This document shows, piece by piece, positions 1-51,299 of a stretch of DNA of 51,299 nucleotides (positions are counted from its first letter, which is position 1; every line of letters begins with the position of its first letter). The position numbers were made by a program, and so were the translations under genes. The stretch is from Clostridiales bacterium (GTDB lineage Bacteria > Bacillota > Clostridia > Christensenellales > Aristaeellaceae). The notes under the pieces are model-generated. The model had not been told where the DNA came from. It worked only from the letters and a program-made list of their open reading frames with translations, and ran no database searches. The DNA is taken from contig SVGU01000009.1 in NCBI GenBank assembly GCA_015056155.1, forward strand, positions 1-51,299, written 5' to 3'.

Positions 1-47
1 AAGGGGCGGCAAAAGTGACAAAGGCAATAGGCTTGAACATTGTGAAA

Positions 48-121
48 GCCAGCGCCTTTAGACGCTGGCCGGTAATAAAGGCTTTTAGCCTTTGTGGAAA
101 CCACCCGTTTGACGGGTGGTT
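48..121. repeat. Three consecutive perfect hairpins
   Basis: Three inverted repeats lie end to end: GCCAGCG (48-54) with CGCTGGC (63-69), AAAGGCT (77-83) with AGCCTTT (87-93), and AACCACCCGT (99-108) with ACGGGTGGTT (112-121). They sit downstream of the minus-strand deaminase and end just before its stop. Hairpins of this style resemble the subterminal ends of IS200/IS605-type elements, but no transposase is in the window. The third stem could also end transcription of the deaminase. The repeat structure is seen directly. The mobile-element interpretation is inference. Confidence 0.6.
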
Positions 122-148
122 ATCTTTATTCAAATATAAATGGCTTTA

Positions 149-667
149 TCAGCTTCTCCGGGCGGCGGCCTTGACGGCGTCCATCTCGGCGATCAGCTCC
201 TCCAGCGGGCGGTATTCGTTGCCCCACCATTCGAAGACATGCATACCCTCGTCCTCCAGGACGGATTCGGTCAGCCGGATGTGGATGCCCAGCTGCTCAT
301 ACAGGTCCTCCCTGTCCACAGGCACATGGTCAAAGGGCAGGAGCCTGCTGAATGCCTTGTAGGAGACGCCGCAAACGACGTTCTGAATGCCGAGGGAAGC
401 GATGGCCGCGAGGCAGCGCTCGCAGGGGGCGCAGCTCGTATACAGGATGGATTCCCGCAGCACCTGATCGGAATATTTGTTGGCGCATTGATGGACGAGG
501 TTGAACTCCGCGTGTCCGAAGATCCCGCGCTCGTAGTCGGCGGTGTTTTCGGCCTCCTCGAGGATATCCCCGTTGTGGACCAGCACGGCGCCGAAGGTGT
601 CGCGGCCCTTTTTCCCGGCCTGCACGGCCAGGTCATAGCATCTGCGGATGAACTTCTGATGATCCAT
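149..667 (-). CDS. Nucleoside deaminase, cytidine/deoxycytidylate deaminase family
   Basis: A 172-residue cytosolic zinc deaminase. It carries the family signature: the zinc His and proton-shuttling Glu in GHAEFN, and the two zinc Cys in SCAPCERC. The length fits the guanine/dCMP deaminase-like group, not the roughly 130-residue cytidine deaminases. The substrate cannot be read from sequence. Guanine, other purine bases or a modified nucleoside are all possible. The start is preceded by AGGAGG at good spacing. It lies 39 bases downstream of the MreB homologue on the same strand, so it is probably cotranscribed with it. Family assignment is firm, substrate open. Confidence 0.85.
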   Translation of the reverse strand: MDHQKFIRRCYDLAVQAGKKGRDTFGAVLVHNGDILEEAENTADYERGIFGHAEFNLVHQCANKYSDQVLRESILYTSCAPCERCLAAIASLGIQNVVCGVSYKAFSRLLPFDHVPVDREDLYEQLGIHIRLTESVLEDEGMHVFEWWGNEYRPLEELIAEMDAVKAAARRS

Positions 668-706
668 TGTGCGCCTCCTGAGGTGACGGCTGCGGTCCTC
701 CGTGGC

Positions 707-1732
707 TCAGCGGACGACGCCGCGGCGGCTGTCCGTGAGGATGTTCTTGTAGGCGTTGAAGTCGTCCAGCACGCGGCCGCAGCCGAGGACGACGCTGGTC
801 TGCGGATCGTCCGCCACGCCGCAGGGGATGTGCAGCGCGCCGTAGATCGCCTCGGGCAGGCCGGCGAGGGAAGCTGCGCCGCCGCTGAGGACAATGCCGT
901 CCTCAAAAATGTCAGATGCCAGCTGCGGGGGCGTGCGCTCCAGGACGCTCTGGATGGACTCGATCAGATCGGCGACCGCGTCCTTGATGGCCTCGTAGAT
1001 CTCGGTCGCGTGGATGGTCTGCGTCTTGGGCAGGCCGGACAGGAGGCTGCGGCCCGTCACCTCGCAGCTCATGCCGGAGGTGGGCGGAACGGCGCTGCCG
1101 ATGGTGATCTTGACCTCCTCCGCCGTGCGCTCGCCGATCAGCAGGTTGTGCTTCTTGCGCAGGTAGCGGATGATCGCATCATCGAAATAATCGCCGCCGT
1201 AGCAGACGCTGGCCGCCTCGATCACCATGCCGGAAGCGAGTACGGCGATGTCGGTCACGCCTGCGCCCATGTCCACGATCATGCAGCCGTAGGGCTTGCG
1301 GAAGTCCATGCCCACGCCCATCGCCGCCGCGATCGGGCGGTCGAGTAGCTGCGTGCGCTTGACGCCCGCGTCGTAGAGGATGCTGACGATGTTGCTCTTT
1401 TCCGATTCGTTCACGCCCGTGGGCACGGACAGCACCACGCGCGGACGGGCAAAGAAGCGCTTGCCGATCAGCTGGCTCATGAAGTTGCGCAGCATCGTGT
1501 TCGCCAGCTCGAAGTCGGATACCACGCCCTGCCGGAACGGACGGATCGCCAGCACATTGCCGGGCGTTCTGCCGATCATCTTATATGCTTCCGTACCCAC
1601 GGCCAGCACCTTCTTCGTCGTCCGCTCGATGGCGACGACGGCAGGCTGCCGCAGTACGATTCCCTTTCCCTTCTGGTAGATCAGCACGTTGGATGTGCCC
1701 AGATCAATGCCAAGATCGCTCACTCGCGCCAT
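707..1732 (-). CDS. Rod shape-determining protein, MreB/Mbl family
   Basis: A 341-residue bacterial actin homologue. The N-terminus shows the phosphate-1 loop DLGIDLGTSNVLIY and the conserved RQPAVVAIE segment. Further actin-fold ATP-binding motifs follow (VDMGAGVTDIAVL, and LSGGAASLAGLPEAI near the C-terminus). The length matches MreB, Mbl and MreBH. Such proteins polymerise under the membrane and guide lateral peptidoglycan synthesis. No mreC or mreD is adjacent, which suggests an Mbl/MreBH-type second copy and not the mreBCD operon gene. A TATAAT box lies about 60 bases upstream of the ATG on the minus strand. The nucleoside deaminase follows in the same orientation. Confidence 0.93.
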   Translation of the reverse strand: MARVSDLGIDLGTSNVLIYQKGKGIVLRQPAVVAIERTTKKVLAVGTEAYKMIGRTPGNVLAIRPFRQGVVSDFELANTMLRNFMSQLIGKRFFARPRVVLSVPTGVNESEKSNIVSILYDAGVKRTQLLDRPIAAAMGVGMDFRKPYGCMIVDMGAGVTDIAVLASGMVIEAASVCYGGDYFDDAIIRYLRKKHNLLIGERTAEEVKITIGSAVPPTSGMSCEVTGRSLLSGLPKTQTIHATEIYEAIKDAVADLIESIQSVLERTPPQLASDIFEDGIVLSGGAASLAGLPEAIYGALHIPCGVADDPQTSVVLGCGRVLDDFNAYKNILTDSRRGVVR

Positions 1733-1788
1733 ATTTCAATCACCTGTGATTCACATATTCATCGGTGCGTCATAACACACCACAATAC

Positions 1789-1817
1789 ATTATAGCATCA
1801 TTTTCCGGATACGTAAA
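1789..1817 (-). promoter_or_regulatory. Putative promoter of the mreB-like gene
   Basis: On the minus strand, TATAAT (1794-1789) is preceded by TTTACG (1817-1812) with a 17-base spacer. The -10 is perfect and the -35 is weak. Confidence 0.5.
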
Positions 1818-1901
1818 CCACTATTTTCGCTTCTGCGGCGTTTGCCGGCGGAAGAGATGCCGGAACGGAGAAAGATTTACAATTGTCGGCCTTCGGAGCG
1901 C

Positions 1902-1930
1902 TTGACAGGGGTGTGAAAAAGATGTAAAAT
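1902..1930 (+). promoter_or_regulatory. Sigma-A promoter of the coiled-coil protein gene
   Basis: TTGACA (1902-1907), a 17-base spacer, then TAAAAT (1925-1930). It lies about 75 bases before the ATG at 2006. Confidence 0.8.
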
Positions 1931-2005
1931 CTGGTTTGCATCTCTAAGGAGACAGCATCCGGAAGCCGCGCGCTTCCGGGACATGACGAGAGGAGAACAT
2001 GTGAA

Positions 2006-2956
2006 ATGAGTGCACAGTCCAATCCTTATCAGCGCGATGCGCAGGAACAGACCGCTTCCCACGGCAGCAAGGCCACGCTTGTGCTTTGCGTGCTGCTGGC
2101 GATCGCCGTCGCGGTGGCCGGCTATTATGGCGTCCAGTACAGCAAGACCAGCACTGAGCTGACAGACCTGAAGGCGCAGTATGCCGACCTGTCCGAGAAC
2201 CTCGACGCGATGGCGAAGACCCTGAACGACATGACTGCTCTGGCGGAGAACACTGCTGCGGCCTGCGAGGAGGCTGAAGGCGCGCTGGCGGAAATGACCG
2301 CCCGGCAGGAAGAAACCGCCGGCAAGCTGGCGGAGACCGAGAAGGCGCTGACTGATATGACCACGCAGGCGGAGCAGATGGCGCAGGGCCGCGCCAATGC
2401 GGAGGCGGACCTCGTCAGCATGACGAAGATGCAGCAGGAGACCGCTGCGGCGCTGGAGGAAATGACGCAGAAGCACGGCGAAGCGGCCGATGCGCTGGCT
2501 GCCGTCAGCGGTGAGCTGGAGACGGCGAAGGCCGGGCTGGACAGCGCGAACGAGCAGCTGGCTCAGGCACAGGCGAAGCAGGCCGACAGTGACAACATCA
2601 TCGCCAACCTGACGGCGTTGCTGGCGGAGGCGGAGGAACAGCTGGCTGCTGCCGCGGCGCAGCAGACCGAAGCGGCTCCCGCCTGGCCCGTCGTGAGCAA
2701 GAACGACGACGGCAGCTTCACTGTTGAGACGGAGCGCGCCGTGGTGACCGTCTGGCTGGACGAGGCGCTGAAGATCACGGCCATCGAGGCGGCCGTGGCC
2801 GGCATTCCCGTCGCGGAGGCGCTGACGGCGCAGTTCGTGGGTCAGACGATGCCCGTGGATGAAACGGCTGTGACGATGAACGACGGCGTGTTCGTGCCGG
2901 AGGTGTTCGCTGCGCTGTATGCGCTGTCGATCGCTCCCGCGCCGGCCGCGCAGTAA
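2006..2956 (+). CDS. Membrane-anchored coiled-coil protein, function unknown
   Basis: 316 residues. A short polar N-terminus is followed by one membrane segment (about residues 24-44, VLCVLLAIAVAVAGYYG). A long Ala/Glu/Gln/Met-rich heptad region (about 50-225) has repeated motifs such as LAEMTARQEETAGKL and is clearly a coiled coil. The C-terminal domain of about 90 residues begins DGSFTVETERAVVTVWLDE. The layout suggests the coil and C-domain face outward. The C-domain loosely recalls FMN-binding-type repeats (direct comparison of VxVWLDExxKI), but it lacks the Ser/Thr-Gly-Ala-Thr flavin attachment motif, so I do not assign that function. The gene is monocistronic, with its own promoter and terminator. 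GAGAGGAG precedes the ATG. Confidence 0.75.
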   Translation: MSAQSNPYQRDAQEQTASHGSKATLVLCVLLAIAVAVAGYYGVQYSKTSTELTDLKAQYADLSENLDAMAKTLNDMTALAENTAAACEEAEGALAEMTARQEETAGKLAETEKALTDMTTQAEQMAQGRANAEADLVSMTKMQQETAAALEEMTQKHGEAADALAAVSGELETAKAGLDSANEQLAQAQAKQADSDNIIANLTALLAEAEEQLAAAAAQQTEAAPAWPVVSKNDDGSFTVETERAVVTVWLDEALKITAIEAAVAGIPVAEALTAQFVGQTMPVDETAVTMNDGVFVPEVFAALYALSIAPAPAAQ

Positions 2957-2970
2957 AACCGAATATGCAG

Positions 2971-2996
2971 GGCTCCGGGGCTGCCCGGAGCCTTTT
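2971..2996 (+). terminator. Rho-independent terminator
   Basis: GGCTCCGGG (2971-2979) pairs with CCCGGAGCC (2984-2992) across a 4-base loop, followed by TTTT. It ends the coiled-coil protein transcript. Confidence 0.85.
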
Positions 2997-3076
2997 GCTG
3001 TCCCCGCGGCATACCGGGCGGCGAACCCCGATATACATGCTGACAGCAGGATTCCGCGCATCAGGAGGTGGTCGGC

Positions 3077-3337
3077 ATGGCAGACAGGGAGCTCTTTCCG
3101 CGGGAGGTCACGGGGAATGTTCCGCGCGTGACCCTCACAGGCATAGAAAGGCTGCACCTGGAACAGCATAAGGGTCTGATCGGATATCAGCCGGAGGAGA
3201 TCGTGTTCCGGACTGCATGCGGGCTGATGCGCATCGGCGGCAGCGGTCTGCGCTTCGCCTCCTATTCGGCGCAGGAGGCGCTGATCGTCGGGAGGATCGG
3301 CAGCATCGCCTGCGAGGAAGCCGGTGGCAGAGGATGA
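3077..3337 (+). CDS. yqfC: YqfC/YabP family sporulation protein
   Basis: An 86-residue small beta-rich protein of the YabP/YqfC family. Family features are the segment VTLTGIERLHLEQHKGLIGY and the later IVFRTACGLMRIGGSGL. In Bacillus yqfC is sigma-E controlled and always precedes yqfD. The same order is present here. The ATG at 3077 is chosen because AGGAGG (3063-3068) is 8 bases away; an in-frame GTG at 3068 overlaps that Shine-Dalgarno. The stop overlaps the yqfD start (ATGA at 3334), implying translational coupling. Molecular function is unknown in the family. Confidence 0.85.
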   Translation: MADRELFPREVTGNVPRVTLTGIERLHLEQHKGLIGYQPEEIVFRTACGLMRIGGSGLRFASYSAQEALIVGRIGSIACEEAGGRG

Positions 3338-4497
3338 GCATGTGGCTGCGGGGCTTCACGGCGGAGGGGCTGAACCTGGAGCGCTTCCTGTCCGGCGCGG
3401 CAGAGGCGGGCATCCGGCTCACGTCCGTCCGGCGGCATGGGGCGCGGCGCATATCCGGCTGTGTGGGGCAGGGGGATTATGCCCGCCTGGCAGCTCTCGC
3501 ACAGCAGGGCGGATGGCAGCTGACGGAGGGCGCGCAGCATGGCCTGGGCAGGCTCCTTCAGCGAATGCGGCAGCGGTGGCTGCTGGCGGCGGCTGTCGTG
3601 CTGGCGTCGTCGGCGGTCTTCGCCGGTACGCAGGTCATGTGGCGCATCGACGTGACCGGCAGCGGCGCATACGAGGCGGATATCCGGCAGGCGCTCCGTG
3701 AGCTCGGCGTCCGGGCGCCGATGCTGCGCCGTCAGGTGGAGCCGGGGAAGCTGCGGGATGCGCTGGAATGGCGGTATCCGCGGATCGCGTGGATCGAGTG
3801 CGGCTGGCGCGGCATGACGCTGGAGGTCCGCGTGGTGGAGGGGCTCCTGCCCGGTGAGGACGGGGCTGCGGAGGGGGCGTGCGCGGTCGTTGCGGCGCGG
3901 GACGGCATCGTCGAGCGCATCGTCACGCGGGCCGGAACGCCGGTGGTCACCCCCGGGCAGCTCGTGCGGAAGGGACAGGTGCTCATCAGCGGGGAGGAGC
4001 GGACGGGCGGCGGCCTGACGCGGGCGGTGGCGGCGAGGGGCAGCGTGTACGCCCGCGTGTGGGACGCTGCCGCTGTGCAGACGCCGCTGTATGAAACGGA
4101 AACGGTCTACACCGGCCGGACGCAAGAGACGTGTCAGATTGTGTGCCCGTGGTTCAGTCTGCTGCCCGATGCGCCGGAAATGTTCGAGCACCGGGACGTC
4201 GCTGTCCGGGAGCTCCCGCTGGGCGGCTTCTTCCTGCCGCTGACGATCAGGACGGAGACGCGCATGGAGGCGCAGTACACATCGCAGCTGCGGAGCCTTG
4301 AGGCGCTGAAGGCGGAAGCGTCCGCTGCGGCCCTGCAAAAGCTCTACGCGATCACGGGCGGCAGGGAATCCGTGGTTGACAATTGGGTGAATTGTAGTAT
4401 TATAGAGGATGAGATACTGTTGTCTGTGGCCTATGGCGAACGCCTGATGGACATTGCACAGCAGGAACGCGACTCCGTCATGGCGGCTGCGGAGTAG
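3334..4497 (+). CDS. yqfD: Sporulation protein YqfD
   Basis: 387 residues. A cytoplasmic N-terminal domain (about 1-85) is followed by one membrane segment (about 87-107, WLLAAAVVLASSAVFAGT). Then comes an extracytoplasmic region starting VMWRIDVTGSG and a cysteine-poor beta-rich C-terminal part with the DGIVERIVTRAGTPVVTPGQ segment typical of YqfD/SpoIV-type stage IV proteins. Family knowledge links it to the mother cell compartment during sporulation. The start overlaps the yqfC stop by four bases. The phoH gene follows after 45 bases. No in-frame interruption is seen. Confidence 0.88.
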   Translation: MSMWLRGFTAEGLNLERFLSGAAEAGIRLTSVRRHGARRISGCVGQGDYARLAALAQQGGWQLTEGAQHGLGRLLQRMRQRWLLAAAVVLASSAVFAGTQVMWRIDVTGSGAYEADIRQALRELGVRAPMLRRQVEPGKLRDALEWRYPRIAWIECGWRGMTLEVRVVEGLLPGEDGAAEGACAVVAARDGIVERIVTRAGTPVVTPGQLVRKGQVLISGEERTGGGLTRAVAARGSVYARVWDAAAVQTPLYETETVYTGRTQETCQIVCPWFSLLPDAPEMFEHRDVAVRELPLGGFFLPLTIRTETRMEAQYTSQLRSLEALKAEASAAALQKLYAITGGRESVVDNWVNCSIIEDEILLSVAYGERLMDIAQQERDSVMAAAE

Positions 4498-4542
4498 GGC
4501 GGGACCCATGGCAGAAGCCGCGAGGAAGGAAGGAACCTGTCT

Positions 4543-5523
<981 letters not shown>

Positions 5524-5588
5524 GAACGCTTCCGCGCACAGATCCTGCGGCAGGGGAGTCTCTGCCGGAAGAAAAGGAGTTGGATTGA

Positions 5589-7913
5589 ATGCTCCGCAGA
5601 AAGAGTGACAAGGCCTTTGACGGAAAGGAGCTGCTGCAGCAGCTGAGTATCTGGTTTCACGGTGCAAGCACGCGTTGCCTGCTCCTGCTGATCCTGGGCG
5701 GCCTTGTCCTGTTCCTGCTTTTCAGCGCCGTCTGCATGTCCCAGAGGTACAGCCTGCAGGCGGGCGACACGGTGACGGAGACGATCATCGCCTCCAAGGA
5801 CGTGGAGGACACCGTCACCACCGAGCAGCGCAGGCTGGCCGCCGAGCAGTCGGTGGAGGCGGTCTACCACATCGACGAGGGGATCAACAGCAGCATCCTG
5901 TCCAAGCTGGGCAGCATCTTCACCGAGCTGGCGAAGGTGCAGGAGTACGGCATGATGCTGATCGCGGAGAAGAACCCCTCCGTGTCCTCGGCGTATGTGA
6001 GCTTCACCGATGCTGAGGTGAAGGAAGCGCAGGCCATGGTCACGCTGCTGAAGCTCTCCCCGTACCAGACGCGCCTGCTGCTGCGCACGGAGAGCGAGAA
6101 CTTCAACACCATGTGCTACGAGGTGCAGTATGCCGTGGAGAGCGCGCTGGGCAGCACCATCACGCTCAAGAACGAATCGACGGCCATCAACAGCATCGTC
6201 GAGCACTGCCAGTACCGGGTCGAGATCGTCCTGATCTCCCAGATCGTGCGTCCGATCCTGAACGAGTGCATCGAGGCGAACGTCATCGCGGACGTCGAGG
6301 CGACCAACATGCGCCGTCAGGAAGCCCGCGCGCAGGTGTCCCCGGTGATCTACCAGCAGGGCAGCATCATCCTCAGCGAGGGCGACAAGGTGGGCCAGAA
6401 CCACCTGCGCATGCTGGAGGAGCTGGGCATGCTGGACACCGCCGGGTACGATTTCTCGATCCTGGGCGGCGCATTCCTGCTCATCATCGGCGCGATGATC
6501 ATGCTCTGGCTGCTGCTGAAGCTGTATTCGCCTGCGATTCTGACGGATATGCGCAGCATGCTGGTGATCCTGCTGGTCATGATCATCACGCAGGCGCTGT
6601 CGGTCATCTGCGTCAAGCTGATCAACGTGTACCTCTCGCCCCTGGCGCTCAGCGCGATCCTGCTGACAGGTCTGCTGGGCTCCCGCGTGGGCATCGCCGG
6701 CGGACTGACGATGACGGTCATCGTCTCCGGTCTGTCTGCGGCGGCTGGCTCGGATTACAGCATCGAAATGATCTATCTGTTGCTGACGGGCGTGGTGAGC
6801 AGCGTCGTGTCCGCGCAGTTCCTCAGCGGCAAGCCCCAGCGTGTGCGCGCGGTCATCTGCGGCGCGATCGTGGGCGCGACGAACCTGCTGCTGATCCTTG
6901 CCGTCGGCCTGATGACCGCGGCGGACCTGCACAACACGGTCGGCAGCGCCATCTGGTCCATGGCCGGCGGACTGCTCAGCGGTCTGATCGCCGTGGGCTT
7001 CCAGCCGGTGTTCGAGGCGGCCTTCAACCTGGCCACGCCCAGCAAGCTCCTGGAGCTGGCCAACCCCAACCAGCCGCTGCTGCGCCGTCTGCTGATGGAG
7101 GCGCCGGGTACCTACCACCACTCCATCGTGGTGGCGAACCTGTCCGAGGCGGCCGCCGACAAGATCGGCGCGAACTCGCTCCTGGCCCGTACCGGCGCGT
7201 ATTTCCATGACGTCGGCAAGCTGAAGCGCCCGCTGTACTTCAAGGAGAACCAGCGCGGCGACAATCCCCACGACCGCACGGACGCCTATGTCTCCGCGGC
7301 GATCGTGACCTCCCATACCCGCGACGGCCTGCAGCTGGCGCAGAAGTACCACCTGCCGCCCGAGGTGCAGCGCATCATTGCCGAGCACCATGGCGATACG
7401 CCGGTGATGTACTTCTATCACAAGGCGCTGCAGCAGGCGGACGGCAAGCCCGTGGACGTGAAGGACTTCCGCTACGGCGGCAGCCGCCCCGGCACGAAGG
7501 AGAGCGCCATCGTCATGCTGGCCGATACCATCGAGGCGGCGGTGCGCTCCATGTCCGACCCCACGCCGCAGGCCATCCAGCGCTTCATTGAGCGCCTGGT
7601 GCGCGGCAAGATCGAGGATGGCCAGCTGAGCAATTCCCCCCTGTCCCTGCATGACATCGACGGTATCTGCGAGGCTTTCAGCAAGGTGCTCAGCGGCGTG
7701 TTCCACGAGCGCATCGAGTACCCGACGGTGCAGATGAACAACGGCGAGGCCGTGACGCCTCCCGCTGCCCAGCCCGCCCAGCCGGCGCAGGAGCAGGGGA
7801 GCGAAAGCGACACGGACACGATGCCCGAGCCCTATGCCGCTCCCATGCCGGACGATCTCGTCCCGGCGGAGGGCGCGGACAAGGCGGCGCAGGAAGGAGC
7901 GTCGGCGAAATGA
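5589..7913 (+). CDS. yqfF: 7TM-HD family phosphohydrolase, PgpH type (YqfF)
   Basis: 774 residues. There is one N-terminal membrane segment (about 30-50) and a large extracytoplasmic 7TMR-HDED domain (about 55-285). A seven-helix membrane block follows (about 290-480), then a cytoplasmic HD domain with YHHSIVV and the metal-binding pair His540-Asp541 in YFHDVGKLKR. Later come AEHHGD and MLADTIEAA. Homologues such as Listeria PgpH hydrolyse cyclic di-AMP, so this is the likely signalling phosphodiesterase of the cell. The C-terminal 50 residues are Pro/Ala/Glu-rich and low complexity, beyond the usual end. The stop overlaps the ybeY start by four bases. Confidence 0.92.
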   Translation: MLRRKSDKAFDGKELLQQLSIWFHGASTRCLLLLILGGLVLFLLFSAVCMSQRYSLQAGDTVTETIIASKDVEDTVTTEQRRLAAEQSVEAVYHIDEGINSSILSKLGSIFTELAKVQEYGMMLIAEKNPSVSSAYVSFTDAEVKEAQAMVTLLKLSPYQTRLLLRTESENFNTMCYEVQYAVESALGSTITLKNESTAINSIVEHCQYRVEIVLISQIVRPILNECIEANVIADVEATNMRRQEARAQVSPVIYQQGSIILSEGDKVGQNHLRMLEELGMLDTAGYDFSILGGAFLLIIGAMIMLWLLLKLYSPAILTDMRSMLVILLVMIITQALSVICVKLINVYLSPLALSAILLTGLLGSRVGIAGGLTMTVIVSGLSAAAGSDYSIEMIYLLLTGVVSSVVSAQFLSGKPQRVRAVICGAIVGATNLLLILAVGLMTAADLHNTVGSAIWSMAGGLLSGLIAVGFQPVFEAAFNLATPSKLLELANPNQPLLRRLLMEAPGTYHHSIVVANLSEAAADKIGANSLLARTGAYFHDVGKLKRPLYFKENQRGDNPHDRTDAYVSAAIVTSHTRDGLQLAQKYHLPPEVQRIIAEHHGDTPVMYFYHKALQQADGKPVDVKDFRYGGSRPGTKESAIVMLADTIEAAVRSMSDPTPQAIQRFIERLVRGKIEDGQLSNSPLSLHDIDGICEAFSKVLSGVFHERIEYPTVQMNNGEAVTPPAAQPAQPAQEQGSESDTDTMPEPYAAPMPDDLVPAEGADKAAQEGASAK

Positions 7914-8800
7914 AGCTGCTCTGGCAGATTGATACGGCGGTCGAGCCGTCCTGGCTTTCCCTGATGCAGACGGCGGCGGACTGCGCGCTGCTGATGGAGG
8001 GCGTGACGCGCCCCTGCGCGGTGAGCATCCGCCTGTGCGGAGACGAGGAGATCCATGAGATCAACCGGGAATACCGCAGCGTGGACCGCGCGACGGACGT
8101 GCTGTCCTTTCCCACGGTCAACTACCCCTGCGGCGTCACGGCGGGACAGGCGGACAAGCTACTGCGGCGCGAGCTGGACGACGAGCTGGACGCCTGCATG
8201 CTGGGCGACCTGATCCTGTCGGTGCCCCATGTGCTGGCGCAGGCGGAGGAATACGGCCACTCGCCGGAGCGCGAGGCGGCATACCTGATCGTCCACGGCC
8301 TGTGCCACCTGATGGGCTATGACCACATCGAGGAGGACGACAAGAGGAGGATGAGAGCGATGGAGGAGAAGATCCTGTCGGCCATCGGACAGACGCGGGA
8401 GGGGACTGCCTCCGTCAGCGACGAAACGCTCCTGGCCCTTGCGAAAAAGGCGATGGAGCGCAGCTATTCGCCCTATTCCGGCTATGCGGTAGGCGCGGCG
8501 CTCCTGTGCGCGGACGGCCGCATCTTCCAGGGCTGCAACATCGAGAACGCCTCCTTCGGCCTGACGAACTGCGCCGAGAGGACGGCGATGTTCAAGGCGA
8601 TCAGCGAGGGCGCGGAGGAATTCACGGCCATCGCCATCGCCGCCTCCGGGTCCGCCCCCTGGCCCTGCGGCGCGTGCCGTCAGGTGCTCAACGAGTTTGC
8701 GCCGGGCATACGCGTGCTCGTCACCTGGGACGGCAACACGGACGAGGCGTCCCTTGACCAGCTGCTGCCCCACGGCTTCGGCCCCAAATCCCTGCAGTAA
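7910..8800 (+). CDS. ybeY-cdd: YbeY endoribonuclease fused to cytidine deaminase
   Basis: One uninterrupted 296-residue frame containing two complete enzymes. Residues 1-160 are YbeY, the zinc endoribonuclease of 16S rRNA maturation, with HGLCHLMGYDH at 129-139 giving the three zinc His (129, 133, 139). Residues about 168-296 are a full-length cytidine deaminase with NIEN (210-213), CAE (221-223; zinc Cys and catalytic Glu) and PCGAC (252-256; zinc Cys pair). The linker is only about 8-10 residues. In most Firmicutes ybeY, dgkA and cdd are separate genes in this order. Here dgkA is absent and its flanks are joined. Both catalytic sets are intact, so both activities are expected. Confidence 0.92.
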   Translation: MKLLWQIDTAVEPSWLSLMQTAADCALLMEGVTRPCAVSIRLCGDEEIHEINREYRSVDRATDVLSFPTVNYPCGVTAGQADKLLRRELDDELDACMLGDLILSVPHVLAQAEEYGHSPEREAAYLIVHGLCHLMGYDHIEEDDKRRMRAMEEKILSAIGQTREGTASVSDETLLALAKKAMERSYSPYSGYAVGAALLCADGRIFQGCNIENASFGLTNCAERTAMFKAISEGAEEFTAIAIAASGSAPWPCGACRQVLNEFAPGIRVLVTWDGNTDEASLDQLLPHGFGPKSLQ

Positions 8801-8846
8801 ACCATACAATCATAACATGTCCTGAGAAAAGGAGATCAACTGAATC

Positions 8847-9740
8847 ATGTCTGAAAAGAAATTCCGTTCCGGCTTTGTGACCATCGTGGGCCGCCCCAAT
8901 GTCGGCAAGTCCACGCTGATGAACGCCCTGGTCGGCGAAAAGGTCGCCATCGTTTCCAACCGTCCCCAGACCACCCGCAACCGCATCATGGGCGTGATGA
9001 CCCGTGAGGACTGGCAGATGGTCTTCCTCGATACCCCCGGCATCCATACGCCCCGCACAAAGCTGGGCAGCTACATGATGCAGTCCGTACGCGAGGCGAT
9101 GGACGGCATGGACGGCATGATGGTGCTGGTGGATGCGACGCAGGTGGGCGAGCACGACCGGTCGATCGTCGCGGAGATGGCTGCCCGCAAGGTGCCCAAG
9201 GTGCTGCTGCTGAACAAGATCGACCTCATCCCGCCGGAAAAGCTCCTGGGCCTCATCGCGTCCTTTGCCGACAGCGGCTATGACGCGATCATCCCCATCA
9301 GCGCGAAGACCGGCGACGGTCTGGAGCAGCTGACCGCTGCGATGGTCGAAAAGCTCCCCGAGGGTCCCAAGTACTTCCCGGACGACATGATGACCGACCA
9401 GCCCGAGCGCCTGATCTGCGCGGAAATGATCCGCGAGAAGGCGCTGCTGCACCTGCGGGACGAGGTTCCCCACGGCATCGGCGTGGAAATGATGGCCATG
9501 AACAAGGAATCCGACGATTTCATGGAGATCCATGCCACCATCTACTGCGAACGCGACGCCCACAAGGGCATCATCATCGGCAAGCGCGGCAGCATGCTCC
9601 AGCTGATCGGCAGCGAGGCGCGCCGGGACATCGAAGCCCTTCTCGGCCTGCATGTGAACCTCAAGCTGTGGGTCAAGGTGCGTCCCGACTGGCGCAACCG
9701 CATGGACGACCTGCGCACCCTGGGCTACGAAAGCAAGTAA
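8847..9740 (+). CDS. era: GTPase Era
   Basis: 297 residues, the normal length. The G domain has G1 GRPNVGKST, a switch region with SNRPQTTRN, G3 DTPGIH, and G4 NKID, followed by a C-terminal KH domain with IIIGKRGSML. Era binds the 3' end of 16S rRNA and assists 30S assembly, acting in the same process as YbeY encoded just upstream. AAAGGAG lies 14 bases before the ATG. The gene is 46 bases downstream of ybeY-cdd and is closed by a strong terminator. The usual downstream partner recO is absent. Confidence 0.97.
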   Translation: MSEKKFRSGFVTIVGRPNVGKSTLMNALVGEKVAIVSNRPQTTRNRIMGVMTREDWQMVFLDTPGIHTPRTKLGSYMMQSVREAMDGMDGMMVLVDATQVGEHDRSIVAEMAARKVPKVLLLNKIDLIPPEKLLGLIASFADSGYDAIIPISAKTGDGLEQLTAAMVEKLPEGPKYFPDDMMTDQPERLICAEMIREKALLHLRDEVPHGIGVEMMAMNKESDDFMEIHATIYCERDAHKGIIIGKRGSMLQLIGSEARRDIEALLGLHVNLKLWVKVRPDWRNRMDDLRTLGYESK

Positions 9741-9746
9741 ACCACC

Positions 9747-9780
9747 AGAGCGTCTGCATTGTGTGTGCAGCGCTCTTTTT
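9747..9780 (+). terminator. Rho-independent terminator after era
   Basis: AGAGCG-T-CTGCA (9747-9758) pairs with TGCAG-CGCTCT (9766-9776) with one bulged T, followed by a T-run. It closes the yqfC-to-era operon. Confidence 0.85.
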
Positions 9781-9800
9781 GTCGTTCCGGCCCGCTTTCA

Positions 9801-9829
9801 TTGACACGGCATGGGAGAAATGGTATAAT
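9801..9829 (+). promoter_or_regulatory. Consensus sigma-A promoter of glmM
   Basis: TTGACA (9801-9806), a 17-base spacer, then TATAAT (9824-9829). Both hexamers are perfect, suggesting strong constitutive expression. Confidence 0.92.
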
Positions 9830-9916
9830 GTATCCGCGTTTTTTCGCTCAGGCAGGAGGGGAAGCCTCTGCTTCTTCAAACGAACTGCTGCCTGAATAAT
9901 GAAGGAGAGAGTTGAA

Positions 9917-11302
9917 ATGGGCAAGTATTTCGGCACCGACGGCTTTCGCGGTGAAGCGAATCTGAACCTGACTGCTGACCACGCGTTCCGCGTCGGCCGC
10001 TTCCTGGGCTGGTATTTCGGCGAGGTGAAGCGCCGCAAGGGCGACATGACGCCCCCGCGCATCGTGATCGGCAAGGACACCCGCCGCTCCAGCTATATGT
10101 TCGAGTACACCCTCGTTGGCGGCCTGGTCGCCTCCGGCGCGGATGCGTATCTGCTGCATGTGACCACCACGCCCTCTGTCGCCTATGTGGCCCGGGTGGA
10201 CGATTTTGACTGCGGCATTATGATCTCCGCCAGCCACAATCCCTACTTCGACAACGGTATCAAGCTCATCAACGGTCAGGGCGAAAAGATGGACGATGAG
10301 ACGCAGGACCTGATCGAGGCCTATATCGACGGCCACCTGGAGGTCTTCGGCCAGAAGTGGGACGAGATCCCCTTCGCCACCGGCGAGCACATCGGCCGCA
10401 CGGTCGACTATGTTGCCGGCCGCAACCGCTATATCGGCTACCTGATCTCCCTGGGCATGTATTCCTTCAAGGGTAAGCGCGTCGCGCTGGACTGCGCCAA
10501 CGGCAGCTCCTGGAACATCGCCAAGGCCGTCTTTGAAGCCCTGGGCGCCAAGACGCTGGTCATCAACGCCGAGCCCAACGGCCTGAACATCAACGAGAAC
10601 GCGGGCTCCACCCATATCGAGGGCCTGCAGAAGTTCGTTGTGGACAACGGCTGCGACGTGGGCTTCGCCTACGACGGCGACGCGGACCGCTGCCTGTGCG
10701 TGGACGAAAAGGGCCAGCTGATCACCGGCGACCATATCATGTACATCTACGGAAAGTACATGAAGGAGCGCGGCGAACTGACGAACAACACCGTCGTCAC
10801 CACGGTCATGTCCAACTTCGGCCTGTTCCGCGCCTTCGACGCCATCGGCATCGACTACGCCAAGACCGCCGTGGGCGACAGGTATGTGTATGAGTACATG
10901 ACGCAGAACAACTGCCGTCTGGGCGGCGAGAACTCCGGCCACATCATCTTCACCAAGTATGCCTCCACCGGCGACGGCATCCTGACGAGCCTGAAGATGA
11001 TGGAGGTCATCTGTGCAAAGAAGACCACCCTGTCCGAGCTGGCGAAGGAGCTGATCATCTTCCCGCAGAAGCTGGTCAACGTCCGCGTGAAGGACAAGGC
11101 GGCGGCGCAGGCGGATGCGGATGTGCAGGCGGCTGTCGCGGCCGTGGCGGAAAAGCTGGGCGATACCGGCCGCATCCTCGTCCGCGAGAGCGGCACCGAG
11201 CCGGTGATCCGCGTCATGGTCGAGGCGGAGAGCGAAGAGGTCTGCAGCGAATGCTGTGAATCCGTTGTGAAGGTGATCCGCGCAAATGGCCATTGTGTCT
11301 GA
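9917..11302 (+). CDS. glmM: Phosphoglucosamine mutase
   Basis: 461 residues of the alpha-D-phosphohexomutase family. The start MGKYFGTDGFRG is the classic GlmM N-terminus. The phosphoserine loop ISASHNP contains Ser106. The metal-binding loop is DGDADRC, and the C-terminal phosphate-binding segment is RESGTEPVIRVM. It converts glucosamine-6-phosphate to glucosamine-1-phosphate for UDP-GlcNAc and thus peptidoglycan. The start at 9917 is chosen over an upstream in-frame ATG at 9899 because AAGGAG (9902-9907) is 9 bases away. The 3' end overlaps the sugar transferase gene by 17 bases. Confidence 0.95.
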   Translation: MGKYFGTDGFRGEANLNLTADHAFRVGRFLGWYFGEVKRRKGDMTPPRIVIGKDTRRSSYMFEYTLVGGLVASGADAYLLHVTTTPSVAYVARVDDFDCGIMISASHNPYFDNGIKLINGQGEKMDDETQDLIEAYIDGHLEVFGQKWDEIPFATGEHIGRTVDYVAGRNRYIGYLISLGMYSFKGKRVALDCANGSSWNIAKAVFEALGAKTLVINAEPNGLNINENAGSTHIEGLQKFVVDNGCDVGFAYDGDADRCLCVDEKGQLITGDHIMYIYGKYMKERGELTNNTVVTTVMSNFGLFRAFDAIGIDYAKTAVGDRYVYEYMTQNNCRLGGENSGHIIFTKYASTGDGILTSLKMMEVICAKKTTLSELAKELIIFPQKLVNVRVKDKAAAQADADVQAAVAAVAEKLGDTGRILVRESGTEPVIRVMVEAESEEVCSECCESVVKVIRANGHCV

Positions 11303-11981
11303 TCCCGGGAAAAATACCGGAGATTGCGCGCAGGCAGAGGACTGCGTGCACATACGGAAGAAACGCGGGTTCTACCAGACCTGCGGCAAGCGGATGACGG
11401 ACGTGCTGCTGGCGCTGATCGCGCTGGCGGTGCTGTGGCTGCCGATGCTGCTGATCGCGCTGCTGATCCTCATCATTGACGGGCGGCCGGTTTTGTACCG
11501 CCAGACGCGTCTGGGGCAGGGCGGCAAGCCGATCACGATCTGCAAATTCCGCAGCATGTGTCCGGACGCAGACAAGCGTATCGGTCAGCTCGATCCGGAC
11601 ATGCAGAGGCAGTATGAGCGCGAGTTCAAGATCGACCGCGACCCCCGGGTGACCCGGCTTGGCGCGCTGCTCCGGCGTTCCTGCCTGGATGAGCTGCCGC
11701 AGCTGTGGAACATCCTGAAAGGGGAGCTGAGCTTCGTCGGTCCCCGGCCGATCCTCCCGGAGGAGCTCCGCTGCTATGCGCCGCAGGAGCAGGCGATGTT
11801 CCTCAGCGTGCGGCCCGGACTGACCGGTTACTGGCAGGCCTGCGCAAGGCCGGAGGACACCTACACCGCCGGCCGCCGGCAGAAGATGGAGCTGTGGTAT
11901 GCACAGAATGTGTCATTCTTCTTTGACCTGAAGATCCTGCTGAGGACAGTCTGCACGGTAATCCGCAAGATGTTGGGTTAA
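11286..11981 (+). CDS. Bacterial sugar transferase (undecaprenyl-phosphate sugar phosphotransferase type)
   Basis: 231 residues with the short monotopic phosphoglycosyl transferase domain. There is one hydrophobic segment (about 37-62), then [15 protein letters not shown], the [10 protein letters not shown] segment, SFVGPRP, and PGLTGYWQ near the C-terminus. These are the hallmark motifs of enzymes that load the first sugar-phosphate onto undecaprenyl phosphate for exopolysaccharide, capsule or teichoic acid-type polymers. The sugar cannot be inferred. The gene starts inside glmM (17-base overlap), so it is coupled to a gene supplying amino-sugar precursor. An AAGGTG Shine-Dalgarno lies inside glmM. 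Confidence 0.92.
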
Positions 11982-12039
11982 AAACCAGGTAAAGTGGAGA
12001 ATTTAATGAAGTTTCTGTGAAAAAAAGCGCCGTTTGCTC

Positions 12040-12068
12040 TTGAATATTCTGGCAGGGTTTGGTATAAT
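12040..12068 (+). promoter_or_regulatory. Sigma-A promoter of the LRR/Ig-like protein
   Basis: TTGAAT (12040-12045), a 17-base spacer, then TATAAT (12063-12068), about 50 bases before the ATG at 12119. Confidence 0.82.
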
Positions 12069-12118
12069 CATCATAAGATGCTGTATGTGTGATACGGCTG
12101 AAGGGAGTTGTTACATCT

Positions 12119-14116
12119 ATGAAGAGGCTTACATCCGTTCTTCTCGTGCTCGCAATGCTGCTTACGTTCATGCCCGCTGTGTATGCGGAAGGCGGCAGTG
12201 ATTTCGAGATCTCCGGAAATACGCTTGTCCGCTACAATGGCACCGGCACGTCCGTGACGGTTCCCGCTGAGGTAGAGGTCATCGGTTCCGGTGCGTTCCA
12301 GAACAACAAGACGCTGATCTCCGTTCGCTTTGCGGGCAAGGTCAAGTCCATTCAGTCGCAGGCTTTCGCCGGCTGTGAAAAGCTGACCTTCGTTTCCTTT
12401 ACGGACGTTTCCGCTCTGGAGTCCATCGGCAGCAAGGCTTTCGCGGGCTGCGCGAAGCTGAATCCCTCCTGGGCATCCAAGGTTGCGAACGTTGCCGGAA
12501 ATGCCTTTGAAGGCTGCAACACCGGCGCTCAGGGCGTGTTCTCCAACAACAAGGCTGACATCCCCACGCCTGCCCCCACCCCCGTTCCCACGCCCACTCC
12601 GGCTCCCGAAGTGACTCCCGATCCCGTGGATCCTGAAGTCCCTGCTGATCCGGAAGCGCCTGTGGATCCCGAAGTCCCTGCGGATCCCGAAGAGCCTTCC
12701 ATCTCCGTGGAGACCAAGGACGCGATCGAGATCGTCGTGCAGCCTGTGGATCAGGTTGTGGCGGTCAATGCCAACGCCGTCTTCACTGTTGAGGCGATCG
12801 GCGAAGGCCTGACTTATCAGTGGCAGTCCAAGACCCCTTCCGCGACCAAGTGGTCTAATTCTTCCCTGACGGGCAATAAGACCGCGACGCTGACCGTGAA
12901 GGCGCTGTCCACTCGTTTCAACAACTACTATCGTTGTGTGATCACTGACGCCAACGGCAATACCGTGACTACCCAGGCTGCGCAGCTGATCGATGAGAGC
13001 ACTGCGACCCTCGAGATCGTCACCCAGCCCACCGATCAGATCACGAAGCTTGATGAGACGGTTGTCTTCACTGTCGAAGCAAACGGTATTGATCTGAGCT
13101 ACCAGTGGGAGTACAAGACCAGCGCGTCCTGGATGGTCTGTAGCCTCACCGGTAACCAGACCAACAAGCTGATCGTGAAGGCGATCGAGTCCCGTATGGG
13201 CAACTACTATCGCTGCGTGATCACTGACAAGAATGGCAACACGGTGACGACGGATGCCGTCCAGCTGCTGAACATCGCTGAGATTCCTTCCACCAACATC
13301 ACCATCGTTGAGCAGCCCGTTGAGCGCGTTGTCGCAGAGAATACGAACACGTACTTCAAGGTCGTCGCCGAAGGTGAGAACCTGACCTATCAGTGGCAGT
13401 ACCGCACTCCCACCGCTACCCGCTGGTACACCTGCACGCTGACCGGCAACACCACTTCCAAGCTGACCGTGAAGGCACTGGCGAATCGCTTTGGTAACTA
13501 CTACCGTTGCGTGATCACGGATGCCGAGGGCTTCTCTCTGGCGACCGATGCGGTTCGTCTGCTTGAGGATGGCGTCGAGATTCCGGATATCAAGCTCGAG
13601 ATCACTCAGCAGCCCACGGACCAGATCGTTGAGCTGAATGCCAAGGCGATCTTCAGGGTGGGTGCTACGGGCGATGGCCTGACCTTCAAGTGGCAGTACA
13701 AGACCGCTACCGGTACGAAGTGGCTCGACAGCTCCCTGTCCAACAGCAAGTACGCGATCTTCTCCATCAAGGCGATCAGCTCCCGTATGGGTTACAGCTA
13801 TCGCTGCGTGATCACTGACATCCATGGCAATCAGGTGATTTCCGATGCAGTGAAGCTCCTGGAAGACGTCCCCTATGTGGAGATCGACGGCGTACAGTAC
13901 GAGATCACCGGCACCACTGCTGAGATCATCGGCTACGTCGGCACTGCCACCAACCTGACGATCCCCGAGAAGGTGAATGACGCGACGGTCATCCGCGTTG
14001 GCGAGGCTGCCTTCGAAGGCAACACCACGCTGACCAGCATTGACCTGCCCGACACCATCACCACGATCGGCCGCCGTGCTTTCGCAAACTGCACCAAGCT
14101 GGCTGAGATCAAGTAA
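12119..14116 (+). CDS. Secreted leucine-rich repeat/Ig-like repeat protein (BspA-like)
   Basis: 665 residues. A clear signal peptide (1-23, MKRLTSVLLVLAMLLTFMPA) is followed by BspA-type LRR_5 units (about 25-140; motifs VIGSGAFQNNKTL and IGSKAFAGCAKL). A Pro/Asp/Glu linker follows (about 150-195). Four Ig-like repeats of about 95 residues begin near 203, 297, 393 and 493; each has QP, YQWQ-like and YYRCVITD motifs. A final LRR_5 segment (about 586-665) ends in RRAFANCTKL. There is no LPXTG, SLH or other visible wall anchor. Such modules bind surfaces or partners. Function is otherwise unknown. AAGGGAG (12101-12107) precedes the ATG. A terminator follows directly. Confidence 0.85.
   Translation: MKRLTSVLLVLAMLLTFMPAVYAEGGSDFEISGNTLVRYNGTGTSVTVPAEVEVIGSGAFQNNKTLISVRFAGKVKSIQSQAFAGCEKLTFVSFTDVSALESIGSKAFAGCAKLNPSWASKVANVAGNAFEGCNTGAQGVFSNNKADIPTPAPTPVPTPTPAPEVTPDPVDPEVPADPEAPVDPEVPADPEEPSISVETKDAIEIVVQPVDQVVAVNANAVFTVEAIGEGLTYQWQSKTPSATKWSNSSLTGNKTATLTVKALSTRFNNYYRCVITDANGNTVTTQAAQLIDESTATLEIVTQPTDQITKLDETVVFTVEANGIDLSYQWEYKTSASWMVCSLTGNQTNKLIVKAIESRMGNYYRCVITDKNGNTVTTDAVQLLNIAEIPSTNITIVEQPVERVVAENTNTYFKVVAEGENLTYQWQYRTPTATRWYTCTLTGNTTSKLTVKALANRFGNYYRCVITDAEGFSLATDAVRLLEDGVEIPDIKLEITQQPTDQIVELNAKAIFRVGATGDGLTFKWQYKTATGTKWLDSSLSNSKYAIFSIKAISSRMGYSYRCVITDIHGNQVISDAVKLLEDVPYVEIDGVQYEITGTTAEIIGYVGTATNLTIPEKVNDATVIRVGEAAFEGNTTLTSIDLPDTITTIGRRAFANCTKLAEIK
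12724..13862 (+). repeat. Four tandem Ig-like coding repeats
   Basis: Four direct repeats of roughly 270-300 bases inside the LRR/Ig-like gene, starting near 12724, 13011, 13298 and 13597. The best conserved DNA encodes the YRCVITD segment (for example near 12929, 13208 and 13800). Copies 1 and 3 are close to each other. The pattern suggests internal duplication and possible copy-number variation. Confidence 0.75.
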
Positions 14117-14127
14117 TTCTCAAAAAC

Positions 14128-14164
14128 AAACCGCCTGCGGTGCGATCTGCAGGCGGTTTTTCTG
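14128..14164 (+). terminator. Rho-independent terminator
   Basis: AAACCGCCTGC (14128-14138) pairs with GCAGGCGGTTT (14149-14159), followed by T residues. It ends the LRR/Ig-like gene. Confidence 0.9.
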
Positions 14165-14179
14165 TGCACGGCAGTTTAA

Positions 14180-14267
14180 ACAGACTGAAAGTCTGTATAG
14201 GCATCGAAACGCACTTCTCTTTCGAAGTTGAATAACACATTCTCTGAAGAACAGACTATCGGTCTGT
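14180..14267. repeat. Two ACAGAC-N5-GTCTGT palindromes
   Basis: Two perfect 6-base inverted repeats with 5-base spacers, at 14180-14196 and 14251-14267, lie 71 bases apart in an otherwise empty gap between two terminators. They are flanked by A+T-richer sequence than the surrounding genes. They could be protein-binding sites or remnants of a small repeat element. No gene in the gap reads away from them. Confidence 0.55.
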
Positions 14268-14292
14268 AATGGTAGTTCAAAGAAGATACATC

Positions 14293-14330
14293 AAAAAGGT
14301 CAGCGTGGAAATGCATTCCCGCTGACCTTT
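14293..14330 (-). terminator. Rho-independent terminator of the SSB-like gene
   Basis: On the minus strand AAAGGTCAGCG (14330-14320) pairs with CGCTGACC (14305-14298), followed by TTTTT. The stem could also work weakly on the plus strand. Confidence 0.85.
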
Positions 14331-14368
14331 CATATTCAAATGAGGCGTCGATACGGTTGTGATCCTGC

Positions 14369-15079
14369 TTACTGGGGCGGATTAGCGCCATACATCCCGG
14401 CATCGCTCATCATGGCAACCTCGTCATGCTGGCCGTTTCTGATCACGAAGGGAGCAACCGGCTGTACGGAACCTTCCGCCATGGTCAGCCTGCCGACGGA
14501 TACTTCATAGGCGGTCTTGCCGATCACGGAGCCGTCAGCGAGCTGCTTCTGGTACGCTCGGCTCTGGAAGCGTCCCAAAAGCGTCACCTTGTCGCCAACC
14601 TTCAGATGACTGGCGAAGCGCGCGGTGCGCCCCCAGGTGATGCAGGGGATGTAGTCGCTCTTGCCGTACGCTCGGTTGACGGCGAGCATCAGGTCGGCGA
14701 TCTCGCGGCCGAAGGGCGTCGTCCGGTAGGACGGAAGCTTGCACAGGGCGCCGGTCAGCTGGACCTGATTCGGGTTCTCATCCGTGTCCGGGTCCAGAAG
14801 GCGCTGTGCAAAGCCGGTGATCAGCAGCCGTCCCGCACCCTCGACGATCTTGTTGTAGCTGCGCAGCTGCCCCTCAAGGCAAAGCGGGGCACCGATCTCC
14901 AGGTTCACGCCCTCCATCAGCCGCTCGGACAGCGTGATGGGCAGCAGATCCTCCGCACCGGAGAGGCGCGGCACGGACAGGGTTGCATAGTAGAATTTCT
15001 CCCCAAAGACCTCGTGGCCATAAACGGGGGTGTCGGTCAGAATGCCGCTCAGATGCAGGTAATTCCCGGTTTCTTCCAT
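14369..15079 (-). CDS. Single-stranded DNA-binding-like protein with two OB folds
   Basis: 236 residues. Two OB-fold units are visible: one at about 1-100 (NYLHLSGILTDTPVYGHEVFGE) and one at about 103-200 (NQVQLTGALCKLPSYRTTPFG, then CITWGRTARFASHLKVGDKV and LLGRFQSRAYQK). The second is the more SSB-like. Typical SSB has one OB fold plus an acidic DDDIPF-type tail. Here the C-terminus ends in MYGANPPQ with no such tail, so interaction with the usual SSB partners is doubtful. It lies 75 bases downstream of the polysaccharide deacetylase in the same direction and may be cotranscribed. Probably a divergent SSB paralogue; substrate unproven. Confidence 0.78.
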   Translation of the reverse strand: MEETGNYLHLSGILTDTPVYGHEVFGEKFYYATLSVPRLSGAEDLLPITLSERLMEGVNLEIGAPLCLEGQLRSYNKIVEGAGRLLITGFAQRLLDPDTDENPNQVQLTGALCKLPSYRTTPFGREIADLMLAVNRAYGKSDYIPCITWGRTARFASHLKVGDKVTLLGRFQSRAYQKQLADGSVIGKTAYEVSVGRLTMAEGSVQPVAPFVIRNGQHDEVAMMSDAGMYGANPPQ

Positions 15080-15154
15080 AGCGATTCACCTTTCTTGGGC
15101 ATGAAGCCCTCTTCCAGATATGCTCCGGCAGCCGCATGGGATGGCAGCGGCAGT

Positions 15155-15994
15155 TTACTGCGCAGCGGCCGGATGCTGTTTTCCTTGCACGTCGATCGTC
15201 GTTTCCCCTTCAAGCAGGATCTCTCCGGCAGGGATCATCGTGAAGCCGTGCTCCTTGTAGAAGGCAAGGATCTGCGGCAGAGCGTCCACGATGAATTCGC
15301 TGTCGTTGTGAAAGAGGATAATGTCGCCCGGCTGGACGTTCGCCGTAGCCCGCTTGACCAGGTCGCTGACGCCGCGGTTCTTCCAATCCAGCGAATCAAT
15401 GCTCCACTGGACCGCCTCGTACCCCTCGTCCCTGCTGACGCTCACGACCTTGTTGTCGTAATCGCCGTAGGGGGGCCGGAAGAGCGTCGGGCGGATACCG
15501 GTCAGCGCCTCGATCTTGTCCGAGCACCCCTTCAGCTCCTGACGCATTTTGCTCTCGCTGATCTGCGTCATGTGGGGGTGTGAATCGGAATGATTCCCGA
15601 TCTCATGCCCGCGTGCAGCGATCTCCCTGACGAGCTCGGGGTACTTGTCGACCCAGATGCCGACGAGGAAGAAGGTCGCCTTCGCGTCGTATTCGTCCAG
15701 CAGGTCGAGGATCGCCAGCGTCTTGTCGCCGCCCCAGGATGCGTCGAAGGTCACGGAGATCACCGGATCCTCCCGTTCCACGGAGTAGACGGGCAGCACA
15801 CGCCTGACCGCTACCACATCGGTGGCCTGCGCCTGAAGGGGGCCGATGTAGAGCGCAGCCAGGCCGAGCAGGGAAGACAGCAGGCAGGCTTGCAGCTGCC
15901 AGGCGATGCGGCGCGGGGAGCGTCGTTTCCGCGGTGCGTCCGGCCAGCTGAGCTCGGGCTTGGGGCGGGGCTTGAAGGGCGTGTTTGAAGTCAT
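15155..15994 (-). CDS. Polysaccharide deacetylase (NodB/PdaB-like), membrane-anchored
   Basis: 279 residues. A basic cytoplasmic N-terminus (KPRPKPELSWPDAPRKRR) precedes one membrane segment (about 37-57) and then an extracellular NodB homology domain. Motif 1 is SVTFDASWGGDKT. Motif 2 is HEIGNHSDSHPHM, with the two metal His. Motif 3 is RPPYGDYD, and IILFHND lies near the end. The Asp-Ala in motif 1, where catalytic family members have Asp-Asp, is common in sporulation-type clostridial homologues. Expected substrate is peptidoglycan or another N-acetylated glycan. The start at 15994 is one of two close ATGs (the other at 16006, four residues longer). An unusually long leader precedes it. Confidence 0.88.
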   Translation of the reverse strand: MTSNTPFKPRPKPELSWPDAPRKRRSPRRIAWQLQACLLSSLLGLAALYIGPLQAQATDVVAVRRVLPVYSVEREDPVISVTFDASWGGDKTLAILDLLDEYDAKATFFLVGIWVDKYPELVREIAARGHEIGNHSDSHPHMTQISESKMRQELKGCSDKIEALTGIRPTLFRPPYGDYDNKVVSVSRDEGYEAVQWSIDSLDWKNRGVSDLVKRATANVQPGDIILFHNDSEFIVDALPQILAFYKEHGFTMIPAGEILLEGETTIDVQGKQHPAAAQ

Positions 15995-16226
15995 CCTTGC
16001 CACCATCCTTTTATAGTCTATGCAGCGATACCGGGAATAAGTCCGGTTTCCCTGCATCCGCCAAAGGCAGTGCCGCTTCGACAAGGTCGGGATCTGTCCC
16101 GGCGGCTGGTGGAGTGTATGATGTTGCTTCATTGATTAAAACGCACGACTGTCGGGAAATATTTCACGGACAGGGAAGATTTACAACTCATTAACAATTA
16201 CGAGTACATATCTATCTTCCGGTCTT

Positions 16227-16255
16227 ATTATATGCAGCTTTTATGACGATTGAAT
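16227..16255 (-). promoter_or_regulatory. Possible promoter of the polysaccharide deacetylase
   Basis: Minus-strand TATAAT (16232-16227) with only a poor -35 (around 16255-16250). If used, the leader is about 225 bases long. The 355-base gap 15995-16349 holds this, the structured leader and the groEL terminator. No coding region is evident. Confidence 0.35.
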
Positions 16256-16298
16256 GAACACGATGCAAATTTGCACGAATTTCGCAAAGACGACAAAT

Positions 16299-16328
16299 AA
16301 CGCTCTCCCCGGCGAAGGAGAGAGCGTT
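16299..16328 (-). terminator. Probable terminator of groEL
   Basis: AACGCTCT (16299-16306) and AGAGCGTT (16321-16328) form a stem just past the groEL stop. The downstream minus-strand T-run is short, so efficiency is uncertain. Confidence 0.5.
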
Positions 16329-16349
16329 TGATGCAATTGGGGGTCCGGC

Positions 16350-18008
<1,659 letters not shown>

Positions 18009-18059
18009 TTACTTCACAAATAACCTGCACGTCCATGAGGTGCAGACGGTCGGCTCTCT

Positions 18060-18439
<380 letters not shown>

Positions 18440-18510
18440 GAGGAACAAATGTTCTATTCAAAACTTTCGCCGGTTTCCGGCAGGGAAAATGTGCAATTTG
18501 CGAACATATC

Positions 18511-18539
18511 TGTCCAACGAGCGCAAAACGTGATATAAT
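18511..18539 (+). promoter_or_regulatory. Extended -10 promoter of mutY
   Basis: TGATATAAT gives an extended -10 with TATAAT at 18534-18539. The -35 position (TGTCCA, 18511-18516) is weak. It diverges from the groES promoter. Confidence 0.6.
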
Positions 18540-18569
18540 ATGATGAAAGAAAATCACGGAGGAAGACGG

Positions 18570-19622
18570 ATGAAGGAACAGTGTCAGCGCCTGCTGCTTG
18601 ACTGGTATGACAAGAACGCGCGGGAATTGCCGTGGCGGGGGATCCATGACCCATACCGCACATGGGTGAGCGAGACGATGCTGCAGCAGACGCGCGTGGA
18701 GACGGTCCGGGGGTACTATGACCGGTTCCTCAAGCGGTTTCCCACGGTGCAGGCGCTGGCGGAAGCGCCGCAGGACGACGTCCTCAAGCTGTGGGAGGGC
18801 CTGGGCTATTACAGCCGCGCAAGGAACCTGCACAAGGGAGCGCAGCAGGTCGTGGAGCAATATGCGGGCGTGATCCCCTCCGATCCGGCAGAGCTGCGCA
18901 GGATCAGCGGCATCGGCCCCTACACCGCCGGGGCGATCGCCAGCATCGCCTATGACCGGCCCATCCCTGCGGTGGATGGGAACGTGATCCGCGTGGTGTC
19001 ACGCCTGCGCGGCATCCGCGAGAACGTCGGCGTCCCGTCTGTGCGGCGGCTGCTGGAGGCGGAGGCTGCCTCGCTGGTGCCGTCGAACAGGCCGGGGGAT
19101 TTCAATCAGGCGCTGATGGACCTTGGCTCGGGCGTCTGCGTGCCCGGAACGCCCTCGTGCGAGCGCTGCCCGCTGAAGGGCTGCTGCGCCGCCTTCGCGG
19201 ACGGCGATGCGGATGAGCTGCCGGTGCTGCCGCGCAAGAATCCCCCCAGGCAGCTTCGCTACGACGTCTGCCTGATCCTCAGCGGCGGCCGCATCCTGAT
19301 GCGCCAGCGCACGGAAGCCATGCTCAGCGGCCTCTGGGTCTACCCGATGCTGGAGGGGCAGAATACCGTCAGCCGCCTGCCTGCTGCCGTGCGGAAGGCG
19401 TGGAAGCTCACCGTAAGCAGTGTCCGTGCAGAAGGGGAGGCGCGGCATGTTTTCACGCATCAGGTGTGGAACATGCGCCTGTATGTCATGGAAGCGGAGG
19501 AGCAGGCGCATGCGCCGGCTGGCATGCGCTTCGTGAGCCCCGAAGAAATGGAAGCGCTTGCGATCCCCACGGCCATGCGCGCGGCCAGAGCGCTGGCGGT
19601 GAAGCTCCTGCGCGGCTGCTGA
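18570..19622 (+). CDS. mutY: A/G-specific adenine glycosylase
   Basis: 350 residues. Catalytic Glu35 lies in SETMLQQTRVETV. The helix-hairpin-helix GIGPYTAGAIASIA is followed by catalytic Asp136 in PAVDGNVIRV. The iron-sulfur motif is Cys-x6-Cys-x2-Cys-x5-Cys (CVPGTPSCERCPLKGCC). A C-terminal Nudix-like domain for 8-oxoG recognition starts near 225 and contains HVFTHQVWNM. It removes adenine mispaired with 8-oxoguanine. The start at 18570 is chosen because GGAGGA lies about 8 bases upstream; an in-frame ATG at 18540 lies at the transcription start and is unlikely. It is divergent from groES. Confidence 0.95.
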   Translation: MKEQCQRLLLDWYDKNARELPWRGIHDPYRTWVSETMLQQTRVETVRGYYDRFLKRFPTVQALAEAPQDDVLKLWEGLGYYSRARNLHKGAQQVVEQYAGVIPSDPAELRRISGIGPYTAGAIASIAYDRPIPAVDGNVIRVVSRLRGIRENVGVPSVRRLLEAEAASLVPSNRPGDFNQALMDLGSGVCVPGTPSCERCPLKGCCAAFADGDADELPVLPRKNPPRQLRYDVCLILSGGRILMRQRTEAMLSGLWVYPMLEGQNTVSRLPAAVRKAWKLTVSSVRAEGEARHVFTHQVWNMRLYVMEAEEQAHAPAGMRFVSPEEMEALAIPTAMRAARALAVKLLRGC

Positions 19623-19659
19623 CCGCCAGCGGCCCAGGAAGCGAAACTGTGGATTTTCA

Positions 19660-19688
19660 TTGACAGAAAGCGCAGAATTTGATAAGAT
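19660..19688 (+). promoter_or_regulatory. Sigma-A promoter of the phosphoribosyltransferase-like gene
   Basis: TTGACA (19660-19665), a 17-base spacer, then TAAGAT (19683-19688). Confidence 0.8.
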
Positions 19689-19736
19689 ATAGAAACCACA
19701 TTGCGTGTCATTTCATTCGCGAGGAGAGATCGAATC

Positions 19737-20381
19737 ATGGCCATCCGTCTGTTCGAAACCCGTACCAACAATTCCAACGTTCCGCTGCGCGTTGCGATGG
19801 GCCATTATGCCACCAGCCACAGCCATATCAACTACTATATCGACCTGACCCTGACCAAGCACCGCCTGTCCGAGGCGCGCGAGGTCGCGGCGCATCTGTG
19901 CAGCATGATCAGCCAGGCGACGGTCATTGATACCATCCTCTGCCTGGACGGCACGGAGGTCATCGGCGCCTGCATGGCCAGTGAGCTGACCCGCAAGGGC
20001 TTCAACAACGTCAATGCGCACAACACCATCTATGTCGTCACCCCTGAGCACACCACCGGCTCCCAGCTGATCTTCCGCGACAATGCCGCGCCGATGATCG
20101 TGGGCAAGCACGTGCTGGTGCTGGCCGCGTCCGTGACGACGGGCTACACCGTGCAGGCGGCCGTGGAGGCCATCCGCTATTACAGCGGCAAGCCCGCCGG
20201 CGTCTGCGCGATCTTCACCTGCCTGGAAGAGTGCAGCGGCTTTGAGATCAACGCGGTCTTCAATCAGAAGAACGATCTCCCGGACTACTCCTCCAAGCCC
20301 TCTCATGAGTGCCCGATGTGCAAGAACGGCCGCCGCCTCGACGCGATGGTCAATGCCTTCGGCGTGTCCAGCTTCACCTGA
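19737..20381 (+). CDS. Orotate phosphoribosyltransferase-like protein
   Basis: 214 residues with a type I phosphoribosyltransferase fold pattern. The PRPP-loop equivalent is VLVLAASVTTGYTVQAAVEA. The Thr-Thr-Gly is kept, but the two acidic residues normally before it (DD or ED) are replaced by Ala-Ala. A Cys-x2-Cys pair (HECPMCKNG) near the C-terminus could bind metal. From memory, a clostridial subgroup annotated as orotate phosphoribosyltransferase-like shares this AAS/VAS-TTG loop, so the change is probably ancestral. Catalysis is uncertain; a regulatory or salvage role is possible. It stands alone, with its own promoter and terminator. GAGGAGAG precedes the ATG at 19737. Confidence 0.75.
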   Translation: MAIRLFETRTNNSNVPLRVAMGHYATSHSHINYYIDLTLTKHRLSEAREVAAHLCSMISQATVIDTILCLDGTEVIGACMASELTRKGFNNVNAHNTIYVVTPEHTTGSQLIFRDNAAPMIVGKHVLVLAASVTTGYTVQAAVEAIRYYSGKPAGVCAIFTCLEECSGFEINAVFNQKNDLPDYSSKPSHECPMCKNGRRLDAMVNAFGVSSFT

Positions 20382-20400
20382 TTTCATCGTGCGAACAACG

Positions 20401-20432
20401 AAACCGCAAGCCTTTACCGGCTTGCGGTTTTG
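20401..20432 (+). terminator. Rho-independent terminator
   Basis: AAACCGCAAGCC (20401-20412) pairs with GGCTTGCGGTTT (20419-20430), followed by TTG. Confidence 0.88.
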
Positions 20433-20486
20433 TGCACTGCTGTGATCATACGAAAACGATAAATCCGAGTTTGACGAGGTGAGAAT

Positions 20487-21203
20487 ATGGCGATGTGGAA
20501 TCCGTGGAGAGGTTGCAGAAGGTGCAGCGACGGCTGCCTCTATTGCTATATCCACAAGGGCGACGCAAAGCGTGGAGTTGATACAAGTATCATTGAAAAA
20601 ACAAAGGACTTTGCAAAGCCCACAGAGCGCTTGAAGAATGGCAATTACAAAATGAAACCCGGCATTGTGTATACCTGCTTTTCCACCGATTTTCTGATTG
20701 AAGAGGCGGATGCATGGCGTGCAGAATGCTGGCAGATGATTCAGGAACGCAGGGATTGTACCTTTCTCTTTCTCACCAAGCGCATCGACAGATTTATGGA
20801 CTGCATTCCCGATGACTGGGGTGACGGCTATGAAAACGTGGTCGTTTGCTGTACGGTTGAGAATCAAAGGAATGCAGACAATAAGCTCGCGATTTTTGAA
20901 AAGCTTCCGATCAGACATAAGTGCATAACGGCTCAACCGCTTATCGAAGCCATTGATATGGAAAGATATCTTGACGGTATTGAGCTTGTGGTTGTCGGCG
21001 GTGAGTCGGACACGAATGCAAGACCGCTGGACTACGATTGGGTGCTCGATATCAGAGCGCAGTGCATCAGGAAAAACGTGTCTTTTGAATTCAGACAATG
21101 CGGAACGCATTTTGTCAGGAACGGTAAGCAATACAGGTTGCAGACAAAGGATCTGTGCGCTCAGGCAAGAAAAGCTGATATAGATTTCAAACGCAACAGT
21201 TGA
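20487..21203 (+). CDS. DUF5131 (phage Gp37/Gp68-like) family protein
   Basis: 238 residues. The N-terminus has the family's Trp-Asn-Pro-Trp-x-Gly-Cys start and a Cys cluster (GCRRCSDGCLYCYIHKG). Later come FLTKRIDRF, VVCCTVENQ, ITAQPLIEAI and VVGGESD, all family landmarks. The Cys cluster and fold are radical-SAM-like by published family description, but activity is unproven. The codons are clearly richer in A and T than in neighbouring genes (AAA, AAT, ATT and GAT frequent), which suggests recent acquisition. It carries its own Shine-Dalgarno (GAGGTGAG). No other phage genes are nearby. Confidence 0.85.
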   Translation: MAMWNPWRGCRRCSDGCLYCYIHKGDAKRGVDTSIIEKTKDFAKPTERLKNGNYKMKPGIVYTCFSTDFLIEEADAWRAECWQMIQERRDCTFLFLTKRIDRFMDCIPDDWGDGYENVVVCCTVENQRNADNKLAIFEKLPIRHKCITAQPLIEAIDMERYLDGIELVVVGGESDTNARPLDYDWVLDIRAQCIRKNVSFEFRQCGTHFVRNGKQYRLQTKDLCAQARKADIDFKRNS

Positions 21204-21252
21204 GGAAATTCCAGATTTGCCGGGCAGGCGAAGCCCTTTTTCCATATCAGGG

Positions 21253-21288
21253 AGCGCAATGATTTGCACTGATCCGGTGCACTGCGCT
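21253..21288. repeat. Nested inverted repeat in intergenic gap
   Basis: AGCGCA (21253-21258) pairs with TGCGCT (21283-21288), enclosing an inner TGCAC/GTGCA stem. It lies between the DUF5131 gene and its terminator. The 343-base gap 21204-21546 also holds a CAGGCAG (21381-21387)/CTGCCTG (21400-21406) hairpin and two terminators, with no convincing gene. Confidence 0.5.
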
Positions 21289-21308
21289 TGTTGGGCCGCA
21301 TATGCAAA

Positions 21309-21343
21309 CGAGCATCCGATACATTTTGCCGGATGCTCGTTTT
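21309..21343 (+). terminator. Rho-independent terminator after the DUF5131 gene
   Basis: CGAGCATCCG (21309-21318) pairs with CGGATGCTCG (21330-21339), followed by TTTTA. It lies about 105 bases past the stop codon. Confidence 0.85.
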
Positions 21344-21499
21344 ATTCGTTGCCGGATAAACTGTTATTTGAGAGTTCTTCCAGGCAGGCTCCTTTTTTGC
21401 TGCCTGCATGCGTGCTCGACCCGAAGGAATCCGCATAGCCCGATCGCAAAAAGGGTCAAGGGATGAAAGCCTTTGCGGGGGTGTAGGCGGCGCCCGTGC

Positions 21500-21529
21500 A
21501 AAAAGCTCCGGAGCGCAATGCCCCGGAGC
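21500..21529 (-). terminator. Terminator of the FN3-caspase gene
   Basis: Minus strand GCTCCGG (21529-21523) pairs with CCGGAGC (21511-21505), followed by TTTTT. Confidence 0.85.
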
Positions 21530-21546
21530 CTCTTGTTTGTGGTTGT

Positions 21547-24417
21547 TTACTTGCTCCAGACCACCAGCGCGCTGTTGGCGGGGTAGATCTGGGCGGTCTG
21601 GTTGGGATTGCTGCGCTGCGCCATGGCCTTGGCGTAGATGTAGGCCTCGTAGAGGGTGATCTCGCTGTTGCCGTCGCGGTCAGCGTTCAGCTTGCTGATG
21701 ACCGTGTCGGTCGCTGCGTTCCAGCCGCTGCCGTGGCACATGCCGTAGGTGAACAGGCCGAAGTACTTCTCCGCCTTGCCGTCGCCGTTGCTGTCGTAGC
21801 CCATGGAGACGGACTGCTCGGTGGAGTGGGCGGCGGTGATGACGTAGTAGCCGCTGTTGGCGAGGTCGTTTTCGCCGCGGGCGATCTGCATGGGCTCCTC
21901 GGTGAAGACGTCCTCATCAGCCGGGAGGATGTCCTCCACGCTGCGGACCACCGTGCTGTCGTCGCTGGCAAAGATGCTCACGACGGCGCTGTTGAAGGCG
22001 CTCAGCTCTGCGGAGGAGACGCCGTCGCCCGTGCTCTTGCCGATCATCTGACCGGAATGGCAGCTGTCGATGATGACGACCTTCTTGCCGGGCACCTGGT
22101 CGAGGGCCTCCTTCAGGCGGCTGACGGACAGGTAGGTGTGGTACACGCCCACGAGTGCGCCGTGGAAGGAGGTTTCCGGCGTGTTCGCGCCGTGGCCGCT
22201 GAAGTAGAACAGGGAAACGTCATTGCTCTTCGCGTCGGCGAAGGTCGTGCGGATGGCGTTGATCATGCCGCTGTCGGAGAGGTTCAGCTGCGTGTTAATC
22301 TGGTAGGGCGTGCCGGTCATGCGGCTGAGCATGGTCGACATCGCGCGCGCGTCATTGTCACAGCCGGGCAGGTAATTGTCCTCGTTGGGGTAGGTGTTGC
22401 CGATGACCAGCGCGCGGTAGGTGGAGGGCGCTTCCTTGTAGGTGTGTGTGAATTCCTCCGACCAGGGGCCGGTGCTGACGTCGCCGTTGGAGAAGATGCG
22501 GACGGGGCGCACGCGGTAGTAATACGTCGTGCCCAGCTCCGCGTTGCTGTGGAAGCCGCTGGTCGTGCTGACGCGGCCGTTGCCGTTGCCGGCGGGGAGG
22601 GTGCCCTGCGTGCGGCTGATGGACACATCGTAGTGGCTTGCACCGGCGACGGCGGGCCAAGACAGGCGCACGCCCTGACCGGTGATGTCCTCGGCCTTCA
22701 CGTTGCCTGCCTTGGGCAGCCAGACGCCCATGCCGATCTCGCCCTTGAGGGAGAAGCAGCGCCAGCCCTCGGGGGAGCAGAGCTTGTAGGAATAGACGAA
22801 GTAGTAGTACACCTCGCCGGGGATCATGGTGGTGTCGGTGAAGGTGGTGACCGGCTCCTCCAGGACGACGAGCTTCTGATAGTTCGTCACGTCCGGGTCG
22901 GAGAAGGCGCGGCGGTAGATGACATAGCCGCTGGCGCCGGGGATCGCGTCCCAGGTGAGCTTCACGCCGTTCGCCGTCCACTCATAGGTCTGGAAGGAAG
23001 GCGTTTCCATGGGGCTGCCGACCATGGTGACGCGGCTGGAATTGCCGGTGATCACCAGGCCGCTGCTCATCTCGCGCTTGGGGATGACGCGGAAATCGTA
23101 GGTCTCGTCGAAGGAGATGTTGGAGATATCGCAGTAGTCGGTGACCAGATCCGTGCGGACGATGCTCCACTCGTTGGCGTTGTGGATGGACATCATCACG
23201 TCATAGTGGGTCGCGCCGGCAACGGCGTTCCAGGTCAGGCGGATGGTGCTGGTGTCCTTGCCGCGGGGATCGTTGATCTTCACATCGCCCAGGACGATGT
23301 AGGGCAGGGAAGCGGACTGCGGGCTGGCGCTCAGGACGCTGCCGTCTGCGCCAAGCTCCACCGCGCGGACGCGGAAGTAGTACACGATGGTGGGATCGAG
23401 CTCCGTGGTGGTATAGGAAGCGGTGGTGACGGTTGCCAGCACGGAATAATCCGCCTCATGCGCCGCCTTGCAGAGCACCTGATAGCCGTCAGCGTCGTCC
23501 ACGCCGTTCCACGTCAGCGTCATTTTGCCCACGCGGTTGTGGCTCGCGAACAGGCCGGAGGGCGCTTCCAGCGCGCGGTATTCCACGAATTCGCCGGGGC
23601 CGTCCGGTTCTTCCGTTTCCACGTCCGGTTCCGGGATCGGCTCGGCAGTGGGTTCGGGCGCGGCTTCGGTGAAGATATCTTCGCCGGGAGCGGGCTCGTC
23701 CGTCGGTTCAACCACGATGGGTTCCTCGGTCGCGGCAGGCTCCTCGGTCGCAGCAGGCTCCACGGTCACGGCAGGTTCCTCGGTCGCGGCGGGTTCCTCG
23801 GTCGCAGCGGGTTCCTCGGTCGCAGCGGGTGCCTCGGTCGCGATGGGCTCTTCGGTCACGGCGGGGGCCGGCGTGGCGGTCGGAGCGGGTTCATCGTTCA
23901 CCAGACGGATGGCCGTCAGCAGGTGTCCGCTGCAGGTGCGGGCGGACTCGTCGTTCCGGGCCTCGCGGTCATGGGCTTCGGCCTGCTCATCGGTCAGCAT
24001 GCGGACGCGGTCTGCGCTGACCCAGCCCGTCATAAGGGACGAGCCGGTGTTGAGGGTGATGCGGATGGCGCGCTCGTCTTCGGAGCGCTCTGCCGCGAAG
24101 ACAACGCCGCCCTCGGCGGCCTCCTCGTACGCGCCCCAGAGGCCGCTGACCTCATACAGGCGGACGCCTGCGGAGATCCGCGCAAGCCCTGCGACGAAGG
24201 CGGGCGCGCGCAGGTTGCCGGTCTGGGTGAACACTTCGTCGGCGGGTACATCCTCCGCGCCGTCGCCGGGAATGGGCGTGGTCTGGGCGGCGAGCAGCGC
24301 CTCCAGCTTATCCGACAGTGCGTCGGAGGTATCTTCTGCAAAAACAGTCGTCGGGATCGCTGTGAGCAGCATCAGCAGCGCAAGCAGCAGCGATGCGAAG
24401 CGACGGGTCATCCTCAT
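21547..24417 (-). CDS. Secreted multidomain protein: FN3 repeats with C-terminal caspase-like peptidase
   Basis: 956 residues. Signal peptide (1-28, RRFASLLLALLMLLTAIPTT), then a domain of about 120 residues with an SH3-like feel (ISAGVRLYEVSGLWGAYEE). A Glu/Pro/Ala-Thr repeat linker follows (about 180-280). Four FN3-type modules span about 285-680. The C-terminal caspase-fold domain (about 685-956) has catalytic His742 in YFSGHGA and Cys786 in IIDSCHSG. Asp-rich loops in its C-terminal part (DSNGDGKAE, NADRDGNSEITL) look calcium-binding. The start at 24417 lies 8 bases after AAAGGAGG. No wall anchor is visible. Secreted bacterial caspase-like enzymes are known, but targets here are unknown. 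Divergent from the glycan operon. Confidence 0.85.
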   Translation of the reverse strand: MRMTRRFASLLLALLMLLTAIPTTVFAEDTSDALSDKLEALLAAQTTPIPGDGAEDVPADEVFTQTGNLRAPAFVAGLARISAGVRLYEVSGLWGAYEEAAEGGVVFAAERSEDERAIRITLNTGSSLMTGWVSADRVRMLTDEQAEAHDREARNDESARTCSGHLLTAIRLVNDEPAPTATPAPAVTEEPIATEAPAATEEPAATEEPAATEEPAVTVEPAATEEPAATEEPIVVEPTDEPAPGEDIFTEAAPEPTAEPIPEPDVETEEPDGPGEFVEYRALEAPSGLFASHNRVGKMTLTWNGVDDADGYQVLCKAAHEADYSVLATVTTASYTTTELDPTIVYYFRVRAVELGADGSVLSASPQSASLPYIVLGDVKINDPRGKDTSTIRLTWNAVAGATHYDVMMSIHNANEWSIVRTDLVTDYCDISNISFDETYDFRVIPKREMSSGLVITGNSSRVTMVGSPMETPSFQTYEWTANGVKLTWDAIPGASGYVIYRRAFSDPDVTNYQKLVVLEEPVTTFTDTTMIPGEVYYYFVYSYKLCSPEGWRCFSLKGEIGMGVWLPKAGNVKAEDITGQGVRLSWPAVAGASHYDVSISRTQGTLPAGNGNGRVSTTSGFHSNAELGTTYYYRVRPVRIFSNGDVSTGPWSEEFTHTYKEAPSTYRALVIGNTYPNEDNYLPGCDNDARAMSTMLSRMTGTPYQINTQLNLSDSGMINAIRTTFADAKSNDVSLFYFSGHGANTPETSFHGALVGVYHTYLSVSRLKEALDQVPGKKVVIIDSCHSGQMIGKSTGDGVSSAELSAFNSAVVSIFASDDSTVVRSVEDILPADEDVFTEEPMQIARGENDLANSGYYVITAAHSTEQSVSMGYDSNGDGKAEKYFGLFTYGMCHGSGWNAATDTVISKLNADRDGNSEITLYEAYIYAKAMAQRSNPNQTAQIYPANSALVVWSK
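23713..23875 (-). repeat. Short tandem repeats encoding Ala-Thr-Glu-Glu-Pro units
   Basis: Degenerate 18-base repeats in the FN3-caspase gene encode iterated AATEEP-type units that form the linker between the N-terminal domain and the FN3 modules. They are likely prone to length variation. Confidence 0.75.
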
Positions 24418-24467
24418 GGGCATGGCCTCCTTTGTCTCATGGGGCATAAGTATGGAATTCCAATCAT

Positions 24468-24496
24468 ATTATAGGCTTTCGGCAGGGTTTGGTCAA
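24468..24496 (-). promoter_or_regulatory. Promoter of the FN3-caspase gene
   Basis: Minus strand TTGACC (24496-24491), a 17-base spacer, and TATAAT (24473-24468), 51 bases before the start codon. Confidence 0.85.
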
Positions 24497-24562
24497 GTGC
24501 GGGGCGGAGAAAGTTACATTCGTAACAATACGCGGAATCCGCCACTTCCGGGCCGGATGGAC

Positions 24563-24591
24563 TTGCCATCTTCCGCCGGATATGGTACAAT
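24563..24591 (+). promoter_or_regulatory. Promoter of the glycan assembly and export operon
   Basis: TTGCCA (24563-24568), a 17-base spacer, and TACAAT (24586-24591). It is divergent from the caspase promoter, with about 66 bases between the two -35 elements. Confidence 0.78.
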
Positions 24592-24643
24592 ACAACATGG
24601 ATGCTCATGCGTCCATGAAGCTGCGGAAAGGAGTGAAGCGGGC

Positions 24644-27600
24644 GTGGCCGTCAGGCTTTCGGTCGTCGTGCCGGTATATGGCACGGAAAAATACCTGCGG
24701 AAATGCCTCGATTCACTGGCAGAGCAGACCCTGCGGGAGGCGGAGTTCATCCTGGTGGATGACTGCACGCCCGACCATGCAGGGAAGATCATGGCGGAAT
24801 ATGCCGCGCGGGACAGCCGGTTCCGCATCCTCCGCCATGAACAGAACCGCGGTCTGTTTGTGTCCCGCGTGACCGGGGCAAAGGCCGCGCAGGGCGACTA
24901 CATCGCCTTTCTGGACAGCGATGACTTCGTTTCCGTCGACTTCTATCGTTCTGCGGTGAAATGCGCCGATGATTCGGACGCGGACGTTGTGATGGGCGAT
25001 ACTGTATGGGTGCTGGAGGACGGGCGGCGCATCGTGCGCCCGATGCACGACTGCTGCGTGCCGGAGGGACGCCTCGGCCAGGAGGAGCTGCGCCGGGCGT
25101 TCTATGGTCAGGAGCTGTCCTGCTACAGCTGGCATACGATCTGGAACAAGGTGTACAGGCGTTCGCTGTTTGAGCGCTGCCTGCCTGTGTTTGAACGCCT
25201 GACCGGGCACATCGTCATGACGGAGGACGTGGCGTTCTCCTGCGTGCTGCTGTACGAGGCGCGCTCCATGGTCCGGCGCCGCGGGGACGGCGTGTTCTAC
25301 TGCATGCACGCCGCGTCCTCGACGAATGCGGCCTATGCGGACCAGGCGCGGTTCTTCCGCAATTATGAGAACATCGTCGCCGTCTTTGAATTCGTGGAGG
25401 CGTTCCTGAAGGAAAAGAACGATCAGGCATGCCTGAACCACCTGATGAACGCGAGGCGCTGGTATTGCCGGATGTGGACGGAGGCCCGCCAGCGGTGCGC
25501 CTCTGACCCGGCGGCGAAGGAAAGGGCGGATGCGCTCACGGCGCGTCTTGCGCCGGGCTTTGACGCGGACAAACCGCAGGACAATGGGGAGATCTGGTGG
25601 TACGACCGCTACACCCTCCCGTGGAACGACGGGCTGGAAAAGATCAAGCGGGCCATCGCCGGGCTGGACGGCTGCACGGCGGATACGATCTCCTTTGATG
25701 TGTTCGATACCCTGATCCTCCGGCCCTTCCGGCAGCCGAGCGATCTGAAATGCATGCTGGAGGACAAGTGGCAGAAGGAGAACCGCCGCTGCCTGCTGTC
25801 CTTCGCGGACGCCCGTGCAGAGGCGGAGACCTCCGCCCGCGTGTGGGCGAGGGGCCGGAAGGAAGACATCGACCTGTACGATGTGTACAACGCGCTGGAG
25901 ATGACCTGCGGGACGTCGCCGGACTGCGCGGAGGCGATGCGCTTCTATGAAATGGAGGCGGAGATCGAATACTGCCAGCCCCGGCATTCGGGCGTGCAGC
26001 TGTTTCAGCTGGCCCGGGCGATGGGCAGGCGAGTCGTCCTGACCTCGGACATGTATCTGGACAGCGGAACGATCACCTCCATGCTCAACAAGTGCGGCGT
26101 GGACGGTTGGGATGCGTTCCTCCTGTCCAGCGAGCAGAACGCGCTGAAGTGGAACGGCGGGTTGTATCGCTGCCTGCTGGCGGAATTGAAGGCCGCGCCG
26201 GAAACCATCCTGCACATCGGCGACAACTGGGAGAACGACTGCATCCAGCCCCGGAAGCTGGGCTTGCGGGCCATGCATCATCCCCGGGCGATGGACGTGA
26301 TGACCGACCGCCGCCGGACGATGCTGGGAGCGCTGGGGCTGCAGACGGCTTCCGCCTTTGCGGGGGAGCGGTCGCTGCAATCGTCGCTGTCCTTCCGCTG
26401 CATGCAGGCGCTGACGGCGAACCGCTTCTTCGACAACGGCTTCGCGGCCAGCGCGCAGGAGATGAATTTCGCTTCCTCGCCTGCGCTGCTGGGATATTAC
26501 GCGGTCGGCGGGCATGTGCTGTCCGTTGCGCAGTGGCTGATCCGCCGCGCAAAGGCGGACGGCGTGCGCAAGCTCGTGTTCCTTGCGCGGGACGGCTGGC
26601 TCGTCAAAGAGGCGGTCGATCTCCTGCTGACGGAGGCGGACGGCATTGCGACGGATTATCAGCCTGCCTCCCGGCGGTGCCTGCTGCCGGCGCTGGCGGT
26701 CAACCCGACGGATTTCTACGCCCTGCCGGTCAATACGCCGGCCTATTCGGTGAAAAAGCTGCTGGAGCTGCTGGACTTCTGCACGGCGGAAATGCCGCAG
26801 GAGGAGCTGCGCAGGCAGGTGGAGGAAGCCGGATTTGCGTGGGAGGAAAATTTCCCCGGGCGCTACCGGTATCATGAATTCATCCGCTGGTATCTCGACC
26901 ATCTCTACGACGGCCGGAGGCACCAGCAGGCATACAACGCCCTGCATGCGTATTATGAGCCGGTGCTGACGCCGGACGCCGCCTGCTTCGACATGGGCTA
27001 CAGCGGACGGCTGCAGGCGGCGCTCAACCAGCTGGCCTGCAGGAGCGTGCCGGTCTACTTCATCCACGCGGATGACCGGAACTGTCCGCGCCTGGAACGG
27101 GCGTACGACTTCGAGGCACGCTGCTTCTACGGCATGAAGCCCGGCATGTCCGGCGCATTCCGGGAATTTCTGCTGTCCTCGGACGAGCCGCCCTGCATCG
27201 GCTTCCGGCGCACGGAAGAAGGCGTCGTTCCCGTGTACGGCAGGAGCGAGTACAACTCCGCCGCGCGATTCTTCATCCGGCAGGTGCAGCGCAATGCCCT
27301 GCAGTTCGTCCGGGACTACACCGCGCGATTCCGGGGCACGGTCGCCGAGCGGCTGAATCCGTACGTGTGCTCCATGCCTTTTGAAAGCGCGCTGCGGTAC
27401 CTGGGCGAACCGGACCTGGCGATGCTTGCGGACATCCGCTTTGAGGATACCGTCTTTGCCGGGCAGGACGACCTGGATCTCGCGTCCCTTGTGAGAGCGC
27501 AGTCTGCTGCGGCGAACGCAGACGGGGTGCAGGCATTGCAGGGGCTGCCCTGGTTCGGGGAAGCGCAGCGTCTGACGCCCGGGCGTGTCTGCGGGCTGCT

Positions 27601-27736
27601 CCTGCACGACCGCGGGACGCTCAAGGCGGAGGCGAAGCGACGCCTCGAGGGGCATCCGCGTCTGACAAAGGTCTGCCGCGCGGGCTGGCAGGTGCTCAAG
27701 CGCTGCCGCCGGCTCATCAGAGGGGGGGCGGACTGA
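24644..27736 (+). CDS. Glycosyltransferase family 2 fused to HAD-like hydrolase and a C-terminal domain
   Basis: 1030 residues. A GT-A glycosyltransferase domain (about 1-250) has SVVVPVYGTEKYLRKCLDSL, the LVDDCTPD segment and the DSDD metal motif. A HAD-like domain (about 345-560) has SFDVFDTLILRPF (Asp352, Asp355), LTSDMYLD and HIGDNWENDC. The remainder (about 600-1030) includes KLVFLARDGWLVKEA and DMGYSGRLQAAL and matches the COG5610-type architecture. It probably adds sugars to a surface glycan in the cytoplasm; the HAD role is unclear. The GTG start at 24644 is chosen from AAAGGAG (24627-24633). The open frame extends far upstream but antisense to the caspase gene. It is first gene of a four-gene operon. 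Confidence 0.88.
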   Translation: MAVRLSVVVPVYGTEKYLRKCLDSLAEQTLREAEFILVDDCTPDHAGKIMAEYAARDSRFRILRHEQNRGLFVSRVTGAKAAQGDYIAFLDSDDFVSVDFYRSAVKCADDSDADVVMGDTVWVLEDGRRIVRPMHDCCVPEGRLGQEELRRAFYGQELSCYSWHTIWNKVYRRSLFERCLPVFERLTGHIVMTEDVAFSCVLLYEARSMVRRRGDGVFYCMHAASSTNAAYADQARFFRNYENIVAVFEFVEAFLKEKNDQACLNHLMNARRWYCRMWTEARQRCASDPAAKERADALTARLAPGFDADKPQDNGEIWWYDRYTLPWNDGLEKIKRAIAGLDGCTADTISFDVFDTLILRPFRQPSDLKCMLEDKWQKENRRCLLSFADARAEAETSARVWARGRKEDIDLYDVYNALEMTCGTSPDCAEAMRFYEMEAEIEYCQPRHSGVQLFQLARAMGRRVVLTSDMYLDSGTITSMLNKCGVDGWDAFLLSSEQNALKWNGGLYRCLLAELKAAPETILHIGDNWENDCIQPRKLGLRAMHHPRAMDVMTDRRRTMLGALGLQTASAFAGERSLQSSLSFRCMQALTANRFFDNGFAASAQEMNFASSPALLGYYAVGGHVLSVAQWLIRRAKADGVRKLVFLARDGWLVKEAVDLLLTEADGIATDYQPASRRCLLPALAVNPTDFYALPVNTPAYSVKKLLELLDFCTAEMPQEELRRQVEEAGFAWEENFPGRYRYHEFIRWYLDHLYDGRRHQQAYNALHAYYEPVLTPDAACFDMGYSGRLQAALNQLACRSVPVYFIHADDRNCPRLERAYDFEARCFYGMKPGMSGAFREFLLSSDEPPCIGFRRTEEGVVPVYGRSEYNSAARFFIRQVQRNALQFVRDYTARFRGTVAERLNPYVCSMPFESALRYLGEPDLAMLADIRFEDTVFAGQDDLDLASLVRAQSAAANADGVQALQGLPWFGEAQRLTPGRVCGLLLHDRGTLKAEAKRRLEGHPRLTKVCRAGWQVLKRCRRLIRGGAD

Positions 27737-27737
27737 C

Positions 27738-28775
27738 ATGGCGATCGGCCTCTTCTGGAACGACCGGGTGCACTTTGACCAGCACGACTGGAAGATGAAG
27801 TTCTTCTGGGTCGGGAACAATACGGGCAACCTGGTGTTCATCCGGGCGCTGAAGAACATCTTCGACCCGGTCATCTTCCCCCTGTGGGATGTGGATTCCG
27901 GCGCCTTCCGGGACGACCCGGCGGTGACGCACTACATCACCACCGAGCTGATCTGGCTGACGGAAAACACCGTGTACCCCCACGTGTGGAAGATGCTCTC
28001 CGGCATCGGCGACAAACCGCTGGTGCCCATCAGCGTCGGCGTGCACAGCCGCACGGATTCCACGAAGATCAACCTGCACCCCGATACGGTGAAGCTCCTG
28101 CGGACGATCTCTGAGCGGGCGATCCTCGGCGTGCGCGGGGAATATTCCGCGGCGGTGCTGGAGCGTCTGGGCATCCTGAACCTGAAGATCATCGGCTGCC
28201 CGAGCCTGTATTACGGCATGGACGATGCCTTCCGCCTGGAGAAGAAGCCCTTCCATGAGGGGATGAAGACGGCGGTGAACTTCCGCACCTTCTACGGCAG
28301 CCTCCGCCCGGCGGAATGCGAATTCCTGACCTATGCGGCCAACCGCCGCATGCCCTTCGCCGAGCAGACGCAGCAGGAGCTGTCGCTGGAAAACTGCCAG
28401 AACAACCTGCCGCAGTATGAGTACTTCAGCGCCTGGCTGAAGGAGCAGAAGCGGGTCTTCTTCGAGATCGACCCGTGGGTGGAGTGGCTGAAGCAGTTCG
28501 ACTTTTCCATGGGCAGCCGCTTCCACGGCAATGTCCTGGCCGTCATGAACGGCATTCCGGCGCTGACGATGGTGATCGACGGCCGGATGCAGGAGATGAC
28601 GCGGCTGTTCCGCCTGCCGACGATGGACGCGAAGGACTTTTCCATGGACAAGCCGCTCTCTTACTACTACGATCTGGCGGACTTCACGGAGTTCAACGCC
28701 GTATATCCCAAGCGCCTGGCGGCCTTCCGCGACTTCCTGCGCAGAAACGGACTGACGGAGGCGATGAAGGCATGA
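27738..28775 (+). CDS. Polysaccharide pyruvyl transferase family protein
   Basis: 345 residues. The N-terminal half has WVGNNTGNLVFIRAL and the middle has VPISVGVHSRTD and LGVRGEYSAAVLERLGI. The C-terminal half has the family hallmark SMGSRFHGNVLAVMNGIPAL. These enzymes (CsaB/WcaK/ExoV group) transfer pyruvyl or related groups to surface polysaccharide sugars, although members of this fold include glycosyltransferase-like relatives. It starts one base after the stop of the glycosyltransferase fusion, and its stop overlaps the permease start by four bases (ATGA). It is therefore translated as part of the same unit. Confidence 0.88.
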   Translation: MAIGLFWNDRVHFDQHDWKMKFFWVGNNTGNLVFIRALKNIFDPVIFPLWDVDSGAFRDDPAVTHYITTELIWLTENTVYPHVWKMLSGIGDKPLVPISVGVHSRTDSTKINLHPDTVKLLRTISERAILGVRGEYSAAVLERLGILNLKIIGCPSLYYGMDDAFRLEKKPFHEGMKTAVNFRTFYGSLRPAECEFLTYAANRRMPFAEQTQQELSLENCQNNLPQYEYFSAWLKEQKRVFFEIDPWVEWLKQFDFSMGSRFHGNVLAVMNGIPALTMVIDGRMQEMTRLFRLPTMDAKDFSMDKPLSYYYDLADFTEFNAVYPKRLAAFRDFLRRNGLTEAMKA

Positions 28776-29572
28776 AGAACATGTTCATCGTCCTGCGGGA
28801 GATCGCCGTGCACATGCCGCGGACGATCCGTCTGGCGCTGTACGAAAACCGCTCCCGCCGCAGCCAGCTGCTGCTGGGGCGCGTGTGGGACTTCCTCAAC
28901 CCGCTGTTCCAGATCCTGATCTACTGGTTCGTCTTCTCCGTCGGTCTGAAGACTGAAACGAGGAACGGCTTTCCCTACGCGATCTGGCTCATGTGCGGCA
29001 TGATGCCCTGGCTGGCGATGAACGCCTCCTCCGTCAATGCCGCCAACGCGATCCAGGCCAACGCGCACGTCCTGAAAAACGTGAGCATACCGGTGACGAT
29101 CATGCCCGTGAAGGCGATCGTCCGGGCGTACTACGAGCATCTGTGGACGATGGGCATCCTGATCACGACGCTCCTGTGCTGCCGGATCTGGCCGACATGG
29201 CACTGGCTGGAGCTGGCGTACTACCTCGCCGCCGCGTGGATGTTCCTCATCGGCTTCACCCTCATCTCCAGCAGCCTCAGCGCCGTGTACCGGGACTTCT
29301 TTGAATTCCTCAACCCCGTCATGCGGCTCCTGTTCTACATTTCCAGCGTCGTCTGGCCGCTGGAGAGCCTGCCGGAGGATCTGCAGTTCATCATGCAGCT
29401 CAACCCCTTCGCCTACATCGTCGAAGGGTACCGCAAATGCCTGCTGTACGGCGAGAGCTTTCTGGCAAACTGGCAGCAGGGGCTGTACTTCTGGGGCCTG
29501 ACGCTGGCGCTCCTGCTGCTGGGCAGCATGCTGCACATGCGGCTGCGCAAGCGCTTCATCGACCAGCTGTGA
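28772..29572 (+). CDS. ABC-2 type polysaccharide export permease
   Basis: 266 residues with about six membrane segments. The first pair starts near WDFLNPLFQILIYWFVFSVG. The C-terminal half has the family motif FLNPVMRLLFYISSVVWPLE and the NPFAYIVEGYRK segment, both typical of TagG/KpsM/Wzm permeases. It moves an undecaprenyl-linked glycan across the membrane. The partner ATPase follows after 25 bases. The ATG at 28772 overlaps the preceding stop. Confidence 0.92.
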   Translation: MKNMFIVLREIAVHMPRTIRLALYENRSRRSQLLLGRVWDFLNPLFQILIYWFVFSVGLKTETRNGFPYAIWLMCGMMPWLAMNASSVNAANAIQANAHVLKNVSIPVTIMPVKAIVRAYYEHLWTMGILITTLLCCRIWPTWHWLELAYYLAAAWMFLIGFTLISSSLSAVYRDFFEFLNPVMRLLFYISSVVWPLESLPEDLQFIMQLNPFAYIVEGYRKCLLYGESFLANWQQGLYFWGLTLALLLLGSMLHMRLRKRFIDQL

Positions 29573-29597
29573 TGCGCAAAAGGAAGGAGGCGGCGGC

Positions 29598-30452
29598 ATG
29601 GCGCAGGATGTGATCGTCCGGCTGAAGGACCTGACGAAGACCTACGATCTCTATACGGGCGAAGGCGACCGCATCAGGGCGCTGCTGGGCCTGCCCGCCA
29701 AGGGGCTGCATTACAGCGCGCTGGACGGCGTGACGCAGGATTTCCTCCGCGGCGAGATCGTCGGGCTGGCCGGGCTCAACGGCTCGGGCAAATCCACGCT
29801 GGCGAAGATCATCGCCGGCATCACCCATCCGACCAGCGGCTCCTGCCAGGTGCGGGGCACGGTCAATATGCTGGCGGCCAACGTCGGCATGAACGATCAG
29901 CTGACCGGACGGGAAAACATTTACTATAAATGCATGCTCATGGGGCTGAACCGGCGGCAGATCGAGGCGGTCGAGGAGGAGATCATCGACTTTGCCGAGG
30001 TCGGCGTGTACATCGACCAGCCCCTGCGGACCTATTCCAGCGGCATGCGCTCGCGGCTCGGCTTTGCCATTTCCGTGCATGTCGATCCGGAGATCCTCAT
30101 CGTGGACGAGGCGCTTTCGGTGGGCGATGCAGCTTTTTCCGAAAAATGTCTTGCCCGGATGCAGGAATTTCGTGATTCAGGTAAAACTATATTCTTTGTG
30201 ACACATGCGCCTTGGCAGATGCTGCATTTCTGCGACCGGGTCATGTGGCTGCACAAGGGCCGCGTCATCGGTTTTGACGACGCGGATGTGATGGTCCCGT
30301 CCTACGTGGAATTCACGCGGGAATGGACCAGGCTCGACCAGGCGGCGCGCGACGCGCTGGAGCCGGTGTATGCGGACTACCGCGACGCCTTCCAGCGCCA
30401 GCAGCGCGAGGCATGGGCGAAAAAGGCGGCTGAACGCGCCGCCGCGCAATAA
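29598..30452 (+). CDS. ABC transporter ATPase for polysaccharide/teichoic acid export (TagH/Wzt type)
   Basis: 284 residues. Walker A is GLNGSGKST, the signature YSSGMRSRLGFAI is the SGM variant usual in this subfamily, Walker B is ILIVDEAL, and the switch is FVTHAP. The N-terminus has the long YxxYTGEGDR insertion before the Walker A domain seen in TagH-like exporters. The tail after about 235 is short and charged (QRQQREAWAKKAAER), so there is no glycan-binding C-terminal domain of the Wzt type. With the permease it forms a complete exporter. AAGGAGG precedes the ATG. Confidence 0.93.
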   Translation: MAQDVIVRLKDLTKTYDLYTGEGDRIRALLGLPAKGLHYSALDGVTQDFLRGEIVGLAGLNGSGKSTLAKIIAGITHPTSGSCQVRGTVNMLAANVGMNDQLTGRENIYYKCMLMGLNRRQIEAVEEEIIDFAEVGVYIDQPLRTYSSGMRSRLGFAISVHVDPEILIVDEALSVGDAAFSEKCLARMQEFRDSGKTIFFVTHAPWQMLHFCDRVMWLHKGRVIGFDDADVMVPSYVEFTREWTRLDQAARDALEPVYADYRDAFQRQQREAWAKKAAERAAAQ

Positions 30453-30519
30453 TCCAGGCTCATGCCGGCGAAGGCGGAAAAGTTTCCAGTACAGGGAATA
30501 GACTGGCAATCTGATTCGT

Positions 30520-30546
30520 TGTATTCGTCGGAGAAGCAATATACTT
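30520..30546 (+). promoter_or_regulatory. Weak candidate promoter of the FN3/SH3 protein
   Basis: TTGTAT (30520-30525), a 15-base spacer, and TATACT (30541-30546). The spacer is suboptimal. Read-through from the export operon is also possible, since no terminator is seen between 30453 and 30571. Confidence 0.35.
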
Positions 30547-30571
30547 TCCGCAAAAAGGAGTGACACTGACC

Positions 30572-33337
30572 ATGAAACGACTGGTATCCCTGCTGCTGGT
30601 GATCTGCATGCTGGTGCCCTGCCTGGCGAACGCCGAGCAGTTTGGCGACAGCGTAATCATCGACGGTGAAGACGTTTTTGCTGCCGTTCCTGAAGAGATC
30701 GTTCAGGAGCCGGTGGAGGAAGACGTCGTCCTCCCTGAAGCTGACGACATGCTGATGATGCTGCCCACCGACGGCGTGGACGGCCCTGCCCCCTACCGTG
30801 AGCTGGTCCTGCTCCAGCCCACCGACCTGATGGGTACCGCCCTGAGCGTGAACACCATCCGTCTGTCCTGGGGCCCCGTTGCCTTCGCGACGCAGTACGA
30901 CGTGTACCGCAAGCTGATCGGCGAAACGGAATACACCTACGTGAGCTCCACGCCCGCTGAGCAGCTGTACTTCGAGGATTCCGCCGTGACTCCCGGTACC
31001 GTTGCTTACTACCGCGTGCAGGCCGTGAACGTGTCCTACAACGGCAGCACCCCTGTGGTGACCTACAGCCCCCAGTCCAACACGCTGCCCTTCATCACTC
31101 TGGAAGCGCCCAAGCTGAACGACCCCCGCGGTCTGGATGCTGACTCCCTGCGCCTGACCTGGACCACCGTTGCCGGCGCCACGACCTATGAGGTCGAGAT
31201 GGCGACCAGCGCTGCCGGTCCCTTCACCAACGTCCGCAAGGAGCTGACCGGCGCCCACTGCAACGTGGACAACCTGTCCACCGACAAGGGCTACTACTTC
31301 CGCATGCGTGCCGTGCGTACCTTCTCCAGCGGCGAGAAGTTCTTCTCCGAGTACTCTGAGCCCATCAAGTGCGGCAAGCCCATGGATCGTCCCACGCTGG
31401 CCGTGACCGCTGACGGCAACAACGGCATCCTGACCTGGTCCGCCTGCGCTGGCGCGACCGGCTATGTCATCTACCGCAAGGCGGGCACCAGCGGCTCCTA
31501 CAGCAAGCTGAACATCGTCGGCAACGTGACCAGCTATGTCGACGCTGGCCTGACCCCCGGCGAGGTGTACTACTACTTCGTGTACGCCATGAGCCCCGTG
31601 GGCGCCTACAACTGCTTCTCCCTGTCCTCTGACACCCGCTACTTCACCGTCGTGGAGGGCGCTGTGCTGTGTGCTGTCCAGAATACCGGCCTGCAGGAGC
31701 AGACCATCGACTGGACCGGCCCCGACGGCAAGCCCACCTGTGCGGGCGCGAACAAGTACCTCGTGTACTCCTCCACCACCATTGACGGCCTGTACACCCT
31801 GATCGGCGAGACCACCGAAACCAAGTTCGTGGCCACCGGCCTGGAAGAGGGCTGCACCTACTACTACAAGGTCCGCGCTGTGCGTACCTTCTCCAACGGC
31901 GACATCTCCTACGGACCCTGGTCCAACGTGATGGCCATGCCTGAGGCCGGCGCCCTGAAGATCTCCAGCGTCAGCGCGACCAACGCGACCCTGGGCATGG
32001 ACATCGCCGGCGGCTACGTGGGCGACGTGTTCAACTGGACCACCGTCGTTTCCGGCGGCAGCGGCGCCTACTCCTTCAAGTACACCCTGGTCAGCCTGAA
32101 CGGCTCCGGCTCCCTGCTGCTGCAGGACTTCAGCGAGGGCTACATTGCCATTCCTGAAGGCCAGACCAGCCTGGCGGCCAACTTCGCCCTGACCCTGACC
32201 GACGAGATGTGCGACCTGATCACCAACCAGCGCTATGCGATGCAGATCGAGATCAAGGACTCCCTGGGTGCTGTGACCGCGCAGTACGCCTGCGAGGATA
32301 CCCTGAACGAGATGAACTTCTGCGCGCCCAAGCCCACCACGCAGATGATCAACGTCACCCTGCGCGCCGGCGAAACGCTGGATCTGATGCACGGTGTGTG
32401 CCCCGAGGCCGGCGACGCCATCCTGATGGACGTCTCCAACCCCACCGGCGCCATCTCCCTGTCCGGTAACACCGTGACCGCGCTGTCCAACGGCTACGCC
32501 ACCATCCTGGTGACTCCTGCCCGTTACAAGAATGATATCCTGATCGCTTACCACATCACCGTGGGCTACGCGACCCTGGCCATCAACAACATCACCCCCA
32601 GCGCGACCACTCTGAACAACTACGATACCCTGTCCTGGGATATCAACTACACCGGCGGCCGTCCCAACTACACCATGAACATCAAGGTGTACTGCGGCAC
32701 GACCCTCGTGGCCAACAACAACAAGACCTACTCCAAGACCGGTCTGGTCTCCGTCAACTACCAGCCCACCAAGCCCGGCGATTACACGCTGGAGGTCGTC
32801 ATCAACTCTGCTGACGGTCAGACCGTCACCAAGCGTTCCGCGGTGACCAAGGTCGTCAACTACACGCCCGTGACCGTCCTGCCCAGCACCACCAGCGCCA
32901 CCGCCGGCACCAACATCACCTGGGTCACTGCTTACAGTGGCAACAACACTGTCGTCCGCCGTGACTACACCCTGTTCCGTGACGGCGTTGTGGTCGCCTC
33001 CTCCGTGGGCACCAACAACTTCTCCTTCAGCTACACGCCCACCGTGGCGGGCAGCTACGTGCTGCAGGTTATCGTCTATGAGGCGACCGGCAGCCGCATC
33101 GAAGTGACCTCCTCCACCGTGACCGTGACCGCGGGCGTCGCCAGCGGCTACCGCGTCGGCAAGGTCACCGGCGTCCGTGTTGCGCTGCGCAAGGGCAACA
33201 GCACCTCCGCCGGCATCTACTTCCGCATTGACAAGGGCGAACTGGTCAAGGTCATCAAGGAAGAGAACGGCTGGTACTGGGTCGAGTACAAGGGCACCTA
33301 CGGCTGGATGATGTCTCAGTACGTCGCCCTGCAGTGA
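30572..33337 (+). CDS. Secreted FN3/Ig-like protein with C-terminal SH3b domain
   Basis: 921 residues. A signal peptide (1-24, MKRLVSLLLVICMLVPCLA) and an acidic spacer precede four FN3-type modules (about 80-460; LSWGPVAFATQYDVYRK, then LTWTTVAGATTYEVEM). Further Ig-like beta modules follow (about 460-855; INNITPSATTLNNYDTLSW and similar). The C-terminal bacterial SH3 domain (about 860-921) has VALRKGNSTSAG and WYWVEYKGTYGWM. FN3 modules closely resemble those in the FN3-caspase protein (shared LNDPRG and TWxxVAGATxYxV motifs). The SH3b domain may bind cell wall. AAGGAG lies 12 bases before the ATG. Strong terminator downstream. Function unknown. Confidence 0.85.
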   Translation: MKRLVSLLLVICMLVPCLANAEQFGDSVIIDGEDVFAAVPEEIVQEPVEEDVVLPEADDMLMMLPTDGVDGPAPYRELVLLQPTDLMGTALSVNTIRLSWGPVAFATQYDVYRKLIGETEYTYVSSTPAEQLYFEDSAVTPGTVAYYRVQAVNVSYNGSTPVVTYSPQSNTLPFITLEAPKLNDPRGLDADSLRLTWTTVAGATTYEVEMATSAAGPFTNVRKELTGAHCNVDNLSTDKGYYFRMRAVRTFSSGEKFFSEYSEPIKCGKPMDRPTLAVTADGNNGILTWSACAGATGYVIYRKAGTSGSYSKLNIVGNVTSYVDAGLTPGEVYYYFVYAMSPVGAYNCFSLSSDTRYFTVVEGAVLCAVQNTGLQEQTIDWTGPDGKPTCAGANKYLVYSSTTIDGLYTLIGETTETKFVATGLEEGCTYYYKVRAVRTFSNGDISYGPWSNVMAMPEAGALKISSVSATNATLGMDIAGGYVGDVFNWTTVVSGGSGAYSFKYTLVSLNGSGSLLLQDFSEGYIAIPEGQTSLAANFALTLTDEMCDLITNQRYAMQIEIKDSLGAVTAQYACEDTLNEMNFCAPKPTTQMINVTLRAGETLDLMHGVCPEAGDAILMDVSNPTGAISLSGNTVTALSNGYATILVTPARYKNDILIAYHITVGYATLAINNITPSATTLNNYDTLSWDINYTGGRPNYTMNIKVYCGTTLVANNNKTYSKTGLVSVNYQPTKPGDYTLEVVINSADGQTVTKRSAVTKVVNYTPVTVLPSTTSATAGTNITWVTAYSGNNTVVRRDYTLFRDGVVVASSVGTNNFSFSYTPTVAGSYVLQVIVYEATGSRIEVTSSTVTVTAGVASGYRVGKVTGVRVALRKGNSTSAGIYFRIDKGELVKVIKEENGWYWVEYKGTYGWMMSQYVALQ

Positions 33338-33367
33338 TCGCTCTGACAATCCCATCAACACAAACAG

Positions 33368-33395
33368 GGGAGGCTGCGAAAGCGGCCTCCCTTTT
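33368..33395 (+). terminator. Rho-independent terminator
   Basis: GGGAGGCTGC (33368-33377) pairs with GCGGCCTCCC (33382-33391) across a GAAA tetraloop with one G-T pair, followed by TTTT. Confidence 0.9.
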
Positions 33396-33404
33396 CAGGT
33401 ACGC

Positions 33405-33430
33405 AAAAAGCCGCACGCAACGGTGCGGCT
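33405..33430 (-). terminator. Rho-independent terminator of the DUF362 gene
   Basis: Minus strand AGCCGCAC (33430-33423) pairs with GTGCGGCT (33416-33409), followed by TTTTT. Confidence 0.88.
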
Positions 33431-33446
33431 GATAAGTGAAGGGAGG

Positions 33447-34316
33447 TCAGTCGATGCAGACCAGCTCGTATTCGCGGCTGCCAAAGCCCAGCTCGGCAGC
33501 GGCTTCGATGGTGTGAACGCCGTTGCGGCTTTCGATGCGCTCGAGCATGTGCGCCTGGCCGGGATCGTCGGTTGCGGCATACACCAGATCCAGACAGGCC
33601 TGGTCGATCGCGATGGGGTCGAGGGAGGCGAGCATGCCGATGTCCTGCATGCAGGGGTCCTCCGCCACCGCGCAGCAGTCGCAGTCCACGGACAGGTTCT
33701 TCATCACGTTGATGTAGGCGGCCTTGCCGTCGAAGCGCCGGGCAATGGAGGATGCAGCGTCTGCCATCGCCTCCAGGAAGCCGGTGTGGTCTCCGCCGAA
33801 GGAGAGCTTCGCGTCGCCCGCGCCGTGGATGTGCTTCTTGCCGTAGGAGGAAGCGACGCCGATGGACAGCTGCTTGATCGCGCCGCCGAAGCCGCCCATG
33901 GGGTGGCCCTTGAAGTGGCTGAGCACCAAAAGGGAATCGTAGTTCGTCAGGTTCCGGCCGACGTAGTTCTTGCTGATCACCTTGCCGCCGGGGATCAGCA
34001 GCTGCAGGTCGGGGCCTTCGCCGTCCATGATGTCCACGGGGAAGTGCTCGCTCCAGCCGTGCTCCTGCATCGTCTGCAGGTGGCGGCTGGTCACGTCGCG
34101 GCTGCCGGCGTAGGCGGTGTTGCACTCGACGACCGTGCCGTTCACGTGCTGGATCATCGGCCGCCAGAAGTCCGGGCCGAGGAAGTTCTGGTTGCCCTTT
34201 TCGCCGGAATGGAGCTTCACGGCGACCTTGCCGGGCAGTTCGATCCCGAGCAGACGGTACAGTTCAAGTACCTTTTCGGGCGTGATGCATCGGGTGAAGT
34301 AAACCTTCGAAGCCAT
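33447..34316 (-). CDS. DUF362 domain protein
   Basis: 289 residues covering the whole DUF362 domain. Landmarks are VAVKLHSGEKGNQNFL near the N-terminus, LSHFKGHPMGGFGGAIKQLS in the centre, the Cys cluster VDCDCCAVAEDPC, and IGMLASLDPIAIDQACLDLV. DUF362 proteins are often linked to 4Fe-4S ferredoxin domains; no separate ferredoxin domain is present here. Function of the family is unknown. GGAGGCATTTTC precedes the ATG. It lies 51 bases downstream of the uridine kinase gene in the same direction and probably shares its promoter. Confidence 0.85.
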   Translation of the reverse strand: MASKVYFTRCITPEKVLELYRLLGIELPGKVAVKLHSGEKGNQNFLGPDFWRPMIQHVNGTVVECNTAYAGSRDVTSRHLQTMQEHGWSEHFPVDIMDGEGPDLQLLIPGGKVISKNYVGRNLTNYDSLLVLSHFKGHPMGGFGGAIKQLSIGVASSYGKKHIHGAGDAKLSFGGDHTGFLEAMADAASSIARRFDGKAAYINVMKNLSVDCDCCAVAEDPCMQDIGMLASLDPIAIDQACLDLVYAATDDPGQAHMLERIESRNGVHTIEAAAELGFGSREYELVCID

Positions 34317-34367
34317 GAAAATGCCTCCTTGTTGCCATAAAGTCAGTATATGTGGGTCACGCGGCGG

Positions 34368-34991
34368 TCATGCATTGCTGCTGCGCTTGTGCAGCTCGTC
34401 CGACACATAGCCTGCGAGGATCTCGACGATGCGGGCGTTCTTGCCGCCGCGGGCGACGATCACGTCCGCCAGGTTGATGTAGTTGCGGATGTACTGTTCG
34501 AACATGGGCCGGACGGTCCTGCGGTACTGGTCGGAAATGTTGTCGATCGTGCGCCCGCGTTCGATGATGTCCCTTTCGATCCGGCGCAGCAGGCAGATGT
34601 CCGCATCCACGTTCATGTACAGCTTCAGGTACATCAGCTCCAGCAGCCGCGGGTCGTGGAAGCAGTGGATACCCTCCAGGATGAGCACATCCGGCGGGTA
34701 GATCAGCTCCTGGGAATCATCGCGGCGATGCTCGGCATAGTTGTACCCCTTGCGGGTGATGGGCTGGCCGTCCAGGAGCGCCTGTACGTCCGCGAGCAGA
34801 CCGTCGTGATCGAAGATCGACGGCTCGTCATAATTGAGCAGCATGCGCTCCTCAAAGGGCAGATGGCTGTGATCCCGGTAGTAGCAGTCCTGCTGCAGGA
34901 CGTAGCAGCGGTCGCCCAGCGCATCCGCCAGGGACTGCGCCAGCGTGGATTTGCCGCTGCCGCTCGCGCCGCAGATCCCGATGAAAATCAT
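34368..34991 (-). CDS. udk: Uridine kinase
   Basis: 207 residues, the usual length. The P-loop is GASGSGKST at residues 8-16. Further landmarks are QQDCYYRDHS, YNYAEHRRDD, VLILEGIHCF, and the LID segment RIERDIIERGRT. It phosphorylates uridine and cytidine to UMP and CMP. It thus complements the cytidine deaminase and Cmk encoded elsewhere in the window. AGGAGGTGCATATAC precedes the ATG. A near-consensus promoter lies just upstream. Confidence 0.94.
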   Translation of the reverse strand: MIFIGICGASGSGKSTLAQSLADALGDRCYVLQQDCYYRDHSHLPFEERMLLNYDEPSIFDHDGLLADVQALLDGQPITRKGYNYAEHRRDDSQELIYPPDVLILEGIHCFHDPRLLELMYLKLYMNVDADICLLRRIERDIIERGRTIDNISDQYRRTVRPMFEQYIRNYINLADVIVARGGKNARIVEILAGYVSDELHKRSSNA

Positions 34992-35025
34992 GTATATGCA
35001 CCTCCTGCGATATCTCCTTTGGTAA

Positions 35026-35054
35026 AAGATACATCACTTGCCCCGCCCTGTCAA
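35026..35054 (-). promoter_or_regulatory. Promoter of udk-DUF362
   Basis: Minus strand TTGACA (35054-35049), a 17-base spacer, and TATCTT (35031-35026). Confidence 0.8.
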
Positions 35055-35115
35055 GCAGAATCGGGCAAGCAGCGCCAATTCCCGGCAAAAAGCGCGGGAA
35101 TGCAGCAAAATACCA

Positions 35116-35144
35116 GTGACACGCCTGCGGATGTATGGTATCAT
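35116..35144 (+). promoter_or_regulatory. Promoter of the GH18 gene
   Basis: GTGACA (35116-35121), a 17-base spacer, and TATCAT (35139-35144). Confidence 0.7.
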
Positions 35145-35175
35145 GTCCGTGTGAATTCATCCGGAGGTGAGCGCG

Positions 35176-36351
35176 TTGCCTGACAACAGGACGCGTACGA
35201 AGGAAAGGAAGCCACAGAAGCACAGGAAGCTTTGGTTTGCCGTGATGCTGGCGATGCTGACCGGCGCCATGACGGCGACCGGCATCATGGCCGGACCGGC
35301 GGATGCAGCCATACAGGAGGAGCACAGCATGCACAAAAGAAACGGACGGACGGTCATGTACATCATGGACGAGGCCGGCATGACGCTGCGGGACGATGAT
35401 GCGCACAAGCTGGACCAGCTCAATTACAGCTTTGCCCTGATCCGCGACGGCCGCGCGGACGGCAGCCACTGGCGCGGGACGCGGCGGGTCACGGAATTCC
35501 TGCGGAAGCATCCCCATATCGACGGCGTGATGTCCGTCGGGGGCTGGGGGGCAGACGGCTTCTCGGACGCCTGCATGACGGAGGAGGGCCGCAAAACCCT
35601 CGCGGACAGCATCCTTGCCCTGATGGACGAGCATGGCTTCGTGGGCGTGGATATCGACTGGGAGTACCCCGGCGTTCCCGGCACGGGGATCGTCAGCCGC
35701 GAGGAGGACGTGGAAAACTGGTATGCGCTCCTGCAGCTGCTGCGGGACGGGCTTGACGCGCGCGAGGCCGCGAAGGGCAGGGAATACATCCTGTCCGTGG
35801 CGCTGGGCGCAGGCGAATCCCACCTGAAGGTGATCGATCCGGCACGGCTTAACCGGCTGATCGACCAGGCGGTCGTGATGGCGTATGACCTGAGCGGCTT
35901 TGACCGCACGACTGGTCACCATGCGGGCCTGTATTCGGACGGCAACGGCGGTCACGGCGGTGCGCATGCGGTGGAGAGCCTGATCAACCGCGGCCTTGCG
36001 CCCGAACGCATCCTGCTGGGCATGCCGGCCTACGGGCGGGTCTGGCGGCAGGTGACGGGCGGAGGCGACGGCCTGTCCCAGCGAGCCGCGACGAGCGGCA
36101 ACAAAACCCTCTCCTTCGATGAGGTGCTGCGCCTGACGGACAGCGGCTATGCCCGCCACTACGATGACGAGGCACAGGCGGCCTGGTGGTTCGACGGCAG
36201 CAGCTTCGTCAGCGCGGACGACGACCGTTCCATCGGCTACAAGTGCGGCTGGCTGATGAAGAAGGGGCTGCAGGGCGCGGCGGTGTGGCAGTACACGCAG
36301 GATGCGTCCGGCGCGATGCTGGCGATGCTGGATGCGGCGCTGAGAAAATAA
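35176..36351 (+). CDS. Glycoside hydrolase family 18 protein, membrane-anchored
   Basis: 391 residues. A basic N-terminus with one hydrophobic segment (about 19-42) is a signal anchor. The TIM-barrel GH18 domain follows: SFALIRDGR, the substrate-binding strand SVGGWG, catalytic motif VDIDWEYPG with Asp159, Asp161 and catalytic Glu163, then AYDLSG and MPAYGRVW. The first Asp of the DxxDxDxE signature is Val156. The catalytic Glu and the two following Asp are intact, so chitinase or peptidoglycan N-acetylglucosaminidase activity is plausible. The start is TTG at 35176, 8 bases after GGAGG; the in-frame GTG at 35167 lies within the Shine-Dalgarno. Confidence 0.9.
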   Translation: MPDNRTRTKERKPQKHRKLWFAVMLAMLTGAMTATGIMAGPADAAIQEEHSMHKRNGRTVMYIMDEAGMTLRDDDAHKLDQLNYSFALIRDGRADGSHWRGTRRVTEFLRKHPHIDGVMSVGGWGADGFSDACMTEEGRKTLADSILALMDEHGFVGVDIDWEYPGVPGTGIVSREEDVENWYALLQLLRDGLDAREAAKGREYILSVALGAGESHLKVIDPARLNRLIDQAVVMAYDLSGFDRTTGHHAGLYSDGNGGHGGAHAVESLINRGLAPERILLGMPAYGRVWRQVTGGGDGLSQRAATSGNKTLSFDEVLRLTDSGYARHYDDEAQAAWWFDGSSFVSADDDRSIGYKCGWLMKKGLQGAAVWQYTQDASGAMLAMLDAALRK

Positions 36352-36424
36352 AACCTGAACGGGAAAATGCATTTCCGCCCGCGTTGATCATGCTGAAGAG
36401 ATCAATGCGGAAGGTGGAGAAATC

Positions 36425-36907
36425 ATGTTGGGTATCATTATGTTCGTTGTTGCTGCGGGCTGTTCTGTTCCGTGTATCGTGCTGTTCTGCTCATCAATGT
36501 CTCAGATGGGGGTTACACTGAAGCTGGTCAGGAAGATCCTTGCCTGGGCGCTGATCATTGCGTTGGGAATCACTGGCGGATTGCTGATACTGACCCGGGA
36601 GCATGACCTGATGGGGTCATGGATGATGCAGGATAATATTCCGGCATCGGGTGGCCTGGTCAGTCGGATCAGCGCCTGGATGCTCACGAAGCTTTCGGCT
36701 TTGACAACTGAAATGACATTCACATTCGGCAGCACACATATGCTGATCGAGAGCGGCGGATCGATCACGGATTCCCATTTCTACTGGACATGGGACGATT
36801 ACGTGCATGTACCTGGGTACGGTGATTTCAACTATGTGATTTCCGGCGATACGCTGAGCCTGGTTGATGACAATGGCAGCATTACGTATTTCAGACGCGT
36901 GAAATAA
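36425..36907 (+). CDS. Small membrane protein with lipocalin-like C-terminal domain, unknown function
   Basis: 160 residues. Two hydrophobic segments (about 3-25 and 38-56) precede a beta-rich C-terminal part (about 62-160). That part has GSWMMQD, a MTFTFGS strand and an end GDTLSLVDDNGSITYFRRVK. The pattern resembles the G-x-W start and GxLxL/Y-F-R end of small lipocalin-like DUF5640-type domains. Base composition is A+T-richer than the flanking genes, hinting at acquisition or relaxed selection. AAGGTGGAG precedes the ATG. I do not recognise a specific family member. Confidence 0.6.
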   Translation: MLGIIMFVVAAGCSVPCIVLFCSSMSQMGVTLKLVRKILAWALIIALGITGGLLILTREHDLMGSWMMQDNIPASGGLVSRISAWMLTKLSALTTEMTFTFGSTHMLIESGGSITDSHFYWTWDDYVHVPGYGDFNYVISGDTLSLVDDNGSITYFRRVK

Positions 36908-36919
36908 ACGCAAAAATGC

Positions 36920-36948
36920 TTGACAAAACCGGAAACCGGGGCTATACT
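36920..36948 (+). promoter_or_regulatory. Promoter of the thrS T-box transcript
   Basis: TTGACA (36920-36925), a 17-base spacer, and TATACT (36943-36948). Confidence 0.88.
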
Positions 36949-36954
36949 TGTTCC

Positions 36955-37186
36955 ATCGTCTGAAATGACGGAGAAGAGTACCCGGCTCGAAAAGCCTGAC
37001 AGAGAGATGCATCATGGGCTGAAAGTGCATCGGCAGAGTAAAACCGGCGAAGACCACCTCCCGATCGGGCCGCGGGCTGCGCGTTACAGCGGCAAAGAGA
37101 ACCAAGCAGGGTGGAACCACGGGCTTTTCAAGAAGATTGATGATGCTCGTCCCTCACGCAATTTTTGCAGGAGGGACGAGCTTTTT
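36955..37186 (+). ncRNA. T-box riboswitch (threonine)
   Basis: The leader of thrS. The T-box core GCAGGGTGGAACCACGGG (about 37106-37123) matches the conserved antiterminator bulge, with the TGGA that pairs to a tRNA ending UCCA, as for known threonine leaders. A candidate ACC specifier is at 36980-36982 in the stem I region. The terminator stem GCTCGTCCCTC (37145-37155) with GAGGGACGAGC (37171-37181) is followed by TTTTT. Uncharged tRNA-Thr should favour antitermination. The 309-base gap before thrS is filled by this element. Confidence 0.93.
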
Positions 37187-37216
37187 CGTTCCTCAAAAAT
37201 GAAGGGAGGAACCCAC

Positions 37217-39019
37217 ATGAAGGTCATCTACAACGACGGTCACGCTGCCGAGTGCGCTCCGGAGGAGGAGCTGCATATCCTGCGGCATACGGCGGCGCAC
37301 ATCCTGGCGCAGGCCGTGCAGAACCTCTACCCCCAGGCGCATTTCGCCTACGGCCCCGCCACCGAGACGGGCTTCTACTATGACATTGATCTGGGCGATG
37401 TGAAGCTCACCGAGGATGATCTGCCCGCGATCGAAAAGGAAATGCAGGCCATCGTCAAGAAGAACCTGCCCATCAAGCCCTTCGCGCTGAGCCGCGACGA
37501 GGCCATCAAGCTGATGCAGGAGCGCGGCGAAAGCTACAAGGTCGAGCACATCGCCGACCTGGCGGAGGACGTGACGCTCACCTTCTTCCAGCAGGGCGAC
37601 TATATCGACATGTGCGTCGGTCCGCACCTGTGCTACACCAAGGCGCTCAAGGCCTTCAAGCTGACGGCCATCTCCGGCGCCTACTGGAAGAACGACAAGA
37701 ACAACAAGATGCTCACCCGCATCCGCGGCACGGCCTTCGCCACCAAGGATGAGCTGGAGGCCTACATCAAGCAGCAGGAAGAAGCCCGCAAGCGCGACCA
37801 CAACAAGCTCGGCCGCGAGCTGGAGTACTTCACCACCGTCGATGCCATCGGCCAGGGCCTGCCGGTCCTGCTGCCCAAGGGCGCCCGCGTCATCCAGCTG
37901 CTGCAGCGCTGGGTCGAGGACGAGGAGCAGAAGCGCGGCTATCTGCTGACCAAGACGCCTCTGTTCGCCAAGTCCGACCTGTACAAGATCTCCGGCCACT
38001 GGGATCACTACCTGGACGGTATGTTCGTCCTGGGCGATCCCACGGACGAGACGAAGGAATGCTTCGCCCTGCGTCCCATGACCTGCCCCTTCCAGTATCA
38101 GGTGTACCTGAACCGCGCCCGCTCCTACCGCGATCTGCCGATGCGTCTGGGCGAGACGTCCACGCTGTTCCGCAACGAGGATTCCGGCGAAATGCACGGT
38201 CTGATCCGCGTGCGTCAGTTCACCATCTCCGAGGGCCATCTGGTGCTGCGTCCCGAGCAGCTGGAGGAGGAGTTCCGCGGCTGTCTGGAGCTGGCCAAGC
38301 ACATGCTGGGCACCGTCGGCATGCTGGAGAACTGCTCCTTCCGCTTCAGCCAGTGGGATCCTGCCCGCGCCGGCATCAAGTACGAGGGCACGGCGGAGCA
38401 GTGGGAGGAAGCCCAGCGCATCATGGGCGAGATCCTGGACAACCTCGGCGTCGAGTATGAGATCGGCATCGACGAGGCTGCCTTCTACGGCCCCAAGCTG
38501 GACATCCAGTACAAGAACGTCTTCGGCAAGGAAGACACCATCGTCACCATCCAGATCGACATGCTCCTGGCGCAGAAGTTTGGCATGGAGTACACCGACA
38601 CGGACGGCAAGAAGAAGATCCCCTACATCATCCACCGCACGTCCCTGGGCTGCTACGAGCGCACGCTGGCCTACCTGATCGAGCGCTATGCCGGCGCGCT
38701 GCCCATGTGGATGGCGCCCGAGCAGGTGCGCATCCTGACCATCACCGAGCGCAGCGACGACTGGGCCTATGAGCTCAAGGCGAAGCTGGAGGCCGAGGGC
38801 ATCCGCGCGGAGGTCGATCCCCGCAACGAGAAGATCGGCTTCAAGATCCGCGAGGCGCAGCTGGAGAAGGTGCCCTACATGGTGGTGCTGGGCGACAAGG
38901 AAGTCGAGGACAAGGTCGTTGCCCTGCGCGACCGCAAGGGCGGCAACCACGGCGTGATGAGCGTGGAGGAAATGATGGCCCGCTTCCGCAAGGAAATCGA
39001 CGAAAAGCTGCACGACTGA
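37217..39019 (+). CDS. thrS: Threonyl-tRNA synthetase
   Basis: 600 residues. The N-terminus is MKVIYNDGHAAECAPEEE and passes at once into the editing-domain start ILRHTAAHILAQAV. A full TGS domain of about 60 residues is therefore missing. Editing domain (SAD), class II catalytic core and C-terminal anticodon-binding domain are all present. The core has RPMTCPFQYQVY (zinc Cys), GLIRVRQFTISEGH (motif 2 region), LDIQYKN and IHRTSLGCYER. It charges tRNA-Thr. The start at 37217 follows AAGGGAGG; no upstream in-frame start restores a TGS domain. Controlled by the T-box. Confidence 0.96.
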   Translation: MKVIYNDGHAAECAPEEELHILRHTAAHILAQAVQNLYPQAHFAYGPATETGFYYDIDLGDVKLTEDDLPAIEKEMQAIVKKNLPIKPFALSRDEAIKLMQERGESYKVEHIADLAEDVTLTFFQQGDYIDMCVGPHLCYTKALKAFKLTAISGAYWKNDKNNKMLTRIRGTAFATKDELEAYIKQQEEARKRDHNKLGRELEYFTTVDAIGQGLPVLLPKGARVIQLLQRWVEDEEQKRGYLLTKTPLFAKSDLYKISGHWDHYLDGMFVLGDPTDETKECFALRPMTCPFQYQVYLNRARSYRDLPMRLGETSTLFRNEDSGEMHGLIRVRQFTISEGHLVLRPEQLEEEFRGCLELAKHMLGTVGMLENCSFRFSQWDPARAGIKYEGTAEQWEEAQRIMGEILDNLGVEYEIGIDEAAFYGPKLDIQYKNVFGKEDTIVTIQIDMLLAQKFGMEYTDTDGKKKIPYIIHRTSLGCYERTLAYLIERYAGALPMWMAPEQVRILTITERSDDWAYELKAKLEAEGIRAEVDPRNEKIGFKIREAQLEKVPYMVVLGDKEVEDKVVALRDRKGGNHGVMSVEEMMARFRKEIDEKLHD

Positions 39020-39029
39020 TCGAACTGCC

Positions 39030-39061
39030 AAGGCGCGGAGCAACTGGTCTCCGCGCCTTTT
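39030..39061 (+). terminator. Rho-independent terminator after thrS
   Basis: AGGCGCGGAG (39031-39040) pairs with CTCCGCGCCT (39049-39058), followed by TTT. Confidence 0.88.
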
Positions 39062-39077
39062 CCGGCGGAGGAAATGC

Positions 39078-40052
39078 ATGAAGAAGCTTCTCATGACCCT
39101 GATGACGCTGCTGCTGCTGCTGCCTGCTGCGGCAGTGTGCGGGGAGGTGCAGCAGCCGCTGTACCGGGCGAAAATGGCCAAGGAATCCAAAATGCGCGCC
39201 GAGCCCTCCACTTCCTCAAAGTTTCTGGGAACGGTCCCGGACGGCGCGGTGATCGTGATCTACGAGTGGGGCGAGGAGTGGTCTCTGTGCGGGTACGGTG
39301 AAAAGACCGGCTACCTCCTGACGAACCGCTTCTATGAGCTGTGGCGGCTCGGCAGCGCGGCGCTGCCCGGCATGCAGTTCCTGGACGGCGTGGCGCTGAT
39401 TACCCGGGAGGTCCATGTGGAGAACGATGACAAGTCCTCCGGCGACCTGTTCAACGGCATCGACCTCGTGCCGGGCGATGTGATCGCCGCCTGCTCGGAG
39501 GCGGGAGATATCCCGTTCCGGCGGGCGATCCTGACCCTGCCGGCGGATTCGTACGAGTTCGCGCCCTTCGCGGCGCCCGAAACCGCTGCCCCGGGCGATA
39601 TGCTCTACGCCTTCACGACCTACTACAACGATTCTGTCGGCGGCGATCTGGCGGCGGAGCGGCGCTACAACATTGAGCTCGCGGCGCAGCGCCTGAACGG
39701 TCAGGTGCTGGCGGCAGGGGAGCAGTTCTCCTACAACGAAGTCTGCGGACCCTATGAGGTCTCCAACGGCTACGTCCGCGCCCCCAACATCAGCCGCAGC
39801 GGCTACGGCGTGGGCGGAGGCGTGTGCCAGCTCAGCACGACGCTGTTTGAGGCGATCCTGGGCCTGGAAATGCAGCTGGACCAGTGGGAGGTGCACCAGA
39901 CCAGCGGCGTGAAGTATGCGCCCCTCAACTATGACGCGGCGGTTGGCAGCGTCAAGGATCTGCGGTTCACCAATACCCTCGGGGTCCCCGTCCGCATCGA
40001 GGTGCGCACCCAGCGCGGCGCGCTCACGGTGTATCTGTACAGGGCTGAATGA
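39078..40052 (+). CDS. VanW family protein with SH3-like domain, secreted
   Basis: 324 residues. Signal peptide (1-21, KKLLMTLMTLLLLLPAAA). An SH3b-like domain (about 28-90) has SKMRAEPSTSSKFLGTVPDG. A linker of about 60 residues precedes the VanW domain (about 165-324), marked by GEQFSYNEVCGPYEVSNGY, APNISRSGYGVGGGVCQLST and TNTLGVPVRIEV. VanW proteins are found in vancomycin-resistance and peptidoglycan-related loci, but their function is not established. Only 58 bases separate it from thrS, with a terminator between, so expression is unclear. Expected outside the membrane. Confidence 0.88.
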   Translation: MKKLLMTLMTLLLLLPAAAVCGEVQQPLYRAKMAKESKMRAEPSTSSKFLGTVPDGAVIVIYEWGEEWSLCGYGEKTGYLLTNRFYELWRLGSAALPGMQFLDGVALITREVHVENDDKSSGDLFNGIDLVPGDVIAACSEAGDIPFRRAILTLPADSYEFAPFAAPETAAPGDMLYAFTTYYNDSVGGDLAAERRYNIELAAQRLNGQVLAAGEQFSYNEVCGPYEVSNGYVRAPNISRSGYGVGGGVCQLSTTLFEAILGLEMQLDQWEVHQTSGVKYAPLNYDAAVGSVKDLRFTNTLGVPVRIEVRTQRGALTVYLYRAE

Positions 40053-40061
40053 GCCGGAAAG

Positions 40062-40092
40062 AAGCGTGAAGCATCGGTCTTCGCGCTTTTTT
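40062..40092 (+). terminator. Rho-independent terminator after vanW-like gene
   Basis: AAGCGTGAAG (40062-40071) pairs with CTTCGCGCTT (40079-40088) with one G-T pair, followed by a T-run. Confidence 0.78.
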
Positions 40093-40116
40093 CTTGTAAA
40101 TAGCGCGTTTCGGCGG

Positions 40117-40145
40117 TTGAAAAATCTGTTGTGACAGATTATAAT
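40117..40145 (+). promoter_or_regulatory. Promoter of the DUF2461 gene with palindrome between hexamers
   Basis: TTGAAA (40117-40122), a 17-base spacer, and TATAAT (40140-40145). The spacer is almost filled by the perfect inverted repeat AATCTGT-TGTG-ACAGATT (40123-40140), a good candidate operator. Confidence 0.75.
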
Positions 40146-40171
40146 ATAGAGGTAAGTTCAGGAGGTGCGTT

Positions 40172-40867
40172 ATGTTCACCGGATTCCCGGAGGAAACGCT
40201 GCAGTTCTTTCTTGATATCCGTTTCCACAATGACAAGGCGTATTTTGCCGAAAACAAGCCGCGATACGAGCGGGACGTGAAGGCGGTGTTCCACAGCTTC
40301 ATCGAAGCGCTTGCGCCGACGATGCAGTCGATCGATCCGCTGATGGAGATCCGCCCCTACAAGTGCCTGGCGCGGATCCACCGCGATACCCGCTTCTCCC
40401 GGGACAAGTCGCCCTTCCGTGATCACCTGTGGCTTTGCTTCCGCAGGGCGGCGGAGCCGAGGGAGGGAAGCGTCAACTTCTTCTTCGAGCTCGGCCCGAC
40501 GACGCTGGGCTGGGGCATGGGCACATGGGGCGAGAATCGTCCGATGATGGATGTGTTCCGGCGGCAGATCGCGGCTGACCCTGCGAAGGCGGCGAAGATC
40601 GTTGCGTCCTGCCATCTGGAGGAGAGGGACTTCGGCGTGTTCGGCACCGCGTGGAAGCGCATGGAGGTGCCATCCCAGATCCCGCTGGGGCTGCGCGGAT
40701 GGTACACGATGCGCGAGGTCTACGTGGGCAAGCAGCATCCGGACATGAGCATCATCGGCAGTCCCTCGATCCTCGAGCAGGTGCGGGAGGACTTCGAGGC
40801 CCTTGCGCCGCTGTATCGTATGCTGCGCGGCGCATATGACGAGGCTGCGAACGATCAGAGTATGTAA
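40172..40867 (+). CDS. DUF2461 family protein
   Basis: 231 residues, the full length of this family. Landmarks are LQFFLDIRFHNDKAYFAEN, the RIHRDTRFSRDKSPFRDHLW segment near 70-90, FFFELGPTTLGWGMGTW, and VPLGLRGWY-like SQIPLGLRGWYTMREVYVG. The family has no established activity. It has a promoter carrying a palindrome and AGGAGG before the ATG. The phosphohexomutase follows after 36 bases and may be cotranscribed. Confidence 0.88.
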   Translation: MFTGFPEETLQFFLDIRFHNDKAYFAENKPRYERDVKAVFHSFIEALAPTMQSIDPLMEIRPYKCLARIHRDTRFSRDKSPFRDHLWLCFRRAAEPREGSVNFFFELGPTTLGWGMGTWGENRPMMDVFRRQIAADPAKAAKIVASCHLEERDFGVFGTAWKRMEVPSQIPLGLRGWYTMREVYVGKQHPDMSIIGSPSILEQVREDFEALAPLYRMLRGAYDEAANDQSM

Positions 40868-40903
40868 ACAACATTGAGCATAAGCGAACAGGAGGTCATC
40901 ACA

Positions 40904-42415
40904 ATGGATTGGATGAAGCTGAAGAGCGGCTCCGACGTGCGCGGCACGGCGGTGGGCGAGAACAAGAACCTGACCCCGGAGATCGCGACCTGTCTGGGCA
41001 TGGCGTTTGCGAACTTCCTGGCGGAGCGCCTGGAAAAGCCCGTGAGCGAGGTCACGGTCGCCATCGGCCGTGACAGCCGCATTTCCGGCCCGGCCCTGCT
41101 GCAGGCTGCGGCGGAGGGCGTGGCGAAGGCCGGCGCGAACGTGCTGAACTTCGGCATGTGCTCCACCCCCGCGATGTACATGAGCATCATCACGCCCGGC
41201 TTCGAGCCCGACGGCTCTGTCATGATCACCGCGAGCCATCATCCCTATGACAAGAACGGCCTGAAGTTCTTCGTGAAGGAAGGCGGCCTGGATGGCAAGC
41301 AGGTCGGCAAGCTGATCGAAATGGCCTCCGGCTATCAGCCCGACGGCGTTGAACTGACCGGCACGATCGTGGAGAAGCCCTTCCTGCCCACCTACAAGGA
41401 GCAGCTGGCGGACCGCATCCGCCGCGGCCTGGGCACCGATGTGCAGAAGCCGCTGCTGGGCCTGCATGTGGTGGTCGACGCAGGCAACGGCGCCGGCGGC
41501 TTCTATGCGGAGCTGATGGAGGAGCTGGGCGCCTGGACCGAGGGCAGCCAGTTCCTTGAGCCGGACGGCATGTTCCCCAACCATGTGCCCAATCCCGAGA
41601 ACGCGCAGGCTATGGCCTCCATTTCCGAGGCTGTCCGGAAGGCCGGCGCCGACCTTGGCGTGATCTTCGATACCGACTGCGACCGCGCTGCTGTGGTCGA
41701 TTACGACGGCAGCGAAATCAACCGCAACCGCCTGATCGCCCTGATCTCCGCGATCCTGCTGGACGAGAAGCCCGGTCAGACCATCGTGACCGACTCCGTG
41801 ACCAGCGCGGGCCTGAAGAAGTTCATCAACGACTGGGGCGGAGAGCACTACCGCTACAAGCGCGGCTACCGCAACGTCATCGACGAGGCGATCCGCCTGA
41901 ACGAGGAAGGCGTGTCCTGCCCGCTGGCCATCGAAACCAGCGGCCACGCGGCGCTGAAGGAGAATCACTTCCTGGATGACGGCATGTACCTGGTCACGGT
42001 CCTGATCGTCCGCGCGATGAAGCTCAAGCAGGAGGGCAAGAACCTCGGCTCCCTGATCGCCGATCTGCAGGAGCCCGTGGAGAGCAAGGAGATCCGCCTG
42101 AACATCACGGCGGAGGACTTCCGCGACGCGGGCAAGGTCGCCATCCAGAAGGTGCTGGATCACGCCAGCTATGCCGACGACTGGCACATCGCGCCCGACA
42201 ACCGCGAGGGCGTGCGCATCTCCTTCGACCTGGGCGACGGGATGGACAACGGCTGGTTCCTGCTGCGTCTGTCCGTGCATGACCCGGTGCTGCCGCTGAA
42301 TGTGGAGAGCGACGTGCCCGGCGGCGTCAAGAGCATGCTGAGCGCGCTGTATGACGTCCTGAAGGATTGCGAGGGCATCGACTTCGCACCGATCCTGAAG
42401 GCCATCGAGGCATAA
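40904..42415 (+). CDS. Phosphomannomutase/phosphoglucomutase family protein
   Basis: 503 residues of the alpha-D-phosphohexomutase family. The phosphoserine loop is MITASHHPYDKNGL with Ser111. The metal loop is DTDCDRAAV and the sugar-binding loop is ETSGHAALKEN. The N-terminus KSGSDVRGTA is the usual GxDxRG start. The His in ASHHP, where Asn is common, is seen in a clostridial subgroup. It interconverts hexose 1- and 6-phosphates for nucleotide-sugar supply; sugar not determinable. AGGAGG sits before the ATG at 40904. It is distinct from the glmM gene at 9917. Confidence 0.9.
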   Translation: MDWMKLKSGSDVRGTAVGENKNLTPEIATCLGMAFANFLAERLEKPVSEVTVAIGRDSRISGPALLQAAAEGVAKAGANVLNFGMCSTPAMYMSIITPGFEPDGSVMITASHHPYDKNGLKFFVKEGGLDGKQVGKLIEMASGYQPDGVELTGTIVEKPFLPTYKEQLADRIRRGLGTDVQKPLLGLHVVVDAGNGAGGFYAELMEELGAWTEGSQFLEPDGMFPNHVPNPENAQAMASISEAVRKAGADLGVIFDTDCDRAAVVDYDGSEINRNRLIALISAILLDEKPGQTIVTDSVTSAGLKKFINDWGGEHYRYKRGYRNVIDEAIRLNEEGVSCPLAIETSGHAALKENHFLDDGMYLVTVLIVRAMKLKQEGKNLGSLIADLQEPVESKEIRLNITAEDFRDAGKVAIQKVLDHASYADDWHIAPDNREGVRISFDLGDGMDNGWFLLRLSVHDPVLPLNVESDVPGGVKSMLSALYDVLKDCEGIDFAPILKAIEA

Positions 42416-42428
42416 TCAATACAGAAAT

Positions 42429-42450
42429 GGGACGCGGCAGACACTTCGAC
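42429..42450 (+). other. Strong stem-loop without T-tract
   Basis: GGGACGCGGC (42429-42438) pairs with GCCGCGTCCC (42441-42450 region) just before the MazG-like gene. Without a T-run it is more likely an mRNA processing or stability element than a full terminator. Confidence 0.55.
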
Positions 42451-42479
42451 GCCGCGTCCCGCTTCATATGGAGGACAAG

Positions 42480-42812
42480 ATGAGGATCGACGATTATCAG
42501 AAGGAAGCGATGACGCTTCTGAACCCGGCGCTGACGGAGCAGGATGTGCTGATGAATTCGCTGATGGGCCTGTGCGGCGAGGCGGGCGAGGCGATCGACC
42601 TGATGAAGAAGCACCTGTACCAGGGGCATGAGCTGGACCGGGCGAAGCTCGTCAAGGAGCTGGGCGACATTGCCTGGTACCTCGCCGAGGCCGCGACCGG
42701 GCTGGACATGCTGCTGTCTGAGATCCTGCAGGGCAATCTGGACAAGCTGCACAAGCGCTACCCGCAGGGCTTCGACACCCAGCGCTCGCAGCACCGGGAG
42801 CAGGACGCATGA
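42480..42812 (+). CDS. MazG-like nucleotide pyrophosphohydrolase
   Basis: 110 residues of the all-alpha NTP pyrophosphatase fold. The family motif GLCGEAGEAIDLMKKH gives the first metal-binding Glu residues, and KELGDIAWYLAEAA gives the second (Glu and Asp). Single-domain forms hydrolyse (d)NTPs to the monophosphate and act in pool housekeeping. The start at 42480 follows GGAGGA; an in-frame ATG at 42468 lies before that site. The stop overlaps the Nudix gene start by four bases (ATGA), so it is coupled. Confidence 0.88.
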   Translation: MRIDDYQKEAMTLLNPALTEQDVLMNSLMGLCGEAGEAIDLMKKHLYQGHELDRAKLVKELGDIAWYLAEAATGLDMLLSEILQGNLDKLHKRYPQGFDTQRSQHREQDA

Positions 42813-43276
42813 AGCAGCTCAATGTCATCATCGTGTACCACCCCGACGGGGAGCGCGTGCTTATGTGCCAACGCCGCAAGCCGCCGTATCAGGGGCTGTA
42901 CAACCTTGTCGGCGGCAAGGCGGAGCCGGGTGAGGACGGCCTGGCTGCGGCGTACCGGGAGCTTCAGGAGGAGACCGGCATCACGGGGCAGGAGATCGTG
43001 CTGACCCGCCTGATGGATTTCCGCTATCATTACTGCGATATCGAGCTGCAGGTCTATGCCGGCGCGCTGAAGCGGGAGGTCGTCCTGCGGGAGGAGCTCA
43101 ATCCGCTCTGCTGGATGCCCCTGACGGAGAATTTCTTCGACAGCGCCCGTTTCGCCGGAGACGGCAACATCGGCCACATGCTCGAAATCGTCCGGCACGA
43201 CATGCCGCAGCTGATGACGGCGGAGGCGCATATCGCCCCGGCACAGAAGGGAGAAGCATCATGCGACACGAAATGA
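42809..43276 (+). CDS. Nudix hydrolase
   Basis: 155 residues with an intact Nudix box: GGKAEPGEDGLAAAYRELQE followed by ETGI, containing the RELQEE metal-binding Glu residues. The fold starts NVIIVYHPDGERVLMCQRRK, close to MutT-like and 8-oxo-dGTPase-like proteins that hydrolyse nucleoside diphosphates linked to another group. Substrate not determinable. Overlaps the MazG-like gene by four bases upstream and the ASCH-GNAT gene by 16 bases downstream. The three genes form one translational unit. Confidence 0.9.
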   Translation: MKQLNVIIVYHPDGERVLMCQRRKPPYQGLYNLVGGKAEPGEDGLAAAYRELQEETGITGQEIVLTRLMDFRYHYCDIELQVYAGALKREVVLREELNPLCWMPLTENFFDSARFAGDGNIGHMLEIVRHDMPQLMTAEAHIAPAQKGEASCDTK

Positions 43277-44106
43277 ACCTGCGCCCCAAGCCCTTCGAGG
43301 CCATCGCGTCGGGCAGGAAGACCTACGAACTCCGCCTCTTTGACGAAAAGCGAAGAGCGATCCGCGTCGGCGACGAGATCGTATTCAGGCGCACGACGGA
43401 CGAAGCAGCTGTTCCGGTGACTGTGACGAGCCTGCAGACCTTCCCGGACTTTGCGGCGCTGTATGCGGCGCTTCCGCTGCTGCAGTGCGGCTATACGCCG
43501 GAAAACGTGCACCGCGCGGATCCGAAGGACATGGAGGCATACTACACCCCGGCGCAGCAGGCGGAATACGGCGTGCTGGCCATCGGGATCGAGCGGCTGC
43601 GCTGCCCGCTGGAGAAGCTCGCAGGGATCTATCAGGTGCGCGAGCTCACCGGGGACGATGTGCCGGAAATGCTGCGCCTGGCACAGGGAAATCCGCTGTA
43701 TTATGAGCACATGAAGCTGCGCCCGACGATGGAGAACATCGCGGAGACGCTGCAGGCGCTGCCGCCCCGGCGGACGCTGGCGGACAAGCAGTTCTTCGGC
43801 TGGTTCCGGGAGGGAAGGCTGATCGCCATGATGGACCTGATCCTGCGGCACCCGAAGGAGGACATGGCCTTCATCGGTTGGTTCATGGTGGACGCCGCTG
43901 AGCAGCACCGCGGGCTTGGCCGCCGCCTGGTGGAGGAGACGCTGGTGCTCCTTGCGTCCCAGGGGTACCGGGAGGTACGCCTCGGACGGGTGGAGGGAAA
44001 CCCGCAGAGCGAGCGCTTCTGGCATGCCTGCGGCTTTGCGGAAAACGGCCTGGGCTATGACACGGATGATTATCATGTGACGGTCATGTCAAAAACGATC
44101 GGCTGA
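43261..44106 (+). CDS. ASCH domain fused to GNAT acetyltransferase
   Basis: 281 residues. Residues 1-113 are an ASCH domain of the PUA fold, with the typical NLRPKPFEAIASGRKTYELR start, VGDEIVFRR, and a GVLAIGIERL end. Residues about 125-281 are a GNAT N-acetyltransferase with VRELTGDDVPEMLRL and the acetyl-CoA loop AEQHRGLGRRLVEE, plus HACGFAENG near the end. ASCH domains are predicted to bind RNA or nucleobases. The fusion suggests acetylation of an RNA-associated or nucleotide-linked target, which is inference. It overlaps the Nudix gene by 16 bases. Confidence 0.88.
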   Translation: MRHEMNLRPKPFEAIASGRKTYELRLFDEKRRAIRVGDEIVFRRTTDEAAVPVTVTSLQTFPDFAALYAALPLLQCGYTPENVHRADPKDMEAYYTPAQQAEYGVLAIGIERLRCPLEKLAGIYQVRELTGDDVPEMLRLAQGNPLYYEHMKLRPTMENIAETLQALPPRRTLADKQFFGWFREGRLIAMMDLILRHPKEDMAFIGWFMVDAAEQHRGLGRRLVEETLVLLASQGYREVRLGRVEGNPQSERFWHACGFAENGLGYDTDDYHVTVMSKTIG

Positions 44107-44120
44107 AGCTGAGAACAGCA

Positions 44121-44170
44121 AAACAAGAGCGCACCTGCTGTCCCTTTGGGGCGACGGCGGGTGCGCTTTC
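44121..44170. terminator. Bidirectional terminator between convergent genes
   Basis: AGCGCACC (44128-44135) pairs with GGTGCGCT (44160-44167), with a further inner stem. TTT follows on the plus strand and a T-rich TTGTTTTG on the minus strand. Confidence 0.75.
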
Positions 44171-44200
44171 GCTTAGTGATTTAACCGGTACACGGCTTGA

Positions 44201-44731
44201 TCAGCCGCGCAGCTTTTTGGACAGGAACAGCACCAGATCGTCGTCGATGGTGCAGACCGTCTCGTACTGGACGCACTGCTTGCCCTGATACCACACGCCG
44301 GAGCCGTCGGGAATGTACCCGCGCTTCACATACATGCGCTGGGCGGTTCCGTAGGCGTCGCACAGGCCGACGCCGAGACAGACGGTGTCCGAAAATGCTG
44401 CGGCAAGCTTCTCCGCCGTGTCCATCAGGCGGTTGCCGATCCCCCTGCGCTGATACTTCTTCAGCACGTTGAAATCGTGGATCTCTGGAATGCCGCTGCC
44501 TTTGAACGGGCCGCCATGAGCGTCCCTGTACAGATACACGGATCCGGCCGGGTCTCCCCGGTATACGGCGGTCAGGGCGATGCACTTTCCGTCCGCCTGA
44601 TCCTTCAGGTACGGCAGGTAGTCGCTGGCGTCGCTGTGCCAGCCCTGGGCGTTGAACGCTGCGGAGAGGAGCGCGGTATCCGCCTCCTCCATGTCGCGGA
44701 TGACAAGATCCGCATCCTCGTAGTAGATCAT
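44201..44731 (-). CDS. GNAT family N-acetyltransferase
   Basis: 176 residues. The GNAT core shows LVIRDMEEADTALL at the N-terminus, AGSVYLYRD, and the acetyl-CoA loop KKYQRRGIGNRLMD, then YVKRGYIPDG near the end. Substrate unknown. The start at 44731 follows AAGGAGG; an upstream open extension overlaps tmcAL and has no supporting ribosome-binding site. It lies 14 bases after tmcAL, so it is the last gene of the thioesterase-tmcAL-GNAT operon. Base composition is normal for the region. Confidence 0.85.
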   Translation of the reverse strand: MIYYEDADLVIRDMEEADTALLSAAFNAQGWHSDASDYLPYLKDQADGKCIALTAVYRGDPAGSVYLYRDAHGGPFKGSGIPEIHDFNVLKKYQRRGIGNRLMDTAEKLAAAFSDTVCLGVGLCDAYGTAQRMYVKRGYIPDGSGVWYQGKQCVQYETVCTIDDDLVLFLSKKLRG

Positions 44732-44745
44732 GGTTTTCCTCCTTG

Positions 44746-45933
44746 TCAGGGAACGGTCGTCATACGCTGTGAAAGCAGGTGCCCCGCAGGTAGTCCCGCA
44801 CCGAGCGCCCAGACGTCCTGCGCGCGGAGCTCTGCGGCGATCCACGGTTCGGACAGCGTAAGATCCGCGCTGCGGCTGAGCAGCTTCAGCCGGCTGCGCT
44901 GCGAAAGGCAGGTCAGCAGCGGCGAAGCACTCCTTCGCAGGCCGGTCAGCAGCGCGCTGTCCGGCAGGGGAAGCGTTGTCAGCTGCGCCTGCGAGAAGCC
45001 CAGCAGCGCGTGGGTCGCCAGCCGGGAAAGCCGCGCGTAGGGATAGCGGCGGGTCTTGGCGGATTGCAGCATATCCTCCCGGGAGCGGGCGTTCATGGCG
45101 GCGCTGCGCAGTCGGAATTCGATCCCCTCGGAAACGTCGGGCAGGTCTGCGTATTCCTCCTGTGTCATGCTGCGCAGCCTGTACAGCAGTGCCGCGTCGA
45201 GCGCGCCGGGACGGTGCAGCTGGGCGGCGGATGCGGCCTCCCGGAGGATGCGGAAAGTTGCGGCTGGCATGGCTTTCTCCGCCTGTGCCCAGTCACCGCG
45301 AAGGATCGCGCCCCGCAGCGCCGTGGCAGAGGGCGCTCCGGAGGTGAGCGTCGTTTCGTGGTATCCGGACGTCCGCGCGACAGGCACGACATCCAGCTTT
45401 GCGTCCAGGCGCAGCATCGCTCGCAGGTAGCAGATGGCGAGGGTGCTGTTGGGCTGCCCCAGAAGGGCATCCATGCCGGGCTGTACCGCCTGTGCCGCCC
45501 GCGCAACCGCGGCAGGCCAGGGGAGTCCGGCGTCAAGCTGGCGCTGCAGGCTCTCCCGGAAGTCCTCGTCGGGCTGCTCCAGCAGCCGGGCGGCGGCCAT
45601 CAGCTGCTCCGGGTCGGCGGATTCGGTCCCGAAGGAGATCGCGTCGCAGCCAAGCCCGTCAAGCAGCGCCACGCCGCCGAGGGCGAAGTGCTCCGCGTCC
45701 CGTGCCGACCAGACGGCAGGCAGGGCAAAAACAGCGTCCGCGCCGCAGGAGAGCGCCATGGCCGTCCGGTCGCCGCAGGAGAGCAGCGCCGGCTCGCCCC
45801 GCTGGGTGAAACAGCTGGACATGACGACGACGACATAGTCGGCGCCGGCGGCGCTGCGGGCCTGCTCCAGATGGTAGGCATGGCCGTTGTGGAAGGGGTT
45901 GTACTCGGCGATCACGCCCAGCACGCGGGGCAT
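44746..45933 (-). CDS. tmcAL: tRNA(Met) cytidine acetate ligase
   Basis: 395 residues of the TmcAL (YlbM) family. The nucleotidyl-transferase motif EYNPFHNGHAYHLEQAR is near the N-terminus. Further landmarks are SSCFTQRGEPAL, the GQPNSTLAICYLRA segment and SGYHETTLTSGAPSATALR. In B. subtilis this enzyme uses acetate and ATP to make N4-acetylcytidine at the wobble position of elongator tRNA-Met. The start at 45933 follows GGAGGTGTTTAAG; the in-frame GTG at 45942 is inside the Shine-Dalgarno. It starts 15 bases after the thioesterase. Confidence 0.93.
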   Translation of the reverse strand: MPRVLGVIAEYNPFHNGHAYHLEQARSAAGADYVVVVMSSCFTQRGEPALLSCGDRTAMALSCGADAVFALPAVWSARDAEHFALGGVALLDGLGCDAISFGTESADPEQLMAAARLLEQPDEDFRESLQRQLDAGLPWPAAVARAAQAVQPGMDALLGQPNSTLAICYLRAMLRLDAKLDVVPVARTSGYHETTLTSGAPSATALRGAILRGDWAQAEKAMPAATFRILREAASAAQLHRPGALDAALLYRLRSMTQEEYADLPDVSEGIEFRLRSAAMNARSREDMLQSAKTRRYPYARLSRLATHALLGFSQAQLTTLPLPDSALLTGLRRSASPLLTCLSQRSRLKLLSRSADLTLSEPWIAAELRAQDVWALGAGLPAGHLLSQRMTTVP

Positions 45934-45948
45934 CTTAAACACCTCCGG

Positions 45949-46689
45949 TCAGTCGTCGGAGAAGGGGCGGATCACGCCGCCGACGTCAAAATGGCGCACA
46001 TCGCCTTCGAAGCCGCTGAAGGAGAAATCGCAGCCGCTGCGGTGCAGCTCGGTGCGGATGGTCTGTCCGGGGCGGATCTCCTGATTGTAGTTGAGCGCGA
46101 AGGAAGCCAGCTCATGCCCGCTGAGCAGATCGATCCCCAGCGCGTTGCAGCACCAGTCGATGTACTTCGTATTGTTGACATGGCCGTTCATGTCCAGATC
46201 GGTGTAGACGGGCGTGCGCTCCTGCGTGTCGAAGCTGCCTCCGATCTCCGCGACGGTGGCCGGAAGCCCCAGCGGCGCGATCAGGTCGCTGTTGTCCGGC
46301 ATCATGGCCAGCACCGGATCGGGGCGGCTCATCCTGCGCTCGGTGATGTTCAGCAGCGCCCAAAGGCTGCCCGCGCAGCCGATCTGCTGCCCGTCCTCGT
46401 CCCGGAAGATAAAATAGCGCGGGAAGAACCAGCGGCGATTGGGCATCGGGAAGGTCTCAAGGGTGATGGTTTCCCCAAAACGGGGATAACGCGCCATCTG
46501 CACCTCCACACGGGTCAGGATCCAGACCAGATCCTGGTTGAGCAGCATGCTGCGGCCGATGCCGAGCAGCTCTGCATGCGCGCCGGCGGCCTCCTGCATG
46601 ATTTCCAGGATCGCGCTGGGCTTCATGCGGCTGTTCATGTCGCACTGATAAGAGCTCACGCGCATGCTGAACGTATAAATCTTCTGCAT
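45949..46689 (-). CDS. Acyl-ACP thioesterase (FatA/FatB-like)
   Basis: 246 residues forming a double hotdog. The first fold includes YQCDMNSRMKPSAILEIMQE and WILTRVEVQMARYP. The second has the conserved TDLDMNGHVNNTKYIDWC, which contains the family's Asn-x-His-xx-Asn catalytic region. It releases fatty acids from acyl carrier protein. Several gut Clostridia have one. First gene of the minus-strand operon with tmcAL and GNAT. AAAGGAGG is upstream; the ATG at 46689 is preferred to a TTG three bases earlier. Confidence 0.92.
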   Translation of the reverse strand: MQKIYTFSMRVSSYQCDMNSRMKPSAILEIMQEAAGAHAELLGIGRSMLLNQDLVWILTRVEVQMARYPRFGETITLETFPMPNRRWFFPRYFIFRDEDGQQIGCAGSLWALLNITERRMSRPDPVLAMMPDNSDLIAPLGLPATVAEIGGSFDTQERTPVYTDLDMNGHVNNTKYIDWCCNALGIDLLSGHELASFALNYNQEIRPGQTIRTELHRSGCDFSFSGFEGDVRHFDVGGVIRPFSDD

Positions 46690-46736
46690 CAACGATTACC
46701 TCCTTTGGTCATCATGTCCCATCGGGGACAGGCAAC

Positions 46737-46765
46737 ATTATATCCCAATCGGCTCTGACGCGCAA
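46737..46765 (-). promoter_or_regulatory. Promoter of the thioesterase-tmcAL-GNAT operon
   Basis: Minus strand TTGCGC (46765-46760), a 17-base spacer, and TATAAT (46742-46737). Confidence 0.75.
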
Positions 46766-46799
46766 GGGCGGAAGCATGCGCAGCCGGTTTTGCGCATAG

Positions 46800-46828
46800 A
46801 AAAAAGCGGACGCATAAGCGGCCGCTTT
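46800..46828 (-). terminator. Terminator of the AbrB-type regulator gene
   Basis: Minus strand AAAGCGG-type stem: CCGCTTT (46822-46828) with AAAGCGG (46803-46809), followed by T residues on the minus strand. Confidence 0.78.
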
Positions 46829-46841
46829 TCTGCGCGCAGGA

Positions 46842-47093
46842 TCATTCCTTGCTGCTGAGCTCCTTCAGGCAATTCTTGCACACGAGCTTGCCCTTGTAGG
46901 GAGTCACGTCACGGGCGTCGGAACAGAAGATGCAGCTGGGATGATACTTCTTCAGAATGATCTGGTCATCCTCGACGAAGATCTCGAGCATATCCTTCAC
47001 GCCGATATCCATGGTGCGGCGGAGCTCAATGGGCAGCACAACGCGCCCAAGCGTATCCAGCTGACGGACGACGCCGGTAGACTTCATAGCCAT
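46842..47093 (-). CDS. AbrB/SpoVT-type transcriptional regulator with Cys4 tail
   Basis: 83 residues. The N-terminal SpoVT-AbrB DNA-binding domain (1-50) has VVRQLDTLGRVVLPIELRRT and ILKKY. The C-terminal 30 residues contain CIFC and CKNC, two Cys pairs likely to bind zinc. This tail is known in clostridial AbrB relatives, so it is not unique. It is likely a transition-state regulator and a dimer or tetramer. GGAGGG precedes the ATG. A strong promoter lies upstream. It is divergent from spmA across an A+T-rich gap, which suggests it may control spmA and itself; that is inference. Confidence 0.92.
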   Translation of the reverse strand: MAMKSTGVVRQLDTLGRVVLPIELRRTMDIGVKDMLEIFVEDDQIILKKYHPSCIFCSDARDVTPYKGKLVCKNCLKELSSKE

Positions 47094-47161
47094 AGTAACC
47101 CTCCCAATATGCCGATATGTGGCAACTCTGCATTCAGTCGATTAACTGTAATTCCACGATT

Positions 47162-47190
47162 ATTCTATCGTTAATTGTCGGCCATGTCAA
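47162..47190 (-). promoter_or_regulatory. Promoter of the AbrB-type regulator
   Basis: Minus strand TTGACA (47190-47185), a 17-base spacer, and TAGAAT (47167-47162). The gap 47094-47306 is A+T-rich with several TTAA/ATTA stretches. No plus-strand sigma-A promoter for spmA is obvious, as expected for a sporulation sigma factor. Confidence 0.82.
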
Positions 47191-47306
47191 GAGCAAATTT
47201 ATATTTTAATATTATAAATGATAATGATTCCAGAAAAAATAAATAAATCAACTAACTTTTGTAACATAATACACACCTGACTGTGTAAATAAAAGGGAGG
47301 GACAGG

Positions 47307-47876
47307 ATGAATCGCATCTGGGCATGCAGCATGCTCTTTGCTGCAGCACTTTCGCTGGGGACCGGGCGGCAGCAGGCGGCTGCGGAGGCGATGCTGAATT
47401 GCGGCAATGAGGCAGTCCGGCTCACGCTGACGCTGCTGGCAGCGATGACGCTGTGGAGCGGACTGATGGAGATCCTGACAGAAACGGGGGATGTGCGCAG
47501 GATCGGCGGCGTTTTCCGGAAAGCTGCTGCACCGCTGTTCCCCAAAATACGCGACGATGCGTGTTGGGAGGCGATGAGCCTGAACATCGCTGCCAATCTG
47601 CTGGGCCTGGGAAATGCGGCAACGCCGGCAGGCATCGCGGCAGCCAAAGGACTGGCCGCGCAGGGAAAAGACGGGCTGCAGGCGCTGGCGATGCTGCTGG
47701 TGATCAACAACGCCGGACTGCAGCTCATGCCCACGACGGTCATCACCATGCGGCAGGCAGCGGGGTCACTCGATGCGGCGTCGGTCTGGCTGCCGACGCT
47801 GATCGTTTCGGCGGTATCGACGGCAACAGGCGTACTGCTGATGCTGCTGGTCAGGAAGCTGAGGTGCGGCGCATGA
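47307..47876 (+). CDS. spmA: Spore maturation protein A
   Basis: 189 residues with about five membrane segments. Family landmarks are the MNRIWACSMLFAAALSLGTG start, the GLMEILTETG segment, MSLNIAANLLGLGNAATPAG in the gate-domain region, and INNAGLQLMPTTVITMRQAAG. With SpmB it affects spore core dehydration; its transported substrate is unknown. GGGAGGGACAGG precedes the ATG. The stop overlaps spmB by four bases (ATGA). Confidence 0.95.
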   Translation: MNRIWACSMLFAAALSLGTGRQQAAAEAMLNCGNEAVRLTLTLLAAMTLWSGLMEILTETGDVRRIGGVFRKAAAPLFPKIRDDACWEAMSLNIAANLLGLGNAATPAGIAAAKGLAAQGKDGLQALAMLLVINNAGLQLMPTTVITMRQAAGSLDAASVWLPTLIVSAVSTATGVLLMLLVRKLRCGA

Positions 47877-48382
47877 ACGGAACGGCAGGGATGGTGCTGC
47901 TGGGAACGGTCGGGCTGATCCTCCTGCGCGGCGTGATGACCGGTTGCGACGCATACGGCGCGTTCCAGCGCGGGGCGGCAAGGGGCATGCGGGCGGCCGC
48001 GGAGCTTCTGCCGGCGCTGTGCGGGATGCTGCTGATGCTGTCGCTGCTCAACGCGTCAGGGGCGTCGCAGCTGATCGCGCGGCTGCTGTCACCGGTGACG
48101 GGGCTGCTGAATCTGCCGGAAACGATCGTGCCGATGCTGGTACTGCGGCCGCTGACCGGTTCGGGCAGCCTTGCCGTCCTTGAGCAGGTCTTCGCGGCAT
48201 ATGGTCCGGACAGCCGGGAAGGAATGATCGCCTCCGTTCTCATGGGCTCGAGCGAAACGATCCTGTACACCATGACGGTCTACCTCGGCGCATCGGGCGT
48301 GAAGCGGCTGCCGGGGGTGATGGCGGTGTCGCTGGCGGCCTATCTGGCGGGCGTGATCTGCTGCTGCATGATCGTTTCCTGA
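47873..48382 (+). CDS. spmB: Spore maturation protein B
   Basis: 169 residues with about four membrane segments. Landmarks are the GCDAYGAFQRGAARGMRAAA segment, LPALCGMLLMLSLLNASGA, PMLVLRPLTGSGSLAVLEQV and MGSSETILYTMTVYLGASGV. It pairs with SpmA. Start overlaps the spmA stop. The transcript may read into hutP, because no T-run terminator is present between them. Confidence 0.95.
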   Translation: MNGTAGMVLLGTVGLILLRGVMTGCDAYGAFQRGAARGMRAAAELLPALCGMLLMLSLLNASGASQLIARLLSPVTGLLNLPETIVPMLVLRPLTGSGSLAVLEQVFAAYGPDSREGMIASVLMGSSETILYTMTVYLGASGVKRLPGVMAVSLAAYLAGVICCCMIVS

Positions 48383-48390
48383 TGGAACAA

Positions 48391-48417
48391 GATTTGCTTG
48401 CGATGCAGCGGCAAATC
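48391..48417. promoter_or_regulatory. Inverted repeat around the hutP -35 element
   Basis: GATTTGC (48391-48397) and GCAAATC (48411-48417) form a perfect 7-base inverted repeat with a 13-base spacer that contains the -35 hexamer (48398-48403). It may be a repressor operator or a weak hairpin at the end of spmB. Confidence 0.5.
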
Positions 48418-48426
48418 ATGTATAAT
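48398..48426 (+). promoter_or_regulatory. Promoter of hutP-like gene, cmk and plsC
   Basis: TTGCGA (48398-48403), a 17-base spacer, and TATAAT (48421-48426), with TG just before the -10. Confidence 0.75.
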
Positions 48427-48466
48427 GTATATTCAGGAATACATGTAACGAAAGGATGACAATGCC

Positions 48467-48889
48467 ATGAGAGACAGCGTCATTGGAGACAGCCGGGATG
48501 TCGCGCGGGCAGCGATTTCGCTTGCCATGACGGCGGACCGTGAGGATGAAGGCACCATGAAGCGCAGCCTTCTGGAGAAGGGGATCCGCGGCGCAGCCTC
48601 CGATTATGGCGGAGACTTCGTTCCTTCTGTGCTCCGGATTATCGAGCGGGCGGTCGTTGCCGCCAAGCGCGAAGGCGTGATCGAGGACAGCCATCAGGAG
48701 GAAGGCGCGGTCGCAGGCGCAGCCCGAGACGCGATCTCGCAGATCACACAGAAGGCGCTGGGTCTTTCCGTCGGCGGAAAGATCGGCGTGGCGCGCTGCG
48801 GAGAGCATGTGGCAGTGGCTGTGTTCTTTACCGTCGGTCTGGTGCACCTCAATGAGGTCTGCGTCGGCCTGGGTCATCGCGCGCTGTAA
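48467..48889 (+). CDS. hutP: HutP family protein
   Basis: 140 residues over the whole HutP domain. Landmarks are VARAAISLAMTADREDE, ISQITQKALGLSVGGKIGVA, and the end AVAVFFTVGLVHLNEVCVGL. In Bacillus HutP is a histidine- and Mg-dependent antiterminator of the hut operon. In Clostridia the homologue often lies next to cmk with no hut genes, as here, so its role may differ. The start codon is weakly placed (GAAAGG is 12 bases upstream). Cmk follows after 24 bases. Confidence 0.88.
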   Translation: MRDSVIGDSRDVARAAISLAMTADREDEGTMKRSLLEKGIRGAASDYGGDFVPSVLRIIERAVVAAKREGVIEDSHQEEGAVAGAARDAISQITQKALGLSVGGKIGVARCGEHVAVAVFFTVGLVHLNEVCVGLGHRAL

Positions 48890-48913
48890 ACAAACGGATG
48901 AGGAGAGATACAG

Positions 48914-49585
48914 ATGGTTTTGAATATCGCAATGGATGGGCCGGTGGGCGCGGGCAAGTCCAGCATCGCGGACGCGGTGGCAAATGCGCTGGGCATCCTG
49001 CATCTGGATACGGGCGCGATGTACCGGGCGATCGGCCTGACGGCGCTGCGCCGGGGAGTTGACCTCGCGGATGAACAGGCGGTGACTGAGCTTGCCCGGC
49101 AGATCCGCGTGAGCGTCGCCCATGGCGGGGACGGACAGCGGACGCTGGTGGACGGCGAGGACGTGACGGCGCTGATCAGAACGGCGGAGGTCAGCATGGC
49201 CGCGTCCACCGTGGGCAAGTACCAGGGCGTCCGCCGGGAGATGGTTGCGCTGCAGCAGCGCCTCGCCGCCACGACACCCATGCTCGTGGACGGCCGCGAC
49301 ATCTGCCTGCGGGTCCTGCCGGACGCGCCGGTGAAGATCTACCTGACGGCCTCCGCGGAGGAGCGGGCGCGCCGCCGCTGGCTGGAGATGCAGCAGAAGG
49401 GCGACACGACTCCGTACGAAACGGTGCTCGCCGACCTGAAGGCCCGCGACGCGCAGGACATGAACCGCGAGATCGACCCGCTGCGCCCGACGGAGGATGC
49501 GGTGATCGTCGATTCGACTGAGCTGTCGTTCGGCGAGGTCGTGGAAAAGATCATCGGCATTGTAAAGGAGAAGTACCATGAGTGA
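48914..49585 (+). CDS. cmk: Cytidylate kinase
   Basis: 223 residues. The P-loop is AMDGPVGAGKSSIADAVA. Further landmarks are LDTGAMYRAIG, the LVDGRDICLRVLPDA segment, and NREIDPLRPTEDAVIVDSTE near the C-terminus. It phosphorylates CMP and dCMP. Usually it is followed by plsC and ispH or rpsA in Clostridia, as here. The stop overlaps plsC by eight bases. GAGGAGAG precedes the ATG. Confidence 0.97.
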   Translation: MVLNIAMDGPVGAGKSSIADAVANALGILHLDTGAMYRAIGLTALRRGVDLADEQAVTELARQIRVSVAHGGDGQRTLVDGEDVTALIRTAEVSMAASTVGKYQGVRREMVALQQRLAATTPMLVDGRDICLRVLPDAPVKIYLTASAEERARRRWLEMQQKGDTTPYETVLADLKARDAQDMNREIDPLRPTEDAVIVDSTELSFGEVVEKIIGIVKEKYHE

Positions 49586-50222
49586 AGCACAGAAAAAGGC
49601 GCCGGAGAAGAAGGCGAAGAAGTCCCTTCTCTACGCCGTGGCCAGGCCCATTGCAGCGCTGCTGTTCAAGACGTTCCTGCCGGTGAAGTTCCATAACCGC
49701 GAGGGCCTGAACGGCGAGCCGCCCTTCGTCCTGATCGGCAACCATACGTCGCTGATGGATCCGGTGATCATGGGCGTGGGCGTGAAGAAGCATCAGATTC
49801 GTTTCATCGGAAAGAAGGAGCTGTGGAAGAACAAGCTGGTGGGCGCGGCCTTCAACAGCATGAACATGATCCCCGTCGACCGCCACAACAGCGACATGGA
49901 GGCCATGCGCGCCTGCATGCGCGTAACGCGTGAGGGCAACATCCTGGGCATCTTCCCGGAGGGCACGCGCCACCACAAGGGGCTGATGGAGGAGATCGAG
50001 TCCGGCGTGGCGCTGATCGCGCTGCGCAGCCGGGTGCCTGTCATCCCCGTGTACATTTCCGGCAAGGTCGCGCTCTTCCGCACCCTGCATGTGTACGTCG
50101 GCGACCCGATTCCCACCGAGGATCTGCGCGAACAGGGCGTGAACAAGGAGACCTGCGACCTGCTGCTGACCCGTATCACCCAGACCTACGCCCGGATGCA
50201 CGAGGCACACACGAAGGCGTGA
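49578..50222 (+). CDS. plsC: 1-acyl-sn-glycerol-3-phosphate acyltransferase
   Basis: 214 residues of the PlsC family. Motif 1 is NHTSLMD (His-x4-Asp), motif 2 is PVDRHNSD, and motif 3 is IFPEGTRHHKG. A membrane-proximal hydrophobic stretch (about 22-40) lies near the N-terminus. It makes phosphatidic acid from lysophosphatidic acid. It overlaps cmk by eight bases. The 180-base gap that follows (50223-50402) is A+T-rich with two T-runs and a short GCATT/AATGC hairpin; no clear promoter was identified there. Confidence 0.94.
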   Translation: MSEAQKKAPEKKAKKSLLYAVARPIAALLFKTFLPVKFHNREGLNGEPPFVLIGNHTSLMDPVIMGVGVKKHQIRFIGKKELWKNKLVGAAFNSMNMIPVDRHNSDMEAMRACMRVTREGNILGIFPEGTRHHKGLMEEIESGVALIALRSRVPVIPVYISGKVALFRTLHVYVGDPIPTEDLREQGVNKETCDLLLTRITQTYARMHEAHTKA

Positions 50223-50402
50223 CCATCGCCGCGGGTGCAGATTCGCCTGCAGCAATGGGAGCGTTCGCGGATTGGCGGAGATTTCACGAAATTTTTTTCA
50301 AATTTTTTCTCGGAACAAGCAGGAATCCGGGAAAATGCATCGAAACTACATTTATTAGAGCATTTTGCGTGAGAATGCGATGCTGCGAAAGGATGCTGAC
50401 GC

Positions 50403-51299
50403 ATGCCGATTGAGGTTGCTGCCCATGCGGGCTTCTGTATGGGCGTCCGCAGAGCAGTCGAGGAAGCGCTGAAGGTTGCAGAATCCGGCGTTCCCAGCTG
50501 TACGCTGGGGGAGCTGGCCCATAACCCGACGGTCGTCGAAATGCTGGCTGTGCGCGGCGTGCCCCCCATCCATCGGGTGGAGGAAGCGGATGGCCGTCAG
50601 GTGCTGATCCGCAGCCACGGCGTGTCCCCGGATGTGCTGGAGGCGCTTTCGGCAGCCGGCTGCAGCGTGATCGACCTGACCTGTCCTTTCGTGGCGAAGC
50701 TGCACCGCATCGTCGCGGACGGCACTGCGGACGGTACGCCGGTCATCATGGTCGGCGAAGCGGCGCACCCGGAGGTGCAGGGCACCTGCGGATGGGCGAA
50801 GGGTCCTGTCTACGTGGTCGCAACGCCGGAGGAGGCTATGGAGCTTCCGAAGATGGAGCGGGCGATCGCGGCGGCGCAGACGACCTATCCGCCGGAACGC
50901 TGGGAAGCCATCGCTTCCGTGCTCCGCAGCAAGGTGGAGCACCTGGAGGAGCACTGCACGATCTGCAACGCCACGCCGGTGAGGCAGCGGGAGGCCAAGG
51001 AGCTTGCCGCCCGGGCGGATGCGATGATCGTCATCGGCGGCCGGACAAGCGCCAACACGCAGAAGCTGTACGCAGCCTGTAAAGCGCTGTGTCCCCGGAC
51101 CATTTTGGTAGAGCGCGCGGCGGAGATCCCGCCTGCCTTTGCAAATACAGATTCCGAATTCATAGGAATAACCGCTGGCGCGTCCACGCCGGCTGGTTCA
51201 TTAGAGGAGGTTTTAACTCACATGACCGACATGCAGAACACCGATTTCAACATGGATGCTGTGGTTGCCAGCATGACCCGCATCCGCGCCGGCCAGACC
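50403..51299 (+). CDS. ispH-rpsA: IspH (HMBPP reductase) fused to ribosomal protein S1, partial at window end
   Basis: The frame is open from the ATG at 50403 to the last base. Residues 1-273 are IspH, the 4Fe-4S enzyme of the last step of the MEP isoprenoid pathway, with the three cluster Cys at 12 (GFCMGV), 94 (LTCPF) and 188 (TICNAT). From residue 274 (ATG at 51222) a new segment begins MTDMQNTDFNMDAVVASMTR, matching the N-terminus of S1 proteins in known ispH-rpsA fusions. No stop lies between the two. AGAGGAGG (51203-51210) sits 11 bases before the internal ATG, so S1 could also be made separately. S1 domains are beyond the window. Confidence 0.9.
   Translation, partial: MPIEVAAHAGFCMGVRRAVEEALKVAESGVPSCTLGELAHNPTVVEMLAVRGVPPIHRVEEADGRQVLIRSHGVSPDVLEALSAAGCSVIDLTCPFVAKLHRIVADGTADGTPVIMVGEAAHPEVQGTCGWAKGPVYVVATPEEAMELPKMERAIAAAQTTYPPERWEAIASVLRSKVEHLEEHCTICNATPVRQREAKELAARADAMIVIGGRTSANTQKLYAACKALCPRTILVERAAEIPPAFANTDSEFIGITAGASTPAGSLEEVLTHMTDMQNTDFNMDAVVASMTRIRAGQT

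Follow-up and report, generated by a model that had tools for sequence, protein, structure and literature searches.

A putative pyruvylated ribofuranose glycan operon between a caspase-like and an SH3b exoprotein in a Clostridiales bacterium

The origin of ribofuranose is reportedly the subject of a 2022 paper in Nat Chem Biol. Among the described systems closest to the locus analysed here is that of the Haemophilus influenzae type b (Hib) capsule polymerase Bcs3 (structures 8a0c/8a0m), which the available text of PMC10299916 presents as a CroT–CrpP–CriT–SH3b protein, that is, a TagF-like GT-B transferase followed by a HAD phosphatase, a transferase of ribose-5-phosphate from PRPP and an SH3b domain that binds the product. 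Bipartite PRP–gPRT enzymes (Thermobacillus 7shg; Klebsiella O4 ORF5 and O7 ORF7; PMC11231755, PMC11127046) likewise join a HAD phosphatase to a PRPP-using gPRT, and those of Klebsiella lie in ABC-dependent glycan loci. None of the open-access titles inspected concerned a locus like the present one.

An earlier note described a four-gene glycan operon flanked by two FN3 exoproteins in the window (the whole analysed stretch of 51,299 nucleotides). Pfam and NCBIfam profile searches of the window genes, together with ORF inspection, confirmed all six genes in place:

21547..24447, minus strand: secreted caspase-like exoprotein (PF00656 E 5.5e-21, PF00041 E 1.6e-11)
24644..27736, plus strand: three-module enzyme, GT2 + HAD phosphatase + C-terminal gPRT-like domain (GTG start after AAAGGAG)
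27738..28775, plus strand: polysaccharide pyruvyl transferase, PS_pyruv_trans (PF04230, E 3.8e-16)
28772..29572, plus strand: ABC-2 exporter permease, ABC2_membrane (E 8.4e-17)
29598..30452, plus strand: ABC exporter ATPase, TagH-like, ABC_tran, 284 aa (E 9.4e-20)
30572..33337 (alternative GTG start 30560), plus strand: secreted FN3–SH3b exoprotein (fn3 E 6.4e-13, SH3_3 E 1.5e-10)

The caspase gene is divergent from the operon on its left; the FN3–SH3b gene follows co-directionally on its right and has its own conserved 5′ region, so its co-transcription with the operon is only putative. The ~9 kb block of two enzymes, two exporter subunits and the FN3–SH3b exoprotein lies between the caspase gene and DUF362, in what is a gut bacterium. 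A mobile origin was rejected: the pyruvyltransferase had no confirmed relative in viral_contigs or phage records and the SH3b protein none in plasmids, and block GC (0.61–0.65) and GC3 (0.80–0.93) are like those of the surroundings.

Module composition of the first operon enzyme

The first operon enzyme had been labelled a GT/HAD fusion. Both modules are present, and the label is corrected here to a probable GT2–PRP–gPRT ribofuranosyl enzyme. With GTG 24644 taken as the start (a longer ORF from 23525 was judged too far upstream), the protein comprises a GT2 module (residues 1 to ~300), a HAD phosphatase like CrpP/PRP (~345–550) and a gPRT like CriT (~555–960). The enzyme profile matched Bcs3 (5.4e-41) and the Thermobacillus ribofuranosyltransferase 7shg (1.9e-29) in the PDB, and the gPRT part alone matched 7shg at 1.4e-9 and Bcs3 at 2.3e-9. 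Foldseek analysis of the AlphaFold (AF2) model (pLDDT 87) gave 8a0m/8a0c as the best matches (E 6.6e-22, ~1000 aligned columns), then 7shg (E 1.1e-18, ~650 columns), with the same PRP–gPRT order.

The HAD motif residues D352, S468, K502 and D527 (nucleophile and motifs II–IV) and the gPRT motifs R649-D650, R677, D783-x-G-Y-S-G and S845 are invariant in 19 of 19 sequences; S676 of the SR motif is conserved in 13. In the alignment with Bcs3, D386 and K548 are the counterparts of D352 and K502. R649-D650 and R677 correspond to R679-D680 and R708 of Bcs3, residues that line docked PRPP and of which D680, when changed to alanine, lowers activity (PMC10299916, in its available text); 7shg reads RE at the RD position. 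D783 is paired with the Asp in VDVGWKG of 7shg, and the Bcs3 profile alignment ends before E818, the PRPP site's second acidic residue.

These comparisons bear on a conventional reading, in which the HAD module is an ordinary or inactive phosphatase, the C-terminal domain is no ribosyl enzyme and the product is a teichoic-acid-like glycan. Such a reading can draw on the 15–16% identity to Bcs3 in the structural alignment, on the poor overall superposition (TM-scores to Bcs3 only about 0.4, rmsd 27–31; rmsd 14 for 7shg) and on the unplaced equivalent of E818. It appears improbable against the invariance of the HAD motifs, RD, R677 and DxGYSG and the agreement of fold and PRP–gPRT order with two solved ribosyl enzymes.

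As judged from motifs and model, we thus regard the protein as probably a GT2 plus HAD phosphatase (PRP) plus PRPP-dependent gPRT ribofuranosyl enzyme. It shares with Bcs3 the order transferase, HAD phosphatase and ribose-5-phosphate transferase, and ABC export and an SH3b domain occur in both systems. In contrast to Bcs3, its first module is GT2 rather than GT-B, no SH3b domain was found in the enzyme itself, the SH3b domain being on the secreted partner, a pyruvyltransferase follows and the host belongs to the Clostridia. It differs from the bipartite enzymes in the fused GT2 and the paired pyruvyltransferase. The gPRT module would transfer beta-ribofuranosyl-5-phosphate from PRPP, the PRP module would take off the 5-phosphate and the GT2 module would add a second sugar; these three predicted activities in one protein suggest that it is probably a disaccharide-repeat polymerase.

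Pyruvyltransferase, exporter and the predicted glycan

The pyruvyltransferase scored 60.2 bits against PF04230 (cut-off 25.3), and its R261-F-H263, invariant in five orthologs, was matched by eye to R306-x-H308 of CsaB (available text of PMC10435577). Its profile had no PDB match at E 0.1. Membership of CsaB was rejected by a TIGR03609 score of 23.1, far under the equivalog cut-off of 213.1. This result also weighs on the idea that a pyruvylated wall polymer anchors SLH-domain S-layer proteins, for which the presence of a pyruvyltransferase and a TagGH-like exporter would speak, as would the making of the SLH ligand by CsaB-type pyruvylation in other Gram-positives (available text of PMC6030368). 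SLH domains (PF00395) are nearly absent from the genus, with a single match in 1 of 18 genomes (island genome G007) and none in the window's genome, and neither exoprotein carries one. We consider SLH-type anchoring very improbable and rejected it.

The best NCBIfam matches of the ATPase are to TagH, as in the TagGH teichoic acid exporter, at scores under both equivalog cut-offs (281.8 against 538 and 252.4 against 320); the permease fell below the KpsM equivalog cut-off. No domain was found after the ATPase domain in the 284-aa subunit. The missed cut-offs speak against the proposed pathway, as does the lack of initiating transferase, ligase and sugar-nucleotide genes in the operon. In the proposed pathway, the pyruvyltransferase would put a pyruvate ketal on the chain, which the TagGH-like ABC transporter would export. 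Following the GT2, PRP and gPRT assignments, the exported chain is probably a glycan that contains beta-ribofuranose and carries pyruvate, and we hold with good confidence that a glycan of this kind leaves the cell through the ABC transporter.

Two FN3 exoproteins and the history of the locus

The left-hand exoprotein, earlier called a predicted protease, matches the Peptidase C14 Pfam model above its cut-off (75.8 bits against 21.4) with the His/Cys dyad (SGHG, DSCHSG) intact. Its best start by eye is ATG 24417, 8 nt downstream of AAAGGAGG, from which it runs through a signal peptide, a ~70-aa domain, an acidic/PTE linker, the FN3 block (residues ~295–665) and the peptidase. The best PDB sequence match is plant metacaspase-4 (6w8s, E 1.3e-11), and EF-hand-like acidic loops near the C-terminus, seen by eye, are a further likeness to caspase/metacaspase-type C14 enzymes. 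Unlike these, the protein is secreted, carries the FN3 block in front and an acid-rich insert of about 24–30 residues before the caspase small subunit, and is linked to a glycan operon. An SH3-like fold for its N-terminal ~70 aa, plausible by eye, was rejected (no Pfam match; hhalign probability 0.8%); the AF2 model (pLDDT 46) was left unused.

The right-hand exoprotein consists of an FN3 block, a central region without a recognised fold and a C-terminal SH3b domain (33173–33334). That the two proteins have related FN3 modules, as previously proposed, is borne out by an alignment over about 410 aa at 39% identity (E 5e-61); each block has about four repeats by eye, of which Pfam scores one stretch per block. 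When up to five candidates per genome were scored across 150 genomes, the two blocks proved to be each other's top match outside their own orthologs. FN3 (PF00041, E ≤ 0.001) occurs in four ORFs of the assembly (C81, C101 and C33 twice), two of them bracketing the operon, by a count from a 73.9%-complete assembly in which the C101 and SH3b-protein copies fell below the Pfam cut-off. The signal peptides, also noted as similar, are both Sec-type by eye, a generic trait of little weight.

The pyruvyltransferase, the full-length FN3–caspase and the FN3–SH3b protein are confined to the same five genomes among 150 relatives, the window's own being one of them, and gene order is conserved across these five island genomes (block split by contig ends in G010 and G011). 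Among 391 genomes of the class, the SH3b protein is present only in the window's own. The five may form one clade (support 70), so their co-occurrence may rest on a single event. In these 150 relatives neither the full-length FN3–caspase nor the SH3b protein was found apart from the pyruvyltransferase, so the earlier reading is not refuted by exoproteins lacking the operon; the reverse, operon enzymes without exoproteins, does occur. The GT2–PRP–gPRT enzyme and pyruvyltransferase are paired at 15 of 23 distant Clostridia loci; none of the 23, as fetched with their flanks (seven of them under 12 kb), gave a tblastn match to either exoprotein (E 1e-6, 45 bits), and the congener G008 has a first-enzyme homologue (45–46%) at another locus lacking the exoproteins.

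Four sister genomes (G002, G005, G016, G017) carry the same locus without the operon or SH3b protein. From caspase start to DUF362 end it spans about 410 bp in G002, 155 bp in G016 and 153 bp in G017, each on one contig; that of G005 is spread over two. The sister caspases have an LRR–PKD front half, which is found in paralogous caspases too and is thereby taken as ancestral. The N-terminal ~300 aa are homologous (38–51%) among four sister and four paralogous caspases, against which two island caspases gave no match at E 1e-3. In the caspase-domain tree, rooted with the paralogs as outgroup, island and sister groups separate with support of 97 each. As read from these sequences, the catalytic part of the protease is older than the operon at this locus, and its ancestral front half was exchanged for the FN3 block in the operon-bearing lineage. 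The intergenic region contains the following sites:

24468..24496, minus strand: caspase promoter-like TTGACC-17-TATAAT, conserved in 5/5 island genomes; also seen by eye in all four sisters (TTGATT in G002)
24513..24527, no strand assigned: GTTACATTCGTAACA between the divergent promoters, one exact site in the window
24563..24591, plus strand: operon promoter-like TTGCCA-17-TACAAT, in the five island genomes (TTGATA in G007)

By eye, 8 of 9 genomes, with or without the operon, have the TGTAAC half of GTTACATTCGTAACA beside the caspase promoter (TGTAAG in G010); in the shuffle control, one or more sites turned up in 45 of 100 shuffles when as many as 3 mismatches were allowed.

The caspase could be a mere neighbour at the insertion site of an operon–SH3b unit, its front-half change unrelated. 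This is a less likely but serious alternative. In its favour, the caspase gene with its promoter-like site was there before the operon, its transcription is divergent, and a catalytic residue has been lost in two of the four sister caspases, as would fit a gene that is simply labile. Against this, the dyad is kept in 5/5 island caspases, and of all candidates scored outside its orthologs the caspase FN3 block matches the SH3b protein best, within a genus where FN3 is sparse (no genome has more than 5 matches, and 7 of 18 have none). The linkage in five genomes and the homologous FN3 blocks thus favour one surface system, as the earlier note had suggested, with the reservation of a possible single clade. 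We lean slightly towards a functional link of both exoproteins to the glycan, and a glycan system that includes both is the best overall explanation at a similarly modest level of confidence.

Proposed surface targeting and candidate caspase substrates

In the glycan system with both exoproteins, the SH3b protein would be made together with the glycan and bind either the latter or the wall; a precedent for SH3b on a ribofuranose polymer is Hib Bcs3, whose SH3b domain binds the enzyme's product (PMC10299916, available text). The caspase would act as a Ca2+-dependent processing protease at the surface. Its FN3 block, which stands in place of LRR–PKD and is homologous to the SH3b protein's own, probably targets it to the same site, where cleavage of the SH3b protein or of itself is a tentative suggestion.

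One lead is an acidic-hydrophobic-Phe-(x)-Pro short motif that recurs in the caspase insert and the linkers of both exoproteins. The 20 linker segments contain 42 Phe. Of these, 20 are preceded by two or more acidic residues within four positions (shuffle mean 10.2; reached in 4/5000), and 14 of the 20 also have Pro among the next five residues (mean 4.3; 0/5000). It counts against the motif that it was defined after being seen, in segments cut by hand-made rules from five non-independent orthologs, with some signal-peptide sequence left in the G000 N-terminal segment, and that Phe is absent from the SH3b linker of G010. The control, in which 5 of the 76 secreted-like ORFs examined (35,384 aa) matched, used a different, stricter pattern and a home-made signal-peptide filter that also lets spurious ORFs through. 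More speculatively, and rather doubtfully, the motif may be a docking or processing signal of a secreted caspase re-targeted by domain exchange and a new acid-rich intersubunit insert, so that a polymerase/exporter would have a dedicated glycan-reading protein and a dedicated caspase for extracellular processing.

To our knowledge, substrate hints for secreted bacterial caspases are rare; at this locus, both the partner exoprotein and the linker of the caspase itself are candidates. The operon-free sister genomes provide a natural control. Through the ribose assignment and the recurrence of the enzyme–pyruvyltransferase pair in Clostridia, 'GT/HAD' loci would become testable as ribofuranosyl polymerases.

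Gene layout and the first enzyme

The six genes of the earlier note, two exoprotein genes bracketing a four-gene operon, were confirmed by their Pfam and NCBIfam domains:

21547-24447, minus strand, FN3-caspase exoprotein, leftmost of the six
24644-27736, plus strand, GT2/HAD enzyme (the first enzyme)
27738-28775, plus strand, pyruvyltransferase
28772-29572, plus strand, ABC permease, its start overlapping the pyruvyltransferase gene end (ATGA)
29598-30452, plus strand, ABC ATPase
30572-33337, plus strand, FN3-SH3b exoprotein

The assembly (2.9 Mb, 73.9% complete) contains the window as its contig C33. MutY, an orotate-phosphoribosyltransferase-like (OPRT-like) gene and a DUF5131 gene lie to the left of the six genes, and DUF362, a uridine-kinase-like (UDK) gene and GH18 to the right. 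The DUF5131 gene (20487-21203; PF07505, E 2e-39), which separates the OPRT-like gene from the caspase, also gave a weak radical-SAM mobile-pair match. FN3 domains are sparse in this assembly (four ORFs at E <= 0.001, two of which bracket the operon). The FN3 blocks of the two exoproteins align collinearly over ~410 residues with 39% identity.

The GT/HAD fusion described earlier stands as GT2 and weak HAD by Pfam, and is sharpened by model and profile matches to a probable GT2-PRP-gPRT enzyme, in which PRP is a CrpP-like HAD phosphatase module and gPRT a CriT-like PRPP-dependent ribofuranosyl-5-phosphate transferase module. We aligned 19 homologs and predicted the structure (pLDDT 87.3, pTM 0.85). 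In a Foldseek search of the PDB, the top match to this model, spanning its entire length, was Bcs3 of Hib; the Thermobacillus ribofuranosyltransferase 7shg came next and GT2 enzymes after it. Profile searches agreed. TM-scores of ~0.4 and rmsd of 27-31 to Bcs3 indicate that the domain arrangement differs. The Bcs3 residues placed at the PRPP and phosphate sites in PMC10299916 (R679-D680, R708, D386 and K548) are kept as R649-D650, R677, HAD D352 and K502, respectively. D783-x-G-Y-S-G aligns with D-V-G-W-K-G of 7shg; a counterpart of Bcs3 E818 was not placed. According to PMC11127046, known PRP-gPRT enzymes form beta-Ribf linkages; both modules are also treated in PMC11231755. Beside an ABC exporter, such a polypeptide would most simply make a disaccharide-repeat polymer. 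Bcs3 carries SH3b within the polymerase, whereas none was detected in the window's enzyme, and a gene further downstream encodes a secreted protein with SH3b.

Distribution of the block and the locus without it

Four proteins were searched in 150 relatives including the own genome, with no more than five candidates per genome scored. The pyruvyltransferase was present in five (the own genome, G001, G007, G010 and G011; the island genomes), the G011 copy being broken by a contig end. Among these candidates the caspase exoprotein had some match in 37/150, mostly to the catalytic domain, and was full-length in the same five only; the FN3-SH3b protein likewise occurred in these five, split in G010 into two pieces on two contigs, with a partial FN3 match in a further genome, G060. 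At E 1e-30 the first enzyme was found in 13/150, namely the own genome, the four island relatives (64-72%), G008 (46%) and seven others (30-41%), four of which cover the GT2 part only. The pyruvyltransferase (398 phylum genomes, E 1e-10) and the SH3b protein (391 class genomes, E 1e-20) each matched the own genome only. The co-occurrence that the earlier note proposed to test thus holds for pyruvyltransferase, full-length FN3-caspase and SH3b protein, but a five-marker tree set the five genomes apart from the rest (support 70; inner nodes 48-72), so the co-occurrence may reflect a single event. In G010, DNA past the SH3b gene (L018:5000-15860) differs, with no DUF362 or UDK match; the block is therefore held together although its flanks differ.

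Of the 18 genomes of the genus, 17 were inspected at this locus, G003 in short loci only. MutY, OPRT-like gene, a short caspase, DUF362 and UDK lie on one contig each in G002, G016 and G017, with no match to operon or SH3b protein at that locus; G005 has the same block-free arrangement over two contigs. The distance between the caspase start and the end of DUF362 is ~410 bp in G002, ~155 bp in G016 and ~153 bp in G017, versus 9.0 kb in the window. Eight other genus genomes had no caspase match in the DNA retrieved at MutY (6-7 kb downstream). Relative to the threonyl-tRNA synthetase of the window (37217-39019), copies from the genus fall into a close type (G007 94%, G001 83.5%) and a distant one (~50-55%); G001 has both types in tandem (L013:2048-3844 and 3878-5638), and G013 a 72% fragment.

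Two divergent sigma-70-like sites, 66 bp apart between caspase and operon, are conserved in all five island genomes. The caspase site and an upstream TGTAAC element were also seen by eye in the four sister genomes (-35 TTGATT in G002), and the block therefore adjoins an older promoter. A common regulator of caspase and operon is possible.

Caspase domain exchange and catalytic residues

The short caspases of the sister genomes carry LRR_5 and PKD domains in the front half (LRR_5 below cut-off in G005). Over the front ~300 residues, these four and four caspase paralogs elsewhere in the genus share 38-51% identity, while the two island caspases compared had no match to either; LRR-PKD-caspase is therefore likely the ancestral form. 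In the caspase-domain tree, island caspases are set apart (support 97) from those of the sister genomes and the paralogs, and the sister group also received 97. Ahead of the small subunit, island caspases have ~24-30 additional acid-rich residues; the His/Cys dyad is intact in each of the five. The sister caspase of G017 (L059:2588-4288) lost both dyad residues (His to Met, Cys to Ala) and that of G016 (L058:6457-8151) the His (to Lys); these two, at the operon-less locus, are likely pseudo-proteases. The G010 caspase (L098:1749-4817) has a long PTAE-type repeat run in its linker, with shorter versions in other orthologs.

In the caspase alignment, two acidic loops resemble EF-hands, and an Arg/Lys preceding the small subunit is conserved. 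Pfam EF-hand gave a single sub-threshold match among the caspases, in G017. By the rules for EF-hands and metacaspases, these sequence features suggest Ca2+ dependence and Arg/Lys specificity.

Distant enzyme pairs and a proposed mechanism

Named genomes yielded 27 pyruvyltransferase loci, 23 of them distant (26-45% identity). Of the 23, 15 have a full-length GT2-PRP-gPRT gene immediately upstream, and L104 has just the C-terminal part; at L106, L107 and L123 the upstream sequence is too short to show it, and L116, L118, L121 and L122 have no full-length copy directly upstream. Both ABC subunits were detectable in six. Neither exoprotein matched in the retrieved DNA of the 23, seven of which span <12 kb. 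GT2-PRP-gPRT and pyruvyltransferase thus form a wider module, and within retrieved DNA the exoprotein link is observed in the window's lineage only. Operon enzymes apart from the exoproteins, which the earlier note would count against its proposal if seen in most relatives, do occur, as 15 distant pairs with no exoprotein match in retrieved DNA. Its single surface system is favoured by the shared 5/150 occurrence and the homologous FN3 blocks, but these distant pairs speak against it.

G008 (L144:10392-17098) has another GT2-PRP-gPRT (45%), then DUF6270, then a ferredoxin/FrhB-pyruvyltransferase fusion. The ABC ATPase ORFs at L109:4635-6587 and L121:5699-7456 begin with a signal-peptide-like stretch, and ~370-440 residues precede the ATPase domain, which suggests that these exporter ATPases carry an extracellular part.

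SH3b domains often bind peptidoglycan, so the SH3b protein may bind the wall or the window's glycan. By analogy, a secreted SH3b reader of a ribose glycan would have a precedent in Bcs3 (PMC10299916): two repeat units are bound by its SH3b domain, and activity is lost when this domain is disrupted. Earlier work implicates secreted peptidases of the caspase fold in surface-protein processing (PMC3482391).

We read the locus as one for a ribofuranose glycan with ABC-dependent export, accompanied by two FN3 exoproteins of which one is a caspase with a swapped domain; this supports the earlier proposal in part. The first enzyme would polymerise the glycan from PRPP and NDP-sugar, the pyruvyltransferase would pyruvylate it with PEP as donor and the ABC transporter would export it; the SH3b/FN3 exoprotein would then bind the wall or the glycan, and the FN3-caspase would carry out processing.
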